From Selenomonas sp. AB3002 (GTDB taxonomy: Bacteria > Bacillota > Negativicutes > Selenomonadales > Selenomonadaceae), in contig NZ_JNIO01000008.1 of assembly GCF_000702545.1 (NCBI RefSeq), positions 496,001-560,000 of the forward strand: a stretch of DNA of 64,000 bases, read 5' to 3'. How positions within the stretch are numbered: the first letter of the stretch is position 1; the number at the start of each line of letters is the position of its first letter. Positions 1 through 64,000 of this stretch are shown here, piece by piece. The notes below the pieces were generated by a model. It searched no databases. It saw only the letters and a program-made list of their open reading frames with translations, and was not told the origin of the DNA. The position numbers and the translations under genes are program-made.

Positions 1-218
1 AGAAGGAAGCTGAGATTCACAGGCAGTATAATGAGGTCGAACATAATCTGACTTTCGAGCATCAGGTTACTGTAATGGCAGTGGATTTGTATATTGAGCA
101 GCACAAGTTGTTTGAAGAGAAGTATGAGAAAGAGCATAAAGTTTCTGCTTTAGTTGGGAACGTGGCTCTGTTTATCATTATCCTGAATATCATCTATAGT
201 ATTGCTACGCATGTTTGA
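1..218 (+). CDS. C-terminal end of a membrane-anchored protein (partial)
   Basis: An open frame runs in from the left edge (frame beginning at base 3) and stops with TGA at 216-218. The visible part is a charged, probably helical stretch rich in Glu, Lys and His, followed by one hydrophobic segment near the C terminus (VALFIIILNIIYSI) and only a few residues after it. This fits a tail-anchored or single-pass protein with its bulk in the cytoplasm. The N-terminal part lies outside the window, so I do not assign a family. Confidence 0.6.
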   Translation, partial: KEAEIHRQYNEVEHNLTFEHQVTVMAVDLYIEQHKLFEEKYEKEHKVSALVGNVALFIIILNIIYSIATHV

Positions 219-260
219 TGAAATAGGGTATGAGAAAATCATGAGAGAAGGAAACAGTAT

Positions 261-587
261 TTGAATAAAGCGGTTCTGTTAAGAAATTATGAGTTCCCAA
301 CATCTGAATACAGGAGAAGGGGGATTTTTCGTTGCTATGGAGCTGAGAAATTCGAGGATTTCTGCAAAGAACATATGGCGGACGGAACAAACCTAGATTC
401 CATATGGAAGGAATTTTTGGCTTTGCATTGCCATAACAGCGTAAAAGGATATGTGATTGAAGCATCTTGTGCAAAGGATGGCAAAGCTCATGTAATTGGA
501 TTTGATACTACTTATGTATTCAGAAGCGAGTTTTGTATGGATATTGGAGATTGCGAATGCATAGTTATTGAGTTTGATAAGAGATAA
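261..587 (+). CDS. Hypothetical protein, 108 aa
   Basis: The proposed start is TTG at 261, preceded by GAGAAGGA. The product is a small soluble protein with several cysteines (FRCYG, HCHNS, EASCA, GDCECIV) and no signal peptide or membrane segment. I do not recognise the family. It follows the partial membrane-protein gene in the same direction with a gap of about 40 bases, so co-transcription is possible. The weak start codon makes the N terminus uncertain. Confidence 0.45.
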   Translation: MNKAVLLRNYEFPTSEYRRRGIFRCYGAEKFEDFCKEHMADGTNLDSIWKEFLALHCHNSVKGYVIEASCAKDGKAHVIGFDTTYVFRSEFCMDIGDCECIVIEFDKR

Positions 588-603
588 TCAATCAATGAGC
601 CTG

Positions 604-948
604 TCACGCTTGCTTTGCAGACCATTCTGAAAACAGTTTTTTGGCCTGATCCAGGGCTTCTTCCTTTGAAATGGCTTTGAAGGTATCTGTATCGCACATG
701 CCAACGACCTTGGGGTGCCTGTAGGGGGCATCTATACCGTTGTCGGTCATGCAGACATACCTGGTGGACTCCCAGCCAGTGCGTTCCTCGTTCAATGTCC
801 TTAGCTTGACTTTGGATTTCGCATCAGGATAGGTAGCCAGCCATAGCTTCTTTACATGGGCAAGCAATTCTTCCTCAGTGTCAAATGCGGCTGCCTCAGC
901 AATTGCCTTATCAAGATTGCTCCTTTGAGGGCGAAATACGATTGCCAT
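604..948 (-). CDS. Hypothetical protein, 114 aa
   Basis: ATG at 948 is preceded on the minus strand by AAGGGAG at good spacing. The protein is soluble, begins MAIVFRPQRSN and has a helical N-terminal half and a charged C-terminal helix ending in FSEWSAKQA. The middle contains WESTRYVCMTDNGIDAPYR, which looks like a small alpha/beta domain. No family is recognised. It converges with the gene ending at 587 and is divergent from the lipoprotein gene at 1059. Confidence 0.55.
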   Translation of the reverse strand: MAIVFRPQRSNLDKAIAEAAAFDTEEELLAHVKKLWLATYPDAKSKVKLRTLNEERTGWESTRYVCMTDNGIDAPYRHPKVVGMCDTDTFKAISKEEALDQAKKLFSEWSAKQA

Positions 949-1058
949 GGTGAAAATCTCCCTTCTGTACGTATCATGGTGCTTACAAAGCAGGGAAGTC
1001 TGATCCTGTGATGAATATTCTATACATTAAACATGAAAAGACAGGGGAGGGCATGCTT

Positions 1059-2081
1059 ATGGTCTGGAAAAAGTCGATACTTGGGCTATTGGTAGGAGGA
1101 CTCACTTTTTTCGTGGCAGGTTGTCAGGAACAGGGCGATGCCAGCGGTTTGAATGTCAATCAGGAACCGTTGGTGCAAGCAGCTGCTACGCTTGAGACAG
1201 AGGGGGAGCCTGACATGACCTTCTCTTTTGACGGGGGACAGGGAAGTATATACACCATTGACGGCCCGGCGGCAGATAGGGATTTTGTGTTCTTGGGAGA
1301 GCGTATTGTCTATGCGCATGGGGCAATTTACCGCCATGGTGAAGGATACAGGCCGCCTAAGGATGGAAAGCAAGATACGGATGACTGGCAGGAACTTTAT
1401 AAGCTGCCGGTGAAGGAAAGGAAAATCAAGGGGCGTTTTGGAATAGAGGCCAGCAAAGGTTCAGGAGCAGAGAGCGGCTACAACCTGGCTTCTTGTGGAG
1501 GATATGTCCTCTTTGAACGTTCAAAGGACGGTATGCTTGGGCTGTATGACGGTAAAAGGAGCTATGTCGGGACTGTGCCGTGGCAAAAAGAGTACAGTGG
1601 TATGGTTGGCACGGCTGGAGGAGAGCTGCTGATGGTGCGTTCTCCTGACACTATTTGCATAGGCAAACTTGCTGGAGCTACAATAAGTGAAGTGCGGGAC
1701 GTTGTTCCCCATGCCTTGGATGAGCTGCAACTATCTCAGGCCGCTCTGCGCCCGGTTCGTCTGAATGAGGATGAGTTATTTGTGAGCGTGTCACAGGGGG
1801 ATGGTACGGGCGAAAAGCTGTGCTGCTTTGACCGTGAGGGGGATCTGCTTGCTTGCTATGAGGGGGACTACAGCAACAAGACCGACTGGGCCGTGACAGA
1901 GAACTATGTCCTGCAGTCCTCCGGGGATAATCTGAGCATCTACAAGCTTACTACCGGGAAGAAGCTATTTGCCGGGACATTGAAGGACTTGCATGTAAAA
2001 TGTATGTATACTCTGGATGGTGACAGGGTGCTGGTCTGTGGATACTATAAAAGGGCCATGTTCTTTGTTTTAGAGCTGTGA
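1059..2081 (+). CDS. Putative lipoprotein, beta-propeller-like
   Basis: The start at 1059 (MVWKKS) is chosen because AGGGGAGG lies 8 bases upstream; an open frame extends further upstream without a better site. A positively charged N terminus and hydrophobic stretch end in a lipobox (FFVAGC), so the protein should be lipid-anchored in the cell envelope. The rest contains repeated short units such as GGYVLFERSKDGMLGLYDGK and AGGELLMVRSP, which read like blades of a propeller fold. No catalytic motif is visible and the substrate is unknown. Confidence 0.65.
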   Translation: MVWKKSILGLLVGGLTFFVAGCQEQGDASGLNVNQEPLVQAAATLETEGEPDMTFSFDGGQGSIYTIDGPAADRDFVFLGERIVYAHGAIYRHGEGYRPPKDGKQDTDDWQELYKLPVKERKIKGRFGIEASKGSGAESGYNLASCGGYVLFERSKDGMLGLYDGKRSYVGTVPWQKEYSGMVGTAGGELLMVRSPDTICIGKLAGATISEVRDVVPHALDELQLSQAALRPVRLNEDELFVSVSQGDGTGEKLCCFDREGDLLACYEGDYSNKTDWAVTENYVLQSSGDNLSIYKLTTGKKLFAGTLKDLHVKCMYTLDGDRVLVCGYYKRAMFFVLEL

Positions 2082-2091
2082 TATATGGTAC

Positions 2092-2352
2092 ATGGGTAGA
2101 AAAGCTGGTGAAGATATTGGCAGAGCCATGCTTGAGGCAGTATGTGGCTTACTGACAGTTATCGGCGCAACTCAGGAAGAAATTGTCAAGGTTGTATATA
2201 ACCGTGAATTCATGGATTTTGAAGACTGCCTGCAGGATAAATGTGCTAAGGCTACTGGCTGCGATTATATTGTGACAGACAATATTAAGGATTTCGTGAA
2301 GTGTGAAGTGCCAGTAATATCACCGGCGGATTTTTTGAATGAAATTCAATGA
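2092..2352 (+). pseudogene. C-terminal remnant of a PIN-domain (VapC-like) toxin
   Basis: The C-terminal two thirds match the end of PIN_3-type toxin ribonucleases: MDFEDCLQDKCAKATGCDYI, then VTDNIKDF and a final SPADFLNEI. The N-terminal half of a PIN domain, with its first catalytic Asp, is missing, so the protein is too short (86 aa) to be an active nuclease. No antitoxin gene lies upstream. The family assignment is by motif reading; inactivity is inferred from the missing residues. Confidence 0.6.
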
Positions 2353-2375
2353 GTAAAGAAAGTGAGGCAACATAA

Positions 2376-2615
2376 ATGGTTGACCCTGGAAAGCAGAACA
2401 AACAGGATAGCAGTCAAGAAAATATTCTTGCTGGACTGATGGACAGTGACATATTGGAAAATGTTTCTGACTTGGCTTCTTCCGCATTAAATAGCGGCAA
2501 GGAGACAAGTGATAGCATATCTGATTCTGCCTCCGAAATAGCAGAGTCAGTTGGAAATATAGCAGAAGGCGCTGTTGAGCATGTAGGCGATTTTATTAGC
2601 GGGCTATTTGACTGA
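2376..2615 (+). CDS. Hypothetical Ser/Ala/Glu-rich helical protein, 79 aa
   Basis: ATG at 2376 follows a modest GTGAGG site and lies 23 bases after the PIN remnant. After a polar N terminus the sequence alternates Ser, Ala, Glu and Ile with a repeated flavour (ISDSASEIAESVGNIAEGAV), suggesting an amphipathic helix or coiled coil. There is no signal peptide. Function is unknown. Confidence 0.5.
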   Translation: MVDPGKQNKQDSSQENILAGLMDSDILENVSDLASSALNSGKETSDSISDSASEIAESVGNIAEGAVEHVGDFISGLFD

Positions 2616-2811
2616 CTATCCGTATCGCAAGACTTTGCCATTACCTTCATCTGCAAGAGTGAGTGAATACGGCGCAATGGGCATACTATGGGGATGGCAT
2701 TGCGGGACATAGTTCAGGTCAGAGTGAAATGGGCTGTAAAGATAGGCAGCGACATTGATCTGGTGAGCCTGAAAATGCCAGAATTTTAGGGCGTGTTGCG
2801 GGATAAAAAGT

Positions 2812-2952
2812 TCAATCCGTATCATCGCAGCTATCAGATCCGTCTGAGTCGTCACTGTAACAATCGTCTGAATTGGTGCCTCCTGTGTGCGGAGCTATGA
2901 AATAGACTGCGATTAAAAATAAGAATGGCATAACATCTTTCAATAAATCCAT
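2812..2952 (-). CDS. Small membrane protein with an acidic Asp/Ser tail, 46 aa
   Basis: On the minus strand AGGAGG precedes ATG at 2952. The 46-residue product has one hydrophobic segment (VMPFLFLIAVYFIA) and then a very acidic tail rich in Asp and Ser with two cysteines (SDDCYSDDSDGSDSCDDTD), ending at TGA 2812-2814. The strong ribosome binding site and the clear membrane-plus-tail design argue that it is real despite its size. Function is unknown. Confidence 0.55.
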   Translation of the reverse strand: MDLLKDVMPFLFLIAVYFIAPHTGGTNSDDCYSDDSDGSDSCDDTD

Positions 2953-3035
2953 AGTATTAAATTCCTCCTGCATAAAATGTTTTCTTGAAGTGTTGCAAAT
3001 ACTGTTAATTTAAGGCTCCTTTATTGTAGGCGTGG

Positions 3036-3062
3036 AAAAGCAGAGCCAATTCTGGCTCTGCC
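3036..3062 (-). terminator. Rho-independent terminator of the repeat-protein gene
   Basis: Nine perfectly paired bases (3040-3048 with 3053-3061, GCAGAGCCA/TGGCTCTGC) around a 4-base loop lie just after the stop of the minus-strand gene, followed on that strand by TTTT. Confidence 0.8.
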
Positions 3063-3067
3063 GTAAA

Positions 3068-3421
3068 TCACTTATTTGCTTGTTGCTGGTAATCAGATGA
3101 TGGAAGAGGATTACCGTTGGCATCCTTGGGCGGCTCGGGGGGCTGATTACCATTTTGTCCCTGCTTCATATCAGGAGGGGGAAGGGGATTGCCGTTGGCA
3201 TCCTTGGGCGGCTCCGGGGGCTGATTACCATTCTGTCCCTGTTTCATATCTGGAGGGGGAAGAGGATTGCCATTGGCATCCTTGGGGGGCTCAGGCGGCT
3301 GCTCTCTGTTATTCATCTGGGCCTGATGTTGGGTGGGGGTATTGTTGGTGGCAGCAAATGCAGGGACTGCCCCCAGCAACATAAGAGCAACAGTTCCTGT
3401 CAGCAAAAATTTCCTACTCAT
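3068..3421 (-). CDS. Exported proline-rich tandem-repeat protein, 117 aa
   Basis: A classic signal peptide (MSRKFLLTGTVALMLLGAVP, cut near AFA-A) is followed by two perfect and one partial copy of a 26-residue unit containing QPPEPPKDANGNPLPPPDMK. The protein has no domain beyond the repeats. The composition (Pro, Asn, Gly, Gln) suggests an extended periplasmic or surface spacer. Neighbouring genes give no clue to function. Confidence 0.7.
   Translation of the reverse strand: MSRKFLLTGTVALMLLGAVPAFAATNNTPTQHQAQMNNREQPPEPPKDANGNPLPPPDMKQGQNGNQPPEPPKDANGNPLPPPDMKQGQNGNQPPEPPKDANGNPLPSSDYQQQANK
3075..3301. repeat. 78-bp in-frame tandem repeat inside the Pro-rich gene
   Basis: Two full copies and one partial copy of a 78-base unit encode the Pro-rich repeats. 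The units are close to identical in DNA, so the copy number is likely to vary between strains. Confidence 0.8.
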
Positions 3422-3510
3422 GCTATCAACCTCTTTCTTAATTTGATGCTTTAATTCTATAGATTAAACATTAAAATTTCTGGTGGATAGCATTAAAATT
3501 TCATAAAATT

Positions 3511-3787
3511 TTAGTTATCAGCTTGAAGCATGTTGATGTTTTCTACCCAGTCCAGGAAGTTATCGGTTTCTTTGGCGAGTTCATCCTCGTTCATGTATCC
3601 CATGTCAGTGGAGAAGACAGCCTGTGAGTTCTGATCTTTTTTCATGACATAGAGCGTGTCACCACTATCATCGCCTATGATGAAATGGGAGGGCATGTAT
3701 TCCTCACATTCGTAAGTGTCATTCCGTTCTGCCAGTTCATTTTCTCCGTATAGGAATATGCCGGTATCTATTTGAAGGTTATGATCA
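3511..3787 (-). pseudogene. 5'-truncated SMI1/KNR4 (SUKH)-like protein
   Basis: About 90 residues at the C-terminal end of this minus-strand frame resemble the end of SUKH/SMI1-KNR4 domains: GIFLYGENELAERND, then FIIGDDSGDTLYVMKKD and a final DELAKETDNFLDWVE. Upstream of about 3787 the frame continues into sequence without protein-like character that overlaps plus-strand coding remnants, so the N-terminal half has been lost. SUKH proteins often act as immunity proteins to contact-dependent toxins; no matching toxin gene is visible here. Confidence 0.55.
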
Positions 3788-4048
3788 GGCCCATCATGAC
3801 AGAGATGTGGGAGGCCCAGGAAAAGGTGAGACTGGCCAGGGAACAGGATGCAGAACCTTTGGCAAAGGTACCTGAAATGGTTTAAGGGAAGGGTAAGAAT
3901 GGAGTTGCTGGTGCGGGGCAGAATGCATAAAGAACGAAAGCTGGCGGCCCTTAAGAGCAAAATGCAGGAAAAGGGCATGCGGGTGCTCACAGGTAAAAAG
4001 GATGACAAGGTGCATAACAGGCAGTTTGCCGGAGGGAAGGGTGCATAA
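3781..4048 (+). pseudogene. Basic, helical plus-strand fragment, probably frameshifted
   Basis: A short frame starts at ATG 3781 and stops at 3885 (ending AKVPEMV). A second frame then carries KGRVRMELLVRGRMHKERK and QFAGGKGA to a stop at 4048. Joined by a single frameshift near 3885 they give one helical, very basic protein, and a terminator follows directly. The family is not recognised; it may be the tail of a mobile-element protein. Confidence 0.3.
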
Positions 4049-4052
4049 TGAC

Positions 4053-4090
4053 CAAGAAGAAAGAAGCCCTGGATAGGGGCTTTTTCTTTT
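4053..4090 (+). terminator. Hairpin with T-rich tail after the basic fragment
   Basis: AGAAGCCCT and AGGGGCTTTTT pair around a GGAT loop, and the stem runs into a T-rich tail just after the stop at 4048. This is a plausible plus-strand terminator with an imperfect stem. Confidence 0.6.
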
Positions 4091-4192
4091 GGTGGGCAGG
4101 AGAAACAGTGTTTTGGACGAACTCTTGCAGAGGGGAAGTTCGAACGTCTATTTGCTGTTGTTTAGGAAGCTATGAGAGAAAGGAGATGCAAC

Positions 4193-4540
4193 ATGGTATA
4201 TATGAAAAACAGGAGAATACCGACCATGAGGTATAAAATACACTATCTCATGTCTCTGCTCTTGGGGCTTGCTACCATTGGCTTTATGGGTGTGGGGACT
4301 ACGGCATTTCTTGAAGAGGTGTATAGTAAGGAACATATGGGACACGGCACTCCTGTTGAGTTTATCATGGCATTCCTGCTTATTGGGCTGTTGTGCTTTG
4401 GACTGTTCTTGATTCTTGATCTTGTCAGCGCAATCGTTATACTGCCAAAGAATGGAAGGAGGAAGCGGCATTTCTTGCTGGCTCTACTGCTATATATTTC
4501 CGTTGTACTTATGGGCTGGGGAGTAATTGTTGTTTTGTAA
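4193..4540 (+). CDS. Small integral membrane protein, about 115 aa
   Basis: The start at 4193 (MVYMKNRR) is chosen because AAAGGAGA lies at correct spacing. Three hydrophobic segments are visible: LMSLLLGLATIGFMGVG, FIMAFLLIGLLCFGLFLIL and FLLALLLYISVVLMGWGVIV. A basic patch (KNGRRKRH) before the last segment suggests a cytoplasmic loop. There are no conserved functional residues that I recognise. Confidence 0.55.
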   Translation: MVYMKNRRIPTMRYKIHYLMSLLLGLATIGFMGVGTTAFLEEVYSKEHMGHGTPVEFIMAFLLIGLLCFGLFLILDLVSAIVILPKNGRRKRHFLLALLLYISVVLMGWGVIVVL

Positions 4541-4721
4541 GACATTGTAATACATTGGTTTCCTTATTGTGGATACGATCAAGGCACTGTTGAAAAATAC
4601 CAGTACAGGTAATTGGTTTTATTGAAAAAGGGGAGCATTATGAAAGTAAGCAGAAGAATAAGCCTAGGTTTTGCTGAGTGGCGCATAAATGAGCCTGATG
4701 ACAACAAGGGGGGAGATACGA

Positions 4722-5300
4722 ATGGTAAGAATCAACAAGGAAGACTACAAGAAAATGAAGCTGGCTATGGAAACAAAGAATTTTTCTGTACTCAAAAATT
4801 TGAACTTGGCAAAAGGCGTGAACGAATTGGCTCTCCGCAGGGTGTTGAAGGACAATGCTTATGTTGGGGTGTCACTAGAAGATACATTCGAGTCAATCCA
4901 ATTAGTTGACGGACCCACAGGGCTTATCACCCAAGAAGAAATAGATGAACTAATGAATAGTGAAGATGCTCAAAAATTCTTTGAAGCAAATGGACTGCAA
5001 CAAAACAAAGAAAAAGTAAGTTGCCTGACGATAAACCGCAACCAGGAGTTCATTCTGAAGAACGAACTTGGGATTGCAACAACACTTCTGAACGGTCTTG
5101 GCTCTGCCAGAAAGGACTACGCACAAGCTATGGAATCAATCATGAAGATGCCATACTACTTCGTCCTTGTCAGCGGGCGTGATATGAAAGAGTTTACTGT
5201 CAATCTCGAAGATGAGCTCTCAGGACTGAAGAAGATGCCTTCTGACGAATTCTTTGATGAATTGCTCAGGAAGATATTCGGAGATTATACTTTAGTCTGA
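4722..5300 (+). CDS. Hypothetical protein, 192 aa
   Basis: ATG at 4722 follows AAGGGGGGAG. The product is soluble, mostly helical and acidic, with segments such as VRINKEDYKKMKLAMETKN and ITQEEIDELMNSEDAQKFF. No signal peptide, membrane segment or catalytic motif is seen and I do not recognise the family. Composition is more AT-rich than the chromosomal genes at 6-11 kb, which fits an accessory gene. Confidence 0.5.
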   Translation: MVRINKEDYKKMKLAMETKNFSVLKNLNLAKGVNELALRRVLKDNAYVGVSLEDTFESIQLVDGPTGLITQEEIDELMNSEDAQKFFEANGLQQNKEKVSCLTINRNQEFILKNELGIATTLLNGLGSARKDYAQAMESIMKMPYYFVLVSGRDMKEFTVNLEDELSGLKKMPSDEFFDELLRKIFGDYTLV

Positions 5301-5905
5301 ATGGCATACGAAAAGGCCACTATGGGTCACAGGATGACGTTATCAAAAATGAATTGGAAGAAGTATTGAATTCCTGAATGGCTAAAGTCCGTTGCAGACA
5401 CTGCTCGTGGTTGCAACGGGTTTTACAACATGAAGCGGGTAGTTGACACCATTGATGACCTCAATCTGAAATATAATCCGCCTATGATGCTGAACTCTGA
5501 AGAAAACACCATGGAAAAGAGCTTCGGTGTCTTTGACAAGGTATGTATTGCCAAGGAAGAGCAGATATCGTGCATGTACGGCTGGCCCCAAGCTTCCGAG
5601 ATCAGGTTATCAAGATGAAGAAGCAACACGACATAGAGTATCCCATCAAAACCATCATGCGATTTGATTAGCATGAAGCAGGAATATGAGAAGCAGGGCT
5701 TCTATTTGTATACTCCCAACTGCTTTGCTGATGAACTGGCTAAGCATGCAAGGAGGCACTAGGAATGGCAGGGTATTGCTGAGGTCGGTTGATAAGAGGT
5801 CAGTTAGTCCACTAAACTACATTTTAAGGGCATCGGTGTTGAACCAATGTCTTTAAGTGTAGTTTTAGGGATAAATGTAGTTTTGAAGATCATGTGGAAT
5901 GCTGG
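5301..5905. other. Gene-poor stretch with decayed coding fragments and a hairpin
   Basis: No intact gene is present. Plus-strand fragments at 5430-5618 (MKRVVDTIDDLNLKYNPPMM) and 5671-5761 (GFYLYTPNCFADELAKHARR) look like pieces of a frameshifted gene of unknown family. At 5813-5866 an imperfect inverted repeat pairs AAACTACATTTTAAGGGCAT with a similar sequence ending in GTGTAGTTTT; it could terminate the minus-strand operon that ends at 5906. Confidence 0.4.
5867..5884 (+). repeat. 18-bp repeat, also at 19812-19829
   Basis: AGGGATAAATGTAGTTTT occurs here and again, same strand, at 19812-19829 beside the conjugation genes. Both copies are intergenic. The second copy lies just downstream of a terminator. 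Confidence 0.55.
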
Positions 5906-6109
5906 TCACTGCAATTCAGCATTGACCTTGGCCAGTACCTCATCAAGGTTGAGGCCATGTACCAAGCAAGCATCGTGCAGGGATTCCATCTGGGAAGCGG
6001 GGCAGCCTAGGCAGTGCATGCCAAGACTGGTGAGGGGGTCTATGACCTCTGGGTGTTCTGCTACGATGGTTCCTACCAGCATATCCTTGGTGATTGTTTC
6101 GTTGCTCAT
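5906..6109 (-). CDS. DUF1858 redox-disulfide domain protein, 67 aa
   Basis: The protein consists of one DUF1858 domain, a short helical module found alone or at the N terminus of hybrid-cluster-type redox proteins. The diagnostic GMHCLGCPAS carries the CxxC pair, preceded by VAEHPEVIDPLTSLG. The start overlaps the stop of the upstream DUF438 gene by ATGA, so the two are translationally coupled. The pair is probably controlled by the palindrome at 7704-7721. A role in thiol redox or nitrosative stress is inferred from family context. Confidence 0.8.
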   Translation of the reverse strand: MSNETITKDMLVGTIVAEHPEVIDPLTSLGMHCLGCPASQMESLHDACLVHGLNLDEVLAKVNAELQ

Positions 6110-7635
6110 GCTTTTCCTCCAGTACGACTATTCTGCTCTGCAAAGTGTTCCTTGGCGAATTCCATGTCCTGGACTATCTCCAAAGTGCCCAGGTAGGTGC
6201 CAGCCCTATCCCGGACGGCCATGTATTTAACAAGGAATGTCCTGCCTCCCTTGTTCATCCAGACTGGTACCTCGTCACGCAGGCCGGTTCGGAAGTCCTG
6301 TATAATCTGGCGTACCATAGGCTCAACCTTGGGAGGATGACAGGAGAATACCTCGCGGTCTATGGCCATTGTAGGACGCTTGAAGACCTTTGGCCCCTCA
6401 TTGAAGTAGCGGTTGATGTTGTCTGCATCAACAAAGGAGATTTCCAGAGGGATAGTGTTGAGAAGGGCTGTGAGCTGTGGCAGGGTCATATGGCCGCCAG
6501 CCATGACAATTTCACCTGTGGCATCTACGCTGGGGGCAGAACGATATGCTTCACCTGTGGGCCAGGTTTCGCTTGTCACCTCCAGGCAGACAGCATAGTC
6601 TTTGGCATCCTGATAGATTCCCTGCCACTCGTCCTCTGAGAAATGAACGGCGCAGATGGGAAAGAGTATGTTGGTTTCCTTGTAGATCATCTCTTCTGCC
6701 CTTCTCAGGACGGCATTCACACGCTCACGATAGTTGTCATTGGGCTGCTGGCGCAGAAGGGCAGACATCTCGTCACGGATCTCGTCGTCTACAGTCCACA
6801 TGACATCGGCAGGGCCGGTGACGTTGTAGCGGACTTTCAGCAGGGGGTAAAGCAGGTCGCCTTTCTTGGCATAGTGTATGGCAATCTCACGGATCTTAGC
6901 CAGGTTGATGTCGGTATAGGTGCCATCGGCAGCCCGTGCTTGGGTAAGTAATCTATCAAGGGCTTCGTTTTCTCGGGTAAAGGTATGGAGAGGATGGCCG
7001 GGAATGCGGATGAGTTCGGCAGTCCGCTCCATTTTGTAGGCCTGAGGATTGGCGATTTGGGTCTGCTGCTCCTTTATCAGGGAGGCATTGACGGCCTTTT
7101 CCGCATTGGCTATCCGTTCCTCACGGGTGGCTCCGTGGAAAAGGGCAGAGTGCAGGTCACAGAGCTTCTGTACTTCTGTGAGGGGAGTACCTTCTTTCAT
7201 TAGTTCCTGCTCTGCTTTCATAATCTCGGAAGCCTCTACATTGCTGAACTCTCCTGCAAAGTCTGTGCGGACGGTTTCCAGAGTTTCCCCGGAGCCAAGC
7301 CGCTTTAGGTATCCCTTCAGTTTCTCAGTGCGGCTGTCACTGGCAGAGGGGGCACTGACTGACGTGGCAGGGGAAGAAGCGCTCTCTGTGGAATTGGCAT
7401 CGGGAGTGGCGTCCTCAAGGATGAATCCTTGGGCTGTGAGGGTACTGATGATGGTCTCCATGGGAATATGTTTCATGGAGGCTCCCTTAGGGATGGTCAT
7501 AATCTTTCCTACGGAATGCAGCATAGCCTTTTTAGTGATTTCATGGAAGCCCAGAGTGTCCATGATTTCAATCAGCTCCGGGTACTGCTGTACCAGCTGG
7601 TAAACGCTTTTGCTAAGGTCTATTGTCTTTGTCAT
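6106..7635 (-). CDS. DUF438-hemerythrin-PAS domain protein
   Basis: The start at 7635 (MTKTIDLSK) has AGGAGA 8 bases upstream; the open frame runs further but without a ribosome binding site. Domains in order are a DUF1858-like N terminus (KSVYQLVQQYPELIEIMDTL), a linker rich in Ser and Ala, a DUF438 region, a hemerythrin-like cation-binding region (HPLHTFTREN, IHYAKKGDLLYP, ILFPICAVHFSEDEW) and a C-terminal PAS domain (DNINRYFNEGPKVFKRP to YLGTLEIVQD). Such proteins probably sense or handle O2, NO or iron in anaerobes. It is the first gene of an operon with the DUF1858 gene and is divergent from a Crp/Fnr regulator. Confidence 0.85.
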   Translation of the reverse strand: MTKTIDLSKSVYQLVQQYPELIEIMDTLGFHEITKKAMLHSVGKIMTIPKGASMKHIPMETIISTLTAQGFILEDATPDANSTESASSPATSVSAPSASDSRTEKLKGYLKRLGSGETLETVRTDFAGEFSNVEASEIMKAEQELMKEGTPLTEVQKLCDLHSALFHGATREERIANAEKAVNASLIKEQQTQIANPQAYKMERTAELIRIPGHPLHTFTRENEALDRLLTQARAADGTYTDINLAKIREIAIHYAKKGDLLYPLLKVRYNVTGPADVMWTVDDEIRDEMSALLRQQPNDNYRERVNAVLRRAEEMIYKETNILFPICAVHFSEDEWQGIYQDAKDYAVCLEVTSETWPTGEAYRSAPSVDATGEIVMAGGHMTLPQLTALLNTIPLEISFVDADNINRYFNEGPKVFKRPTMAIDREVFSCHPPKVEPMVRQIIQDFRTGLRDEVPVWMNKGGRTFLVKYMAVRDRAGTYLGTLEIVQDMEFAKEHFAEQNSRTGGKA

Positions 7636-7703
7636 GATGGTATCTCTCCTGACGGTTATTATTGATTTCATGAGGCTATTATAGTATGCTTCAAGCAAGA
7701 TGT

Positions 7704-7721
7704 ATGTGGTTATAACCACAT
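7704..7721. promoter_or_regulatory. Perfect 18-bp palindrome, probable Crp/Fnr-family operator
   Basis: ATGTGGTTATAACCACAT is a perfect palindrome in the divergent gap between the DUF438 gene and the Crp/Fnr regulator. Its size and symmetry fit a Crp/Fnr-type dimer site, and its position allows control of both directions, including autoregulation. Confidence 0.7.
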
Positions 7722-7748
7722 TTTTAAAAATATATTTGGGTGAGAATC

Positions 7749-8414
7749 ATGAAAGCTGAACTTATAAGGAAAAGCATACTCTTCGTCGGGATGAACGAAG
7801 AGGAAAAGCTGGCGGCCTATGCAAGCATGGATGTGAAAGAGAGGGAGTATGGCAAAGGGGAGACCATACTCCGGGGCGGAACAAAGACGAGCTGCATGGG
7901 CATGGTGCTGTCAGGCAGCGTGACCATAGAGAGCAACGATATGTGGGGGAACCGTACCATCCTCAGTCATGTGGGTATGGGACAGTTCTTCGCTGAGACC
8001 TATGCGTATTTGAAAGATACGCCGATGCTGGTGGACGTGACAGCCAATGAGGACTGCCGGGTGGCTCTCCTGTCGCTGGAAGGGGCAAAGCATGGGGAGG
8101 CCGGGGCAGAAGCATGGCGGCTGAAGCTGGTGAGTAATCTGCTGACTGTGGCCACCAGGAAGAATCTCATCTTGTCCGGCAGGAGTTTCCATACGGCACC
8201 AAAGACCATACGCGGCAGAGTACTGTCCTACTTGAATTCAGTGTCGCTGCAGAAAAAGAGCACTGAATTTGATATCCCATTTGACAGGCAGCAGCTGGCG
8301 GATTATCTGAATCTCGAGAGGACGGCTCTATCCAAGGAGCTGGGGAAGATGCAAAGGGAAGGGCTTATCAAGTGCAGGAAAAATCATTTTCGTTTGATTG
8401 AAATAGGGAAATAG
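7749..8414 (+). CDS. Crp/Fnr-family transcriptional regulator
   Basis: A cyclic-nucleotide-binding-type beta barrel occupies roughly residues 10-130 (GETILRGGTKTSCMGMVLSG, HVGMGQFFAETYAYL). The C-terminal helix-turn-helix reads FDRQQLADYLNLERTALSKE followed by LGKMQREGLI. There are no N-terminal cysteines for an Fnr iron-sulfur cluster, so it is more like the heme or effector-binding members of the family. ATG at 7749 sits 6 bases after GGGTGAG; a GTG at 7740 is the alternative. The probable targets are the divergent DUF438/DUF1858 operon and itself. Confidence 0.85.
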   Translation: MKAELIRKSILFVGMNEEEKLAAYASMDVKEREYGKGETILRGGTKTSCMGMVLSGSVTIESNDMWGNRTILSHVGMGQFFAETYAYLKDTPMLVDVTANEDCRVALLSLEGAKHGEAGAEAWRLKLVSNLLTVATRKNLILSGRSFHTAPKTIRGRVLSYLNSVSLQKKSTEFDIPFDRQQLADYLNLERTALSKELGKMQREGLIKCRKNHFRLIEIGK

Positions 8415-8533
8415 GTTTGAAAATGGCTGTTGATTTGGAGGATAGGGCAGGGGCGTGTAGAAGTATAGGGGAGGAGGCACATCTGTTTACAAAACCATCC
8501 TGTGTCAGTACTACTTATCAGGAGGTAATCGAT

Positions 8534-9106
8534 ATGCTTCAGGTTTATACAGGAAGCGGCAAAGGGAAGACTACAGCGGCTATAGGGATGGCTATTAGGT
8601 CTCTGGGGGCAGGCCTGAAAGTTTATATTATGCAATTCATGAAGAGCCTTGCCTATAGTGAGCAGGAGGTGCTGAAAGGTCGATTCCCTGAGCTTGCATT
8701 AAGAACCAGCGGAAAACCGTTTTTTATTGCAGAAGAAGGTATATTGAGCAAGTCGCTGCAGGATAAGCTGGGTGACAGCGTAGTAATATTCCCAAAGGGA
8801 GAGCCGCCTCAGGACTATGTTGATCTAATTCGAAATGACTTTAAAGTGGTAGCTGAGATAATAACTTCAGGAAAATACGATTTGGTAATCCTGGATGAGC
8901 TCAATGTGGCCTTGCATTTTGGACTGATAGGAAGATACACTGTCGAAGAGCTGCTGGATAAGGTTCCGGGTAATGTTGAATTAGTTCTGACTGGAAGATG
9001 TGCTCCTGACTGGTTAATCGAGCGTGCTGATTTGGTGACAGAGATGAAGGAAGTCAAGCACTACTATGCTAAAGGTGTCGAGGCCCGTAAGGGCTTTGAA
9101 TACTGA
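8534..9106 (+). CDS. Corrinoid adenosyltransferase (CobO/BtuR type)
   Basis: The enzyme transfers the adenosyl group of ATP to Co(I) corrinoids. The N terminus starts straight into the P-loop (VYTGSGKGKTTAAIGMAIR), followed by YDLVILDELNVAL and a conserved C-terminal region (TGRCAPDWLIERADLVTEMK, KGVEARKGFEY). The start at 8534 is chosen because CAGGAGGT lies 8 bases upstream and because family members start at this point. No other cobalamin genes are adjacent. Confidence 0.88.
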   Translation: MLQVYTGSGKGKTTAAIGMAIRSLGAGLKVYIMQFMKSLAYSEQEVLKGRFPELALRTSGKPFFIAEEGILSKSLQDKLGDSVVIFPKGEPPQDYVDLIRNDFKVVAEIITSGKYDLVILDELNVALHFGLIGRYTVEELLDKVPGNVELVLTGRCAPDWLIERADLVTEMKEVKHYYAKGVEARKGFEY

Positions 9107-9227
9107 TGCAGGTTCATCTAAAAGGTAGAATAGTTACATGTTCGTACGGAGGATAGAATGGAGAATGTAGAAGTATAGGGCTAGTTGGGCTTGAGGAATA
9201 TACAGATAATATGTGAGGTGAAGAATC

Positions 9228-10070
9228 ATGGCAAGCAGGGAAGATTTAGTGGAAATATTTGTGGACACGGCATACTGGTACAAGCATGATGAGAAGCTGG
9301 AAGCATCTATCAAGGAATCCATAACAGCAACTCAGTTTTATGAGGAAGTGGATAAGCCGAAAATACCTGGGAAGAGATTTGAGGATACTGTAGTATCTGT
9401 CAGCAAGTATCGCAGTCTGGAATCAGCCATGTTCTACCACAGGAAATTCCCTGAGGCCAGGATATGCGTCCATAACTTCGCCTCGGCGACCAATCCTGGT
9501 GGAGGTGTGAAGAAAGGGAGCAGGGCACAAGAAGAAGCCATCTGCCGATGCTCTACCCTGTATCCTGTGCTGGACACCAAAGAGAACTGGAGACGGTTCT
9601 ATAAGTTCCACCAGGACAGGCATGATGCCAAGTATACGGATGCATGTATCTACACCCCTGATATTCTGATCATCAAGAGCGATACGGATGCCCCTAGAAG
9701 ATTGCCGGAAGATAAGTGGTGCAAGGTGGATGTGATAACCTGTGCGGCCCCAAATCTCAGAGAACGACCTGGCAATGCTATGAATCCCAGTACAGGGGGG
9801 CAAGTTCACTTGTCTGATAAGGAACTGTTGGCTCTCCACGAGAAGAGGGGAAGGCATCTGTTGGCGGCGGCAGCGGAGCAGAAGGCGGAAATCATGATAC
9901 TGGGCGCATTCGGTTGCGGAGCCTTCCAGAATGACCCTAAGGTAGTGGCAGCGGCTTATAAGAAGGTACTGGAAGATTTCCAGGGAGTATTTCGGGAAGT
10001 GCATTTTGCGGTTTACTGCAGCCCCAGGGATATGGCTAATTATGATACGTTCAAGAAAGTGCTGGGGTAG
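9228..10070 (+). CDS. TIGR02452-family (microbial PARG-like) protein
   Basis: The protein matches the bacterial poly(ADP-ribose) glycohydrolase-like family (macrodomain fold). Key features are the loop VHNFASATNPGGGVKKGSRA, the following QEEAICRCSTLYP and the C-terminal LGAFGCGAFQNDP. The GGG and QEE motifs correspond to the catalytic loop that hydrolyses ADP-ribose bonds. ATG at 9228 follows GTGAGG. The TrmO-like gene starts 11 bases downstream, so the two are probably co-transcribed. The in vivo substrate is unknown. Confidence 0.85.
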   Translation: MASREDLVEIFVDTAYWYKHDEKLEASIKESITATQFYEEVDKPKIPGKRFEDTVVSVSKYRSLESAMFYHRKFPEARICVHNFASATNPGGGVKKGSRAQEEAICRCSTLYPVLDTKENWRRFYKFHQDRHDAKYTDACIYTPDILIIKSDTDAPRRLPEDKWCKVDVITCAAPNLRERPGNAMNPSTGGQVHLSDKELLALHEKRGRHLLAAAAEQKAEIMILGAFGCGAFQNDPKVVAAAYKKVLEDFQGVFREVHFAVYCSPRDMANYDTFKKVLG

Positions 10071-10081
10071 GGAGAAAGGGC

Positions 10082-10483
10082 ATGGAGAGCATTGTATATA
10101 CGCCAATTGGCTATGTGAAATCGCCTTACACCTGCGGAGAAGATATGCCCAGATATTACACAGACAGCGGGGACGTTACAGCTAAGTTGGAGATTCTGCC
10201 TGAGTACAGGGAGGCCTTGCTGGGAGTAAAGCCGGGCATGAAGTTATTGATGCTGTTTCATTTCCATGAGGCAACTGAGCACAGCCTCCAAGTGAGGAAG
10301 CGGGATACAGGCCCTGTGACGGGGGTGTTTGCCACCCGTAGCCCCAGGCGTCCTAACCTGATAGGGGCTTCGGTCATCGAGGTGGTGAAGGTGGAGGGGA
10401 ATTCAATCGAGTTTCTGGGTGTGGATGTGCTGGATGGTACGCCAGTGCTGGATTTGAAGTTGCAGAAGGAAATGGAGGATTAA
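10082..10483 (+). CDS. TrmO-like tRNA methyltransferase (TsaA/YaeB family)
   Basis: The small beta-barrel SAM-dependent methyltransferase family is recognised by the N-terminal YTPIGYVKSP, the central LMLFHFHEAT and the signature GVFATRSPRRPNLIGASVIE. E. coli TrmO adds a methyl group to t6A37 of tRNA; this 133-residue protein has only the N-terminal domain, as many bacterial members do. It lies between a PARG-like and a HAD gene with gaps of 11 and 2 bases, forming one operon. Confidence 0.85.
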   Translation: MESIVYTPIGYVKSPYTCGEDMPRYYTDSGDVTAKLEILPEYREALLGVKPGMKLLMLFHFHEATEHSLQVRKRDTGPVTGVFATRSPRRPNLIGASVIEVVKVEGNSIEFLGVDVLDGTPVLDLKLQKEMED

Positions 10484-10485
10484 AC

Positions 10486-11574
10486 ATGAGACACGGAAGA
10501 ATCTGCGTTACGCTGATGGCAGCTGCTGTTGGTCTTGGATGTCTACTATGGCAGCCCCAGGGAGAAGCGGCCAGCCGCGCCGAAATCGCAGCGATAAATG
10601 TTGTGGATGCCAGTGACTTCAAGTATTGGAATGAGGATTCGCCCACTAAAGCGAAGATTGTTAAATTTGTAGAAGAGGCCACCAATCCTACCAGCAAGAA
10701 CTTCATCCCTCCAGCCTATCGTATTGCCACTTTTGATATGGATGGTACATTTTACTGCGAAACTGCACCACTGTATTTCCAGGAAGTCATGTTCCTCCAT
10801 CGTGTCCTTGAAGATAATTCGTATACCCCGCCCAAGGATTTGTTAGCTCTCGCAAAAAAGATTAAGCCTAAAGTGTACAATAAGGAAAAACTCACACCTG
10901 CGGAGGATAAACTGTATTTTAAAGGATTGACTAAGGCCTATGAGGGCATGACGCCTGAAGAATACAGCAAGTATGTTCGCGAGTTTATGGAGACCAATGA
11001 AACAGGCTTATCAAATCTCAAACGTGGCGAGGCTTTTTATCTGCCCATGGTAGAGATTATTTCTTATTTGGCGAACAATGGCTTTGCCGTGTATATTGAT
11101 TCGGCTTGTGGATACCTCACCACGCGAGAATTAGTGGAAGGCGTTATACCTATTCAACCAGACCGAATTATTGCTTCAGACTTTGTGTTTACCTCTACGA
11201 AAATGGGTAAAGATAAGGCCGGTGATCACTTCTTTGACCGACATCATGAGAAGATAGTCATTTCAGGCAAACCTCTCGTTGATAATGCCAAGACTATGAA
11301 GATATTCTCACTACTGAACCAAATTGGCAAGAAGCCGGTTTTGTCGTTTGGAAATTCAATGGGTGACAGTGGTATGTTGGAATACACCTTGCAGGATAAT
11401 CCCTATAACAGCGAGGCATTCTTCGTACTCTGTGACGATACGGAGCGCGAGCTAGGAAATACGGAAAAATCCAGCAAGCTAAAAGCGTTCGCTATGGAGC
11501 GTGGTTGGAATACTATCTCGATGAAGGAAGAGTTTAAGACTATTTATGGGGAAAATGTAGAAAGGACAAGATAA
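10486..11574 (+). CDS. Exported HAD-family phosphatase
   Basis: A signal peptide (ICVTLMAAAVGLGCLLWQP, cut after GEAA) is followed by a HAD hydrolase domain. Motif I is TFDMDGTFY at about residue 85, motif II is YIDSACGYL (a Ser in place of the usual Thr/Ser site), and the C-terminal acidic motif is SFGNSMGDSGM. Length (362 aa) and the large insert after motif I fit periplasmic acid phosphatase-like HAD proteins. ATG at 10486 follows GGAGGATTAAAC. The substrate is not evident. Confidence 0.8.
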   Translation: MRHGRICVTLMAAAVGLGCLLWQPQGEAASRAEIAAINVVDASDFKYWNEDSPTKAKIVKFVEEATNPTSKNFIPPAYRIATFDMDGTFYCETAPLYFQEVMFLHRVLEDNSYTPPKDLLALAKKIKPKVYNKEKLTPAEDKLYFKGLTKAYEGMTPEEYSKYVREFMETNETGLSNLKRGEAFYLPMVEIISYLANNGFAVYIDSACGYLTTRELVEGVIPIQPDRIIASDFVFTSTKMGKDKAGDHFFDRHHEKIVISGKPLVDNAKTMKIFSLLNQIGKKPVLSFGNSMGDSGMLEYTLQDNPYNSEAFFVLCDDTERELGNTEKSSKLKAFAMERGWNTISMKEEFKTIYGENVERTR

Positions 11575-11660
11575 CCCAGGAACTAAGCCTAGGCAATGGA
11601 TTGGCAGATGGATCGAATCTGCCAGAAGGCTGTGCAGGCTCAAGATTAATTAAACGGAAA

Positions 11661-11694
11661 ACAAAGGAGGCTGCGCAAATGCAGCCTCCTTTGT
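11661..11694 (+). terminator. Terminator after the HAD operon
   Basis: A 14-bp perfect stem (ACAAAGGAGGCTGC with GCAGCCTCCTTTGT) and 6-base loop lie 87 bases after the HAD stop codon. Confidence 0.75.
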
Positions 11695-11900
11695 GGTAGA
11701 GGGTCTATACATGATTCTATGAAATGTCTTTGGCGCTTGCTTGATGGCACATTCACCATATCGAAGAAAGCAATGCTCCTAGCCGTGTCTTCGGTAACCT
11801 CTGCCGGAGTGTACTATAAATAAGATTGCATATGCTATGATATTAGAGTATGATTAGTATTATCTTAGACGTGTAAAAAATACGTTGGTTTTGATAAAAT

Positions 11901-11946
11901 AAAAGGGTATTATCCATGGGCGTTGATTCATGGATAATACCCTTTT
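11901..11946. terminator. Strong bidirectional-type hairpin
   Basis: An 18-bp perfect stem (AAAAGGGTATTATCCATG with its complement, ending CCCTTTT) around a 10-base loop has A and T runs on either side, so it could stop transcription from both directions. Confidence 0.75.
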
Positions 11947-12340
11947 ATTTACTGATTAAAATACAAATGTGGAAACACATAAAATGACGATAAGAAACAC
12001 GTTTATTTTTATGCATTCACGTGAGGTTGAATATACAAGGTAAGCAAAAACGTCAGATTCAGATGGAACTTTTACGTAGTTTTCGTGGTAGTTCATATTG
12101 TGTCCTCACTTTCATAACTCGTATTACATTTGAACTCTAAATTCTGCAATATATATCGTAGATATTTAGGGAAACTTAAATGTTTTTTATCATTTTTAAA
12201 TTATATTCTTGATTTGAATACGGGAGAAAAAAGCGGAGATTATACTTATGCTAGGGCAAGAACTAAGACACTACGAAATATATATCGGATAAAATATAGA
12301 AAACTTAAACGCTTTTTTGGTAGAAAGAATATTTTTTTGA

Positions 12341-12380
12341 TGCCACAAACCTGCAACTTGCAAGTTTGTGGCATTTTTTT
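12341..12380 (+). terminator. Hairpin with T7 tail just before virB2
   Basis: GCCACAAAC pairs with GTTTGTGGC, with inner TGCAA/TTGCA pairing, and is followed by a run of seven T. It lies about 65 bases upstream of the virB2 start, so it may insulate the operon or act as an attenuator. Confidence 0.7.
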
Positions 12381-12444
12381 GTGCTCACCAATCTACAATG
12401 AGAAGCAGAGGAATATTTTCAGAATTGTATAAGGAGGATTCACC

Positions 12445-12801
12445 ATGAACGGGAAAAAGATGGCAGTAACGGCGCTTCGGAACGGGTGGCAGCTTATTAG
12501 GGAGAACAAGGGGACATTCATGTGTTTGGGGCTAATGATGGTTTCCAGCCAGTGTTTTGCCTCAACTACTATGCCCTGGGACAGCGGCATTGAGAGTCTG
12601 AAGTCCAATCTCACAGGGCCACTGCCCCGGGCCGGGGCGGTCATTTCTATTGCTGCCGGGGGCACCCTCTACGCTCTGGGGCAGAGCGATGTGTCCCGTC
12701 TTGCCATGAAGGGGGCTTTCGGCACTGCCATCGCCTGTGGTGCAGCTACCTTGGCAGGGCTGTTCGGTGCGGATAGCGTCAGCGGCTGCCTTTTCTTTTA
12801 A
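12445..12801 (+). CDS. virB2: VirB2/TrbC-like pilin
   Basis: The 118-residue protein has the layout of conjugative pilins: a long signal region ending near SQCFAS, a short periplasmic stretch (LTGPLPRAGAVISIAAGG) and hydrophobic segments (FGTAIACGAATLAGLFGA). It would be the subunit of the pilus or surface filament of the type IV secretion system. AAGGAGGATTCACC precedes ATG. It heads the cluster that continues with VirB3 and VirB4, which supports the call; sequence similarity in this family is always low. Confidence 0.75.
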   Translation: MNGKKMAVTALRNGWQLIRENKGTFMCLGLMMVSSQCFASTTMPWDSGIESLKSNLTGPLPRAGAVISIAAGGTLYALGQSDVSRLAMKGAFGTAIACGAATLAGLFGADSVSGCLFF

Positions 12802-12813
12802 GAGGTGGCTGGA

Positions 12814-13080
12814 GTGACTGAGGAAAAACGGCAGATGGAGTTCAAACTGCCCTTGTTTGCGGCACTGACGGAGCCGGTGCTGCTCATGGGTGCTCCACCT
12901 GCCATGATAGTGTTCAACCTTTGTCTAGCGGGGATTTTTGTCCTTTCTTTTCATTTCTTTTGGGTCATCCCCTTGAATATTGCCATACATGGAGCGGTTA
13001 TCTACGTGACCAAGCAGGATGCGGATGCTTTCTACTGTCTCCGCAGCTATATGCAGCAAAAGAGGAACTACAATACTTAG
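12814..13080 (+). CDS. virB3: VirB3-like inner membrane protein
   Basis: The roughly 88-residue protein has two adjacent hydrophobic segments (MIVFNLCLAGIFVLSFHFFW and VIPLNIAIHGAVIYV) preceded by LPLFAALTEPVLLMGAPP, the arrangement of VirB3/TrbD. GTG at 12814 is preferred because AGAGGTGG lies just upstream; GTG at 12805 is in the same frame. It sits between VirB2 and the VirB4-related genes. Confidence 0.75.
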   Translation: MTEEKRQMEFKLPLFAALTEPVLLMGAPPAMIVFNLCLAGIFVLSFHFFWVIPLNIAIHGAVIYVTKQDADAFYCLRSYMQQKRNYNT

Positions 13081-13089
13081 GAGGTAGCT

Positions 13090-14085
13090 ATGCTGGAAGA
13101 TTACAGGCTGGATTTCGGTAAGCCCCATACCTGGCTTTGCTGGGGCGGGCTTATCCTACCTGAGGTGGTGAGAAACAAGGACGGCTCCCTCATGGGGTTC
13201 ATCAGATATGGCAGGGAGAGGCGCGAGGGGAAGCTGGAACTGGATTTCCCGGAGAGCTGGTCAGTCTGGCTGGATGTCCATCATCTACGTGGAGAAGAGT
13301 CCAAGACCCTTTGCCTCTTGTGGAATCCAATTTGGCAGGGCAAGAATCATAAGAAGGCCAAGGGCCTCAAGGGGGAGTCGGTGGCTATTGAGACAGCGCC
13401 TGAGTATTTTCAGGGAGTGCTTACTGGATTGGCCAGGCAGATTGTCGGTTTCAGACCGGGAAGTCGTGTGCTGAGGCTGGAGGAAGTGTTGTCCTATCTC
13501 AAAACTGCCTTGCAGATGGAAATCTCTGAGGTGCCCATGCCTGAGGTGCCCTTGTATCTTGATGCAATCCTATCAAGGGACATGGAAATGAAGCTCTATC
13601 CCCCTGCCAGCAAGGACAAGAATAGACTCACTATTAGAGGCAGGGAGATTGTAGTGGCAAGCCTCAAGGATACCTTGCGGGAGAGTCGTCTTGATCTGGT
13701 GCTGGGGGCTTTTCGTGAGATGGATTACAGATTTTGCCGCCGTGTTCTGCTCATGTCTGAGGACAGGTTGGAAATGGAACTTAGGGGGCTGACTCGGGAG
13801 TGGTGCAGCCAGAGAAAGAGCATGGCTGATTATATGTTGTCCAAACAAAAGGGGACTGGCGGGCTGGTAAGTGAAATGCTCATCTTTGCCATTGATGCTG
13901 AGGAGCTGACAGTCCGTCAGGATTATATCAGGCAAATTCTGGAGGCAGTGGAGCTTCCCTATGTGCTAGAGGACTACAACCGCAAGTCATGCTGGTGGGG
14001 AAGTCTGCCGGGAATGTTCCGTGCTGGTGGGAAAATCTGGCCCAGGAAGGTTTCTTCCTGGGAAGATTTCCTCTGCCTGAGCTGA
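13090..14085 (+). CDS. VirB4 N-domain-like protein lacking the ATPase
   Basis: The C-terminal part resembles the CagE/TrbE/VirB4 N-terminal domain. Late in the protein LPYVLEDYNRKSCWWGSLPG and MFRAGGKIWPRKVSSWEDFL parallel the VDAWLGSLPGNFHHY segment of the neighbouring full VirB4. No Walker A or B motif is present, and the protein ends where a VirB4 ATPase domain would begin. AGGAGGTAGCT precedes ATG, and the VirB4 gene starts 13 bases downstream. It may be a structural partner of VirB4 at the membrane. Confidence 0.55.
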   Translation: MLEDYRLDFGKPHTWLCWGGLILPEVVRNKDGSLMGFIRYGRERREGKLELDFPESWSVWLDVHHLRGEESKTLCLLWNPIWQGKNHKKAKGLKGESVAIETAPEYFQGVLTGLARQIVGFRPGSRVLRLEEVLSYLKTALQMEISEVPMPEVPLYLDAILSRDMEMKLYPPASKDKNRLTIRGREIVVASLKDTLRESRLDLVLGAFREMDYRFCRRVLLMSEDRLEMELRGLTREWCSQRKSMADYMLSKQKGTGGLVSEMLIFAIDAEELTVRQDYIRQILEAVELPYVLEDYNRKSCWWGSLPGMFRAGGKIWPRKVSSWEDFLCLS

Positions 14086-14098
14086 AGGGGGGAACTGA

Positions 14099-16618
14099 GT
14101 GTATAAACTTGATTTATTTGAGACGAAGGGCAGTGCTGGCTCTAGCCTACCCTTTGGCTTTGGCAGAGGGAGCAGCAAGCTATCTCATCTAATGCCCTAT
14201 GGCATGCTCACGGAAATTGGGGGCGCAGGTGTGTCTATCAACAAGAATGGCTCCCTTATGACGGTTTGGAAATACCGTGGGCCGGATCTTGACAGTGCTC
14301 TGCAGGAACATCTGGCTGTCATTACTGCCCAGCTTAACAGTGCTCTGATGGTGCTGGGGTCTGGCTGGGTCATTTACATGGAAGCCCAGCGTTTGCCGGA
14401 TGCCAATTATGACCGGGATGTGTGTTTTCCCGATGCTGTCACCGGGCTTATTGACGAGGTGCGCAGGGAGAACTTCACCTCCGGCAGATTCTTTCGCTCG
14501 GAATATTACTTCTCCCTATGCTGGCTGCCACCCAGTGACAACGAGGGCAGAATCAAGTCCATGCTCATGGAGGGTCACGAGGAGCATACTGCCTCTGTGG
14601 AAGAAAATCTGGAAGATTTCATGGAAATGGCAGATGGGCTGTGCCGGATCTTCCGGGAATTGGAGATTCCTGCCAAGCTCTTGGACAAGAATGGGCTGGC
14701 CACCTATCTCCACAGCTGTGTGTCAGATTCAGGTAGAAATATCAGGCCGCCTGGGGATGCTTTCTGCGACAGTTATCTCTATGACGCTGACTTGGTAGGG
14801 GGCAACTCTCCAAAGCTGGGCAGGAAGTATCTGAAAGTGGTTGTACCCAAGGCTTATCCTAAGTCCAGTCTGTTTGGTATGCTCAATGGCCTCAACAGGC
14901 TGAACTTCCCCTATCGGTGGGTTACGAGATATTTCCTGCTGGACAAGTCTGAGGCGGTCTCCAAGCTGGATACCAGAAAGACCAGGTGGAAAGGAAAGAT
15001 GGAGTACTTCTCATCCACAGTCAAGCGTCTTATTTTCAACACGCCTCCACAGCCCAGCGACATCAACGAAAATGCGGTGGAAAAGGTGGATGAGGTTCAG
15101 GCAGCTCTCCGCAGTGTGGATGCAGGGGATGTGGGCTATGGTTTCTATTCCACCGAAGTTATTATTGCTGAAGAGGAGTACGAGAAAGCTTGTCTATATG
15201 CCAAAGCCGTAGAGGATGTTTTCAAGGGGCAGGCTATGAAGCCTCAAGTTGAAAATGTTGGTTCTGTAGATGCCTGGCTGGGCAGCTTGCCGGGAAACTT
15301 CCACCACTACTGTCGCCGGATATATGCTTCCACTGGCAACCTCATTCACATGATGCCCCTGTCGGATATCTGGCCGGGACAGAAGCGGTGCGAGCATCTT
15401 TCTGGCCCGTCCCTGCTCTATACCAGAAGTGATGGAGCAACGCCATTCAGGCTGAATCTCCATGATGGGGACGTAGGTCATACTCTGGTGGTGGGGCCTA
15501 CGGGTGCGGGCAAATCTGTCCAGCTCAACATGATGGCGGCGCAGTTTCGGAAGTATAAGGGAGCGCAGATCTTCATCTTTGACAAAGGCGGCTCCAGCAG
15601 AATTCTCACAGAAGCAGTTGGTGGCAGGTATTTTGACCTGGCCAGCAGTCGCAATGGATTGTCATTCCAGCCACTTGCTGACATTGATGACGATGATGAG
15701 CGTATGTGGGCCGTGGGTTGGATAACAGATTACCTGGAGTCTGTTCACATTGAAGTCACGCCGGAACTTACCAAGTATATCTCGGAAGCACTGGCTTCTA
15801 TGCGGGCCTTGCCCAAGCAGCACAGGACAATGCTGACGTTATGTACCAGCATTCAGAATCAGGAACTGAAGACGGCCCTCAGGCCGCTCACTATCGAGGG
15901 GGACTATGGCAGCATCTTTGATGCCTCTGCCGATGATCTGGACTTTTCCTCCTGGCAGGTCTTTGAGATGGAAAGTCTCATGAACAACACGCCAAAGATT
16001 GTTGGCACTACGCTGCTGTATATCTTCCACCGCATTGAGGGAGAGATTAAAAAGGACGAGAGGCCTTGCCTATTGGTGTTGGATGAAAGCTGGGTGTTTC
16101 TGGATAATCCTCAATTTGCCTCCAAAATCCGGGAGTGGCTGAAGGTGCTTAGAAAGTCCAATACCTCCGTGGTGTTTGCCACCCAAAGCCTGGCAGACAT
16201 TGTAGCCAGTCCCATTGTGGCAACTATTTTGGAATCTTGTCCCACGAGGATTTTCCTGCCTAATAAGGATGCTATGGACGATACCAGAACCGGAGCTGAC
16301 AAGCCCAGTATGAGGGAAATGTATATGTCCTTTGGCCTCAACGAACAACAGATTATGATGCTGGCCAAGGCCATCCCAAAGCGGGAATACTACTATACAT
16401 CGCCCCTGGGAAACCGTATCTACTCTCTGGATTTAAGCCCCTTGGAACTGGCTCTTGTGGGAGTAAGGACTGAGGATTTAAGGACGTGTGAGGCCATGAT
16501 AAGAGAAGATGGACATCAGAATTTTGCAGTCAGATGGCTGAGATACAAAGGACTGGATGGCTATGCCAAGCGGCTGGAAGAACTGGCGGACAGGAAGGAG
16601 GAGAAAATTGGCGTTTAG
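14099..16618 (+). CDS. virB4: VirB4/TrbE conjugation ATPase
   Basis: This is the ATPase that powers the type IV secretion system. The N-terminal CagE-like domain runs to about residue 400. The Walker A motif is VVGPTGAGKSVQLNMMA (about residues 461-477) and Walker B is LLVLDESWVFLDNP (about 658-671), followed by VFATQSLADI. Length (839 aa) is typical. GTG at 14099 follows AAGGGGGGAA. The gene overlaps the downstream lytic transglycosylase start by 11 bases, so the operon is tightly coupled. Confidence 0.92.
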   Translation: MYKLDLFETKGSAGSSLPFGFGRGSSKLSHLMPYGMLTEIGGAGVSINKNGSLMTVWKYRGPDLDSALQEHLAVITAQLNSALMVLGSGWVIYMEAQRLPDANYDRDVCFPDAVTGLIDEVRRENFTSGRFFRSEYYFSLCWLPPSDNEGRIKSMLMEGHEEHTASVEENLEDFMEMADGLCRIFRELEIPAKLLDKNGLATYLHSCVSDSGRNIRPPGDAFCDSYLYDADLVGGNSPKLGRKYLKVVVPKAYPKSSLFGMLNGLNRLNFPYRWVTRYFLLDKSEAVSKLDTRKTRWKGKMEYFSSTVKRLIFNTPPQPSDINENAVEKVDEVQAALRSVDAGDVGYGFYSTEVIIAEEEYEKACLYAKAVEDVFKGQAMKPQVENVGSVDAWLGSLPGNFHHYCRRIYASTGNLIHMMPLSDIWPGQKRCEHLSGPSLLYTRSDGATPFRLNLHDGDVGHTLVVGPTGAGKSVQLNMMAAQFRKYKGAQIFIFDKGGSSRILTEAVGGRYFDLASSRNGLSFQPLADIDDDDERMWAVGWITDYLESVHIEVTPELTKYISEALASMRALPKQHRTMLTLCTSIQNQELKTALRPLTIEGDYGSIFDASADDLDFSSWQVFEMESLMNNTPKIVGTTLLYIFHRIEGEIKKDERPCLLVLDESWVFLDNPQFASKIREWLKVLRKSNTSVVFATQSLADIVASPIVATILESCPTRIFLPNKDAMDDTRTGADKPSMREMYMSFGLNEQQIMMLAKAIPKREYYYTSPLGNRIYSLDLSPLELALVGVRTEDLRTCEAMIREDGHQNFAVRWLRYKGLDGYAKRLEELADRKEEKIGV

Positions 16619-17153
16619 GATATTTGCTGTCATGTTCGGTTTTGTGATGCTGATGGGGCTGGCCAGGCCTCAGCAGGTGCTGGCCTATGAGGATTCTGAG
16701 ATCGTCTATAGCGAAGTGGCAGGAAAGCTGGGGCAGTCTGATGAGGCTGCCTGGCTGACGGACGCCATCCTCTACGCTGGGGATTTGTATGGCGTGGATC
16801 CGCTTCTGCTGACAGCGGTTATGGAAGCAGAAAGCGGTTTTTCCATGAGCAGTTTTTCTCCTGCAGGAGCTTGCGGCTATATGCAGCTGATGCCAGGAAC
16901 TGCGGCCAGCCTCGGGGTTGACCGCTATAATCCCTTGGAGAATGTTCTGGGAGGAGCATCATATTTGCGCACCCAGATGGAGCGCTTTGCCGGGGATGGA
17001 GACTATGGCCTGACGGAAGCCGTGGCTGCTTACAATGCCGGGGGAGGAGCCATAGAGAAGTACGGCGGTGTGCCTCCCTACGGTGAGACGATTAGCTACG
17101 TGGGCAGGATTAGCGAAATCTATAGCTGGCTGCTGGTCCTGGCAGAAGAATAA
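16608..17153 (+). CDS. Exported lytic transglycosylase (VirB1-like)
   Basis: The enzyme cleaves peptidoglycan to let the secretion machine pass. A signal peptide (MFGFVMLMGLARPQQVLA) is followed by a soluble lytic transglycosylase domain: the catalytic Glu in VMEAESGFSMSSFSPAGA, then GYMQLMPGTA, NPLENVLGGASYL and AVAAYNAGGGAIEKYGG. I choose TTG at 16608 as the start because AAGGAGGAG sits 6 bases upstream and the signal peptide then begins correctly. Confidence 0.88.
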   Translation: MAFRIFAVMFGFVMLMGLARPQQVLAYEDSEIVYSEVAGKLGQSDEAAWLTDAILYAGDLYGVDPLLLTAVMEAESGFSMSSFSPAGACGYMQLMPGTAASLGVDRYNPLENVLGGASYLRTQMERFAGDGDYGLTEAVAAYNAGGGAIEKYGGVPPYGETISYVGRISEIYSWLLVLAEE

Positions 17154-17220
17154 GTTGGCTGGATAGCACTGCAGGTGCAAGGCAGATGACTGATTAAACA
17201 TAATGTGGGGAGGGTTGATT

Positions 17221-18003
17221 GTGCTTGAACTGAAAGGCAAATTAAAAAAGGGCAGTGTGGCTTTGATGGCGGCGCTGTCTTTCCTGTGCGTGACACCCAG
17301 GGCTGAGGCTGCAGTGCTGGTATATGATGCAGAAAATGTGGCTCAGGCTATCAAGACGGCCATCACTACGGTTAATATTCTCACCAACGAGGAAAAGCAG
17401 CTGCTCTTGATGATACTCAACATGAAGAAGCTGGATGCCAACAGTCTCCTGAAGTATCTCTCCAATATGGCCTCAATTGAGCGTTATCCTTTGGATGAGA
17501 AGGAAGCGCAAATAGGCGTGCTCTCCACCAAGGGCACCACAGATTCTTTCTGGCAGCAGAACTTCAGGAATATCGAGTCTGTCATCAATGGCAGGATGAC
17601 AGTTATGGATGCATATTATGCGGGGCAGGCTGCTTACAAGGCAGAAGCTGATACCAACAACGATACTGTAAGGTCGGCCAGGCTGACTCAGGATATGGCA
17701 GACAAGCTGTCTGAGCAGACCATGGAAGCCTTGGAAAGCTCACAGAAGGCAGAGGGTAATCTGCAGGCTGTACAGGCCAATACACAGGTGTTGGGGGCAG
17801 GAGTTATGTCCCTGATACAGAGCAATAACCTGCTGGGCAGCATGACCGCAGCCCAGGCGGTGAAGTACCAAAGGGAATTGCAGGAAGAGGTCACAGCCAA
17901 GCGTATCAATGAGAGTACGGCTGAGAAACTGGCAGAGCGGGTGAAGAATTGCAGGATGCAGCCTATGAGCTATGAGGATTTTCGGCGGAAGATGGGCTAT
18001 TGA
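17221..18003 (+). CDS. VirB5/TrbJ-like conjugation protein
   Basis: The start at GTG 17221 follows GGGGAGGG. A signal peptide (VALMAALSFLCVTPRAEA, cut before AVLVYDAENV) precedes a long, mostly alpha-helical periplasmic protein with heptad-like segments (ADKLSEQTMEALESSQKAEG, VTAKRINESTAEKLAERVKN). This matches the TrbJ/VirB5 family, minor pilus or stalk components. The position between the transglycosylase and TrbL/VirB6 genes is the standard order. Confidence 0.75.
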   Translation: MLELKGKLKKGSVALMAALSFLCVTPRAEAAVLVYDAENVAQAIKTAITTVNILTNEEKQLLLMILNMKKLDANSLLKYLSNMASIERYPLDEKEAQIGVLSTKGTTDSFWQQNFRNIESVINGRMTVMDAYYAGQAAYKAEADTNNDTVRSARLTQDMADKLSEQTMEALESSQKAEGNLQAVQANTQVLGAGVMSLIQSNNLLGSMTAAQAVKYQRELQEEVTAKRINESTAEKLAERVKNCRMQPMSYEDFRRKMGY

Positions 18004-18032
18004 TAGTGGGGTGTGAAGATAGGTGAGTATGG

Positions 18033-19682
18033 ATGAGAAAATATAGCCTGATTCCTTTGCTGGCCATGGCTGCATGGCTGATGCTGCCGGATGCGGCCAT
18101 GGCTGCGGATTCCAGTGCTCTGGCCTGGCGGACTCCTTTGCAAGCATTGCGGGATAACATTACGGATACCTTTGTCCCCGCGGTACTAAATATCATGATT
18201 GCTGTCACGGGTCTCATGGTTGTGTTTGGGGATTCAAATCACAAGCGGTTTCTGAACGTTGTGCTGGGGACAGCCATGGCGGCACAGATCTTCTACGCAC
18301 TGCAGGCTTTCGGTCTTGGCAGCATCTTGAATCCGGCGGTGTCTGTGGTGGTAAGCCCTGTGGATCTGACCTCCATCCAGATAACGGACAATGTTGAGGA
18401 TTTTAATCCTCTCAGTGGCTTCATGCGTGAGTTCATCAAGATTATTGACAGAGGTTCCACTGTACTGGTGGGCTATGCCCTGGAACTGATGGGCTTTCTG
18501 GTGGTCATAGATGTGGCCATTGCTTTGGTGCTGGGACTGGCCAATGAGGATAAGATTCGTTATATCGTAGTGATGGTGCTGAAAGTTGGCTTTTTCATGT
18601 TCCTCATTGAAAACTGGGTTGGGGGCAGCTACCAGATTACCCATGCTATCATGTCAAGCTTTGAAAAGCTTGGGTTCCTTGCTTCAGGCACTGGCAATAT
18701 GTATCTGCCTGACAGCATCATCCAGAATGGCATGACTTCATTCAGCGCCATCTGGGGCAATATTTCCTTGTTGGGCATGTCCAGTCTTGGGGCATTGATT
18801 GGGGATCTGGTCATTGCTTTCACTGTGCTGATCACAACTTTCCTCACCGGCGTGGAAATGTTTATGGCCAGGATTGAATTCTGGGTGGTTTCCCTTATTA
18901 CCGTGATTCTGCTGCCATTTGCCATGCATGAACGTACCAGTTTCCTGGCGGAGAAGGCCATAGGAGCGGTATTTTCGCTGGGGATCAAGGTGGCGGTCAT
19001 TGCCTTTTTGACGGCAGTGACCTGCCCGCTCCTGGCGACTTTTTCCAAGCAGATTAGTGACCAGGCAGCTGCCAATGAGGATTTATTGGAGCTTAGTGCT
19101 CTGCTGCAGCTGATGCTTGCCTGTATCGTGGTCTGCATCATGGTGAAGCGTATCCCCCAGCTTGCTCAGGGGCTTATCTCTGGCAGTCCGTCCCTGACAT
19201 CAGGTGATTTCTACGACACTGCGCCTAGTCCTATGCGGCTTGCCTCCAGGGTGCTGGCTACGGCTGGAGCAGCTTACGGCACCTATAAGATGGCCACCAA
19301 TATGCAGGGCGGCGGTACGGCTCTGAAAGCTGACGGGAATACATCTTGGCTGTCCCAGTCGGCAGGAACATTGAAGAATATGGCCTCTATTCAATGGAAC
19401 AGTCGAAATCCCTTCCTGGCTCAGGAACGAGAGTCAGAGCAGGGTGTGCGGTATATGTATAGCATGATGGCCAACAGCAAGGATATAGACGATACTGCTC
19501 ATGGCAGGAATGACAAGTACGATGAGCAAGGAAATCTCTCCCATGACCACCTGTATGCTGCAACCAATCAGAATTATGGCGCGAAGAACAGGGATGGCAG
19601 CACTGTGCAGGACCGCCGGGGCACCAACCTTACTCATGGCTGGACTCCTGCTCCCAAGACGGAAGAGCAGAGGGACAGGTAG
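18033..19682 (+). CDS. TrbL/VirB6-like polytopic membrane protein, possibly cut short by TAG
   Basis: After a signal peptide (LIPLLAMAAWLMLPDAAMAA) the protein has about seven hydrophobic segments between residues 45 and 370, then a long hydrophilic, probably cytoplasmic or periplasmic, tail with Asn, Gly and Asp. This is the TrbL/VirB6 pattern; the protein forms part of the translocation channel. TAG at 19680-19682 ends the frame, but 21 further sensible codons (beginning EAEKINAIYDSF) continue in frame to a TGA at 19746-19748, directly before the terminator, so TAG looks like a late nonsense mutation. Confidence 0.8.
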   Translation: MRKYSLIPLLAMAAWLMLPDAAMAADSSALAWRTPLQALRDNITDTFVPAVLNIMIAVTGLMVVFGDSNHKRFLNVVLGTAMAAQIFYALQAFGLGSILNPAVSVVVSPVDLTSIQITDNVEDFNPLSGFMREFIKIIDRGSTVLVGYALELMGFLVVIDVAIALVLGLANEDKIRYIVVMVLKVGFFMFLIENWVGGSYQITHAIMSSFEKLGFLASGTGNMYLPDSIIQNGMTSFSAIWGNISLLGMSSLGALIGDLVIAFTVLITTFLTGVEMFMARIEFWVVSLITVILLPFAMHERTSFLAEKAIGAVFSLGIKVAVIAFLTAVTCPLLATFSKQISDQAAANEDLLELSALLQLMLACIVVCIMVKRIPQLAQGLISGSPSLTSGDFYDTAPSPMRLASRVLATAGAAYGTYKMATNMQGGGTALKADGNTSWLSQSAGTLKNMASIQWNSRNPFLAQERESEQGVRYMYSMMANSKDIDDTAHGRNDKYDEQGNLSHDHLYAATNQNYGAKNRDGSTVQDRRGTNLTHGWTPAPKTEEQRDR

Positions 19683-19755
19683 GAAGCAGAGAAAATCAAT
19701 GCCATCTATGACAGCTTCAATGGCAAATTCAACAAGAATAGGCATTGAGCATGCA

Positions 19756-19789
19756 AAAAGAAGTGGTGCAGGGATGCATCACTTCTTTT
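19756..19789 (+). terminator. Terminator after trbL
   Basis: AAAAGAAGTGGTGCA and TGCATCACTTCTTTT pair with one mismatch around a 4-base loop, just after the probable original stop of trbL at 19748. Confidence 0.8.
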
Positions 19790-19811
19790 GTAGGGGGATA
19801 TGGAATTGGGA

Positions 19812-19829
19812 AGGGATAAATGTAGTTTT
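19812..19829 (+). repeat. 18-bp repeat, also at 5867-5884
   Basis: Second copy of AGGGATAAATGTAGTTTT, in the gap between trbL and a minus-strand small gene. Confidence 0.55.
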
Positions 19830-19863
19830 AAGGACTTTGATAGACTTGATGCTGGATTTGGGG

Positions 19864-20100
19864 TCAGCGGACGTATCTGGTGTCAAAGCCCAGGTAGTTG
19901 CCGTGCTCATCCCAGGTGTGGCCGTAGCCCTGCCCACGGGTGCAGTGACGGCTGAAGGGATGACGGCCCCAGATATCGTAGAAAAGGAAGTCTATGATGT
20001 CGCAGAAGGCTAGGCGAACAAGGAAGAAAAGGAACATGCCGCCGAAGAATAGCAGGGCCAGGGCTGCTATAGCAAAAAGGGAGAGAAGTATGATTTTCAT
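19864..20100 (-). CDS. Small membrane protein, 78 aa
   Basis: On the minus strand AGGAGGTGCCCC precedes ATG at 20100. The N-terminal half is a long hydrophobic stretch (ILLSLFAIAALALLFFGGMF followed by LFFLVRLAF), then a polar His/Gly/Arg tail (YGHTWDEHGNYLGFDTRYVR). It is oriented against the conjugation genes and splits them in two. It could be an entry-exclusion or regulatory protein, but nothing in the sequence proves that. Confidence 0.6.
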   Translation of the reverse strand: MKIILLSLFAIAALALLFFGGMFLFFLVRLAFCDIIDFLFYDIWGRHPFSRHCTRGQGYGHTWDEHGNYLGFDTRYVR

Positions 20101-20248
20101 GGGGCACCTCCTGTGAAATGATGAGCAAAGGTGTGACTGCGCCCTCAAAACTACACGCATGAATTGTGCTGTTATGAGGGTCAATGTATTATGCAAGTCC
20201 GCATTGGGTTTTGACTTAAAAGAACGTATATTCTATATCTTAGCATAG

Positions 20249-22057
20249 GTGGAGGGAAAAGTCTGGCTTATGATGTTAATAAAGTGGTTAATTTTTGCGG
20301 TCTGCTTTTCTATTGAGATAGCAATGGGAATGGGACTGGCAGAGGCTGCGGGCTATCACAGCATGATGAATCCCGTGGAGGGGGAGCTGGAGGTAACCTC
20401 GTACTTTGGCTGGCGTACTCATCCTATTTACGGCGCTCAGAAGTTTCATTCCGGCATAGACTTTGGCTATGACTATGGCATGCCCGTCCATGCGGCTGCT
20501 GAAGGTGTGGTCACCACGGCGGGCTGGGTCAGTGGTTATGGGTATCTGGTGGCCATTGACCACGGTGGCAGTCTTGAAACTCTCTATGGCCACAATGAGA
20601 TGCTGGCAGTAACCCCAGGACAAACGGTGAAGATAGGGCAGGTTATCGCCTATGCCGGTTCAACGGGCAATTCTACAGGGCCACATTGTCACTTCGAAGT
20701 ACGGCTCAATGGGGAGCCTGTGAATCCATGGGATTATCTCTCCGGCTCACCTCCCTTCGGGGCTGACGGAATGATGATGGACGGGGACACGGTGGCTGTG
20801 AATTATGATGCCTACTATGATTTCTGCAAGCCAATCCGTGAAATGGAAGAAAAGATTGCTGAGGTCTGCACCAAGGGGCTGTCTATCATACAGGATAGTT
20901 TAAGGTGGCTGTTCTGGGCACTGATGACTATAGATATTGCTCTGCTGGGACTGGGGATGCTTTTGGGAGAAGACAGGAGCGGCATATATATCAGCAGGTG
21001 GCTGGCTGCCAAGTGCCTGTTTTATGGCTTCCTGACCTACATATTCTGGCATTGGGGTGACCTGGCCAATATCCTGCGGGATTACTTTGTGACTATGGGA
21101 GCCTTTGGGGCAGGGAGCAGCTATGATGAAGCCGGGAAGATTCTCTCTGACCCTTCGGCCATTGTAGAAATTGGGGCAAGATATGTAGGCCCGGTCTTTG
21201 AATATCTGGGTACTATGTGGGGCATCAGCCTTATTTACCATCTGCCTACTGTACTGCTGTGTCTGTTGACCATTATCTGTGTGCTGGTTTGCTTCTTTTA
21301 TCTGGGCATTGAGATTGGTCTCAGCTATATAGAGTTTTACTGCACGGCACTGTTTAGCCTGATCAGCTTCAGCTTTACTCCCTTTCAGGGGACACGGAGC
21401 TTTGGCGGCAATGCTGTAACAGGTCTAGTCATGAGCACTGTGAAGCTCATGGTGATGACCATTACAGCCTTGCTGCTGGTGATGGCTTTGCAGGATTCGG
21501 TGCCCGAGGACTACTTTGACACATCGAAAGAAGTGGTTGCCTCTGGGGGAGATTTCCACTCTGTGGAGGAATTTGCCGCAGCCATCCGGCAGGTGGAAAC
21601 GGGAGGGTGTGAAGATCCCTATAACACGCCATCGGCAGATGGCTATGGTTATGGAGCCTATCAGATCAGCTACAGCAACTGGGAGAGTTGGTGCAAGGAG
21701 GCTGGCATCAGCCCAGCCCCGGATATGCCCTGGCCTCCTGAGGTGCAGGACATTGTGGCCAAGCATAAAATGCAGACTCTATACGAACAGTATGGCAGCT
21801 GGCACGATGTTGCTATTGTTTGGAATGCTGGCTCTGTGGTGTCCTGGGATGAGGACTACTGGCAGAAGGTGGCAAACAGCAACGGAGGCACCAGAGTGGA
21901 GAAGACTATCAAGCTGGTGGTGCTGCTGAAGCTGATGTTGGTGGCAGTCTTTGCCATGATATTTGCTCATGGCATAGTGAAGACAATCATGGAGCTGTTT
22001 GCAGGTATTGGTTTTAGGTTCAAGAATCAAGGCATGATAAGGGGGTTTAGAATATGA
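20249..22057 (+). CDS. M23 endopeptidase / transmembrane / lysozyme-like conjugation protein
   Basis: Counting from GTG 20249, a signal segment is followed by an M23 metallopeptidase domain (about 45-165) with zinc-ligand motifs FHSGIDFG (H67, D71) and GPHCHFEV (H146, H148). Four or five membrane segments follow (about 220-420). The C-terminal part (about 440-535) is a transglycosylase-like domain (AAAIRQVETGG, YGYGAYQISYSNWESWC), and a last hydrophobic segment ends the protein. Two wall-cutting domains in one polytopic protein are typical of Gram-positive-type conjugation systems. ATG at 20270 is an alternative start. Confidence 0.82.
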   Translation: MEGKVWLMMLIKWLIFAVCFSIEIAMGMGLAEAAGYHSMMNPVEGELEVTSYFGWRTHPIYGAQKFHSGIDFGYDYGMPVHAAAEGVVTTAGWVSGYGYLVAIDHGGSLETLYGHNEMLAVTPGQTVKIGQVIAYAGSTGNSTGPHCHFEVRLNGEPVNPWDYLSGSPPFGADGMMMDGDTVAVNYDAYYDFCKPIREMEEKIAEVCTKGLSIIQDSLRWLFWALMTIDIALLGLGMLLGEDRSGIYISRWLAAKCLFYGFLTYIFWHWGDLANILRDYFVTMGAFGAGSSYDEAGKILSDPSAIVEIGARYVGPVFEYLGTMWGISLIYHLPTVLLCLLTIICVLVCFFYLGIEIGLSYIEFYCTALFSLISFSFTPFQGTRSFGGNAVTGLVMSTVKLMVMTITALLLVMALQDSVPEDYFDTSKEVVASGGDFHSVEEFAAAIRQVETGGCEDPYNTPSADGYGYGAYQISYSNWESWCKEAGISPAPDMPWPPEVQDIVAKHKMQTLYEQYGSWHDVAIVWNAGSVVSWDEDYWQKVANSNGGTRVEKTIKLVVLLKLMLVAVFAMIFAHGIVKTIMELFAGIGFRFKNQGMIRGFRI

Positions 22058-22878
22058 GGTACAAGAGATTAGCTGTTTCCTGTGGGGTGATTTTGTCGCT
22101 GCTGTTTGCTTAAGTGGCTGAGGCCCGCACGGTTCCCGGGGTGGATGAGCCTTATGACCCGGCGAATTACTACAGCAAGGAGAGCATTTCCTATGCTGAC
22201 AGCAAGCCTTCTGTATTTGCCCTGCGGGATCTGATGCAGGGGACGGTCTATGATTACAAACGGCATCTGAAGAGCATAGATTTCGGCGGAGATTTTGAGA
22301 AATGGTTGGCAACTCTGGTGGACGAGAATATGAAATGGCTCATAGATATGCTTGGGCTGGGAGATAAGGGAGCGTCTGTCTTGGCTGAGTTGGGGGGAAT
22401 CAACCAGAAGGATTTTGGCCCGTTGGATTGGGCTGGAGGCAATAGTATCTTTCTAAGCGATGGCAGCCAGTGGATAAGGACGAAAAAGGATGGTGGTGAG
22501 AGATTTTCCTGGCTGTCCGACACTTACAGGGAGGGCGTAGAAAATGCCAGACTGAATCAGGATGACATGGAGAAGCGAATGGAGCTTATAGAAACAGTGC
22601 TGGAAAACTGCCAGGAGGCAGAGGGGAATATGGAGGCCATGCAGTCAGACACAGAAATGCAGGGGCTGATGAATAATGAGCTGGAGAGGCGCAACCGCAT
22701 GCTCGCCAACCTGGGACTGGTGCAGTCAGCCAGGGAAAGATCGAAGCTGGATGAGGACAGGCGGGCCATGGTAGCTGAAGAGCGGGTCATGACCTTCAGA
22801 GTGAGGAACAGGAACAACATGACGGAGCAGGACAGGGCTGTGGGAGTAAAGGAGGGGCAGGGCTTCAAGGATTTCTGA
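22054..22878 (+). pseudogene. Exported helical conjugation protein with a stop codon in its signal peptide
   Basis: ATG at 22054 overlaps the preceding stop by ATGA and encodes a signal peptide (MRYKRLAVSCGVILSLLFA) that runs into TAA at 22111-22113. The same frame resumes immediately with VAEARTVPGVDEPYDPANYY and continues for 255 codons. The mature part is helical and resembles TrbJ/VirB5 proteins in its coiled segments (ENCQEAEGNMEAMQSDTEM). Unless read through, only an unsecreted product from GTG 22114 could be made. Confidence 0.65.
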
Positions 22879-22921
22879 GTGGTCTAAGCTGATTTTGTGG
22901 CTAGGACAGAACTGGGTGGAA

Positions 22922-22967
22922 AAAATAGCCTCCCTGTGCTAGAATTTAAACATAGGGAGGCTATTTT
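22922..22967 (+). terminator. Terminator of the second conjugation block
   Basis: A 14-bp perfect stem (AAAATAGCCTCCCT with AGGGAGGCTATTTT) lies 43 bases after the last conjugation gene. Confidence 0.8.
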
Positions 22968-23002
22968 ACAAAGGTTGATTGCTTGATAAGGAGTGGGGTA
23001 CC

Positions 23003-23269
23003 ATGTGCCAGGTAGCCATAAATATACCAGAAGCAGTATTGTTTGATAAATGTCTCACACAGGTGAAAGCTGAACAGATGGCAAAAAAGGCGGTAGCTCT
23101 TTATTGCTATGTAAATATGGATGTTTCTATAGGTTATTGCTCAGAAATAGCTGGGATGACAGAAGAAGAGTTCCTGCGTTTTTTAGGTGAGAATAAAGTT
23201 TCCGTGTTCAATTTTGATGATGAAGAAGAGTTCTTGCAGGAGCTGGAAAATGCAGAAAGTCATTGTTAA
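23003..23269 (+). CDS. UPF0175-family antitoxin-like protein
   Basis: The 88-residue protein starts at ATG 23003, after AAGGAGTGG. UPF0175 features are the N-terminal QVAINIPEAVLFD and VALYCYVNMDVSIGYCSEIA, then MTEEEFLRFLGENKVSVFNF. The family forms a two-gene module with DUF3368 PIN-like proteins, as here, where the next gene overlaps by 20 bases. It is probably the DNA-binding antitoxin. Confidence 0.8.
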   Translation: MCQVAINIPEAVLFDKCLTQVKAEQMAKKAVALYCYVNMDVSIGYCSEIAGMTEEEFLRFLGENKVSVFNFDDEEEFLQELENAESHC

Positions 23270-23735
23270 TTCAACCCCTATGATAATTCTAAGCAAAATA
23301 GGACAGATAGATGTTTTGCATACTTTGTTTGGTGAAATCATCATTCCACAGGCAGTATATGATGAAATTACTTATAAGTCCGATGATGCTTGTCGGGTTG
23401 TCAAGGAGACTGATTGGATAAAGGTGGCAAATATCAGTGATACGGCTGATAGGAGCATGTATAAATCAAAGCTCCATGATGGAGAGGTAGAAGTAATGAT
23501 CTTGGCACAAGAGGAGAATGGTGATGTGCTTGTCATAATTGATGACAATACAGCCAAGAAAACTGCCAAGTATCTGGGTTTGAAGGTGACAGGAACATTA
23601 GGGGTACTGCTCATAGCAAAAAGAAGAGGCCATATTGATAGTGTCAAGGCAGTCATTGACTTGATGAAAAGTCACGGTTTTTTTGTCAGTGAGAGAATAG
23701 AGGCTATGGCACTAAAAGCAGCTGGCGAAATTTAA
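23250..23735 (+). CDS. DUF3368 PIN-like toxin
   Basis: The start at 23250 (MQKVIVNSTP) overlaps the antitoxin gene by 20 bases. The PIN-like fold shows in VNSTPMIILSKIGQIDVLH, the acidic HDGEVEVMILAQE, and IIDDNTAKKTAKYLGLKVTG, which supply the acidic residues of a nuclease site. DUF3368 proteins are predicted ribonucleases. The length (161 aa) is normal, so this pair appears intact, unlike the PIN remnant at 2092. Confidence 0.8.
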   Translation: MQKVIVNSTPMIILSKIGQIDVLHTLFGEIIIPQAVYDEITYKSDDACRVVKETDWIKVANISDTADRSMYKSKLHDGEVEVMILAQEENGDVLVIIDDNTAKKTAKYLGLKVTGTLGVLLIAKRRGHIDSVKAVIDLMKSHGFFVSERIEAMALKAAGEI

Positions 23736-23742
23736 TCGAAAT

Positions 23743-23771
23743 TCGGCACTCCTGCATTATGCCGATTTTTT
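23743..23771 (+). terminator. Terminator of the toxin-antitoxin pair
   Basis: TCGGCA pairs with TGCCGA and is followed by six T, directly after the DUF3368 stop. Confidence 0.7.
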
Positions 23772-23785
23772 AGCGAATGAATGAA

Positions 23786-23845
23786 AAAAGAGACTTTGAC
23801 GTTCCATTCTGCCATATAGGCGGGGTGGGGGTCAAAGTCTCTTTT
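23786..23845. terminator. Bidirectional terminator between convergent genes
   Basis: A 15-bp perfect stem (AAAAGAGACTTTGAC with GTCAAAGTCTCTTTT) lies between the plus-strand toxin gene and the minus-strand DUF1653 gene. A closely similar stem recurs at 47876-47935. Confidence 0.75.
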
Positions 23846-23871
23846 ATTCTAATGGGGCCTTCTCCGGCTGA

Positions 23872-24120
23872 CTATTCCTGGCGTTCAATAAGTTCAAAAC
23901 GGTATTTCTGAGTGACCTCAGGGTATTTATGGCGATCAACCTCGCTCATGAACATCTCCAAGGGACGGCAGTAGACGCCATAATCGCCGTAAAGAGCCCG
24001 GTATACTACCATTTGCACGCCGGTTTCTGTGTGCAGGACGGGACATTCGACAATCTCATAAAGCTTATTTTTGAAATGGCGGTAGATTTCACCGTGCCGG
24101 GGGACTATGTCGAGGATTTG
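23872..24120 (-). pseudogene. DUF1653 protein lacking a start codon
   Basis: Reading the minus strand from TGA at 24121-24123 there is an open frame of 82 codons that matches DUF1653 almost end to end: PRHGEIYRHFKNKLYEIVE, VVYRALYGDYGVYCRPLEMF and a final KYRFELIERQE. No ATG, GTG or TTG occurs before the conserved region, so the 5' end appears lost, perhaps through the nearby insertion-sequence end at 24167. A rare start codon (ATA or ATC) cannot be ruled out. Confidence 0.65.
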
Positions 24121-24166
24121 TCAACGACGCAGGGACAGTCAAGACCCGTGAAGATGGGCTGAGTGA

Positions 24167-24183
24167 ATTAATCAACACGCCCT
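24167..24183 (-). repeat. Solitary IS5-family terminal inverted repeat
   Basis: ATTAATCAACACGCCCT is identical to the right terminal repeat of the element at 24346-25149, but no transposase lies next to it on its inner side. It marks a deleted second copy. Confidence 0.65.
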
Positions 24184-24345
24184 AAACTCCCTGTCAATGA
24201 ACAGAAGAACGCCTCTACAAATAAAACCTTTAATTTTTTGTAATATCATCCAGTTTAGCACGTATATTATGATATAAAGAAAAACACAGTCAAGGCCTTC
24301 ATCTGAGGCAGGAGATTAGCTGCCTGATGAAGAAAATATAGGCTT

Positions 24346-25149
24346 AGGGCGTGTTGATTAATGTAAATTTTCAGCATTCTTTTGTATAATCATTCATGAG
24401 GGGAGGTGGCTGTCATGAAAGCACCGCAGAGACGATACGAGATGAGTGATAATGAGTGGAAACGCATTTCCTCTTATTTTCCTGTTAGAAAAGCAGGAAT
24501 CAAAGGCCGTCCTTACAACGATGTTAGAACAACTGTTAACGGCATAATATGGATTGCCCGCAGTGGTGCTCCCTGGCGAGACCGTCCCGAACGTTACGGC
24601 AAATGGAACACGGTATACAAATGCTTTGCAAAATGGCAGGAGTAGGGCGTTTTCGAAAAGGTGTTCCATGAGCTCAGAATAGAGACTGACTTGCAAGACA
24701 TCAGCATTGACAGCACATCCTGCAAGGCCCACCAGCATAGTGCTGGTGCAAAAAAAGGGGGCCTAACAGCGATGTGAGCGAACATATTGGAATCAGCCGT
24801 GGAGGAAAGAACACCAAGGTACATGCCGCAGTAGATGCGTTGGGCTATCCTTTGCATGTCGTACTTTCAGGAGGAAATGTGCACGATTCCTCCGTGGCAA
24901 TAGAATTACTGGAGAATACACCTGTGAATAGATCTGTAATCATGGCTGATAAGGCGTACCGTGGTGAAAACAACCGCACCAAGATAGAGGATATGGGGTG
25001 CACACACTGTATCCCGCCGCATTGCAACACGCTATGAAAAATTAGCTGTACGTTTCCTTGGATTCGTGCATATGTGCTGTGCCTTGATTTGGCTAAAATA
25101 ACACTGAAATAATGAATATTCATCAATATCTAATTAATCAACACGCCCT
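24346..25149 (+). mobile_element. Defective IS5-family insertion sequence
   Basis: Terminal inverted repeats of 17 bases (AGGGCGTGTTGATTAAT and its complement) bound an 804-bp element that encodes a broken DDE transposase. A hairpin (CTTCATC/GATGAAG) lies just outside the left end. Confidence 0.85.
24415..25101 (+). pseudogene. IS5-family transposase, multiply disrupted
   Basis: ATG at 24415 opens a frame with the IS5 N-terminal domain (DNEWKRISSYFPVRKAGIKG, RSGAPWRDRPERYGKWNTVY). TAG at 24643 interrupts an otherwise continuous reading into GVFEKVFHEL and ISIDSTSCKAHQHSAGAKKG. At the AAAAAAAGGGGG run near 24750 the frame shifts to the catalytic part (GGKNTKVHAAVDALGYPLHV, MADKAYRGE). About 30 residues before RIATRYEKLAVRFLGFVHM are deleted. 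The A/G run could be a programmed frameshift site, but the nonsense codon and deletion make the gene dead. Confidence 0.8.
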
Positions 25150-25307
25150 AGTATAACAAATGAGACTGTGCGTCATGGCGATATTTAATGACCAAAGCAA
25201 TCATTCGCTATGCGCATAAGAATATGTGATAGAGGAAGTGATGGAAAAGAAAGCGGGCGGCGGCCCTTAAGCGCGAAGAATTTTCATCATTTTAAGGAGG
25301 TTTTATC

Positions 25308-25559
25308 ATGGCAAACACAAACAAAAACGAACCGACGAGGGAACAAATCGAAAAGGTGCTGGCCTGCGAGACAGCCGAGGAACTGATGGCGCTGGTGAAG
25401 GCCAATGGCCACGAAATCACGAAGGAAGAAGCCGAGGCCTGCATGGCGGAGCTGGCTGACATCGAGCTGGACGAGGCCACGCTGCGACAGGTGGCGGGTG
25501 GAAAGGTAACGATCAAAGATATATTAAAGAGTACAACGGCGATCTTGATGTTTCCTTAA
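25308..25559 (+). CDS. Nif11-like RiPP precursor peptide 1
   Basis: AAGGAGGTTTTATC precedes ATG. The 83-residue peptide has a Nif11-type leader (REQIEKVLACETAEELMALV, then ITKEEAEACMAELADIELDE) ending in the double-glycine site QVAGG, and a core KVTIKDILKSTTAILMFP. The core has no Cys or Trp, unlike most others in this locus. The leader should be recognised by the maturation enzymes and cut after Gly-Gly by the C39 transporter encoded at 31655. Confidence 0.85.
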   Translation: MANTNKNEPTREQIEKVLACETAEELMALVKANGHEITKEEAEACMAELADIELDEATLRQVAGGKVTIKDILKSTTAILMFP

Positions 25560-25574
25560 TTAGGAGGTTTTATC

Positions 25575-25805
25575 ATGGCAAAGATCAACGTAAACGAACT
25601 CTCGAGGGAACAAATCGAAAAGGCGATGGCCTGCGAGACAGTAGAGGAACTCATGGCGTTGGCAAAAGCGGAAGGTATTGAATTGACGAAAGAAGAAGCC
25701 GAGGCGTACATGGCGGAGCTGGAAGACTATGAGCTTGATGAGGCTACGATGAAAAATGTGGCTGGTGGACTTCAGGGCATAAAATGTCAAAGCCTGAGAT
25801 ATTGA
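25575..25805 (+). CDS. Nif11-like RiPP precursor peptide 2
   Basis: AGGAGGTTTTATC precedes ATG, and the gene follows precursor 1 after 15 bases. The leader (REQIEKAMACETVEELMALA, LTKEEAEAYMAELEDYELDE) ends in NVAGG, followed by a short core LQGIKCQSLRY with one Cys. The 3' end abuts the tail of another precursor (25801-25857), so this core may be the product of a deletion joining two genes. Confidence 0.85.
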   Translation: MAKINVNELSREQIEKAMACETVEELMALAKAEGIELTKEEAEAYMAELEDYELDEATMKNVAGGLQGIKCQSLRY

Positions 25806-25857
25806 CAGCGACGCACTGAAAAAAGTGGCGGGTGGAGTCAATGTCATTAAGTTAAGC
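25801..25857 (+). pseudogene. 3' remnant of a third Nif11-like precursor
   Basis: Directly after precursor 2 the sequence reads DIDSDALKKVAGG followed by VNVIKLSL: the last leader residues, the Gly-Gly site and the start of a core. The frame runs on into the truncated transposase at about 25855. No start codon or leader helix remains. Confidence 0.65.
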
Positions 25858-27107
25858 TTGATTTTACTGGCCTTTCGCTGGACGGGATGGGCGAACTCTC
25901 GGGCGAGCAGATCTTCATCGACGGGACCAAGATCGAATCCTGCGCCAACAAGTACACCTTCGTATGGAAGAAATCCGTGACGAAGCAGATGGGAAAGCTC
26001 ATGGAAAAGATACCGGACCTGTTCTTCGAGGCTGCGGAAGACTTCGGCGTCCGGCTGGACTTTCCGGACGGGCTCAGGCTCCGCCACATGAAGCGGCTGC
26101 GCCGCAGGCTGAAGGCGTACCAGGAAAGCATGGGCATCGAATTCGTGCACGGGAGCGGGAAACGGAAGACGGCGCTGCAGAGACTGACGGAAAAGCTGGA
26201 CGAAGCGATCCGGCGCATCAAGGACTACACAAAGAAACTCTTCATCGCGGGGAGACGGAACAGCTACTCCAAGACGGACAAGGACGCGACCTTCATGCGG
26301 ATGAAAGAAGACGCCATGAAGAACGGCCAGCTCAAGCCGGCCTACAACATCCAGTGCGGCACGGACTCTGAATTCATCACATGGGCATCGGTCGGTCCCC
26401 AGCCTACAGATACAACCACACTCATTCCTTTCCTTCAGGATATGGAGAAACATCTGCAGCGCCGCTATCCCAATGTGGTTGCGGATGCAGGATACGAAAG
26501 CGAAGAGAACTACCTCTATCTTGAGACCAACGGGCAGCGCGCCTTCATAAAGCCCAGCAATTATGAGAAGAGCAAGACAAGAAAATGGAAAAAGGATATC
26601 GGGCGCAGGGAGAATATGACCTATCTGCCAGAAGAAGATGCCTATTTATGCGCCCAGGGCAGGAAGCTTGCAGCTGCAAAGGAATCCGTACGCAGCAGCC
26701 GGACAGGATTCAAAAGAAATATAACCCTTTACAGTTCCGCGGATTGCGGCAACTGCCCGCTGAAGAGCCAGTGCATACACGGAAACCATTGCAAGACCCC
26801 GCTGGAGGAGAGAACCAAGCACTTTGAAGTATCCAAACAGTTTTTGCGCCAACGTCAGGAAGATTTGGAACGTATAACCTCAAAAGAAGGAGTACAACTG
26901 CGCATAAACCGAAGCATACAGGCAGAAGGTGCATTTGCAATGATGAAGGCGGACATGAATTTCCGAAGGTTCCTGAGCCGCGGCACAGCAAATGTCCTTG
27001 TTGAGATCATGCTGGTGGCTATGGCTTACAATATTCAAAAGCTGCACTGCAAAATCCAGTCAGACAGAGCAGGCCAGCACCTGTTCCCTGTGAATAACGC
27101 AGCCTGA
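25851..27107 (+). pseudogene. IS1182-family transposase, N-terminally truncated
   Basis: The open frame begins after a TAA at 25848 without a normal start and enters the DDE transposase at LDFTGLSLDGMGELSGEQ, then IFIDGTKIESCANKY. The C-terminal DDE region (MKNGQLKPAYNIQCGTDSEF, VVADAGYESEENY) and the zinc-finger-like CGNCPLKSQC are intact, and the end (QHLFPVNNAA) equals that of the complete copy. Loss of the N-terminal helix-turn-helix region should abolish transposition. Confidence 0.8.
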
Positions 27108-27261
27108 ATACAAAATAAGAGCACAAGAAAAAAGGCGATTTTTATACCGCCTGGTATCTTGTGCTCATTTTTAGTGGATTTTACAACGAATAGGAACTTC
27201 TTATACAGCAACAAGGAAAAGGGGCTGTGCATAAGTGGAATTACACTCATGCAACAGCCCC
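25855..27261 (+). mobile_element. 5'-truncated, chimeric IS1182-family element
   Basis: The 3' end carries the terminal repeat TGCAACAGCCCC at 27250-27261, matching the complete element at 49146-51025. The 5' end and the first roughly 140 transposase codons are missing. Up to about 26363 the DNA differs clearly from the complete copy; beyond it the two are nearly identical. Confidence 0.8.
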
Positions 27262-27267
27262 TTTCCT

Positions 27268-28141
27268 TTATCCTGCTACAACCTCATTCATATAATCAAC
27301 GGCTTTCTGTGCTGCATTGGCTCCATTTATGAGCCAGTTAGGATTTTCCTTGATGGCTTCGCTCCAGCCCTGCAGGTAGGCTGCCGTGTTGTCATCTTCG
27401 GAAGTGATGCCAAACTGACGGCAAAGGAGAGCCGCGCCAAACTCGGCCACGATTTCCTCCTTGGAATAGCTGACCCGCGCCGTGTCTTCCTCACTGGCCT
27501 TTCTGCCCATTTCCTTGGCCGTGCTATGCACCAATTCATGAAAGCAGGTAGCCACATAAGCCTCGGTATTTTTGAACTCCTCACGGGGGAACTTGGACAA
27601 GATGACGGCGGGGGATGTAGTAGGCACTACCTTTTCCCGGCTTGGTGGTGCTTTCGTGCTCCATCGTGACCCCGGTCTTTTCGGCAAAGGCCGTTATAAA
27701 TGCCTCGGCCTCCTCTAAGGGCTGATTGTCGCGGGTGATTACCTGCCGCTTGCGCTCCAGTCCTTCGGTCTGTGCCATGACCTCAAACACGTTGTAAAAC
27801 TTCAAGAAAGCATAGCAGTCATCAGGATTATCCCCTTCCTCGGCAGGGCGTTTCTCAACCTTGTTCCAACGGTTCCAATAGACGATGGGCAGGGACTTCG
27901 CGCCTTTCTTGATTTTCCCGCCTAGCTCCTGGCATTGGTTGAAAGTGACATACTCGCTGGTTTCCCCGGCTCCCAAGAAGGAGAGAATCAGCATATTGAT
28001 GCCCTTGTATGCTTTCATGGTCTTGGCATTTACAGGCATGAGCACCTTATTGAGAAGACCGCTATCCCACGGCAGCCGCTTACTCGTTGCCATCTTTTCG
28101 GTGACCATTTTGATGAGTTCTGCTTTAATGTCCTTCTTCAT
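27268..28141 (-). pseudogene. ArdC-type antirestriction protein/zincin, frameshifted
   Basis: ATG at 28141 follows GGGAGGAAATA. The N-terminal ssDNA-binding domain of ArdC is clear (PWDSGLLNKVLMPVNAKTMK, GINMLILSFLGAGETSEYVT, GGKIKKGAKSLPIVYW). Near 27610, at a run of five C, the frame shifts and the zincin-like peptidase domain continues with TEAYVATCFHELVHSTAKEM, including the HELVH zinc motif, to MNEVVAG. The gene stops 7 bases from the IS1182-family end. One base in the C run would restore it, so either mutation or sequencing error is possible. Confidence 0.8.
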
Positions 28142-28680
28142 GACTATTTCCTCCCTTGGGTGTGTTTTTTCGTTCCCCCTGCTGCAATTTTTCTTTTTTT
28201 TGATGGCCGTAAGGTATCGCGCCCGGAAGGAATCCGCAGGGCTGCAAAGCACCGCGCAGCGGCTTGGCCTTGCGGAAGGGAGGAGGGTGTGATAGGCTTG
28301 CCCCGGCAAAAAAAAGAATAGATTAGATGCTTTTGGCTTTCCTGTAAGGGAAAGCTACCACGTTTGCGCCTCCTGCTGATCGAGGCGCAAACAAAAGTAA
28401 CTTAGCCCATCCGGCTCCCGGCCTATGAGCCGGATGGGCGATAGACTAGCCTCTCTCCGGCTCCGTCCGGCTGCCAACGTGAAGCGCAAGGTCTGCCGCC
28501 TGCCTTGCGCTGTCAGGGGTGCTGCCCCCCGAACCCCGCGTTAGGGATTGAAGCCCGAAGGGTGGAGACAGCTTGCTGGCTCCATTCACGAAAGCCCGAC
28601 CCGAAGGGGAACGCCCAGAAAATGCAGGAAATTGCAGGAAAGCCACGCCAACACATCGAAAATATAAGGAAAATCATACA
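28142..28680. other. Hairpin-rich noncoding region, candidate transfer or replication origin
   Basis: No gene is visible. Three perfect inverted repeats follow each other: GTTTGCGCCTC/GAGGCGCAAAC (28362-28392), GCCCATCCGGCTC/GAGCCGGATGGGC (28405-28439) and AGCGCAAGG/CCTTGCGCT (28483-28511). The upstream part resembles the region before the minus-strand SSB operon at 52440-52560. Such arrays occur in oriT or single-strand origins of mobile elements, which is only inference here. Confidence 0.45.
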
Positions 28681-29166
28681 TGGTTTAGAGAATTCTCAAA
28701 TGAGTTGAATCCTAGATATCTGTATTATTGGATACTTAGCTATTAAGGTCAGAGTGTCCTATATAATATGACGATAGGAAGCTCTCAAAAGGCCTTAACT
28801 ATATCGTCATTGAAGTCTGTTAAGTTGCCATTGCCACCAGTGCAAGTTCAAGACGAGATAGTAAGGGTTCTCTCTTGCTATGATGACCTTATTGCCAACC
28901 ACCAACAGCAGATTAAGCTCCTTGAAGAAGCTGCACAGCGGTTATACAAGGAGTGGTTTGTGGACTTGCGTTTCCCGGGCTGTGAGAAGGTAGAGATTGT
29001 GGACGGTGTGCCGAAGGGGTGGAGAACTGCAAAGTTGAATGAAGTTTGCAGTATAAATGCTGATAGTATCCCATCAGATTATGAATATGACTATATTGAA
29101 TATATAGACATAGGAAGTGTTCGTTTAGGTTCGATAAATGAAGTCAAAAGATATTGCATATGCTAG
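28681..29166 (+). pseudogene. Fragment of a type I restriction specificity subunit (HsdS)
   Basis: The frame contains the end of a first target-recognition domain (EFSNELNPRYLYYWILSY, then TAA at 28744, then GQSVLYNMTIGSSQKALTIS). The HsdS central helical region follows (LPLPPVQVQDEIVRVLSCYD, KLLEEAAQRLYKEWFVDLRF), then the start of a second recognition domain (YIEYIDIGSVRLGSINEVK) before it breaks off. Both ends are lost and one internal stop is present. No hsdM or hsdR gene is in the window. Confidence 0.8.
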
Positions 29167-29228
29167 AAAGAGGAAGGCGGCGCATCGGGGGTTACGCCAA
29201 CCGGCTGATATGCCAATGGCACGTCAGC

Positions 29229-29259
29229 GAGAATTCTTAGCAAATAGCGAAGAATTCTC
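29229..29259. repeat. Perfect 10-bp inverted repeat upstream of the exporter genes
   Basis: GAGAATTCTT and AAGAATTCTC are separated by 11 bases. It lies about 260 bases before the first adaptor gene with no T run, so it may be a regulatory site rather than a terminator. The rest of 29260-29515 is AT-rich without a gene and should hold the promoter. Confidence 0.4.
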
Positions 29260-29515
29260 TGACCAATGACAACGCAGATGACTGCATATCGAGCGATTCA
29301 TACAGATGTGAACGAGGTTTTACACTGTTATTCGCCGACTAAGAGCCATATATCCTGCAAGTTGTTCACTCGTATTTTACGGCAAACCTTGTTTAGCGTC
29401 TGTTCTGAATATATTTTTATTTGGCGGAAAATAGGCAACCTTTCAATTTTCTTCGTACAGATATTGGTAGGTACTTTGTTCTCCGGATTTTACACAAATG
29501 AGAGAAGGAGTGTTT

Positions 29516-30697
29516 ATGAAAAGATATTTTTTGACCGGGCTGGCGCTGGTGCTGCTGCTGGCTCTTTCCGCCATTTTTTACGGTGCCTGGCTCAATGAGC
29601 AGGGGGAGTATAAAATCGCCGAGCGCATGGAGGAGCGGCGGCTGGCCCTGCCCGGTGCTAGGGCAGAGGTAAGAGAAATGCATCCCCGCATCACGCTGAG
29701 CACCGTAAGCCTGACCTCCTCGGCCAAGACCGATGCCGTGGCGCTCATAGAAGGGCGCATTACGGAGTGCCTGGCGCCGAAGGGGAGCTTTGTCCACAAG
29801 GGAGATGTCATCTTCATCATCGAGAACGAGGACATCCCCCTGCAGATCAAGGAAGCAGATGCAGCTGTCCTGAAGGCAGAGGCGGAGCTGAAACGTTCCA
29901 CCAACAATTTTTCCCGTTACCGCATGCTCAGGGAGAATGATGCCACCTCGGCGGAGCGCTATGACGAGGCGGAGACAGCCTATACTGCCGCCGTGGCAAA
30001 TCTGGAGGCTGCCAAGGCGCGGAAAGAAAAGCTCCTAGTGCAGCAGTCCCGCCGTGAGGTCACTGCTCCCATTGATGGCACGGTGCTGACCCTTTACCGT
30101 GAAAATGGTGGTTACGTAGCAAGCGGCACTCCTTTGGCGCTGGTGGGGGACTTTGGGCTGCTCACCTTTACAATCCCCCTGGAGGACATGTATGCCCGTC
30201 GCCTGGCCTTGGGGGACGAGGCTCGGCTCTTATTCCGCAACAAGGATTTGCAGAAGGTGTACGGCACGGAGTACGCGGCCGGGAACATGGGTACGAATCA
30301 GGAGTTCATCGCACGCCTTACGAAGATCACGCCGTCCCTTTCCGAGCCTGCTGCCATGCGCAGTGTCACCTGGCAGATAGATAACAGCGCGAAGGTCTTG
30401 GAGCCGCAGACCTACGGCGGCGTGAGCCTTACGGCGCTGAAAGGCTACTCTGTGCTGGCCGTGCCGCTGGCGGCCATGACGGACAACAGCAGAAGCGCGG
30501 TATTCGTGCTGGCTGCTGATGGCACGGTCTCCCGCCGCAGTGTGGAAACCGGGGCCAACGACGGGGAATACATCAGCATCCTCTCCGGGCTTTCTGAGGG
30601 AGAGATCGTCGTGACCAACGGCATGGAAGGGCTCATGGAGGGCATGAAGGCAGAGATCGAGCTAAGTGAAACGAATGGTGGAGGTGCGGTGAGGTGA
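29516..30697 (+). CDS. Membrane-fusion (HlyD/RND-type) adaptor protein
   Basis: ATG at 29516 follows AAGGAG. One N-terminal membrane anchor (FLTGLALVLLLALSAIFYGA) is followed by a lipoyl-like half (SFVHKGDVIFIIENEDIPLQ), a helical hairpin with heptads (EAELKRSTNNFSRYRMLREN), the second lipoyl half (EVTAPIDGTVLTLYRENGGY) and a C-terminal barrel (SGLSEGEIVVTNGMEGLMEG). It would bridge the inner-membrane exporter and the outer membrane. The next gene overlaps by GTGA. No outer-membrane channel gene is in the locus. Confidence 0.82.
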   Translation: MKRYFLTGLALVLLLALSAIFYGAWLNEQGEYKIAERMEERRLALPGARAEVREMHPRITLSTVSLTSSAKTDAVALIEGRITECLAPKGSFVHKGDVIFIIENEDIPLQIKEADAAVLKAEAELKRSTNNFSRYRMLRENDATSAERYDEAETAYTAAVANLEAAKARKEKLLVQQSRREVTAPIDGTVLTLYRENGGYVASGTPLALVGDFGLLTFTIPLEDMYARRLALGDEARLLFRNKDLQKVYGTEYAAGNMGTNQEFIARLTKITPSLSEPAAMRSVTWQIDNSAKVLEPQTYGGVSLTALKGYSVLAVPLAAMTDNSRSAVFVLAADGTVSRRSVETGANDGEYISILSGLSEGEIVVTNGMEGLMEGMKAEIELSETNGGGAVR

Positions 30698-31650
30698 GCG
30701 AGCAGAAAATTTTCAATCAGTCTGCCCTTGACAAGCTCCGCTCCCCGGAGCAGTTGGATACCATGATCCGCATCACCGGCCCCGTGGGGTGGATGGCGCT
30801 GGTTTCTGTCCTGGTGCTGTGCTTTGCCATCGTGCTGTGGTCGGTTTACGGTTCCTTCACGGAAAAGGCTGAGGGATATGGTCTCATCATGGATTCAGCA
30901 GGTGTGGTGAGCGTCACCCATGCAGCTACGGGCAAGATTACGGAGCTTTATGTGCAGACCGGAAGCCCGGTGCATAAAGGGCAGCTTATCGCTCATATGG
31001 AGCAGCCTACCGAAGCGGCGGACACACGCATGGCGCAGTATGGCGCGAAATTGGCAGCAAACGAACGAGACGCCCAGGGGCGCGTCTATGAATACGATGC
31101 CAAGCGGTACCGGCAGACGGCTCAGGAGGATGCTATCTCGGAATATGACGGTGTCGTGGACGAGGTCATGGTCTCCGAAGGGGAGCTGGTATCGGCGGGC
31201 AGTCCCATCTGCACTGTGCGCCTCACTCAGAATAGAGACGAACTGACGGGGGTGTTTTACGTCCCTGTGGACAAGGGCAAGCGCATCGAGCCGGGCATGA
31301 GCATACAGCTGGCCCCCAATGGCGTGGATGTCTCCCAGACGGGCAGCCTCCTGGGGGTGGTGAAGCAGGTGTCCCAGTATCCTGTTTCTTCCGAAGGCGT
31401 GAAAAAGGGCCTGGGCAGCAGTCAGCTGGCCCAGCATGTCATGGCCAAGGGGGGCGGTGCCATGGTGGAGGTGCGTTTTGATCTGGTGAAGGACGCCACT
31501 TCCGAATCAGGCTACCTTTGGACTTCCGTGGTGGGACGGCACAAGCCCATCACCCCTGGCAGCTTCTGCACGGGCTACATCGTCATCGAGCGGGAGCCGC
31601 CCATTGAGAAGGTGTTTTACAAAATCAGCCAATTCTTGAGAAGTCGGTGA
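30694..31650 (+). CDS. NHLM-type bacteriocin secretion adaptor (HlyD-like)
   Basis: This is the HlyD-like component that accompanies the paired NHLM ABC transporters. GTG at 30694 overlaps the previous stop. After a cytoplasmic segment (LDKLRSPEQLDTMIRITGPV) comes one membrane span (ALVSVLVLCFAIVLWSVYGS), a lipoyl half (GKITELYVQTGSPVHKGQLI), a short hairpin, the second half (YDGVVDEVMVSEGELVSAGS) and a C-terminal beta domain. The helical hairpin is shorter than in classic HlyD, as expected for this subfamily. Confidence 0.85.
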   Translation: MSEQKIFNQSALDKLRSPEQLDTMIRITGPVGWMALVSVLVLCFAIVLWSVYGSFTEKAEGYGLIMDSAGVVSVTHAATGKITELYVQTGSPVHKGQLIAHMEQPTEAADTRMAQYGAKLAANERDAQGRVYEYDAKRYRQTAQEDAISEYDGVVDEVMVSEGELVSAGSPICTVRLTQNRDELTGVFYVPVDKGKRIEPGMSIQLAPNGVDVSQTGSLLGVVKQVSQYPVSSEGVKKGLGSSQLAQHVMAKGGGAMVEVRFDLVKDATSESGYLWTSVVGRHKPITPGSFCTGYIVIEREPPIEKVFYKISQFLRSR

Positions 31651-31654
31651 GCGC

Positions 31655-33859
31655 ATGGGCATAAATTTCTTTCAAAACAAATACCGTACCAAAGTCCCCA
31701 CCGTCCTCCAGATGGAGGCCACGGAGTGCGGCGCGGCATCCCTGGCCATGGTGCTGGCCCATTATGGCAAGTGGCTGCCCCTGGAGAAGCTCAGGCAGGA
31801 CTGCGGTGTGACCAGGGACGGCAGCAACGCCCAGAATATCCTCCGGGCCGCGAAAAATCACGGCTGCACCGCCAAGGGCTTTGCAGGCCGTCCAAACGTA
31901 CTCAGGAAGAAGGAATATCCCCTGATACTCTTCTGGGAATTCAATCATTTTGTGGTGCTGGAGGGCATCAAGGGGGATACGGTGTATCTCAATGACCCAG
32001 CCATGGGGCGGCGCACCGTGGCCTGGGAAGAGTTTGTGGGCTCTTATACCGGCGTCTACCTTGCCATCCGACCAGGCCAGGGCTTCAAAAAAGAAGGGCA
32101 TCGCTACAGCGTGGTGCAGGCAATTGCCGGGAGGCTCAGGGAGGACAACTGGGCAGTGCTCTTTGTGTCCCTTCTGGGGCTGGCCATGATCCTGCCGGGG
32201 CTGGCTGTGCCAGTGCTGAACCAGATTTTTCTCGATGATATTTTCTCCCTGAAGCATGTGGACTGGGTGAATAAATTCATTGGGGCCATGGTCATCACCA
32301 TGGTGCTCCTGGGCATCATGACCACCATGCGATCCATGGTGCTGACCTACTGGCAGAAAAAGCTGACCCTGGCCGATTCTTCTGGCTTCTTCTGGCATGT
32401 CCTGCGCCTGCCCGTGGCCTTTTTCCAGCAGCGTTTCGCGGCAGATGTGGCCTCCCGCATCCAGTATAACGAGATGAATGCCGAGGTGCTGTCGAACCAG
32501 GCCGCCACATCCCTCCTGGATATGCTGGTAGCCGTCTTTTATCTGGGCCTGCTCTTCCAGTACAGCGTGCCTCTGACCCTTATCGGCGTGTCCGTGAGCC
32601 TGGTGAATGTGGGCGTCTTCCTCTATATGCGCCGCCGCCTGACGGATCTCACCATGCGGATGCAGCAAGATACAGGCAAGGCTTACGGCGTCCTGATGAG
32701 CGGCATCATGATGATTGAGAGCATCAAGGCCAATGGCAGCGAAAGCGATCTCTTCAATAAATGGGCAGGCTATCGGGCCAAAGTCCTGATGGCGACTCAG
32801 GAGCGGGATATGTGGTCACTCAAAGTGAAGCTCCTGCCCAGCATCCTTGTGGGGGTGAACAGCGCCATCATCATGACGGTGGGGGGCTTCTCCATCATGG
32901 AAGGGGTCATGACCGCCGGCATCTATACGGCGGTGAACACCCTGCTCGCGAAATTCCAGGAGCCCATGCAGAAGCTCCTCACCTTCGGTGCCACCCTCCA
33001 GAACACGGAAATGCAGATGCAGCGTCTGGATGATGTGCGGCGCTACCAAATCGACCAGCTGAATTATCCCGATGAAGGTCAGCAGATAACCTTCAAGGGC
33101 ACCCGCCTCTCCGGGGAGCTTACGCTGCAGGACGTGTCCTTCGGCTACAGCCCTTTGGATCCACCCCTGCTGGAGCATTTCAACCTGCACCTCTTGCCCG
33201 GTCGCTGGGCGGCGGTGGTAGGCTCCTCCGGCAGTGGCAAATCCACCCTGGCCAAGCTCACGGCGGGACTGTATGAGGAGTGGTCGGGGCAGGTGCGCTT
33301 TGACGGGGTGCCGCGCCGGGAGATTCCCCGGGCTGTGATTGTGAACTCCATCTCCACGGTGGATCAGGACATTTTCCAGATCGAGGGCACCATACGGGAA
33401 AACATCTCCCTCTTTGACAGCGGCCTGCCCAAGGCTGACATCATACAGGCGGCCCGGGATGCCTGCATCGAGGAGGATATCCTGCGCCTCCAGGGTGGCT
33501 ACGAGGCGAAGGTTTCCGAGGGAGGTCTGAACTTCTCCGGGGGTCAGCGGCAGCGCATGGAGATTGCCCGGGCCCTGGCCACGAATCCCTCCCTGCTGAT
33601 ATTGGACGAGGCCACCAGTGCTATCGACCCCATGACGGAGCAGAAAATCCTGGAGAACATCAGGAGACGGGGCTGTTCCTGCCTCATCGTGGCCCATCGC
33701 CTTTCCACCATCCGGGACACGGATGAAATCATCGTGCTGGAGCATGGCAAGGTGGCGGAGCGGGGCACCCACAGGGAGCTTATGCAGCATGAGGGGGCTT
33801 ACCGCCGCCTGATTGAGGAACGGGAACAGGAAGATACAGGCGAGCCGACACTGGACTAA
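31655..33859 (+). CDS. NHLM-type ABC transporter with C39 leader peptidase
   Basis: The transporter cuts the leader after Gly-Gly and exports the core. The N-terminal C39 peptidase has its catalytic Cys in TECGAASLAMVLAHYGKW (C25), His in FNHFVVLEG (H98) and Asp in YLNDPAMG (D114). Six membrane segments follow (about 160-430). The nucleotide-binding domain has GSSGSGKSTLAKL, the signature NFSGGQRQRMEIARAL and Walker B LLILDEATSAID. All catalytic residues are present. Its substrates should be the Nif11-like precursors, which end their leaders in AGG. Confidence 0.92.
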   Translation: MGINFFQNKYRTKVPTVLQMEATECGAASLAMVLAHYGKWLPLEKLRQDCGVTRDGSNAQNILRAAKNHGCTAKGFAGRPNVLRKKEYPLILFWEFNHFVVLEGIKGDTVYLNDPAMGRRTVAWEEFVGSYTGVYLAIRPGQGFKKEGHRYSVVQAIAGRLREDNWAVLFVSLLGLAMILPGLAVPVLNQIFLDDIFSLKHVDWVNKFIGAMVITMVLLGIMTTMRSMVLTYWQKKLTLADSSGFFWHVLRLPVAFFQQRFAADVASRIQYNEMNAEVLSNQAATSLLDMLVAVFYLGLLFQYSVPLTLIGVSVSLVNVGVFLYMRRRLTDLTMRMQQDTGKAYGVLMSGIMMIESIKANGSESDLFNKWAGYRAKVLMATQERDMWSLKVKLLPSILVGVNSAIIMTVGGFSIMEGVMTAGIYTAVNTLLAKFQEPMQKLLTFGATLQNTEMQMQRLDDVRRYQIDQLNYPDEGQQITFKGTRLSGELTLQDVSFGYSPLDPPLLEHFNLHLLPGRWAAVVGSSGSGKSTLAKLTAGLYEEWSGQVRFDGVPRREIPRAVIVNSISTVDQDIFQIEGTIRENISLFDSGLPKADIIQAARDACIEEDILRLQGGYEAKVSEGGLNFSGGQRQRMEIARALATNPSLLILDEATSAIDPMTEQKILENIRRRGCSCLIVAHRLSTIRDTDEIIVLEHGKVAERGTHRELMQHEGAYRRLIEEREQEDTGEPTLD

Positions 33860-33865
33860 AAGAAG

Positions 33866-36595
33866 GTGAGAATATTGATAAATCTTGTTGCGGGAGAGCG
33901 TTTCCGCCTGCCGGATGAGCCGAAGCTTTGGCGGGTGGCGGCGGGGAAGGTGGAAGTCTACGCCGTTACCCGCAAAAACATTTCTTTTCGGCAAATATTT
34001 TTGACAGAACTCAGTACAGGGGAAGCAGCCTTTCCGCCCCTGGACGAATTTGGGGAAATCGACTTCCTGCTCTATGGGGCAGAAGATACCTCGCTAGAAG
34101 AAATTCCCTTTGATAATATGACGGCAGAGGAACTTCATCCCCTAATGAAAGTGTGGTTTTCACATCTGCTGCTGCTCTCCTGGGTGCGCCTGATGGCCGA
34201 CCGGGGCGACGAGATACTGAAAACCTGGTCTGATGGCTCGGTGCTATCCGGCAAGGAGCATAACCACGGAGAACTCATCGAGGACTTTGAGGAAAACGAA
34301 AGCATCTTTTCCATGCTGCTGGGCACCCGCTTCCAGGCTCAGGACGAGCTGCTCTCCCAGAGGATGGAACGCCGCGCCCAAAAAGAGCGACGTATTGTGG
34401 ATGAGACCATAGCCGACCTCCTGGATGAAGAAGTAGTGCCGGAGGCGGAGGAGAGCGGCAGCGTCAAGTTCGAAACGGCGGTGTTTCTGGTGCGTGCCGC
34501 CGCCAAAGCCCTGGGCATGTCGGCGGCGGACATCCACATCGCGCCGGAAATGGTCCAAAGGCTGGATCAGCTTTCCCTTATCCGCCGTTTGACGAAAAAG
34601 GGGGGCATGGAACTGCGGCTGGTGAAATTGCAGAAAGACTGGCACACCGGCGACAGCGGCGTGATGATCGGCTACTATGGTGACAAGGCTGAGCCTGTGC
34701 TGCTGAAGCCAGTCACGCCGGAAAGCTACCTGCTCGTCACTCGGGAAAATCCCGGCGGCATTCCCGTCACGGAGGAAGTGGCCGCCCGCCTTTCCCAGGA
34801 TGCCATGCTTTTCTACGCGGGACTGCCCGCCAGGGTCCTCTCCCGCCTTGACCTCTTTAAATTCATGCTGCGCCAGAACTGGCGCACGGATGCCAAGACC
34901 ATCGTAGCCGTGAGCCTTTTGGCGGGGCTGATTCCCATCATCACCCCGATTATCACTGAGACCATGTTCTCGGACATCATCCCCATTCTCGACCGCAAGG
35001 GGCTGGCCACTGTCACCCAGGTGGCCATGGTGGCAGGCTTCACCACGGCGGCCCTCACAGCGGTGCGCTCCGTGGCCATCCTGCGCTTTGCCCAGAAGGG
35101 GAGCATGGCGGCGGAGGCGGCGATGCTCTCAAGGCTCCTCTCCCTGCCCGTGGGCTTTTTCCGTAAGCTTTCCTCGGGGGAGATGGTAGCGCGGGTGACG
35201 GGGCTGTCCCTGATACAGACCTTTTTGACCGGAGAAACCGTGGGAGTCATCTTTTCCTTTCTCTGCTCCTTTTGGAGCCTGGGCCTCATGTGCTGGTACA
35301 GCCTGAAGCTCACCGCCGTGGCGGTGGCAGTGTGGCTGGTGTATCTCCTCCTCAGCTTCCTCATCCTGTCAAAGCTCGTCAGGGCGGAGCGGCTCAAGAC
35401 CACCGCCACCAACCAGACCTCCGGCATCCTGGCCCAGATCTTCACGGGGCTGGTGAAATTCCGGGTGAAGGGGGCGGAGTCCCAGGCCTACCGGCTCTGG
35501 GGGAGAAAATTCGCCGAGGAATGGCGGGCAAACTATGCAGCCCGCTGGCAGAAAAACTACGGCACCATCCTGGCCGCCGTGCAGCCCATCCTGCTTGCTC
35601 TGCTCGTTTACTATGTGGCACTGAAGGAACTGGCTGCCGGGTCGGGCAGTACGGCGGCCGGGGCGGCGGCAAGCCTTTTCGCCGCTGATGAGCCTATGAC
35701 GGTGGCGAAGTTCCTCGCCTTCCAGTCCGCCTATACGGCCTTCAATACCTCCCTTGCCGCCGTGATTCCCGTGATCGAGCAGATGTCCGTCATCCTTCCC
35801 CTGCTGGAGAATCTGAAGCCAATCCTTGAAACCGCACCGGAGAGCGGCGAGGAAAAGGTGGAGGCCGATGTGCTCTCCGGGGCACTGGAGGTGAAGAACC
35901 TGACTTTCGCCTACCGGGAGGATACCCCCAATGTCTTAAATGATGTGAGCTTTCGCATTGCGGCGGGGGAACACGTGGCCATCGTGGGCAGATCCGGCTG
36001 CGGAAAGTCCACCCTCATCCGCCTCCTCTTGGGCTTTGAATCCCCTAAAAGCGGCGCGGTGTATTACGACGGGCAGGATCTTTCTGAGCTGGATCTCCCT
36101 TCGGTGCGCTGCCAGCTGGGGGTGGTGCTGCAGAATGGCCAGCTCATGACTGGGGACATCTTCCACAACATCATCGGTACCAACGACCTCACCCTGGACG
36201 ATGCCTGGGCAGCGGCAGAGGCGGCGGGGGTGGCAGATGATATCCGCGAGATGCCCATGCAGATGAATACGGTGGTCAGCGAGGGCAGCACGAATATTTC
36301 CGGCGGGCAGCGCCAGCGCATCCTGATTGCCAGGGCCCTGGCCATGAAGCCTGCCATCATCATCTGCGACGAGGCCACCAGCGCCCTGGACAACCGCACC
36401 CAGGCCATCGTGACCAAGAGCCTGGATCGCCTGAAAACCACCCGCATCGTAGTAGCCCACCGTCTCTCCACCATTCGCCACGCCGACCGCATCATCGTCT
36501 TGGAGGGCGGCCGCATCGCCGAAAGCGGCACCTTCGAGGAGCTGACGGCAAAGGGCGGGCTGTTCGCTTCCTTCGTGAAGCGGCAGGTGGCATGA
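33866..36595 (+). CDS. NHLM-type ABC transporter without peptidase (second exporter subunit)
   Basis: The 909-residue protein has a long N-terminal soluble region (about 1-330) that is not a C39 peptidase (no ECG or NHF motif), a membrane domain of six segments (about 345-640) and a nucleotide-binding domain with GRSGCGKSTLIRL, ISGGQRQRILIARAL and IIICDEATSALD. This layout is that of the second NHLM bacteriocin ABC protein, normally encoded beside the C39 transporter. The start is GTG 33866 or TTG 33875. The role of the N-terminal region is unknown. Confidence 0.88.
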   Translation: MRILINLVAGERFRLPDEPKLWRVAAGKVEVYAVTRKNISFRQIFLTELSTGEAAFPPLDEFGEIDFLLYGAEDTSLEEIPFDNMTAEELHPLMKVWFSHLLLLSWVRLMADRGDEILKTWSDGSVLSGKEHNHGELIEDFEENESIFSMLLGTRFQAQDELLSQRMERRAQKERRIVDETIADLLDEEVVPEAEESGSVKFETAVFLVRAAAKALGMSAADIHIAPEMVQRLDQLSLIRRLTKKGGMELRLVKLQKDWHTGDSGVMIGYYGDKAEPVLLKPVTPESYLLVTRENPGGIPVTEEVAARLSQDAMLFYAGLPARVLSRLDLFKFMLRQNWRTDAKTIVAVSLLAGLIPIITPIITETMFSDIIPILDRKGLATVTQVAMVAGFTTAALTAVRSVAILRFAQKGSMAAEAAMLSRLLSLPVGFFRKLSSGEMVARVTGLSLIQTFLTGETVGVIFSFLCSFWSLGLMCWYSLKLTAVAVAVWLVYLLLSFLILSKLVRAERLKTTATNQTSGILAQIFTGLVKFRVKGAESQAYRLWGRKFAEEWRANYAARWQKNYGTILAAVQPILLALLVYYVALKELAAGSGSTAAGAAASLFAADEPMTVAKFLAFQSAYTAFNTSLAAVIPVIEQMSVILPLLENLKPILETAPESGEEKVEADVLSGALEVKNLTFAYREDTPNVLNDVSFRIAAGEHVAIVGRSGCGKSTLIRLLLGFESPKSGAVYYDGQDLSELDLPSVRCQLGVVLQNGQLMTGDIFHNIIGTNDLTLDDAWAAAEAAGVADDIREMPMQMNTVVSEGSTNISGGQRQRILIARALAMKPAIIICDEATSALDNRTQAIVTKSLDRLKTTRIVVAHRLSTIRHADRIIVLEGGRIAESGTFEELTAKGGLFASFVKRQVA

Positions 36596-36657
36596 ATAAA
36601 AGCGACAATACAGATTCTGCAAAGGATGATGCTAAGTGCCCTGTGATTCCAGCTTGA
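36592..36657 (+). CDS. Possible 21-aa peptide overlapping two genes
   Basis: ATG at 36592 overlaps the ABC-transporter stop (ATGA) and encodes MNKSDNTDSAKDDAKCPVIP plus one residue before TGA at 36655. The frame overlaps the start of the sigma-factor gene by 22 bases. It may couple translation of the sigma factor to the transporter, or it may be chance. Confidence 0.3.
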   Translation: MNKSDNTDSAKDDAKCPVIPA

Positions 36658-37208
36658 CGCTGTTTGAGGACATGTACCAAAAATATTTCCGGCGCATCTA
36701 CAACTACGCCTATATGCGGCTCCTGAGCCGGGAGGCGGCGGAGGACGCTGTGCAGGATGTGTTTCTGGCGGCTTTTGCGGCTCTGGACAGGTTTGCCCCC
36801 ACGCGGGGCCTGCGGGAAGGCGGGACATACTGTCTCCCCGCCGACAACAGACCATCCATGGCCGTGGGCAGCGGCGGGGCGTGGCTCTCGAAGATTGCGG
36901 CCAATCGCGTGACGGACTTGCAGAAACGGGCCTATAGCTACCGCGAAGTCAGCGTGGGGGAAGTGCCGGAGGCGGCCTTCGAGGACACTTTTGACGAGGG
37001 GAGAACCCTCAGGAATCCTGTCAATCAGCGGGTTTATCGCATCCTGAAAAAATTATCCGAGGGAGAGCGGGAGCTTTTGGCTCTGCGCTATGAAATGGAG
37101 CTGACCAACGAGGAAATCGCCGAGCACATGGGGCTGAGCGTGAACGCAGTCAGCCATCGCTACAGCCGCCTGCTGGCAAAGTGCCACCGGATAGACGGGG
37201 AAACATGA
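36636..37208 (+). CDS. ECF-type sigma factor with an unusual insert
   Basis: Region 2 starts with LFEDMYQKYFRRIYNYAYMR and EDAVQDVFLAAFAALDRF; region 2.4 continues with AWLSKIAANRVTDLQKRAYS. Region 4 is clear: LSEGERELLALRYEMELTNE and EIAEHMGLSVNAVSHRYSRL. Between DRFAPTRG and GGAW about 22 extra residues (LREGGTYCLPADNRPSMAVG) interrupt region 2. GTG at 36636 follows AAAGGATGAT. It is likely to transcribe the peptide locus; no typical anti-sigma membrane protein is next to it, but a partner-switch module lies downstream. Confidence 0.8.
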   Translation: MPCDSSLTLFEDMYQKYFRRIYNYAYMRLLSREAAEDAVQDVFLAAFAALDRFAPTRGLREGGTYCLPADNRPSMAVGSGGAWLSKIAANRVTDLQKRAYSYREVSVGEVPEAAFEDTFDEGRTLRNPVNQRVYRILKKLSEGERELLALRYEMELTNEEIAEHMGLSVNAVSHRYSRLLAKCHRIDGET

Positions 37209-37301
37209 AAAATTTTCAAGAAAAAATTGCCAAAGCGGCATTTTGGGGCGGGGTGTTTCGTATATATAAGCGAAGGGGTCATATTAGGGAGGTGAAGAAC
37301 C

Positions 37302-37586
37302 GTGTCTCAAAGGGATGAGAGAAGCGGAAGCGAGGTCATGGACAGGCTTTTTGGCGGAGCCGATTTTGCCGCCGAAAACGAAGGGCTGGAGGAGCGTCTG
37401 CGGGAGCGCATACTGGGACGGCTGGCGGACGCAGGAGCGCGTCCGTATGCGTCCATAGAATCAGAGGAGGAGCGGGAACTGGGACGTGAGGAGTTTTCTG
37501 TTTTTGTGGCGGCAGGGACAGGCGCAGATGCCGCAGCGAAGAAGGCGCGGATGCTGGAAATTGCGAAATCTTGGCTCTCTATATAG
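37302..37586 (+). CDS. Hypothetical acidic protein, 94 aa, in the RiPP locus
   Basis: GTG at 37302 follows AGGGAGGTGAAGAACC. The protein is soluble and charged, with GLEERLRERILGRLADAGAR and a final KARMLEIAKSWLSI. There is no family match I recognise. Its place between the sigma factor and a precursor gene would suit an anti-sigma or accessory role, but no motif supports one. Confidence 0.5.
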   Translation: MSQRDERSGSEVMDRLFGGADFAAENEGLEERLRERILGRLADAGARPYASIESEEERELGREEFSVFVAAGTGADAAAKKARMLEIAKSWLSI

Positions 37587-37612
37587 ACAGATATATTGAG
37601 AAGGTTTTCATC

Positions 37613-37801
37613 ATGGCAAAATTCGACATGAAGGAATTGACGAAGGAGCAAATCCAGAAGCTGGTGGCCTGCGAAACCGCTGAGGAGCTGATGGCGGCGG
37701 GGGGCGGTTTTTCGAACTGGACGGGTTGTTTGTCTGGTGAAAAAAACACAATGAAGGAGGAATTTTGGTGGGAGCAACACTATGAGAATAAGCACCTATG
37801 A
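37613..37801 (+). CDS. Short-leader Nif11-like precursor peptide
   Basis: ATG at 37613 encodes MAKFDMKELTKEQIQKLVAC and ETAEELMA, the first helix of the Nif11 leader, which then joins directly to AGGG and FSNWTGCLSGEKN. The middle of the leader (the EEAEAY...ELDE helix) is absent. The core holds two early motif residues, Trp and Cys, and the tail overlaps the start of the radical SAM gene. DNA for the first helix is nearly identical to that of the second short-leader gene at 39387. Confidence 0.7.
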   Translation: MAKFDMKELTKEQIQKLVACETAEELMAAGGGFSNWTGCLSGEKNTMKEEFWWEQHYENKHL

Positions 37802-39368
37802 AATCATTTTGCCACTGGTGGAGGGCGAAAAAAAAATCGAGGATAAAGCCCTGCTGGTGAACGGCCTCTATTTCTCCTTTGACGTGGTGGCAAAGGAGGA
37901 GGCAGACAAATTCGTGGCAGGGGACTTCGCCGCTCTCCCCATCGCCCTGCGGGAGTGGCTGCTCGGGAGGGGGCATCTCACGCGCAAGAGCGAGGCGGAG
38001 GAAATCGCCGACATGAAGCTCCTTGGCCGTATCCATCGCATGATTCCGGCCCGGGCAGGTCTGGGCGTTGTCATCATACCCACCTACGACTGCAATTTCC
38101 GCTGTCCCTATTGCTTCGAGCAGCACCGCCTCAAAAAGGGGCAGGAGTGGCTCTCAAGCACCATGAGCCATGAAATGGTGGAGGCGGTATTTGCCGCCAT
38201 TGAGAGCTACAAAGCCAGGGGGTACTCCCTGGGGTACTGCACCCTCTACGGCGGGGAGCCATTCCTGGCGGAAAACATCCATGTCCTGCGGGAAATCGCC
38301 GGGCACGCCAAAAAGCTGGGCCTCACATTGGACGCCATCACCAACGGCTATGACCTGGAGGCCTACCTGGACTTTATGGAGGAGTACGACTGCAAGCAGC
38401 TGCAGGTGACGGTGGACGGCGTAGGGGAGGTCAATGACCGGCGGCGCATCCACAAGGAGGGCCTGCCCACCTATGACCGTATTTTAAGCAATGTAGAGCT
38501 GGCCCTGCAACGGGGCATATCCATCAGCCTGAGGGTGAATGTGGGGCGCGAAAACATTTCCGGCATGGGGGCGCTTATCGAAGACCTGCGGGGGCGGGGC
38601 TTCATGGACAGGGAAAAAGAGCGTGTCGCCGAGGAGGAAAAATTGCGGGAAACCGGCGGGAAGCCTGAGCGGGGGAGATTTTCCTATTATTTCAAGGCCA
38701 CCAACAATGACCGGCATCCCGAAAACAATATCACTGAGCAGGACATCATTGACGAACTGATGAAAAACGGCTTCACCGCCATGGAAGCCATCGGGCTGCA
38801 GAGCCAGTACAGCGGCCCGGAGCAGGTGCTCGGGCAGATTTTTGCGAAGAAAGCGCTGCCACAGCCCTCTCCCACATTTTGCGGCTCGGAGGCGGGGATG
38901 CTGGTCATCGACCCCTTTGGCAAGCTCTATCCCTGCTGGGATGTCGTGGCGAAGGAGGACACTGCCGTGGGCTTCACCGATGAGCAGTCCGGGCGTTTCC
39001 TGATGAGCCTCACGAAGGCTAAGTGGCGCACCCGCACCTCGGATATCCTGCCCGCCTGCCAGTCTTGCCCCTACGTCTTCATCTGCCGGGGCGGCTGCGC
39101 CTCCCGGGCTTTCGCAGAGCACGGGAGCTATTTCCGGGAGCACTGCGGCGAGGCAAAGGAAATCTTCGCCTTTGTGGCCTCCAGGGTGGCCGGGGAGGCA
39201 TGGGCGAAGAACCATGAGAGCGAGCTTTCCCTCTCCCTGGCAGGACCCCTCTCGCGCCTGACAGAGGCGGAGCGCAAAACCCTCACGGAGTCCCGCAGCC
39301 AGAAGGAAATCTTCACTTGCCTCAAGGCGGCGGGGCTGTGGGGGGAGAGTGAGCAAGAAAATTCATGA
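37782..39368 (+). CDS. Radical SAM/SPASM RiPP maturase
   Basis: The enzyme should install a radical-derived crosslink or thioether in the precursors. An N-terminal domain (1-90) resembles the leader-binding part of such maturases. The radical SAM cluster motif is YDCNFRCPYCFEQ (C104, C108, C111), followed by LYGGEPFL. The C-terminal SPASM domain starts at about 367 (CGSEAGMLVIDPFGKLYPCW) and has ACQSCPYVFICRGGCASRAF for auxiliary iron-sulfur clusters. ATG at 37782 overlaps the tail of the precursor gene. It is flanked by short-leader precursors on both sides. Confidence 0.9.
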   Translation: MRISTYEIILPLVEGEKKIEDKALLVNGLYFSFDVVAKEEADKFVAGDFAALPIALREWLLGRGHLTRKSEAEEIADMKLLGRIHRMIPARAGLGVVIIPTYDCNFRCPYCFEQHRLKKGQEWLSSTMSHEMVEAVFAAIESYKARGYSLGYCTLYGGEPFLAENIHVLREIAGHAKKLGLTLDAITNGYDLEAYLDFMEEYDCKQLQVTVDGVGEVNDRRRIHKEGLPTYDRILSNVELALQRGISISLRVNVGRENISGMGALIEDLRGRGFMDREKERVAEEEKLRETGGKPERGRFSYYFKATNNDRHPENNITEQDIIDELMKNGFTAMEAIGLQSQYSGPEQVLGQIFAKKALPQPSPTFCGSEAGMLVIDPFGKLYPCWDVVAKEDTAVGFTDEQSGRFLMSLTKAKWRTRTSDILPACQSCPYVFICRGGCASRAFAEHGSYFREHCGEAKEIFAFVASRVAGEAWAKNHESELSLSLAGPLSRLTEAERKTLTESRSQKEIFTCLKAAGLWGESEQENS

Positions 39369-39386
39369 TGAGAGGATGTGTTACCA

Positions 39387-39572
39387 ATGGCAAACATCAA
39401 CATGAAAGAACTGACGAAGGAGCAAATCCAGAAGCTGGTGGCCTGCGAAACCGCTGAGGAGCTGCTGGCGGCGACGAAGGCCGAGGGGCTGAAAAATGCG
39501 GCGGGTGGTCGGATGCCTCCGTGCCCAAAACACCGCCCCTGTAGCGAACGAGAATGGTTTGCGGGCTGGTGA
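39387..39572 (+). CDS. Second short-leader Nif11-like precursor, Cys/Trp-containing core
   Basis: The leader (MANINMKELTKEQIQKLVAC, ETAEELLAATKAEGLKN) lacks the second helix but keeps a double-glycine site (AAGG). The core RMPPCPKHRPCSEREWFAGW has two Cys and two Trp, a good substrate for a radical SAM/SPASM enzyme. ATG at 39387 matches the start of the other precursors; GTG at 39378 is in frame. It lies 18 bases after the maturase stop. Confidence 0.75.
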   Translation: MANINMKELTKEQIQKLVACETAEELLAATKAEGLKNAAGGRMPPCPKHRPCSEREWFAGW

Positions 39573-39588
39573 CAATGCTGTGTAATTG

Positions 39589-39618
39589 ATCGAGCTGGAT
39601 GATGAGGAGCTGAAGGTT
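39589..39618 (+). pseudogene. Stray Nif11 leader fragment
   Basis: Just after the short-leader gene the plus strand encodes IELDDEELKV, the piece of leader that normally precedes the Gly-Gly site and is missing from the gene upstream. It has no start codon of its own. Confidence 0.5.
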
Positions 39619-39640
39619 CACTTATTTGAGGGTTTATTTT

Positions 39641-41494
39641 ATGAATGTACAGGAACTTCCGGCCAAAGCATTTCTCTCCCATCTGCGCCGGCACCCAATC
39701 CCTGAGATTATGGACGAAGCGTGTGAGGCCGCCTTGTCCGCCGTTCTAAAAGAATACGGCGACACCATTACTCACGGTGCGGGACTTGAGGTGCGCCTGG
39801 GGGAGGAGGCGCGGTATGTTGACTATATCATGGCCATAGACCATGACGATATTCCCCATATTCATTTCCTGTGGTTCGAGCTTGATTACGGGGAAATCAG
39901 GAAGGCCCAGGAGACAGGAACGAAGATCACGCCCTGCCTGTTTGCCAACACAGATTTTGGCGAGGGCAGCAGGGAGAAATGGGATGAGTTTCTGCCGGCT
40001 TTCTTGGGCGAGGAGCGGGCCAGGTGCCTGCGCCCCGCCTTTGACCGGGTGCTTAGGAACTTGCCCGAGGGGGCGTACCCCAAGCAGGTGGGCACCATGA
40101 CTGGCCGGGGGGAACTCCACATTATGCGTTTGGTGATTTTGTTCCCCGACTGGGACTCTATCCCCGAAGGGCTTGTCGCCATCGGCTGGCAGGGGGATCC
40201 CGATGCCCTCAGGAAGGCGCTCCTGCCCTGGCGGGAGACGAATAGCATTGCCGTGAATATCGACCTGGGGGAAAAGGGGGTACTGCCGAAAATCGGCATC
40301 GAAGTCTTTTCCCGCTGGCGGCATCCACTGATTGTGGATAAAGCCATCGCCAGGCTGGAAGCGGCGGGGCTGTGCCTGCCCTCCAAGGCCGAGGCCCTGC
40401 GCCGCTGGATCCGCATCCGCCCGGATGGCGACCCCTTCATACAGACACTGATTGCTTATTTCAAGCTGAACTACAAGGACGGGGAAATCACCGAGGCGAA
40501 AGCCTACCTTGAGCAGTCGCCCTATATACACCACCATTATTTTGATGCCTATGAAAGACCAGTCTATGTGGAAATCATGGTGAAGGATAAGCAGCATACC
40601 CTCCCCATAGGCACGGCCCTGCAATGGCTCTATGAGTGTGAGGCAAACCGGGTGGGGCAGGTGCGTATCACCGGGGATGTGACGAAATACAGACACCTTG
40701 ACCGTATTCTGGAGGAATGCAAAGTCCAGAGCTGTGACGAAGGGAAGAAAATCCGCGCCGTGGTGGAGCTTGCCGGGGGAGCGTCGGCGGCGTGGCTGGA
40801 AAAGGCCATAGAGGCGGGGGCGGACAGTTTTATCATTGACATCCAGGGAGATGATGATGATAAAGCTGTTCTGACGCTGAAAAATCTCCGTGACATTGGA
40901 GTTAAGAAGGTGGTGGCAAGATGGCTGATGCACTCCGGCAACGCCGATAAACTTCTGAAGGTGATACAATGCACGGAAGAATTAGGCCTTAGGGAATTGA
41001 TTGTTACCGGCATGAAACCGGGGCAGGAGGTTAAAGCACCGACCCGCGAACAGCTGACGCAGGCGGCGGCAATAATAAAAAAATGGCGGTCAGGGCATCA
41101 TGTTGGGGAAGGCAGAGAAGAATCTGCCGAGCTTCCGGTTGGGCAGGAGATAATGGAACTGACGGTTGACAGTTGCTTTTCCCAGCTACGTGCTTTTATG
41201 GAGGGGCGCGACCCCAAAAAAAACGGAAACCGGGGCATAGAGCGAGGCTGCACGGCGGGACGGGACCACTTCTGCCTCCTGCCCTCGGGCAAGGTCACGC
41301 CCTGCCTGTATTTGAACTGCCTGGAGGAATGGGGCAGCCTGGCCACGTATTGGGAGGAGTCACCTGCCCTGAAAAAGCTGCGGGATAACAGCGGCTGTGC
41401 TGAAGGATGCAAGGCTTGTGTCTACAGGCGGCGCTGCTTGCCCTGTCCGGCAGTGCAGGAGAAAATCGCATTCTGCCCCGTCAGGGCAGAATGA
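39641..41494 (+). CDS. SPASM protein with a radical-SAM-like barrel lacking the CX3CX2C motif
   Basis: ATG at 39641 follows GAGGG. Residues 1-280 form an unrecognised domain (GLEVRLGEEARYVDYIMAID, LHIMRLVILFPDWDSIP). About 300-500 reads like a TIM barrel in the style of radical SAM enzymes (RPVYVEIMVKDK, QVRITGDVTKYRHLDRILEE, AGADSFIIDIQGDDDDK, LRELIVTGMKP), but the position of the cluster Cys motif holds none. The C terminus is a Cys-rich SPASM domain (FCLLPSGKVTPCLYLNC, GCKACVYRRRCLPCPA). It may bind the leader or act as the partner of the catalytic maturase. Confidence 0.7.
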   Translation: MNVQELPAKAFLSHLRRHPIPEIMDEACEAALSAVLKEYGDTITHGAGLEVRLGEEARYVDYIMAIDHDDIPHIHFLWFELDYGEIRKAQETGTKITPCLFANTDFGEGSREKWDEFLPAFLGEERARCLRPAFDRVLRNLPEGAYPKQVGTMTGRGELHIMRLVILFPDWDSIPEGLVAIGWQGDPDALRKALLPWRETNSIAVNIDLGEKGVLPKIGIEVFSRWRHPLIVDKAIARLEAAGLCLPSKAEALRRWIRIRPDGDPFIQTLIAYFKLNYKDGEITEAKAYLEQSPYIHHHYFDAYERPVYVEIMVKDKQHTLPIGTALQWLYECEANRVGQVRITGDVTKYRHLDRILEECKVQSCDEGKKIRAVVELAGGASAAWLEKAIEAGADSFIIDIQGDDDDKAVLTLKNLRDIGVKKVVARWLMHSGNADKLLKVIQCTEELGLRELIVTGMKPGQEVKAPTREQLTQAAAIIKKWRSGHHVGEGREESAELPVGQEIMELTVDSCFSQLRAFMEGRDPKKNGNRGIERGCTAGRDHFCLLPSGKVTPCLYLNCLEEWGSLATYWEESPALKKLRDNSGCAEGCKACVYRRRCLPCPAVQEKIAFCPVRAE

Positions 41495-41522
41495 TTTCAA
41501 TGAAATCAAGGAGTAATTTACC

Positions 41523-41744
41523 ATGGCAAACATCAATCTGAAGGACCTGACAAAAGAGCAAATTGAGAAGGCAATGGTTTGCGAGACCGCCGAAGAACTG
41601 ATGGCGGCAGCGAAGGCCGAGGGGGTTGAGCTGACCCGGGAGGAAGCAGAGGCGTATTTGGCGAGGACAGCTGAATGCGAGCTGGACGAGACAACGTTGA
41701 AGAGTGTGGCTGGGGGTGGGGGTGGTATCCATGTCTGGCACTAA
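41523..41744 (+). CDS. Nif11-like precursor with Trp/His core
   Basis: AAGGAGTAATTTACC precedes ATG. The full-length leader (TKEQIEKAMVCETAEELMAA, LTREEAEAYLARTAECELDE) ends in SVAGG, followed by the short core GGGIHVWH. The core is among the shortest in the locus and has Trp between two His. It directly follows the SPASM gene. Confidence 0.85.
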   Translation: MANINLKDLTKEQIEKAMVCETAEELMAAAKAEGVELTREEAEAYLARTAECELDETTLKSVAGGGGGIHVWH

Positions 41745-41857
41745 CGCTGTGCAACTCTAGGCTGAAAAAATTGCGGGACGGTGGCGACTGCACCTACAGG
41801 CGGCGCTGCCTGCCCTGCCCGGCAGTTCCTTCCTGCCCCGTTGGCAATGTAGAATAA
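41745..41857 (+). pseudogene. Duplicated C-terminal scrap of the SPASM gene
   Basis: In one frame the sequence reads LKKLRDGGDCTYRRRCLPCP and then SCPVGNVE, closely matching the end of the upstream SPASM protein (ALKKLRDNSGC, CVYRRRCLPCPA, FCPVRAE). It has no start. It shows that a second SPASM gene or a duplicated unit once followed this precursor. Confidence 0.65.
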
Positions 41858-41891
41858 ATGTAGAACAGTAGAAGAAAAAGGAGAGATTTTC

Positions 41892-42227
41892 ATGTCAGAA
41901 GAATTCACATACGCAACTTCCGAAGGCCCTAATGGCTGGACTATTTGGCAGGTAATTGGCCGGATTGATGTGTCCACCGCTGATGAAGCCTATGCCAGTG
42001 GTGAGGAAATCGTGAAAGGCAATGAGAAAATTGCCATTGACTTGTCCACGCTTGAGTATATCTCCAGCGCAGGACTACGGGTGATCCTGCGCCTCAATAA
42101 ACTGGCCAAGAAATCCGGACACAAGCTCACCGTCTGCGGTGCGTATGGCATGGTGAAATCAGTCCTGAAGGACAGTGGCATGGATGTGCTCCTGGCGGCG
42201 AAGGAATCTTTGGACGAGCTTTCCTGA
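41892..42227 (+). CDS. STAS-domain anti-sigma factor antagonist
   Basis: The protein is a single STAS domain: VIGRIDVSTADEAYASGEEI, then IAIDLSTLEYISSAGLRVIL with the phosphorylatable Ser in ISSAGLR, and GMVKSVLKDSGMDVLLAAKE. AAAGGAGAGATTTTC precedes ATG. In partner switching it binds the RsbW-like kinase when unphosphorylated. The kinase and phosphatase are the next two genes. Confidence 0.88.
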   Translation: MSEEFTYATSEGPNGWTIWQVIGRIDVSTADEAYASGEEIVKGNEKIAIDLSTLEYISSAGLRVILRLNKLAKKSGHKLTVCGAYGMVKSVLKDSGMDVLLAAKESLDELS

Positions 42228-42242
42228 CGGGGGGAGGGGAAC

Positions 42243-42704
42243 ATGATGACAAATCCCGGCATGGCAGCACAAACTGTCAGCCAGACTGACGGAAACTGGC
42301 GGCGCTATGATGCCGAACTGAAATTTTATGAGCACATCAAGAATGATATCCTGCGGGAGGCCGAGGCTGCGGGCATGTCCCCGCAGCAGGAATTCAGGCT
42401 GGAGCTTGGCATTGAGGAAATAGCGGTCAATATCATCAGATATGCTTACAAAGACCCCGGCTATATGTTTGTACGGACTGATTCCGACGGTGGGAACTTC
42501 CGTCTGGAGTTCGTAGATCACGGTTTTCCTTTTGACCCCCTGGCCCAAAAGATGAAGCATGGGGAGGTACCTACAGATGACCAAGATGAGGGAGGCTACG
42601 GCATTTTCCTGGTGAAAAAGAATTTTTCCTCCGTTGTATACCGGCATGAGGAAATGTTCGATGCCATGGCCAATCATCTTATCATGGAGCTGCCTTTGTC
42701 ATAA
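42243..42704 (+). CDS. RsbW-like anti-sigma kinase (HATPase_c_2)
   Basis: The protein is a small GHKL ATP-binding domain with the N box ELGIEEIAVNIIRYAY, the G1 motif FVDHGFPFDP and the later GGYGIFLVKKNF. GGGGAGGGGAAC precedes the start. It should phosphorylate the STAS protein encoded just upstream. The gap between the two genes is 15 bases. Its other partner could be the ECF sigma factor at 36636 or another regulator. Confidence 0.85.
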   Translation: MMTNPGMAAQTVSQTDGNWRRYDAELKFYEHIKNDILREAEAAGMSPQQEFRLELGIEEIAVNIIRYAYKDPGYMFVRTDSDGGNFRLEFVDHGFPFDPLAQKMKHGEVPTDDQDEGGYGIFLVKKNFSSVVYRHEEMFDAMANHLIMELPLS

Positions 42705-42757
42705 GTGCCGGCAGCAGTTCCCAAGGGGTAATCACGGTTTCTTTGAGGAAATTGAAT

Positions 42758-44956
42758 ATGAATAGCTTGACAGAAAAAATCGTAACAAGACTCAATAAAA
42801 TGCAAATCCGACAAAGAATGATGTTTATCGTAATTTCCACAAGTGTAATCAGCTTGGTTGTATTGTCGTTGATAACCCTGTTCAGTACCTTTGGCATAAG
42901 GGACATGGCGATAGAAAGCGGTCAAAAGATCGGCAAGCAGGCTTCAAATGACAGCTCAGAAATATTAAGAGAGCAAAAGGAACATGAATTATTAGCTACT
43001 GCTAAAGATCGTGCCGATTTTATCAATTACATGATGAAGGATCTTGGGCGCAATACCCAGCGAATAGCAAAAGTAGCGACAACAATGCTGCAGCGCCCCA
43101 ATGAATATGCAGCGGAGCCTTTGTTTTATCCGGATCAAATCAAATTAGAGGGATTAGTTACTTATTTGCAGTATGCCGATCCCGGAAAAGAGGTAAATCC
43201 GGAAGAAGTAGAAAGGCTCTCAAGCATACAAAAAGTAATGGTGCAGACCATAGAATATAACCCCATGATAAGCGAAGCATGCCTAGCATCAAAAGCAGGT
43301 TTTGAAATCAGCGCACAGGATTTCAATCAATTTGATAATAGTACGGGCAAGAGCTGGTCAATGCCACGGTATTTCAATTATTTCAAATTAGACTGGTATA
43401 AAAATGCTTTGCAAGCAGGGGAGGTTGTGTTTTCAGACGCACGCATGAATGCGTTGGATGGCTTCGGAAATATCGTTTTTCATTACTCTGCACCCTACTA
43501 TGACGCAAGGGGAGAGATAGCTGGAGTAATAGAGTGTGAAGAAAATATTGGTACGGTAAACAAAGTCGTTTACGAAGCCGATACACAGGAAATGGGATTT
43601 TATTTTGTAGTTGATAAAAATGGGCATGTGTTACTGGATAATTCAAACAGCAATACGGCTGATGATGAATTGGCAGTGACAATGAAAGATTTAAGAGAAA
43701 GTGCAAATGAGGACCTGGCGGAACTTGCAAAAGCAATGACAGCCGGAGAAACAGGATTGAAGCAAGTAACCATTAACGGAGCAGAACATTATGTAGCCTA
43801 TGCGCCGGTAACAGACGTTAACTGGTCATGCGCAGAAGCGATAAGTGTTGATGAAGTTTTGGGGCCGGTAGAGAAAAATGACAAAATCATAAAAGATATA
43901 GCGGCTGAAAATGTTGATGTGATGAATGCCCACATAAAAAATACCATACTGATGATGGCATTCATTATTTTTGCGTTGCTGACCGTAGTGATATATATAG
44001 GCCGCAGGTTGTCCGATCGTTTTGTAAGACCGATAAGGGAACTGTCGGACGGTGTGCGCGAAATCACCAGCGGCAACTTTGACAAGAAACTTGAGATAAC
44101 GACGGGGGATGAAATCGAGCATTTGGCAATCTGCTTCAATGCTATGACGGATGAACTCAAGGCGTACATCGATAACCTGTCCCGGGTGACGGCAGAGAAG
44201 GAAAAAGCCGCCGCCGAGCTAAACATTGCGAGAAATATCCAGGTGGGGGCGCTGCCCCAGGATTTTATGACAGACCGGGAAGAATTTCAAATCTATGCGA
44301 CCATGGATGCCGCCAAGGGTGTGGGCGGCGACTTTTACGACTTCTACATGACGGATGAGAACCATCTGGTGGTGACCATTGCCGATGTGTCCGGCAAGGG
44401 CGTGCCGGCGGCGCTGTTCATGATGCGGGCCAAAACGACACTGAAGAATCTGGTGCTCATGGTGGGTAGCCCCGATGATTTCGGCGCTGTCATGACCCTG
44501 GCCAATCAGGAACTGTGCCGGGACAACGAGACCATGATGTTCGTCACGGTATTTATCGCCCAGCTGGATTTGGTTACGGGCGAGCTTATCTATGTGAGCG
44601 CCGGACATAACGCTCCTTGCCTGCGTGAAAATGGCAAGTTCCGCTATCTGACGCAAAAGAAAAATCGCATGATGCTGGGGGTGGAGGAGGATGTCATGTA
44701 TGAAGCCTATCGCCTCACCCTCCGTCCCGATGATATGCTCTTTCTCTACACGGATGGCGTGACGGAGGCCATGGACAAGGAAAAGAATCTCTATTCGGAG
44801 GAGCGGCTGGAAGAAACATTGAATAACATCGATGGCAGCCTCTCCGTGGAGGAAATCCTGGCAGAAGTGCGAAAGGATATAGAAGTTTATGCAGAGGGCG
44901 CAGAGCAATCTGATGACATTACCATGCTGGGAGTGAGATTTCTGGGCAAAAAATAG
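42758..44956 (+). CDS. Cache-HAMP-SpoIIE sensor phosphatase
   Basis: An N-terminal membrane span (MMFIVISTSVISLVVLSLIT) is followed by a large extracellular Cache-type sensor (about 50-385; YYDARGEIAGVIECEENIGT, MGFYFVVDKNGHVLLDNSNS), a second span (ILMMAFIIFALLTVVIYIG), HAMP (VREITSGNFDKKLEI) and a C-terminal PP2C/SpoIIE phosphatase (VGGDFYDFYMTDENHLVVTI, ADVSGKGVPAALFMMRAKT, LFLYTDGVTEAMD). It should dephosphorylate the STAS protein on an outside signal. The sensor half is visibly AT-richer than the phosphatase half. Confidence 0.9.
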   Translation: MNSLTEKIVTRLNKMQIRQRMMFIVISTSVISLVVLSLITLFSTFGIRDMAIESGQKIGKQASNDSSEILREQKEHELLATAKDRADFINYMMKDLGRNTQRIAKVATTMLQRPNEYAAEPLFYPDQIKLEGLVTYLQYADPGKEVNPEEVERLSSIQKVMVQTIEYNPMISEACLASKAGFEISAQDFNQFDNSTGKSWSMPRYFNYFKLDWYKNALQAGEVVFSDARMNALDGFGNIVFHYSAPYYDARGEIAGVIECEENIGTVNKVVYEADTQEMGFYFVVDKNGHVLLDNSNSNTADDELAVTMKDLRESANEDLAELAKAMTAGETGLKQVTINGAEHYVAYAPVTDVNWSCAEAISVDEVLGPVEKNDKIIKDIAAENVDVMNAHIKNTILMMAFIIFALLTVVIYIGRRLSDRFVRPIRELSDGVREITSGNFDKKLEITTGDEIEHLAICFNAMTDELKAYIDNLSRVTAEKEKAAAELNIARNIQVGALPQDFMTDREEFQIYATMDAAKGVGGDFYDFYMTDENHLVVTIADVSGKGVPAALFMMRAKTTLKNLVLMVGSPDDFGAVMTLANQELCRDNETMMFVTVFIAQLDLVTGELIYVSAGHNAPCLRENGKFRYLTQKKNRMMLGVEEDVMYEAYRLTLRPDDMLFLYTDGVTEAMDKEKNLYSEERLEETLNNIDGSLSVEEILAEVRKDIEVYAEGAEQSDDITMLGVRFLGKK

Positions 44957-45024
44957 CTTTTCTCAAGTTAAACTTCAACCTTAGATTTGTAAGGGATTGG
45001 CTATCTGGAAACGGAGTTAAGATT

Positions 45025-45393
45025 ATGAAGAATTCCATCAAGGCACGAGTTTTGCGCATGCTGTTTGCTTTTGTGGCCGCCATTCTCGTGATTTTAGGAT
45101 TAGGGTCGCTTTACGGCATGGAGCAAAGCAAGGAATTCGCTTCCAGCTATGTGACAGATGTCAGCAACGCCGCCATAGACAACAGCGCCGGTGTCATTGT
45201 TTCCATGCGGCAGAATGAACTTCTGCTGACAGTGGAAAAAAATGCTGAAGAGATTGGGGATTTCACCGACGAAGTACGCCGTGACGTAAGGCTGCTGCAG
45301 CTGGAGATGGAGCGGATTTGGGCTGACCCGGAGGGCTATGGGAGGACACCGGTTCCGGCGGCGACAGAAGATCAGGCTCTTGTCACTCCATGA
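45025..45393 (+). pseudogene. Truncated second sensor-phosphatase N terminus
   Basis: The 122-residue frame has a membrane span (MLFAFVAAILVILGLGSLYG) and the start of an extracellular sensor (SNAAIDNSAGVIVSMRQNEL, LLQLEMERIWADPEGYG) that aligns in layout with the beginning of the upstream phosphatase. It then stops, with no second span, HAMP or phosphatase. Its base composition is GC-rich, like the phosphatase half of the upstream gene. Confidence 0.65.
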
Positions 45394-45523
45394 GAGATAT
45401 CAGCAAGTCAATTTACTTACAGCCGTAGATTTTCTGCGGCTAATATGTTATAATATAATTAAATACCGTCCGTTTAATCGTCGAAATGATAGTTTTTATT
45501 TAAAAAAAAGAGGGGGTACTGAA

Positions 45524-45769
45524 ATGTCAATTAACAAAAATGAAGTCACAATGGAAATGATTAAAAAGGCGATGGACTGCGAGACAGTAGAGGAACTCAT
45601 GGCGCTGGCGAAAGCGGAAGGTATTGAACTGACGAAGGAAGAAGCTGAATCATATTTGGCGGAGCTGGAAGACTTCGAGTTGGACGGTGATATGCTGAAA
45701 CGGGCAGCGGGTGGTGGCGGCTACGCTGACCTCTGCTGGAGCAACACTAAGCCGATATTAACGCAGTGA
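45524..45769 (+). CDS. Nif11-like precursor with Cys-Trp core
   Basis: The start at 45524 follows AGAGGGGGTACTGAA. The leader (TMEMIKKAMDCETVEELMAL, LTKEEAESYLAELEDFELDG) ends in RAAGG, followed by the core GGYADLCWSNTKPILTQ. It is the last gene of the RiPP locus, and the upstream 130 bases are AT-rich and may hold a separate promoter. Confidence 0.85.
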   Translation: MSINKNEVTMEMIKKAMDCETVEELMALAKAEGIELTKEEAESYLAELEDFELDGDMLKRAAGGGGYADLCWSNTKPILTQ

Positions 45770-45915
45770 ATGAATGCAATTCGAGAACGAGCCCCAGCGG
45801 CGACCACTGGTAAGAAATTCTTACCTCAAAATTTTTCAGCGCGTCGACGGGGGCAAACATAGAGCAAAAAAACCTTTTGGAAAACGAATCCTAAACATAA
45901 ATAGAAATTCACGGT

Positions 45916-45956
45916 TCCCTGCTTATCTCAATAATAAGCAGGGAGCTGTTTTTTGC
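45916..45956 (+). terminator. Terminator at the end of the RiPP locus
   Basis: An 11-bp perfect stem (TCCCTGCTTAT/ATAAGCAGGGA) with a 7-base loop is followed by GCTG and six T. Confidence 0.8.
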
Positions 45957-46067
45957 CTTAAAGACTTTGATGCCTTCATATAGGACTGGAAAAACGTAAT
46001 ATTGGAGGATGTGGCTAAAAATGGGCGCAGAATTCCCAGCCCTTGAAATACTATTTTTTTTCAAGGT

Positions 46068-47469
46068 TCAGTTGTTGTCATGCCAGGCATCTACGTGGAT
46101 AACGGATATTATGGCGAATAATCGGATATACCACATCATGGAAGAATGGTGATGGCCTTCTTCCAGAAGCCCGTCAATTTTTATGCGTTTGTTTGCCCTT
46201 TCAGCAGAGGTGCGTTTATTGTAAAGCACCTTCCATTGAGGCGAACCCCGTGGAGGATCGCAGAAAAGTCGTGGATCATCTTTCAGGCTTATGTTTACAA
46301 CACGTCCATAATTGGATTTGGTACAAGGATTGAGTCACATACAGAGTCTTTCAGCATATTTTGTCATGGGACAAATATACTTGGCTCTGTACCGTTTCTT
46401 ATCAGTACCGTTAGGCCTCATAGGGAGTCCCAATGGACAAATTGGTACACCATCAGGGCCGATGGTATACCCTTTGTCTTCTGGAGTTTGGACGCCACGA
46501 GGATTCAGGTCAATGAAGGGAGTTATGTTGTGTTTTTTACACATTGTGTAGATGGCACCTGCATCGTGTGCGGCATCGAGGATTAAAGCAGAAATGTTCC
46601 AGTCAGCAAAAAATGTCTTGAGGCAGGCAAGTCCATGCAACATAGCAGGAAGGTCATGGCGGGAGGCATGTTCTAGAATGGGGAATACAGGCAAACCGGA
46701 TTCAGCATCTGTGAAGAGGTAAAGATTGTAACCGTAGAAAAATAAGTTTCTGGACGAATCCCATCCCCAGTTAACATCGGGCTGAGAGAACCAGCGTTTA
46801 TGGTTGCAATTAGCGAAGCCATTTTTATGACAATCGCAGGTCGAGTGGCTACGTTCACGATTTGAAACTTTGACGGGCGTGCCGTCACCGCTCAGCAACA
46901 TATTGTTGATATCAATGATTTGTCTGTGCACCGAGCCAGCCATGAAAACTATATTGAAGATTTCAAATATAACATGCAGCTTGGGATTTAGGAGGCCGCC
47001 GGCTTTATGCTCTTCGAAATACTTAATGATGGCGGCAGCGTGATCTTTGTTAAAATTTGGAGACTTGTCGCCAGTAGATTTACCTTTTGGTGGTTTGCTT
47101 TTACGGTAACGTTGATGAGGCTAGAAATTGTTAGATCCCGGCCACAAGCGGTGGAAAAAGTCGTAAAAAGAAGCATAAGTTGGTATATGTCCAGGAGTGA
47201 AGCCAGACAGTACTGCAACGCATTCATCTGTGTGAAGGCGTTCGGCCCAGCCAACGAGTGAAGTTGATTTGAGCCATATGGAAAGGAGGTAGGAACGCAG
47301 CATAGAGGAAGGCAGCCATGCGGGACGGCCTTCCTCTGAGTAGAAAGGGACGCATGATATCGTCAACTGGCGAAAGGTCAAGAGATTGGAGTTTGGTGGC
47401 GAGTTTGCGCATTTTTTTCTTGAAGCGTTTGAAGCGCTTGTTACTAATGTGTTGGGAACGCATTGGCAT
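46068..47469 (-). pseudogene. Degenerate DDE transposase
   Basis: Pieces of one transposase are spread over three minus-strand frames: an N terminus (MRKLATKLQSLDLSPVDDIM), a middle (SSMLRSYLLSIWLKSTSLVG, FTPGHIPTYASFYDFFHRLW), and a catalytic part from 46943 (LSGDGTPVKVSNRERSHS, LILDAAHDAGAIY). TGA at 46335 then interrupts the frame, which continues with LYNKRTSAERANKRIKIDGL. At least two frameshifts and one stop are present. The family is uncertain. The 5' end of the remnant abuts the truncated Nim-like gene. Confidence 0.65.
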
Positions 47470-47854
47470 ACAGGGAGAAATCCATCCCTATGTTGTCCCG
47501 GTTTCATTCGGGGTGGAAGTTATGGATGAGGTGCCCGTGGTCTATTTCCACTGCGCAAAGCAGGGCCTGAAGATTGATCTGCTGGAAAAACACCCGGAGG
47601 TATGCGTGGAGGGAGATATCTTCTATAAGGTGGAGCAGACGGAACAGGGGATAACTACCCGTTACGAGAGCATAGTTGGTCAAGGTCGATGTGAGTTCCT
47701 GACGGAGCTGGATGAGATTAAGCGGTGTCTGCGGCTTATCAATGACCATTATGGCTACAATGACTATCCGTTGGATAGATGCAGGGGACTTGCTCACTTG
47801 AGGATTGGCAGGATTGCACTTCAGGAAATTACAGGAAAGAGAAATTTGGCATAG
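47465..47854 (+). pseudogene. 5'-truncated Nim-like pyridoxamine-phosphate-oxidase-fold protein
   Basis: The frame begins abruptly at the transposase remnant with EIHPYVVPVSFGVEVMDEVP and continues with VVYFHCAKQGLKIDLLEKHP, VCVEGDIFYKVE and a normal C terminus (LAHLRIGRIALQEITGKRN). This is the NimA-type FMN-binding split-barrel family. About 35 N-terminal residues and the start are missing, so the gene was cut by the transposon. Confidence 0.75.
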
Positions 47855-47875
47855 ATTGTTAATGCGGGCAAAAGA

Positions 47876-47935
47876 AAAGAGACTTTGGAGTGTGCCAATG
47901 CTTGTGCGATAGGCGTTGGACTTCAAAGTCTCTTT
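47876..47935. terminator. Bidirectional terminator, twin of 23786-23845
   Basis: AAAGAGACTTTG pairs with CAAAGTCTCTTT. The stem lies between convergent genes and is nearly the same as the one at 23786-23845. Confidence 0.75.
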
Positions 47936-47947
47936 GTTTGTGTGCTC

Positions 47948-48331
47948 TTAGAGGTGGGAAGGAACTTCCAGTTCCGGGGTAGCGGAGGTCATGGTCTTGC
48001 TTGTTTGCAGGCTTGAAATGTCCACATTATAAGCACTGCCAAAGCGAAGGTTCATTTCCTCATCTGTGGGAGGCGGTGTCTGTGGCTTCTGAAAGGTCTG
48101 AGGCCTATCAGGCTCAGAGTTTATCTGGGCCAGCTTTACTTCTGCCTGGGAAAGCTTCTGGTAATCCTGATAGAGTTTTCCAAGGTCGGCTGGGTCATCT
48201 GAAGAGGTGAGGCTGGCAATGTCCTGCTCATAATGGCTCTTTTCCAGAATCAGCTTCTGTTTCAAATCATTGTGAGGAGGGAAAGGCTGTGTCTGCCAGT
48301 ACTGCCCGGCAGAGCTGATGCTTATGGGCAT
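47948..48331 (-). CDS. Hypothetical protein, about 127 aa
   Basis: ATG at 48331 (MPISISSAGQYWQ) is preferred because AAAGGA lies about 9 bases upstream; ATG at 48340 would be too close to it. The protein has a helical, charged middle (KQKLILEKSHYEQDIASLTS, YQDYQKLSQAEVKLAQINSE) and a Pro/Thr-rich linker. No signal peptide or known motif is seen. Confidence 0.55.
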   Translation of the reverse strand: MPISISSAGQYWQTQPFPPHNDLKQKLILEKSHYEQDIASLTSSDDPADLGKLYQDYQKLSQAEVKLAQINSEPDRPQTFQKPQTPPPTDEEMNLRFGSAYNVDISSLQTSKTMTSATPELEVPSHL

Positions 48332-48431
48332 GTGAAACATCCTTTCTGTGGTAGCAAAGGTAATATCCTAAAATCCGTTGGGTTAATTGTATCGGAAGTT
48401 GGGGGGAGTGGCAAGAGACCAGACAAAAGAT

Positions 48432-49037
48432 TTACAGAAGTTCTGCAGGGATTCGCTTGTCCCTGAAGTAATATTGACGCTCATGTTCGCCAATCGTGCG
48501 CAGTACCTTGCAGGGGTTGCCTACGGCCAGAACGCCGGAGGGCAGATCCTTGGTCACGACGCTCCCTGCACCAACAACAGTATTATCGCCAATGGTTATG
48601 CCGGGCATGACCATGACTCCGGCACCCAGCCAGCAATTTTTGCCAATGTGGATGGGGGCGTTGAACTGATACCCCTTAGCCCTCAGCTCCGGCAGCAAGG
48701 GATGTCCCCCCGTTGCCAGCACCACGTTGGGGCCGAACAGAGTATTGTCGCCCACGTAGATGTGGGTGTCATCTACCATAGTCAGATTGAAGTTGGCGTA
48801 GACATTCTTGCCAAAATGTACATGGTGGCCACCCCAGTTGGCGTGGAGGGGAGGCTCTATATAACAGCCTTCGCCGATTTCTGCAAACATCATGCTCAGA
48901 AGCTCTGCACGTTTCGTGCCTTCTGAGGGGCGGGTGTTGTTGTAATCGTATTGTAATTCCAGGCAGCGTTCCTGCTCCCGCATGATATCCGGGTCAGTAG
49001 GCAGGTAGAGTTCTTCTGTGTGCAGCTTGTCCCTCAT
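48432..49037 (-). CDS. maa: Maltose/galactoside O-acetyltransferase-type protein
   Basis: Left-handed beta-helix acetyltransferase of the LacA/Maa family, which uses acetyl-CoA to acetylate sugars. Visible features are the N-terminal ERCLELQYDYNNTRPSEGTK, the hexapeptide repeats (HHVHFGKNVYANFNLTMVDD, HIYVGDNTLFGPNV) with the catalytic His in ATGGHPLLPE, and a C-terminal IGDNTVVGAGSVVTKDLPSG. Length (201 aa) is normal. AGGAGGTATCCACC precedes ATG. Confidence 0.88.
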   Translation of the reverse strand: MRDKLHTEELYLPTDPDIMREQERCLELQYDYNNTRPSEGTKRAELLSMMFAEIGEGCYIEPPLHANWGGHHVHFGKNVYANFNLTMVDDTHIYVGDNTLFGPNVVLATGGHPLLPELRAKGYQFNAPIHIGKNCWLGAGVMVMPGITIGDNTVVGAGSVVTKDLPSGVLAVGNPCKVLRTIGEHERQYYFRDKRIPAELL

Positions 49038-49145
49038 GGTGGATACCTCCTATTAGAACACGTTTTCCTAAATACTATTATAAAGTCAGCTGAAAATAAT
49101 AGCAATGCTTATGTAATGATTTGTAATATCGTAGCGCAGTTTTCG

Positions 49146-51025
49146 GGGCTGTTGCATGAGTGTAATTCCACTTATGCACAGCCCCTTTTCCTTGTTGATG
49201 TATAAGAAGTTCCTATTCGTTGTAAAATCCACTAAAAATGAGCACAAGATACCAGGCGGTCTAAAAATCGCCTTTTTTCTTGTGCTCTTATTTTGTATTC
49301 AGGCTGCGTTATTCACAGGGAACAGGTGCTGGCCTGCTCTGTCTGACTGGATTTTGCAGTGCAGCTTTTGAATATTGTAAGCCATAGCCACCAGCATGAT
49401 CTCAACAAGGACATTTGCTGTGCCGCGGCTCAGGAACCTTCGGAAATTCATGTCCGCCTTCATCATTGCAAATGCACCTTCTGCCTGTATGCTTCGGTTT
49501 ATGCGCAGTTGTACTCCTTCTTTTGAGGTTATACGTTCCAAATCTTCCTGACGTTGGCGCAGAAACTGTTTGGATACTTCAAAGTGCTTGGTTCTCTCCT
49601 CCAGCGGGGTCTTGCAATGGTTTCCGTGTATGCACTGGCTCTTCAGCGGGCAATTGCCGCAATCCGCAGAACTGTAAAGGGTTATATTTCTTTTGAATCC
49701 TGTCCGGCTGCTGCGTACGAATTCCTTTGCAGCTGCAAGCTTCCTGCCCTGGGCGCATAAATAGGCATCTTCTTCTGGCAGATAGGTCATATTCTCCCTG
49801 CGCCCGATATCCTTTTTCCATTTTCTTGTCTTGCTCTTCTCATAATTGCTGGGCTTTATGAAGGCGCGCTGCCCGTTGGTCTCAAGATAGAGGTAGTTCT
49901 CTTCGCTTTCGTATCCTGCATCCGCAACCACATTGGGATAGCGGCGCTGCAGATGTTTCTCCATATCCTGAAGGAAAGGAATGAGTGTGGTTGTATCTGT
50001 AGGCTGGGGACCGACCGATGCCCATGTGATGAATTCAGAGTCCGTACCGCACTGGATGTTGTAGGCGGGCTTAAGCTGGCCGTTCTTCATGGCATCTTCC
50101 TTCATGCGCATGAAGGTGGCATCCGTGTCTGTCTTGGCAAAGCTATTGCGGTTGCCTAGAATGTGCAGATATGTATTGTATTTTTTGAGCCGGGCAATGA
50201 ACTCGTCCAGCTGCTCCATTGTTTTCTGCAGGGCAGTCTTGCGCTTGCCCGTTCCCTTGACGAAGATGATGTCCTGCGCCTTCTGGCATGCCTTGAGCTT
50301 GCGGCGGAGCTTTTTGAGGTGCCTGACATGGATTTCATCGCCGTAATGCAGAGAAAGCGTGAACGCTTCCCTGGCTTTGCTGACAAAGGCAGGAAGCTTT
50401 GCCATGAGCTTGGCTTTGTTTTTAAGGACAGCCTTCTTCCAGACAAATTTATACTTGTTGGAGAAAGACTCAATCTTTGTTCCGTCAATGAAGATGTCTT
50501 TAAGGGAAATGACACCGAACTGTTCAAGCAGGAAGTCCATCTGGGCAAACAGTTCCTTGATGCAGGGGGCCAGATGTTTGGAACGGAATCTTGAGATGGT
50601 AACATGGTCAGGGGCCGGCTTGCCTTCCAGCAGGTACATGAAGTTGATGTCCCTTCGGCAGGCAGTCTCGATCCTGCGTGAGCTGAAAATATGGTTCATT
50701 CCGGCATAAACAAGGATGGCCAGCATCTGCCTGGGCGACGCCAGATTTCGATCTATCCTTTGATAGGTCTCCTCCAGTGACTTTATATCCATACCTCCAA
50801 TGCAGTGGCGAAGCAGGCGGACGGGGTCATCTTTGCTAACCTGAAATTCAAGATTTAAGGGGAGAAACAGTTGATAATTCTCTCCTAAAGACGTATACTC
50901 TTTCTGTGAATTTGGTTTTTGCATACCTAAATTCTACACCTAATCCCGGGGCTTGAATGTCCCGGGATTATCTTTTTGCATAAAAAATGAGGCTGCTGCA
51001 CGTTTGGATTACGTGCAACAGCCCC
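49146..51025 (-). mobile_element. Complete IS1182-family insertion sequence
   Basis: The element of 1880 bp is bounded by GGGGCTGTTGCA at 49146-49157 and TGCAACAGCCCC at 51014-51025 and contains one full transposase gene. No target duplication is apparent in the flanking bases. A terminator-type hairpin (AATCCCGGG/CCCGGGATT, 50942-50969) lies between the end and the transposase gene. Confidence 0.88.
49299..50924 (-). CDS. IS1182-family transposase, full length
   Basis: The 541-residue protein has the N-terminal DNA-binding region (PVRLLRHCIGGMDIKSLEET, RQMLAILVYAGMNHIFSSRR), then DDE catalytic segments (DIFIDGTKIESFSNKYKFVW, VVADAGYESEENYLYLE) and a zinc-finger-like CGNCPLKSQC insert. The C-terminal RINRSIQAEGAFAMMKADMN supplies the final acidic residue region. 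All parts are in frame, so it may be active. Its last roughly 280 residues are almost identical to the truncated copy at 25.9-27.1 kb. Confidence 0.9.
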   Translation of the reverse strand: MQKPNSQKEYTSLGENYQLFLPLNLEFQVSKDDPVRLLRHCIGGMDIKSLEETYQRIDRNLASPRQMLAILVYAGMNHIFSSRRIETACRRDINFMYLLEGKPAPDHVTISRFRSKHLAPCIKELFAQMDFLLEQFGVISLKDIFIDGTKIESFSNKYKFVWKKAVLKNKAKLMAKLPAFVSKAREAFTLSLHYGDEIHVRHLKKLRRKLKACQKAQDIIFVKGTGKRKTALQKTMEQLDEFIARLKKYNTYLHILGNRNSFAKTDTDATFMRMKEDAMKNGQLKPAYNIQCGTDSEFITWASVGPQPTDTTTLIPFLQDMEKHLQRRYPNVVADAGYESEENYLYLETNGQRAFIKPSNYEKSKTRKWKKDIGRRENMTYLPEEDAYLCAQGRKLAAAKEFVRSSRTGFKRNITLYSSADCGNCPLKSQCIHGNHCKTPLEERTKHFEVSKQFLRQRQEDLERITSKEGVQLRINRSIQAEGAFAMMKADMNFRRFLSRGTANVLVEIMLVAMAYNIQKLHCKIQSDRAGQHLFPVNNAA

Positions 51026-51043
51026 GTTCGTCATCGCCTGGTG

Positions 51044-51514
51044 TTATGCAGCTTTCATCCCCAGCCACTTGGCGTAGTGTGGGAGCCTTGCGTAGCGCCT
51101 ATCCTGCATCAGCTTATCGTGAACCTCCCGTTCGCTGAGGTTCCTCCAGCGTCCCTCGTCATACCTGTAGTTCTCCAGGGAGTCCAGGGCTTTTTCCGTC
51201 AATATCTTCACTTCAAAGAGGCTGGAGCCGTCATGGTCAGTGGTACGGATGAAAAGGTGGCCTCCTTCATCGTAGATTTCAACGTCATCGGCGCACTGTA
51301 TGAGCTGAGAGAGCAGGAGATCGAAGATGCCGGTCTTGCCAGCAGGGTACTTGCCGTCCCAGCGTCCTACGGTTCCCTGCATGATAACCTGCCCGTCAAC
51401 GGCGTTGTTTTTGAAGAAGTCTGTGAGCAGATTTCTCTCGCACTCCCAGATTTCCATGGCTTCCTCAGGATTTTCAAGGTAGTCCCAGCTGTTAAAAATA
51501 GTGCTCTTCTTCAT
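51044..51514 (-). CDS. Hypothetical mobile-element protein, 156 aa
   Basis: AGGAGGAGACAACA precedes ATG at 51514. The protein is soluble, with STIFNSWDYLENPEEAMEIW, VIMQGTVGRWDGKYPAGKTG and DVEIYDEGGHLFIRTTDHDG, followed by SEREVHDKLMQDRRYARLPH. The family is not named by me, but proteins of this look are frequent near single-strand-binding genes on conjugative elements. The IS1182-family end is 18 bases beyond the stop. Confidence 0.65.
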   Translation of the reverse strand: MKKSTIFNSWDYLENPEEAMEIWECERNLLTDFFKNNAVDGQVIMQGTVGRWDGKYPAGKTGIFDLLLSQLIQCADDVEIYDEGGHLFIRTTDHDGSSLFEVKILTEKALDSLENYRYDEGRWRNLSEREVHDKLMQDRRYARLPHYAKWLGMKAA

Positions 51515-51721
51515 TGTTGTCTCCTCCTGTGCAGAAAAAATCATCAGAACTGAATTCGGTGCTCTCATAAATATCAAAGATAATCCAATTGGGAACAATA
51601 TTATCTGCTCTGGCAATTCCTCATATGAAGGGGTTCTGTCCTCGACCTCAGCCATATGCTCAGTGAGGTAGTTTTGTTTCAGTTCAAGCATTTGTTCGTG
51701 GGTCAACTCCGTAACCGTCAT
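51492..51721 (-). pseudogene. Small mobile-element protein, frameshifted
   Basis: From ATG 51721 (preceded by AGAGGAGGTTAATTTC) the frame reads MTVTELTHEQMLELKQNYLT and reaches SYEEL. A shift near 51620 into the next frame continues with ADNIVPNWIIFDIYESTEFS and DDFFCTGGDNN, ending at TAA 51492-51494, which overlaps the next gene by 23 bases. Both parts together match the usual length and DDFFC ending of these small proteins. Without the shift, the frame runs on into the next gene as a fusion. Confidence 0.6.
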
Positions 51722-51787
51722 GAAATTAACCTCCTCTGGCTTCTTGGGTAGCGAGAATTATGCGGTTATCTCGCATTCCTATGTGTT

Positions 51788-52135
51788 TCAATCCTTTTTC
51801 TTGGGTGTGAGAAAATCCATCCTGTCCACAATGACCTCCATATCGAAACGGCGGTGGCCATTCTTGTCAGTCCAGCGTTTGGTTTTAAGTTTGCCGGTGA
51901 TGCCAATGCGTGAACCTTTGGCGAGATGGTCTGCCATGGTGATAGCCAGCTGACTGAAGCCAACGATGGGAATGAAGTCGGCAGTGGGCTTCTGGTCAGA
52001 GTTCTTCTTTGAGCGCTGCTTGTCAACAGCCAGGACGGAGGAGGCTATAACGATAGATTTCTTGCCACCGTCTTTGTCATAGATGTTGAAGGAGATATCA
52101 CTGGCCAGGTTGCCAATCAGGCTGACTTTGTTCAT
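51788..52135 (-). CDS. ssb: Single-stranded DNA-binding protein
   Basis: OB-fold SSB: MNKVSLIGNLASDISFNIYD, then FIPIVGFSQLAITMADHLAK and GSRIGITGKLKTKRW with RRFDMEVIVDRMDFL. AGGAGGAAAACACC precedes ATG at 52135. At 115 residues it lacks the acidic C-terminal tail that recruits chromosomal repair proteins, as is usual for element-borne SSBs. It is encoded with the other mobile-element genes, probably to protect transferred DNA. Confidence 0.85.
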   Translation of the reverse strand: MNKVSLIGNLASDISFNIYDKDGGKKSIVIASSVLAVDKQRSKKNSDQKPTADFIPIVGFSQLAITMADHLAKGSRIGITGKLKTKRWTDKNGHRRFDMEVIVDRMDFLTPKKKD

Positions 52136-52148
52136 GGTGTTTTCCTCC

Positions 52149-52421
52149 TCAGTAGATGGCACGTTCAAGTATGATGCCGTATTCCATCAGATTGTTGGCT
52201 GATATTGGATCTTCAAAGAGTATGCGGTCTCTTACCTTGTCCAGGTCATAAGGCTCGATTTCTACGCCACCAAGTCGATACTCTTCCATGATGTGTCCCA
52301 GCAGTGCTTCCCGTCCCGCCTGAGTGTCGGTGTACACCTCCTCACTGTAGCTTCCCAGGATGGAATTTGTACTTTTCATCAGATTGCAGTTGTAGAACTC
52401 ATATCCGGTGTCAACGTCCAT
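52149..52421 (-). CDS. Hypothetical protein, 90 aa, in the ssb operon
   Basis: ATG at 52421 follows AAAGGAG. The sequence is acidic (DVDTGYEFYNCNLMKSTNSI, MEEYRLGGVEIEPYDLDKVR) and ends LMEYGIILERAIY, 14 bases before the ssb start. It is soluble and of unknown family. Co-transcription with ssb is very likely. Confidence 0.6.
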   Translation of the reverse strand: MDVDTGYEFYNCNLMKSTNSILGSYSEEVYTDTQAGREALLGHIMEEYRLGGVEIEPYDLDKVRDRILFEDPISANNLMEYGIILERAIY

Positions 52422-52751
52422 GGTGTGCTCCTTTCTGGAGGCCCTTGCCAGCCCCTCTGCCAATTTTCTTTTTTTGACGGACATGAAATACCACCGTAGA
52501 GAATGAAGGGCAAGGACGCCCGCAGGGTGGCGCAGCTTTCCTTGCCCGGAATGAGCGAGGTGGTATCATGGCAAGGCAAAAAAAGAACCTGTAATCACAG
52601 GCTCTTGTGGTTTTTGTAATCTATCTGCAATGTGGTTGGGAGCAATGCTCTTGCAATTCTGTGTTATTTTATCGGGGCTGGAGAAAGTAAACTGAAATTA
52701 GATAAGAATCAGGAATAATTTAGCTGCATTAGAGGTGAGGAGGAGATAACT
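52422..52751. promoter_or_regulatory. Divergent control region with two hairpins
   Basis: The gap between the minus-strand ssb operon and the plus-strand ArdC operon holds no gene apart from shadow frames. An inverted repeat GGGCAAGGA/TCCTTGCCC lies at 52508-52547. A second hairpin, AGAACCTGT/ACAGGCTCT (52584-52605), is followed on the minus strand by a T run (52577-52583). The second could attenuate minus-strand transcription toward ssb. Confidence 0.5.
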
Positions 52752-52907
52752 ATGAGACACGGACATTTGGCACTGCCGGAGGGGCTTGATGAGGATTTGT
52801 ATGGGAGCTATTGCCCGGAGCTTGACTGGCTTACAAGCGATGAGCTGGATAGCTTGCTGGATGGGGACATGGAAAAGGAGATGATGACATATGGCCTGGC
52901 AGAGTGA
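52752..52907 (+). CDS. Small acidic protein, 51 aa
   Basis: GAGGAGGAGATAACT precedes ATG at 52752. The product (MRHGHLALPEGLDEDLYGSY, ELDWLTSDELDSLLDGDMEK) is strongly acidic and ends in YGLAE. It overlaps the following ArdC-type gene by 17 bases, so translation is coupled. Function is unknown; an acidic DNA-mimic antirestriction role is conceivable but not shown. Confidence 0.6.
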   Translation: MRHGHLALPEGLDEDLYGSYCPELDWLTSDELDSLLDGDMEKEMMTYGLAE

Positions 52908-53556
52908 CAAGCTGAAGGAAGCTCATAAGGAACTGGTGGACAAGGTAATAAAGGACATGGAGGAGGGAAAGGTTTTTTTCTGGGATTCGGAGCACTTGGG
53001 GCATTCGCCCAGGAACATTGACTCCCAGATAGTGAATGGCAGAGAAACCAAACTCTATCACGGAAAGAATAAATTCATCTTGTCATTTATTTCAATTGCT
53101 AAAGGATATAAGGACAGCCGCTGGGGTACTTATAATGCCATAGCTGCCGCAGGTGGTCAGGTTCGTAAGGGTGAGAAGGCAACTCTGGTAGAGGTCTGGG
53201 TTTGGGATAAGCCCGTAAAGCATAAGAATCCCAAGACCGGGAAATGGGAAACCGTATATCAGAAGGAATACAAGTATTACATGGACATGAGGCCTGTAAG
53301 TCCCGGGGCGGTACCCAAGGGGTTCATCCGCTTCGATGAAGATGATTTTGGAGGCAGGTACGGGGCTATCTACTACAGGGGCAAGCTTACAGACAAACAG
53401 GTGGCTGACTATGAGTTGATACCTGCCTGGGAGCGCGACAAGACGATGTGCAACGCGGAGCTTGCAGGAGGCAGGAACACGTCCATTGACCCCAAGGAGA
53501 AGCTTCTGAAAGAATTGGAGAAATCTCCCTTCAAGGGTTTGGCCAAAGGAGCATGA
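52891..53556 (+). CDS. ArdC-type ssDNA-binding domain protein
   Basis: The 221-residue protein corresponds to the N-terminal ssDNA-binding domain of ArdC: GKVFFWDSEHLGHSPRNIDS, RWGTYNAIAAAGGQVRKGEK and ATLVEVWVWDKPVKHKNPKT. There is no HExxH zincin domain. It begins inside the upstream small gene and is followed after one base by another small gene. ArdC proteins protect incoming single-stranded DNA and block restriction; this role is by family analogy. Confidence 0.75.
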   Translation: MAWQSDKLKEAHKELVDKVIKDMEEGKVFFWDSEHLGHSPRNIDSQIVNGRETKLYHGKNKFILSFISIAKGYKDSRWGTYNAIAAAGGQVRKGEKATLVEVWVWDKPVKHKNPKTGKWETVYQKEYKYYMDMRPVSPGAVPKGFIRFDEDDFGGRYGAIYYRGKLTDKQVADYELIPAWERDKTMCNAELAGGRNTSIDPKEKLLKELEKSPFKGLAKGA

Positions 53557-53557
53557 T

Positions 53558-53728
53558 ATGAAGCAGAAAAAGTATTTGGACGAGGCTTATCTCATGAAGG
53601 AAGCAGCCGAGGAAATGGGCTTCGACTATGAGGAAAACGAGCGTCTGCTGGGAGAGGCTGACAGGATAGAGAAATCAGTGACAGAAGCAAAGTCTGGAGA
53701 GGTGGCAGAAAATGGCAACCTACCGTGA
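53558..53728 (+). CDS. Small charged protein, 56 aa
   Basis: AAAGGAG precedes ATG at 53558. The product is helical and rich in Glu and Lys (LDEAYLMKEAAEEMGFDYEE, ERLLGEADRIEKSVTEAKSG). It overlaps the start of the following large gene by 17 bases, the same overlap style as the other genes of this operon. Function is unknown. Confidence 0.6.
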   Translation: MKQKKYLDEAYLMKEAAEEMGFDYEENERLLGEADRIEKSVTEAKSGEVAENGNLP

Positions 53729-56177
53729 TATCTTTGACACACGGGACAGGCTGAATCCCAAGATCGTGGAACGGCTTAGGAAGTATGGCAATCTGGAGCC
53801 ACCGGGCATTTATGGTCGCCCATACAATGGTGGGGCCAAGCATGGACAGGAATATCCACTGTCCAGAGCCAATTACCTGCGGCTGGTTACCATGCAGGAT
53901 GATGAGCACAGGTATAAAGATCCACGCTGGGTGTGGCAGGAGACTGCCAGAAAGAATGGCTGGAAGCTCAAGCCTACCGCCAGGGCTGCGCAGCTTGAGG
54001 TGTACCGCAGAGGTGAAGACGGCAAATCGGTGCCGGAACTGTGGACTTTCTACAACGTGGAAGATTTTAAGAACTATCCCTATGAGCCTCTGGAGGTAAA
54101 GGGGGATAGGCCGGAAGATTTCCGTCAGGCCATAGGCATCCTCAAGGACAATGGCATAGATATATCATGGAAGGCGGGCAGTGAGCAGATTTTTGCGGCT
54201 GTCAAGCAATATGCCAAGGAGCGGGGCGAGGACGAATTCTCCGCTCCCATGACGGCCCATCTGTTTTTGAAGACCAATTACCTCAGCTACGATTATGAGA
54301 AGAATCCACTGTATACTGAGGCCCAGCTTAAGAAGCTCGAGTATAACACCAAGATTATCTTTGCGGCCATCAAGCGGGCGCAGAATCTCTATGACAAGCT
54401 GGAAAGCATACAGGAGAAGGTTCAGCGTCAGGAACAGGCTGTGACAGAAGCTGCCCGGGGCAAAGAGTTTGAGCCGAAGGTGCCGGAAGTGGCCAGGAAT
54501 GGCCTCTTTCAGGATTTGTATGTGGATTTTGCCTGGAGCGAGACTCCTATCCGCAATGAAAAAGGGGAACCCTATAAGGAAGGTATTCACCTTAACGGCG
54601 AAGATGCCTATAAATTCCTGGCTGCCTTCAATGCGCTGGACAAGGAGGTTTTCAATGACAAGCTTCGGGGCTTTATGGGCTATAATAAGGTCAAGATGGC
54701 TATTTCCTATGGCAAATACCATGAGACTGAATATCGCATAAGGGAGCTGGGCAAGCTGAATTTCAAAAATGAAGCCAGCCTGGCCCGGGGGCTGGAGAGG
54801 CATTTCAATGCCTACAGGATTTCGCTGATTGAAATGCCGGAGCTACGGCAGAGCTTACTGCGGAAGAATCAGGGGCTGACAGACGAGCATATAGTTGAGA
54901 ACTGCCAGGAAGCAAATGAGTTCTGCAGCAGGGAAATGCAGAAGATGCGGGCAGAGGAAAATCTATATCTGGAAATGCATCCAGAGATTCAGGCCATCAA
55001 TGCCCAAAAAGCGGATACATTCATTTATGTGGTAAAGAAGGAAGATTTCAAAAGGATGCCCTCAGCTTATATCCTCTCTGCCCAGCTTGAGGAGTCTGCA
55101 GAATTGCAGGTGGCAGAGAAGTCCGGGGACTATCATGTGTTTAGAGAGGGCATGGGAATAAAAGCTGATGAAGTGGCTTTTGAGTCGTCAAGGCCAATAA
55201 GTGCCATGAAGGATAGCAGGATGCCTGTCTACATGGCCTTGGGCGTGGAGGATCAGGTAGCCTTCGTCAATATGCTGGGCAAGCTTAAGCTGGAGGTTAC
55301 AAATACCGGGCCTATCATGGAGGGGCATGCGCCATCCAAGATGAAGTACTGGGGCATGTCGGCTATAGACGAGCTGGCCAGGCTCAAGCAACGGGACTTG
55401 GAAGCAGCCAGGCTGGTCAATGACTGGGGATTCATTGACAGGAAGGTAGTGGAGCAGCAACATCTTGTCTTGAGTTATGATGGCAAGAATTTGACTGAGA
55501 TTACCTTTGAAGAAGGTTGTGGCAGACTTACAGGAGAGGCTTTGGGGCTTAGGCAAGTGGCAGAGGAGAACCCGGAAATCAAGGCAGTGCTATCATGTGC
55601 AGTCAAAATGAAAGGGGGAGCAGATTCCCCGGAAATTCGCGCACTGGTCAATGATGAGCAGGTTACACTGCCTAGTTTCGAGGAACGCCGGGATAAGGTG
55701 CTGGCAGCTAAACCAAACAGCCATGCCCTTAACAGAGACTGGTACAGGTACTATGAAAAGGCGGCTTTGCAGGATCTGACGGCTGCAACTAAGGAAGAAG
55801 TCATGGCTGGCATGGTGAAAATCATGGAGAAGGACGGACTAAGGCCCGTAAAGATAGCCAATATAGCTAGGACGAATCCGGGATTCAAAAATGATTTGCT
55901 GCCGGTGAAAGTGTACGGTGCGAGCAAGTCGAAGAGTGCTGGCGGCGAGAAGTCTGCCAGTACAGCCAGGGACGCTGGGAAGCATGCTGGTCAGAATCTG
56001 ACCATGGAGGAGCAGGCAAACCGGGCGGCCAGGGAGGCAACAAAGAAGGAGCAGAAGGATCTCATCAAGGTTGCGGCTAAAGAAGCCCAAAAGAAAAAGC
56101 TCTCGCCGAAGGAGAGCTTGCTGCAGGGAATTGAAGGAGGAAAGGGGCAGGAGAGGAAGATGGAGATGGGGAAGTAA
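53712..56177 (+). CDS. Large ArdC-like polyvalent protein of a mobile element
   Basis: The 821-residue protein starts with an ArdC-like ssDNA-binding region (YGRPYNGGAKHGQEYPLSRA, PRWVWQETARKNGWKLKPTA). The middle is helical with coiled-coil potential (AQNLYDKLESIQEKVQRQEQ). A later part (about 490-640) contains MPVYMALGVEDQVAFVNMLG and VLSYDGKNLTEITFEEGCG, and the C-terminal 100 residues are basic and repetitive (ANRAAREATKKEQKDLIKVA). Long multi-domain proteins like this are carried by conjugative elements and may enter recipients with the DNA. No nuclease or helicase motif is seen. Confidence 0.65.
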   Translation: MATYRDIFDTRDRLNPKIVERLRKYGNLEPPGIYGRPYNGGAKHGQEYPLSRANYLRLVTMQDDEHRYKDPRWVWQETARKNGWKLKPTARAAQLEVYRRGEDGKSVPELWTFYNVEDFKNYPYEPLEVKGDRPEDFRQAIGILKDNGIDISWKAGSEQIFAAVKQYAKERGEDEFSAPMTAHLFLKTNYLSYDYEKNPLYTEAQLKKLEYNTKIIFAAIKRAQNLYDKLESIQEKVQRQEQAVTEAARGKEFEPKVPEVARNGLFQDLYVDFAWSETPIRNEKGEPYKEGIHLNGEDAYKFLAAFNALDKEVFNDKLRGFMGYNKVKMAISYGKYHETEYRIRELGKLNFKNEASLARGLERHFNAYRISLIEMPELRQSLLRKNQGLTDEHIVENCQEANEFCSREMQKMRAEENLYLEMHPEIQAINAQKADTFIYVVKKEDFKRMPSAYILSAQLEESAELQVAEKSGDYHVFREGMGIKADEVAFESSRPISAMKDSRMPVYMALGVEDQVAFVNMLGKLKLEVTNTGPIMEGHAPSKMKYWGMSAIDELARLKQRDLEAARLVNDWGFIDRKVVEQQHLVLSYDGKNLTEITFEEGCGRLTGEALGLRQVAEENPEIKAVLSCAVKMKGGADSPEIRALVNDEQVTLPSFEERRDKVLAAKPNSHALNRDWYRYYEKAALQDLTAATKEEVMAGMVKIMEKDGLRPVKIANIARTNPGFKNDLLPVKVYGASKSKSAGGEKSASTARDAGKHAGQNLTMEEQANRAAREATKKEQKDLIKVAAKEAQKKKLSPKESLLQGIEGGKGQERKMEMGK

Positions 56178-56190
56178 ATATTATTTTGGA

Positions 56191-56218
56191 AGGCTGGCTG
56201 TTTGAGGTCAGCCTTTTT
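56191..56218 (+). terminator. Terminator of the ArdC operon
   Basis: AGGCTG and CAGCCT pair around an 11-base loop and are followed by five T, 14 bases after the stop of the large gene. Confidence 0.75.
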
Positions 56219-56330
56219 CATAGAGCTTCAAAAGGAAATCGTGCATTGAATGGAGAATAACGGACAATGGTACTTCACGGGGCAAGTTAGGGATTCGGTT
56301 TCCTTGAGTTGTTAGGGGAGGAATAGCTTT

Positions 56331-56831
56331 ATGAAAAAAATGCTTGCTGGTGTATTGGCAGGAGCCATGATGTTTGCTGGAGGGAATGTCGTTTCAGCAG
56401 GAGAAACGGCATGGATGACTGCAAGTGATGTGAGCGTAGGCTATGTACAGCCTGGGATGTCCATGGATGAGGTCAGGAATATTTACGGCCCCTTGAAGGG
56501 AACCACTACTCATTATGATAAGAATGCCCTGGGGTATGGAGACACGGTCAAGATCATTCCCACCGCAGATGGAAATGCCGTTAAATCCATTCTGGTAGAA
56601 GGAAATAATGGTTGGGCTACTCCTGCTGGCATTACAGTGGGCATGAGCATTGACGAGGTGACTAAGATTTACGGTGATGGCTCTGTAAATCCAGTGAAAC
56701 ATAAATCTCATCATATGCCGGGCTTTGACTATTACACGTATTTCCCTGCTTCTGACCATATGATTTACCTGACCTTTGCCGCCAAGGACGGTAAGGTAGC
56801 ATACATCAAGGCCGGGTCTATGGAACGGTGA
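56331..56831 (+). CDS. Exported protein with two BamE/SmpA-like repeats
   Basis: ATG at 56331 follows AGGGGAGGAATAGCTTT. A signal peptide (MKKMLAGVLAGAMMFAGGNV, cut near VSA-GE) precedes two copies of a PGMSMDEVRNIYG / VGMSIDEVTKIYG motif, each followed by a beta-rich stretch (SILVEGNNGW, HMIYLTFAAKDGKVAYIKAG). The GMSxxEVxxxYG pattern is typical of BamE/SmpA-fold periplasmic domains. The protein is not a lipoprotein. Its partner is unknown. Confidence 0.7.
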   Translation: MKKMLAGVLAGAMMFAGGNVVSAGETAWMTASDVSVGYVQPGMSMDEVRNIYGPLKGTTTHYDKNALGYGDTVKIIPTADGNAVKSILVEGNNGWATPAGITVGMSIDEVTKIYGDGSVNPVKHKSHHMPGFDYYTYFPASDHMIYLTFAAKDGKVAYIKAGSMER

Positions 56832-56863
56832 TAATGTTGCTATTTAATTCGATTTAGTATACT

Positions 56864-56910
56864 AACGGCAAAAACCGCCAGTCCAATCAAGGCTGGCGGC
56901 TTTTGCCGTT
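56864..56910. terminator. Bidirectional terminator
   Basis: AACGGCAAAAACCGCCAG and CTGGCGGCTTTTGCCGTT form a long near-perfect stem around an 11-base loop, between convergent genes. Confidence 0.8.
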
Positions 56911-56956
56911 AATGGTGTTAGGGATTTATATTTGGAAAAAAGGGAAAGCGTGATTA

Positions 56957-57400
56957 TCAACTGATGGGAATCTGATGGGAGGTAGGAACCTGTTCCTGGA
57001 GTTTGGGGAGCTGGACTTTCAGCACACCATCCTTGAAATCAGCAGTGGCCTTGGTTTTGTCAATGCCGCTGATGTAGAAGGAACGGGACATCTGGCCGTA
57101 GTTGCGCTCACGGCGGATGTAGTTGCCTTCGCTATCCTGCTCATCATTGTTTTCCTCCCTCTTTGCAGAGAGGGTAAGATAGTTGTTCTCGTAGCCGAGA
57201 GAAATATCCTCCTTTTTGAAGCCGGGAAGGTCGGCGGTAAGTTCATAGGCCGTGCCGTTGTCCTTGACATCGACTTTGAAGCCAGATGTGCTCGTTGCAC
57301 TGGTGAAGGGAGTATCAAAGGCATCCAGCAGGTGATTGAACAAACGTCCTTCTTCCTTCATAATCTCATTACCTGTTGCAAATGGAACCAGACCAAACAT
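56957..57400 (-). CDS. Hsp20/alpha-crystallin small heat-shock protein
   Basis: The alpha-crystallin domain (about residues 40-140) shows DVKDNGTAYELTADLPGFKK, ISLGYENNYLTLSAKREEN and the C-terminal FKDGVLKVQLPKL with the IxI-like tail HQIPIS. The 147-residue length is normal. It acts as a holdase chaperone for unfolding proteins. GAAAGGAGATTGAGCAACC precedes ATG, and a strong promoter with repeated GTCAA elements lies upstream. Confidence 0.9.
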   Translation of the reverse strand: MFGLVPFATGNEIMKEEGRLFNHLLDAFDTPFTSATSTSGFKVDVKDNGTAYELTADLPGFKKEDISLGYENNYLTLSAKREENNDEQDSEGNYIRRERNYGQMSRSFYISGIDKTKATADFKDGVLKVQLPKLQEQVPTSHQIPIS

Positions 57401-57489
57401 GGTTGCTCAATCTCCTTTCATGGAATAAAAACTTTGTCTTCAGGGGGCTGAACCCTTTATCCTGGGGTCCTTTCCCTCTGGCAATTATT

Positions 57490-57517
57490 ATTATACTCCT
57501 AAAGGTCAAAAAGTCAA
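57490..57517 (-). promoter_or_regulatory. Promoter of the small heat-shock gene with GTCAA repeats
   Basis: On the minus strand TTGACT (57512-57517), a 16-base spacer and TATAAT (57490-57495) form a near-consensus sigma-70 promoter. Read on the plus strand, three GTCAA units at 8-base spacing (57505-57525) overlap the -35 region and resemble CtsR heptads, although the spacing differs from the usual CtsR box. Confidence 0.65.
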
Positions 57518-57535
57518 TAGGTCAAAAAGAAAAAA

Positions 57536-57958
57536 TTATTCGTAGAGTATATCTTTGGGAAGCAAGGGGCTGCTGATACTGCGTATGCTGTCTAGGTCCA
57601 GTTCTGTCTTATCGCTGAAGATAAGTTTTTTGAAAGTCGTATCTACCCTTTTGATGGTGCCGCTTAGTATATGATAGGATCCGCCATCCTTATGGGAGTC
57701 CTGCACAAAGTATTCCACGGACACATGGGGGTGAGGGGATAAGCGCAGAAGCTGCTGCATGATGGTGTTCAGGTGCTCCTTTTCATCTTCGCCGAGGTTG
57801 GTTTTAGCAGTGGTGAGACGAGCAGTTTCGGTCGCCAGTGCCTCGTAGCCTGAAAGGGCTGCAAAGGGATTGAACTGGACTGCGCGTTTTTCCATGGATA
57901 TAGGGAAGTATCGGGTGGAAATTGGCCGGGGGTGGTGTATAATATCTGCATAGGGCAT
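57536..57958 (-). CDS. YolD-like protein
   Basis: ATG at 57958 (MPYADIIHHPRPIS) follows AAAGGAGAGCAGCC; an open frame extends upstream without a site. The YolD-like signature is RAVQFNPFAALSGYEALATE, followed by a small beta domain (YHILSGTIKRVDTTFKKLIF, DLDSIRSI). YolD-like proteins often accompany UmuC/DinP-type polymerase genes, but no polymerase gene is beside this one. Confidence 0.8.
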   Translation of the reverse strand: MPYADIIHHPRPISTRYFPISMEKRAVQFNPFAALSGYEALATETARLTTAKTNLGEDEKEHLNTIMQQLLRLSPHPHVSVEYFVQDSHKDGGSYHILSGTIKRVDTTFKKLIFSDKTELDLDSIRSISSPLLPKDILYE

Positions 57959-58153
57959 TTTTGGCTGCTCTCCTTTTTCTGCTTGGATAGTATAGCATAA
58001 TTTTGGCAATTATGAAATATATGTTCTATTAAAGTAAAGTACCAGGATTTTGAGTTAAGAAAGCAGTGGCAGAAGTTTTCCGGCTTTATGGCCAGATAAT
58101 CCCGCGTGAGATTGAACACTGTGACGGCATTATGATTTGAGGTAGTAAAAGTT

Positions 58154-58540
58154 ATGGATTTGAGTCGTATTCATCATGTAGCAATCATCGGCAGCGACTA
58201 TGAGCGCAGCAAGCACTTCTATGTAGACATACTTGGTTTTGAAGTAATCCGCGAGAATTACCGTGAAGCACAGCAGGATTGGAAAATTGATCTGCGGCTT
58301 CAGGACATAGAGCTTGAGCTATTTATCAAGGCAGACTGCCCCCAACGTCCAGGCTGGCCAGGGAAGGAAGCATATGGACTAAGGCATCTGGCCTTTCGGG
58401 TGGATTCTGTAGAGGATACGGTAAGGGAACTTAATGCATTGGGCATTGAGACAGAACCCATTCGGCAAGATACATTCACCGGGGAGAAAATGACATTCTT
58501 CCATGACCCGGATGGACTGCCTTTGGAACTTCACGAGTAG
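58154..58540 (+). CDS. VOC/glyoxalase-family protein (YaeR/SMU1112c type)
   Basis: A single VOC domain: SRIHHVAIIGSDYERSKHFY, VDILGFEVIRENYREAQQDW, GLRHLAFRVDSVEDTVRELN and the final MTFFHDPDGLPLELHE. The metal ligands His in IHHVAI, His in LRHLAF and Glu in LELHE are in the expected places. Length (128 aa) is that of the YaeR group. Substrate unknown; lactoylglutathione-lyase activity is unlikely for this subgroup. Confidence 0.85.
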   Translation: MDLSRIHHVAIIGSDYERSKHFYVDILGFEVIRENYREAQQDWKIDLRLQDIELELFIKADCPQRPGWPGKEAYGLRHLAFRVDSVEDTVRELNALGIETEPIRQDTFTGEKMTFFHDPDGLPLELHE

Positions 58541-58543
58541 GTG

Positions 58544-58746
58544 CTATTTATCTGCTTCGATGATGCCTATTGGGGTGTAGATCATGCCGTTCTTTCCTCG
58601 GTCAGAACGCATTAGTGATATTTCGGATACTTCCATGTTGGAGACAGGCAGGTTCATTTGCATTTTCTCCATGGTGTCCGTGGGTTCTCCTTTACGTACC
58701 AGATTAACGTGCGGAACAAATTTCTTACGGTCTTTCAAAAGACTGT
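58544..58746 (-). pseudogene. 3' remnant of a 2'-5' RNA ligase / ThpR-like gene
   Basis: The minus-strand frame reads [20 protein letters not shown] and then VSNMEVSEISLMRSDRGKNG, ending IGIIEADK. This is the C-terminal part of LigT/ThpR cyclic phosphodiesterases, with the second HxT/N-type motif (PHVNLVR). The first two thirds of the gene are missing and are replaced by the start of an endonuclease IV gene. Confidence 0.65.
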
Positions 58747-58856
58747 GGTGGTTTGCGGGTGAAAAAGGCAAATGTGTCGGCCTTGATGTTAACGGCATCT
58801 TTGCCCATGGCAAGATAACCTTTGGCAGAAGAAAGATGACAGCCGATGTGGAGCAT
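58725..58856 (-). pseudogene. 5' remnant of an endonuclease IV (nfo) gene
   Basis: ATG at 58856 follows AGGAGGAATTATC and encodes [20 protein letters not shown] and [12 protein letters not shown], the N terminus of the TIM-barrel AP endonuclease IV. It then runs out of frame into the ThpR-like remnant and stops. Only about 35 of some 280 codons remain. Confidence 0.7.
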
Positions 58857-58901
58857 GATAATTCCTCCTAGCAATGATACGGAAATGAGGGAGAATGGAA
58901 A

Positions 58902-59783
58902 ATGCATAGCAGCTTGAATGAGGCCGTGCAGAAATCTTTTGGCCAGGATGCGAGTGTGGAGTGGTCAGAGCCGGTTTCTGGCGGTGATATCAATGAAGCA
59001 TATCATCTTTTGCTGACTGGTGGAGAAGAGGTGTTCCTGAAGCTGAATGCCAGAGCAGAGGAGAATTTCTTTCCGGCGGAAGCATATGGGCTGAAGTGTA
59101 TGAAGGAAAGTGGTGCCAACGTACCTGAAGTGCTGGCAGTTGGGAAACTCACTGATGGTACGGGCTATCTTTTGCTATCCTATGTGAGAAGTGCATCCCG
59201 CAAGTCAGATTATTGGGTCAGCCTGGGTCATATGCTGGGCAGCATGCATAGGGCAGATACCATTAAGTTTACTGGCGGTAATGGGTATGGATTGAACAAG
59301 GACAACTACATAGGTGCCACCAGGCAAATCAATAAGCCCAAGGCTGGCTGGATAGAATTTTTCCGGGGAAACAGGCTGGCCACACAGATGAAAATGGCAG
59401 ACCATTATTTTGATAAGGAGGATAAGCGGTGTTGCCGGAGAATACTTGACCATCTTGAAGATTTCTTGATAGAGCCTGAGTTTCCCTCTTTGCTGCATGG
59501 TGATCTTTGGAGCGGTAATGTGATGGTGGACAGCCAGGGGGAGCCAATGCTTATAGACCCGGCAGTTTATGTTGGGCATCATGAAGCAGATTTAGCCATG
59601 ACGCAACTCTTTGGCGGCTTTGCTTCGGCCTTTTATGAAGCTTACCATGAAGTGGTCCCCAGAGAACCAGGTTATGCGGACAGGCGGGAGATATACAATT
59701 TGTACCACCTGCTGAATCATTTGAATTTATTTGGCAGGTCGTATATAGTTTCGGTAAGACGTATTTTAAAACGGTATTCTTAA
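58902..59783 (+). CDS. Fructosamine kinase-family protein
   Basis: The protein phosphorylates ketosamines (protein or small-molecule glycation products) or related substrates. Kinase-like features are [40 protein letters not shown], the catalytic [20 protein letters not shown] and the metal-binding [20 protein letters not shown]. Length (293 aa) is normal. GGGAGAATGGAAA precedes ATG. It is divergent from the nfo remnant. Confidence 0.88.
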
Positions 59784-59839
59784 GGAAATTTTCATTGGTG
59801 ATGGTGAAGAATATATGTAGAATTATTTAGGGCAATGCT

Positions 59840-60655
59840 TTAGCTGCTGAAAGCAGGATTGGCAGTGCGGACGGTGCCAAGCTGACTGGAGTTTAGAAGG
59901 CAGAAGGCTGTTTCGACTTCTGGTGGAATATCTACATGAGTGATGAAGCCTTTGCCCTTGGGGCCGTAGCCGTTCTCATCATCCCTGAGTCTGGATATAT
60001 CTCCAAGAAGCAGGGTCACATAATGGCTTATATCCCAGAGGCCCCAATATGGGCGGATGAAACGGAGCGTGCCGTTTTTTGCTGTAAGGTAGGGACGATA
60101 GGGAGCATAGTTTATGATGAGGGTATCCTGTCCCTGCAGTTCCTTGGCAAAAACTGCAGCCATGCGGCGCTGCATGGAGGGATCCTGCATGATGAGGAGG
60201 GATTTTGCTGGTATGGCTGCTTCTCTGAGCCTGGCCAGGGCATAAGTGACATTGTTGCCGCAGTTGGTAGACTTTGTTTCCAGAAGGATATCGTGGATGC
60301 CATGCTCCTGGGCCAGGTAGTCGGCTATCATTTCTGCTTCCGGCTTGTCCTCAGTGTCCATATCAGGGAATCTGGCCTTGAATTTGTCCCGGAGTGATTG
60401 GGTAGTATGGCCAATGCCGCCAACTATCATCAGATGGCGGGCCAGACCACGCTTCCATGTGGCGGCAGCCACGTCACAGCCGAAGGGGATGGTGCCGCCG
60501 AAGAGAATCAGTACATCTACATGGTCAAAGCCATATTTGCTTTGCAAAGTATTGTGAGTAAGTTTAGGCAGGTCACGGGTGCCGAGAAACCGGGTAAGTG
60601 TGTTGGCAGCATTGGCAAGCTGCTGCAGGTGATTGTTTTTAGGTTGAATCTGCAT
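59840..60655 (-). CDS. YdcF-like (DUF218) protein
   Basis: The DUF218 domain shows DHVDVLILFGGTIPFGCDVA, HLMIVGGIGHTT, a central MIADYLAQEHGIHDILLETK followed by STNCGNNVTYALARLREA, and LIMQDPSMQRRMAAVFAKEL. YdcF-type proteins bind SAM or act in envelope metabolism; there is no signal peptide, so this one is cytoplasmic, as YdcF is. Length (271 aa) is typical. Confidence 0.85.
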   Translation of the reverse strand: MQIQPKNNHLQQLANAANTLTRFLGTRDLPKLTHNTLQSKYGFDHVDVLILFGGTIPFGCDVAAATWKRGLARHLMIVGGIGHTTQSLRDKFKARFPDMDTEDKPEAEMIADYLAQEHGIHDILLETKSTNCGNNVTYALARLREAAIPAKSLLIMQDPSMQRRMAAVFAKELQGQDTLIINYAPYRPYLTAKNGTLRFIRPYWGLWDISHYVTLLLGDISRLRDDENGYGPKGKGFITHVDIPPEVETAFCLLNSSQLGTVRTANPAFSS

Positions 60656-60788
60656 TGGACCGCGTCCTCTCTGTCAAGAAGTTTATGTACAAAGCATAGC
60701 TGATTTTATGGACGGATACAAGGAGTTAGTAAAGATTGGAAGATGAGCGCAATCAAACTGTTGGTAAGATAAGGAAGTAGTGAAATCA

Positions 60789-61277
60789 ATGACGCAAAAG
60801 ATATCCACAAGATTTATGGCACAGGCTGCCATTATTGCAGCCACCTATGTTGTACTGATCATTGTGTTTGCACCCATCTCATTCAGCGAGATACAGGTCA
60901 GGATAGCTGAGGCGCTGACCATACTGCCGGTATATACGGTAGCAGCGGTGCCGGGACTGGTTATCGGATGTCTCCTGGGCAACATCATAGGCGGGGCACC
61001 AATGCCTGATGTGGTATTCGGCACGGCAGCTACGCTGATTGGAGCAGTGGGGACCAGGCTGCTGCGCAGCAGGAGGCCTGTGATAGCTATAATTCCACCG
61101 ATTGCAGCCAATATGGTGATAATCCCGTTCGTACTGCGTTATGCCTATGAAGTACCTTTGCCTATACCACTGATGATGGCAACGGTAGGCATAGGGGAAG
61201 CAATATCCTGCGGTATGCTGGGGCTTTTGCTGCACAGGGCTCTACAGCCCCATAGAAGCAGTGTGTTTAAGGCGTGA
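60789..61277 (+). CDS. queT: QueT-family queuosine-precursor transporter
   Basis: Substrate-binding (S) component of an ECF-type transporter for preQ0/preQ1-like compounds. Signature segments are IAATYVVLIIVFAPISFSEI, VRIAEALTILPVYTVAAVPG, CLLGNIIGGAPMPDVVFGTA and IGEAISCGMLGLLLHRAL; five or six membrane segments in all. The energising ECF subunits must be encoded elsewhere. I looked for a preQ1 riboswitch in the upstream 120 bases and see none. Confidence 0.85.
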   Translation: MTQKISTRFMAQAAIIAATYVVLIIVFAPISFSEIQVRIAEALTILPVYTVAAVPGLVIGCLLGNIIGGAPMPDVVFGTAATLIGAVGTRLLRSRRPVIAIIPPIAANMVIIPFVLRYAYEVPLPIPLMMATVGIGEAISCGMLGLLLHRALQPHRSSVFKA

Positions 61278-61280
61278 AGA

Positions 61281-62015
61281 GTGTGGAAGATGGGAAAATA
61301 CATGATAGAGGAAAACATAATGCCTTGGGGCGGGCAGGTAGTGACGGTGCAGAAAAAGGCCATCAAGAATGTTTACTTGAAAGTGCTGCCGCCTGAAGGG
61401 AGCATACTCCTGTCGGTGCCGAAGGGGTATAGCAGGAAGGAAATAGAGGAGGTACTGGATAGCCGCAGGGAATGGCTGCTATCCAGGCAGCAGCTCATCA
61501 GGGAAAATGCCAGGGCATCAGTCAAGCGCCAGTATGTGACAGGGGAAAAGATACCTGTCTGGGGAAAGCCTTATGAACTGGTGGTGAGAGAAGTGGCAGG
61601 TAACAGAGCCAGGGTCACCTGCAAGGATGGCAAGGTGTTGCTCCTGGTGCCGGGATATGCCACCAGGGATCAAAGGAGGCAGGTTCTCAATGACTGGTAC
61701 CGCCGCCAGCTTGAAAGAGTGGTGGCAGCAGAGAAAAGCCGGTTGGAATCCTTAGTGGGGAAGACAGCAGCGGAGTGGCGCTTCCGGGATATGCATACCC
61801 GCTGGGGCACTTGCAATGTGCGTGCCCGCCGCATTTGGCTGTCCATACACCTGGCCAAGCAGTCCCCGGAGGTTTTCAGATATGTAGCCATACATGAGCT
61901 TACTCATCTCTGGGAGGCTAATCACGGCCCGGAGTTCAAGGCGAGGATGGACAGGTACTATCCTGGGTGGCGAGTAGTCAGGAAGCAGATGAATATTGCA
62001 GCTGATTTCGAGTGA
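61281..62015 (+). CDS. YgjP-like (DUF45) zinc metallopeptidase
   Basis: The C-terminal zincin region carries the HELTH-type motif (YVAIHELTHLWEANHGPEFK), the upstream FRDMHTRWGTCNVRARRIWL and the final MDRYYPGWRVVRKQMN, as in YgjP/DUF45 proteins. The N-terminal beta domain (KAIKNVYLKVLPPEGSILLS) is typical. The start is uncertain (GTG 61281, ATG 61290 or 61302). It starts 3 bases after queT and is probably co-transcribed with it. Confidence 0.85.
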   Translation: MWKMGKYMIEENIMPWGGQVVTVQKKAIKNVYLKVLPPEGSILLSVPKGYSRKEIEEVLDSRREWLLSRQQLIRENARASVKRQYVTGEKIPVWGKPYELVVREVAGNRARVTCKDGKVLLLVPGYATRDQRRQVLNDWYRRQLERVVAAEKSRLESLVGKTAAEWRFRDMHTRWGTCNVRARRIWLSIHLAKQSPEVFRYVAIHELTHLWEANHGPEFKARMDRYYPGWRVVRKQMNIAADFE

Positions 62016-62105
62016 TTAGGATTTTTACCCTTGAGAGTTTTATTTGTTAACCGTATGACGATTTAAGATTGCCGCGGTAAAGAGCACCTTATACGTATAT
62101 ATAGA

Positions 62106-62147
62106 AGGGAGCCGCCTGTTGATGTGAGTCAAGAGGCGGCTCTTTTG
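62106..62147 (+). terminator. Terminator after the queT operon
   Basis: AGCCGCCT and AGGCGGCT pair around a 16-base loop and are followed by CTTTTG, about 95 bases after the metallopeptidase stop. Confidence 0.7.
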
Positions 62148-62294
62148 TGGTGCCAGGAAAAGAGGATAAGGCCTTCCTTGCATTCGTGTCCGGTTGACCA
62201 TAGTGAAAAGCGCGGTGTGACTTTGGTTGTACGATGAAATCTGCGGCATCTGCCTGGACGAGGGATATATGTATGCAAAGGAGCAAGATTTTGC

Positions 62295-62344
62295 TTGACA
62301 TAAGTGGTATTATATACTACAGTATAAGTGGTACTAAATACTAC
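62295..62344 (+). promoter_or_regulatory. NAD-salvage promoter with two tandem NrtR-type operators
   Basis: TTGACA at 62295-62300 begins the promoter. Two imperfect palindromes follow, GTGGTATTATATACTAC (62304-62320) and GTGGTACTAAATACTAC (62328-62344), with start points 24 bases apart. The half-site GTGGTA/TACTAC repeated in tandem next to an NrtR-type gene suggests autoregulation of the whole operon. Confidence 0.7.
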
Positions 62345-62380
62345 ATGAGAGTTAAAGACCAGGATGGGGGATGGATAGTT

Positions 62381-63181
62381 ATGCCAGAGGAAAGAAGTCA
62401 GGAGGAGCAAGAGTTCCTGAAGAACTATGACCCTTCCAAATACGAAAGGCCGTCAGTGACGGCAGATGTGGTGATTTTCACCATGGACGAGGACAATGAG
62501 CTCAACGTCCTGCTTATCAAGCGGGGAGGACATCCCTACAAGGATTACTGGGCCATCCCCGGGGGCTTCCTGGAGGCGGGCAAGGAGTCCGTGGATGAAG
62601 CGGCGGCCCGGGAGCTTTTTGAGGAAACGGGAGTGAAGGTGAGCGATGGCATTGAACTGCGGCAGCTCATCACCGTGGGGGCGCCGGACAGGGACCCCCG
62701 CACCCATGTGGTGAGCGTGGTTTATACAGCTTTGGTGCCCAGAGGATTGCTGAAGGACATCGCTGCCGGAGACGATGCCAAGGAAGCCCGGCTCTTCAAG
62801 GTACGCCGGGGCTATGACGAGCATGGGGAGCTTTCCACCTACTTTGTCACCAGCGACTGTTCCATCACCATGAAGCATCTGGCCTTTGACCATGCTTTCC
62901 TCATCAGCACCGCCATCAAGCGGCTGCAGGGCAGGCTCAGCTATACAGACGATGCCTTTGCCCTGCTTCAGGATAAGTCAAGGTTTGAAATCTACGAACT
63001 GATGAAGATTCACGAAGCCATTCTCTTTCAGAAGCTGGACCGCTCCAACTTCCGCAAGATGTTCCTGCGCAGCCTGGTGGACAGGCAGCGGGTGAAGGAG
63101 ATAGGCAAGTACGATGCCTCCGGCAAGCCCAAGACCGCTTTGTATTGCTATCTGGAAAGGAAGGATTACGATGAAGGCTAA
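62381..63181 (+). CDS. nrtR: Nudix-type NrtR regulator of NAD metabolism
   Basis: A Nudix domain (GGFLEAGKESVDEAAARELF, then EETGV, the box GX5EX7REUXEEXGU) is fused to a C-terminal winged helix region (LQDKSRFEIYELMKIHEAIL, DRSNFRKMFLRSLVDRQRVK). This is the NrtR architecture, in which ADP-ribose or related ligands release DNA. The start at 62381 (MPEERSQEEQE) follows GGGGGA; ATG 62345 is an in-frame alternative. It overlaps the nicotinamidase gene by 11 bases and has operator-like sites upstream. Confidence 0.85.
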   Translation: MPEERSQEEQEFLKNYDPSKYERPSVTADVVIFTMDEDNELNVLLIKRGGHPYKDYWAIPGGFLEAGKESVDEAAARELFEETGVKVSDGIELRQLITVGAPDRDPRTHVVSVVYTALVPRGLLKDIAAGDDAKEARLFKVRRGYDEHGELSTYFVTSDCSITMKHLAFDHAFLISTAIKRLQGRLSYTDDAFALLQDKSRFEIYELMKIHEAILFQKLDRSNFRKMFLRSLVDRQRVKEIGKYDASGKPKTALYCYLERKDYDEG

Positions 63182-63728
63182 GAAAGTACTCATTGTGGTG
63201 GACATGCAGAATGACTTTATTGACGGGGCCTTAGGCTCCCAAGAGGCTGTGACCATCGTGGACAAGGTGGCGGAGAAGGTGAAGGCCGCCGAGGAGGAGG
63301 GCACGCTGGTGCTCTTCACCCGCGACACTCACGGCGAGGATTACATGACCACGGAGGAAGGGAAGAACCTGCCCGTGCCTCACTGCATAGAGCGCACTGA
63401 GGGCTGGCAGGTCAGCGAAAAGATTCCCTACCCCCAGAAATCCCGCAGCTTTGACAAGTTCACCTTCGGCTCTCTGGAAATGGGCACCTTCCTCAAGGAA
63501 CTGGCCTTCCCTCCCGAGAGGGTGGATCTGGTGGGTCTTTGCACGGATATCTGCGTGCTGTCCAATGCGGTGATAGCCAAGGCGGCTTTGCCCAATGCTC
63601 ACATCACAGTAGATGCCGCCTGCTGTGCGGGCGTGACGCCGGAGTCCCATGACACGGCTCTTTCCGCCATGAAGGCTATCCAGGTGGAAGTAGTGAACCA
63701 GGGTAGCGAGCCTTGGCGCAAGCAGTAA
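63171..63728 (+). CDS. pncA: Nicotinamidase / isochorismatase-family hydrolase
   Basis: It deaminates nicotinamide to nicotinate. The catalytic Asp lies in VVDMQNDFIDGALGS, and the catalytic Cys in VGLCTDICVLSNAVIAKAAL. The start at 63171 (MKAKKVLIVV) follows GGAAAGGAAGG and overlaps the regulator gene. The next gene encodes nicotinate phosphoribosyltransferase, so the operon forms the salvage route from nicotinamide to NAD. Confidence 0.9.
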   Translation: MKAKKVLIVVDMQNDFIDGALGSQEAVTIVDKVAEKVKAAEEEGTLVLFTRDTHGEDYMTTEEGKNLPVPHCIERTEGWQVSEKIPYPQKSRSFDKFTFGSLEMGTFLKELAFPPERVDLVGLCTDICVLSNAVIAKAALPNAHITVDAACCAGVTPESHDTALSAMKAIQVEVVNQGSEPWRKQ

Positions 63729-63767
63729 GCATGAAAAACTCAGACAGGAAGCAAGGAGGGGCAGGCA

Positions 63768-64000
63768 ATGAAGTTCAAGCAGATCGTCAATTCACTTTTG
63801 GAAACAGACCTTTACAAATTCAGCATGGGCCAGGCCATCTTCCATCAGGCCAGCGAGTATGAAACCACCTGGACTTTCAAGTGCAGGAATGAGAATGTCC
63901 GCTTCACCCCGGAAATGGTGGAGGAAATCAGGGAGCAGGTCAAGGCCTTCTGCTCACTGCGCTTCACGGAGGAGGAGCTTTCCTATCTCTCCGGCATCAA
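63768..64000 (+). CDS. pncB: Nicotinate phosphoribosyltransferase (partial)
   Basis: ATG at 63768 follows AAGGAGGGGCAGGC. The visible 77 residues are the N terminus of PncB: LLETDLYKFSMGQAIFHQAS, YETTWTFKCRNENVRFTPEM and FTEEELSYLSGI. The gene runs off the right edge. It converts nicotinate to its mononucleotide and completes the NrtR-PncA-PncB operon. Confidence 0.9.
   Translation, partial: MKFKQIVNSLLETDLYKFSMGQAIFHQASEYETTWTFKCRNENVRFTPEMVEEIREQVKAFCSLRFTEEELSYLSGI

Follow-up and report, generated by a model that had tools for sequence, protein, structure and literature searches.

The window analysed here, a 64,000-nucleotide stretch of the Selenomonas sp. AB3002 genome, encodes a 617-residue protein that we take, with a probability of roughly two in three, to be a RiPP-tailoring prenyltransferase whose C-terminal half is a dead radical SAM/SPASM maturase kept as a scaffold or docking module (Table 1). 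The reading of this protein starts at an ATG, and a TTG at 39626 is a possible alternative start. A frameshift or assembly error in the ORF is rejected, since 29 further rows of aligned relatives show the same open form (two of them, L119 and L123, have frames shortened at the N-terminus). The plasmid collection searched gave no match.

Table 1 Features of the window around the 617-residue protein, its domains and its cluster neighbours.
Feature	Coordinates	Strand	Basis
Nif11-like precursor, core KVTIKDILKSTTAILMFP, without Trp or Tyr	25308..25559	+	leader profile
Nif11-like precursor, core LQGIKCQSLRY	25575..25805	+	leader profile
Putative ABC exporter, N-terminal peptidase-like region	31655..33859	+	read by eye
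NHLP-type bacteriocin export ABC transporter	33866..36595	+	TIGR03797, 736.5 bits, cut-off 709.4
Short Nif11-like precursor, core GFSNWTGCLSGEKNTMKEEFWWEQHYENKHL	37613 (also 37616)..37801	+	leader profile; no NCBIfam match
Radical SAM/SPASM RiPP maturase (predicted activity), intact motif CNFRCPYC	37782..39368	+	
Nif11-like precursor, core RMPPCPKHRPCSEREWFAGW	39387..39572	+	leader profile; no NCBIfam match
617-residue ORF	39641..41494	+	from N- to C-terminus: ABBA prenyltransferase, radical SAM barrel lacking the cluster loop, SPASM
Residues 1-300, PT-barrel (ABBA) prenyltransferase domain	39641..40540	+	AlphaFold2 models, fold searches, conservation
Residues 305-505, radical-SAM-like barrel, CX3CX2C loop (~14 residues) excised between 317/318, GGE lost	40553..41155	+	
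Residues 506-617, SPASM domain, C512, C537, C555, C590, C593, C599, C602, C612	41156..41491	+	
Nif11-like precursor, core GGGIHVWH	41523..41744	+	TIGR03798 E 9.6e-6, under cut-off
Nif11-like precursor, core GGYADLCWSNTKPILTQ	45524..45769	+	TIGR03798 E 1.5e-5, under cut-off

The C-terminal half is predicted to adopt the partial TIM-barrel fold of the radical SAM superfamily. Residues 303-613 of the model superpose on PqqE (6c8v) with a Z-score of 22.8 and an rmsd of 3.4 Å over 268 aligned residues, and the same half superposes on SuiB with a Z-score of 22.4 (VIA-align). The sequence-only reading had described a radical-SAM-like barrel without cluster cysteines followed by a SPASM domain, and the superposition that it proposed recovers this barrel. 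In addition, a profile of 11 homologs matches SuiB (5v1q) at E 2.2e-5 over profile positions 324-586 of 603. The Pfam Radical_SAM profile (PF04055) matches residues 318-450 at E 7.9e-4 and 20.1 bits, under its cut-off of 29.5, and the alignment enters only at profile position 25, so that the cluster-binding start is missing; a lost cluster loop would account for both the late entry and the low score. The Pfam SPASM profile (PF13186) matches residues 537-593 at E 0.022 and 15.5 bits, under its cut-off of 21.5.

The loss can be located in the 36 rows in which both halves are fused. A gap of 13-15 residues is found at one place in 30 of them, the window protein included, and the other six carry the motif CPL[RHN]CPQC where the 30 show the gap. 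A gap that recurs at the same place and is filled by the motif in six rows argues for loss of the cluster beyond chance. The GGE motif is also lost in the window protein. All eight SPASM cysteines, the auxiliary-cluster residues correctly noted as retained from sequence alone, are present in the window protein and complete in 35 of the 36 fused rows (L125 is one short) and in 29 of the 30 gapped rows, hereafter the dead forms, whose C-terminal frame is open in every case. The claim that the protein has no CX3CX2C motif holds for the SAM-cluster place but fails in the literal sense, because one such string, C586-AEG-C590-KA-C593, lies inside the SPASM domain. C586 is unique to the window protein among 11 aligned rows and C590 and C593 belong to the SPASM set, so this string is not a SAM-cluster motif, and as a cryptic substitute for the excised loop it is rejected. 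The radical SAM half of the window protein is thus very probably non-catalytic. The sequence-only observation is confirmed: neither of the outcomes that it named as refuting, a structure lacking the barrel or an alternative cluster-binding motif, was seen.

The N-terminal part was modeled twice, each time from a small alignment and with a moderate result: the whole protein by AlphaFold2 with a pLDDT of 74.3 and a pTM of 0.58 (11 rows), and residues 1-306 alone with a pTM of 0.76 and a pLDDT of 71.8 (9 rows). In the whole-protein model, the pLDDT falls under 50 at residues 259-267 and 294-305. The N-terminal part of the whole-protein model is built of repeated strand/helix pairs, and its residues 1-297 match the prenyltransferase MpnD (4yl7) with a Z-score of 16.8 and an rmsd of 4.0 over 270 aligned residues. 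The whole model matches other ABBA indole prenyltransferases with similar scores (6-DMATS 16.4, CymD 16.2, FgaPT2 15.7). Residues 1-306 alone match MpnD (4yla) with a Z-score of 16.5 over 274 aligned residues, followed by CymD (15.7) and FgaPT2 (15.5; all VIA-align). Moreover, among the matches listed for residues 1-306 (the best 50 each from Foldseek and VIA), only prenyltransferases appear, among them entries named just AmbP3, which is also a prenyltransferase. Since two models agree and the listed matches are exclusively prenyltransferases, there is a strong case that residues 1-300 adopt the predicted ABBA (PT-barrel) aromatic prenyltransferase fold, a fold that is by itself no proof of activity.

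This relationship is invisible to sequence profiles. Neither Pfam nor NCBIfam has a family that matches residues 1-306 at E up to 10. A search of five members against the same collections, with a sensitivity limited by the HMMER filters, likewise returned no prenyltransferase family at this threshold. When a domain profile was run against PDB sequences, no prenyltransferase came up, and the best row was a bromodomain (E 0.51). The Trp_DMAT profile (PF11991) matched 0 of 299 genomes of the phylum, a count that is uninformative because no control genome matched either. The statement that about 280 N-terminal residues match nothing is therefore right for sequence profiles and wrong for the fold.

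ABBA aromatic prenyltransferases carry an acidic base and a set of basic and Tyr residues that bind the diphosphate inside the barrel. In the window family, E80, D82, R156, R163, D208, K217, and Y289 are present in all 36 fused rows, and E50 is kept in all 34 rows that extend to it. K275 and K287 are kept in the fused rows except L135, which has Arg instead. E50, E80, D82, R156, R163, and D208 are also kept in four free-standing relatives, in a list of 18 rows from which L055 is omitted (its frame breaks off) and in which the L121 row ends early. The conserved E50, R163, K217, K275, K287, and Y289 lie on strands in the model and form a putative ABBA active-site set.

A profile search detects the domain in 38 of the 380 class genomes, and a search with the window domain as single query detects it in at least 4 of 398 across the phylum, counting the genome of the window itself. 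Three arrangements occur among the relatives. The domain is free-standing in L054, L055, L129, L130, and L131; it is fused to an intact radical SAM half with the motif CPL[RHN]CPQC in six proteins (L047, L053, and L132-L135, the last four belonging to the window protein's own family); and it is fused to a dead half in the 30 rows described above. A 31-row tree of the C-terminal half, which takes in 18 of the 30 dead forms, places all 18 on one side of a branch (support 100/100), with the four intact members of the window's family as their sister group (96/97). L047, L053, and separate radical SAM rows branch further out, towards the NirJ2 outgroup. An earlier 23-row tree, built without L132-L135, agrees; both trees omit the truncated L036, L041, L045, and L046 and the duplicate L043. 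Genome G652 harbors an intact copy (L135) together with two dead copies (L103 and L136). Loss of the SAM-cluster loop looks like one event within the intact lineage.

The loss coincides with a change in constraint. The ratio of dN in the barrel to dN in the prenyltransferase is 1.80-4.48 in six dead pairs, with all bootstrap intervals above 1 (lowest 1.02), and 0.49-0.72 in four intact pairs, where three intervals lie below 1 and one reaches 1.01; these ten pairs were chosen by hand and share members, so they are not independent. In a second set of eight pairs, seven of them dead, dN/dS in the dead pairs ranges over 0.05-0.26 in the prenyltransferase and over 0.26-0.53 in the barrel, whose value is the higher in every pair. 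Several pairs have nearly saturated synonymous sites, and for this reason the dN ratio is preferred over dN/dS. Judged from these substitution rates, the constraint between the two halves is flipped, and the prenyltransferase is the most constrained part of the dead forms. By the same measure the dead barrel is relaxed, yet not free of constraint, and its dN/dS below 1 indicates that it is not free of function.

These rates bear directly on a variant of our explanation, counted separately, in which the dead half is merely decaying on its way to being lost and the prenyltransferase alone matters. The high dN of the barrel and its indels are in line with decay, as is G003, a genome of the window's genus in which the prenyltransferase domain stands by itself and the 17.5-kb stretch around it shows nothing of the C-terminal half. 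However, eight cysteines retained in 29 of 30 dead rows, 30 open frames, and a dN/dS below 1 speak against mere decay, and we regard this variant as unlikely.

The gene is part of a RiPP cluster. The earlier description of its setting, beside a normal radical SAM/SPASM enzyme and between precursor genes, is borne out by the CNFRCPYC motif of the upstream enzyme (hereafter the 37782 enzyme) and, for the two adjoining precursors, by sequence and a leader profile built in this analysis. The NCBIfam Nif11 model TIGR03798 scores 25.8 bits for the 41523 precursor and 25.1 bits for the 45524 precursor against a cut-off of 32.3, and gives no match for the 39387 or the 37613/37616 precursor. A double-Gly boundary is present in all four (41523, 45524, 39387, and 37613). 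The ORF of the 45524 precursor is open from 45338, and its start as given is a predicted one.

The precursors also point to the likely acceptor. They were compared after repeats sharing the last 25-30 residues had been dropped and ORFs over 200-220 residues excluded. A terminal Trp is found in 29 of the 31 distinct precursors beside intact fused forms, compared with 0 of 9 Nif11 controls taken from genomes without a domain-profile match. As proof of the acceptor, the terminal Trp is weakened by G134, G170, and G207, three genomes without a domain-profile match in which four of six precursors end in Trp; it therefore marks a wider precursor type and may serve another enzyme. Trp or Tyr is found in 49 of 52 cores from loci with dead forms or the 37782 type, two of these cores being cut inside the leader by the splitting rule (L061), versus 5 of 9 among the controls. 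This comparison leaves out exact duplicates and any core that forms the end of a longer one. The three cores with neither residue include the window's own 25308 precursor. Cys adjoins Trp or Tyr in 24 cases, against a shuffled mean of 15.8 (7 of 1000 shuffles were as high), and several of the dead-form/37782-type cores start with GGW. The likely acceptor position thus differs between C-terminal Trp in intact clusters and Trp or Tyr, often near Cys, in dead clusters. In addition, free-standing L130 adjoins two NHLP-like precursors whose sole Trp/Tyr/Phe is a Trp directly after GG. Taken from these core sequences, Trp, otherwise Tyr, is the likeliest acceptor.

In the explanation that we favor, the N-terminal ABBA barrel would use an allylic diphosphate as isoprenoid donor and prenylate an aromatic side chain, Trp or else Tyr, in the cores of Nif11-leader peptides encoded alongside its gene. 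The C-terminal half would derive from a working radical SAM/SPASM maturase that was joined to the prenyltransferase by fusion, and a single excision would have removed the SAM-cluster loop. In clusters with dead forms, radical chemistry would then be left to the separate enzyme of the 37782 type, while the dead barrel and SPASM domain, probably with two auxiliary [4Fe-4S] clusters, would stay as a scaffold or docking module. In a further, less likely reading, the auxiliary clusters of the silenced half may have been reused, either to hold a Cys-containing core in place while it is prenylated or to trade electrons with the separate 37782 enzyme. If so, a dead radical SAM domain would serve as redox or docking module of a prenyltransferase.

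The distribution of the 37782 enzyme, whose nearest NCBIfam models (NF038107 CefB and TIGR04463) are under cut-off, is closely tied to that of the dead forms. Of the 30 genomes with the window-type domain, 27 hold a homolog at E <= 1e-60, as do 8 of the 350 other class genomes (G001, G591, G598, G606, G610, G647, G648, and G654), in a count over 380 class genomes uncorrected for relatedness and incompleteness. The three window-type genomes with no homolog at this threshold are G512, G644, and G651. The 30 were drawn from the 38 domain-bearing genomes by excluding G057, G587, G590, and G591, where only the intact form was seen, and G493, G494, G534, and G697, where only the free-standing form was seen; G508, G511, and G580 were counted on the prenyltransferase domain, and G003 is included with its prenyltransferase alone. 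In an earlier, smaller set, likewise uncorrected for relatedness, the 37782 type was present in 12 of 13 genomes, G003 among them, with G450 as the exception. At E <= 1e-60 it is missing from all four class genomes with only the free-standing form and from three of the four with only the intact form (G057, G587, and G590). G591 holds an intact fused form and a 37782-type homolog together, so a strict link between the intact form and absence of the 37782 type is rejected. Three genomes from outside the class (G203, G316, and G086) lack a close 37782 homolog (best E 4e-23). In Succiniclasticum ruminis DSM 9236 (L034), the gene lies directly behind the exporter with no radical SAM gene and no precursor within the 17.8-kb stretch around it, and the 37782-type genes are on other contigs.

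The sequence-only reading had proposed a non-catalytic partner, and in this form the protein would present the precursor to the 37782 enzyme, with the prenyltransferase barrel acting merely as a peptide-binding shell. The co-occurrence in 27 of 30 versus 8 of 350 genomes agrees with such a role, as does a radical half that is dead beside a prenyltransferase half whose activity is predicted only. The proposal stands for the C-terminal half, from which the cluster loop is excised, but hardly for the N-terminal half: the prenyltransferase barrel and the strongest constraint found there indicate that the protein is probably an enzyme itself and not purely a presenter. Furthermore, the charged barrel residues are invariant in fused and free-standing copies, and the domain occurs where the 37782 type is missing, in the free-standing-only and most intact-only class genomes and in G203, G316, and G086 too. 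A purely presenting role consequently seems to us quite improbable.

Still less probable is a protein that combines a prenyltransferase with an electron carrier, its SPASM half passing electrons through two retained auxiliary clusters to the 37782 enzyme's radical cluster. Such a relay would fit eight cysteines kept in 35 of 36 rows while the surrounding domain drifts, and it would fit the co-occurrence with the 37782 type; electron transfer through an auxiliary cluster has been reported between PapB and QueE, two radical SAM proteins unrelated to each other (PMC10470005). However, the intact relatives keep the same cysteines, so their retention can be structural, and PapB is reported to require no specific activator (PMC10470005). 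G003 pairs the 37782 type with the prenyltransferase half only, and G512, G644, and G651 carry the domain without a close 37782 homolog. An active radical SAM enzyme with a hidden, unusual cysteine set that still binds a SAM cluster is barely credible: odd cluster motifs occur in a few radical SAM proteins and the window protein has its literal string in SPASM, but this string relies on a cysteine seen in one of 11 rows and on two that belong to the SPASM set, all 30 dead rows have lost the loop by excision, and GGE is lost.

The window protein shares parts with several known systems. It has the PT barrel in common with MpnD, CymD, and FgaPT2, ABBA/DMATS aromatic prenyltransferases to which residues 1-300 match with Z-scores of 15-17, but differs from them in having no profile-detectable sequence relation, in its fusion to a radical SAM/SPASM half, and in its place in a RiPP cluster. 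With the maturases PqqE and SuiB, on which its C-terminal half superposes (Z 22-23), it shares the SPASM cysteines, whereas its SAM-cluster loop is excised and a prenyltransferase domain stands at its N-terminus. TIGR04150 and TIGR04347 of NCBIfam describe, judged by their names, pseudo-rSAM and pseudo-SAM relatives of radical SAM proteins; the 617-residue protein scores 10.4 bits against the cut-off of 250 of the former and is unlisted at E up to 1 for the latter. We know of no prenyltransferase fusion in either family.

A functional precedent is MppC, a leader-dependent abba prenyltransferase that adds a geranyl group to Trp in a Nif11-leader peptide (PMC12715784), which is the type of reaction proposed for the window protein. 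By its description, MppC is set apart in lying beside a lanthionine synthetase in a cyanobacterium and in having no radical SAM half (PMC12715784). NctPC, a bifunctional prenyltransferase-cyclase that prenylates peptide Trp, likewise has its prenyltransferase fused to a second catalytic domain, which is a terpene-type cyclase in place of a radical SAM domain (PMC13290415). In searches of the full-text literature, largely open-access, no prenyltransferase/radical SAM fusion and no paper on 'pseudo-rSAM' was found.

If our explanation is correct, it adds a family of prenyltransferases that went unmatched in the Pfam and NCBIfam searches made here, and a prenyltransferase/radical SAM fusion in RiPP biosynthesis that is apparently undescribed in the full-text literature searched. 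The intact and dead forms, both present in G652, provide a natural before/after pair for the role of SPASM clusters without SAM chemistry. The named relatives are for the most part of rumen origin, with reticulum and duodenum also represented among the samples, and lipidated peptides would accordingly be predicted from Bacillota of the ruminant gut.

In L130, a locus with a free-standing prenyltransferase (PT) domain, the PT gene is adjoined by an amine-oxidase-like gene. The cluster also contains two NHLP-like precursors, each with a Trp immediately following GG, and two large genes that by eye resemble B12-binding radical SAM enzymes. Its product is possibly a prenylated, methylated proteusin. 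For the PT-domain genes of loci L129 and L131, no RiPP precursor was found in the 13.5 kb and 7.9 kb of sequence examined, respectively, and the encoded proteins may prenylate some other substrate.

Coordinates of the features described, by locus or window
Location	Feature	Position
L130	Cluster with free-standing PT	7148-15008
L129	Diverged free-standing PT-domain gene	9207-10307
L131	Diverged free-standing PT-domain gene	3890-5014
L054	Related cluster type	6293-9971
L055	Related cluster type	1962-7458
L055	Interrupted PT frame	4924-6239
L097	Related cluster type	8537-14901
L133	Tandem precursors beside intact fusion	2416-5412
L035	Fragmented 37782-type gene	7175-7850
Window	Three genes directly downstream of cluster	41892-44956
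Window	Transposase-like ORF (by eye)	25887-27107

L054, L055 and L097 represent a related cluster type with CPLRCPQC radical SAM genes. The PT domain is free-standing in both L054 and L055, and none was found in the genome of L097. L055 possesses a DUF7005 gene and a peptide-arginase-like gene (NF052474, E = 2e-83, 280 bits, under the cut-off of 350), and L097 contains genes resembling both by eye. The PT frame of L055 ends ahead of the final strands, and the adjoining ORF opens with a similar strand sequence; the interruption is either a broken gene or a sequencing error.

In L133, an intact PT/radical SAM fusion lies next to a tandem array of eight precursors, each with a basic segment plus Trp at its end. 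In L035 (genome G455), the relative of the radical SAM/SPASM gene at window 37782 is fragmented next to a fusion lacking the SAM-cluster motif, and a second 37782-type copy is retained elsewhere in the genome.

Directly downstream of the window's cluster lies a gene for a STAS protein (PF01740), accompanied by two genes whose products by eye resemble a small ATPase and a sensor with a PP2C-like end; a similar gene also lies downstream in locus L029. The transposase-like ORF separates the Nif11-like precursor genes 25308 and 25575 from the exporter genes.
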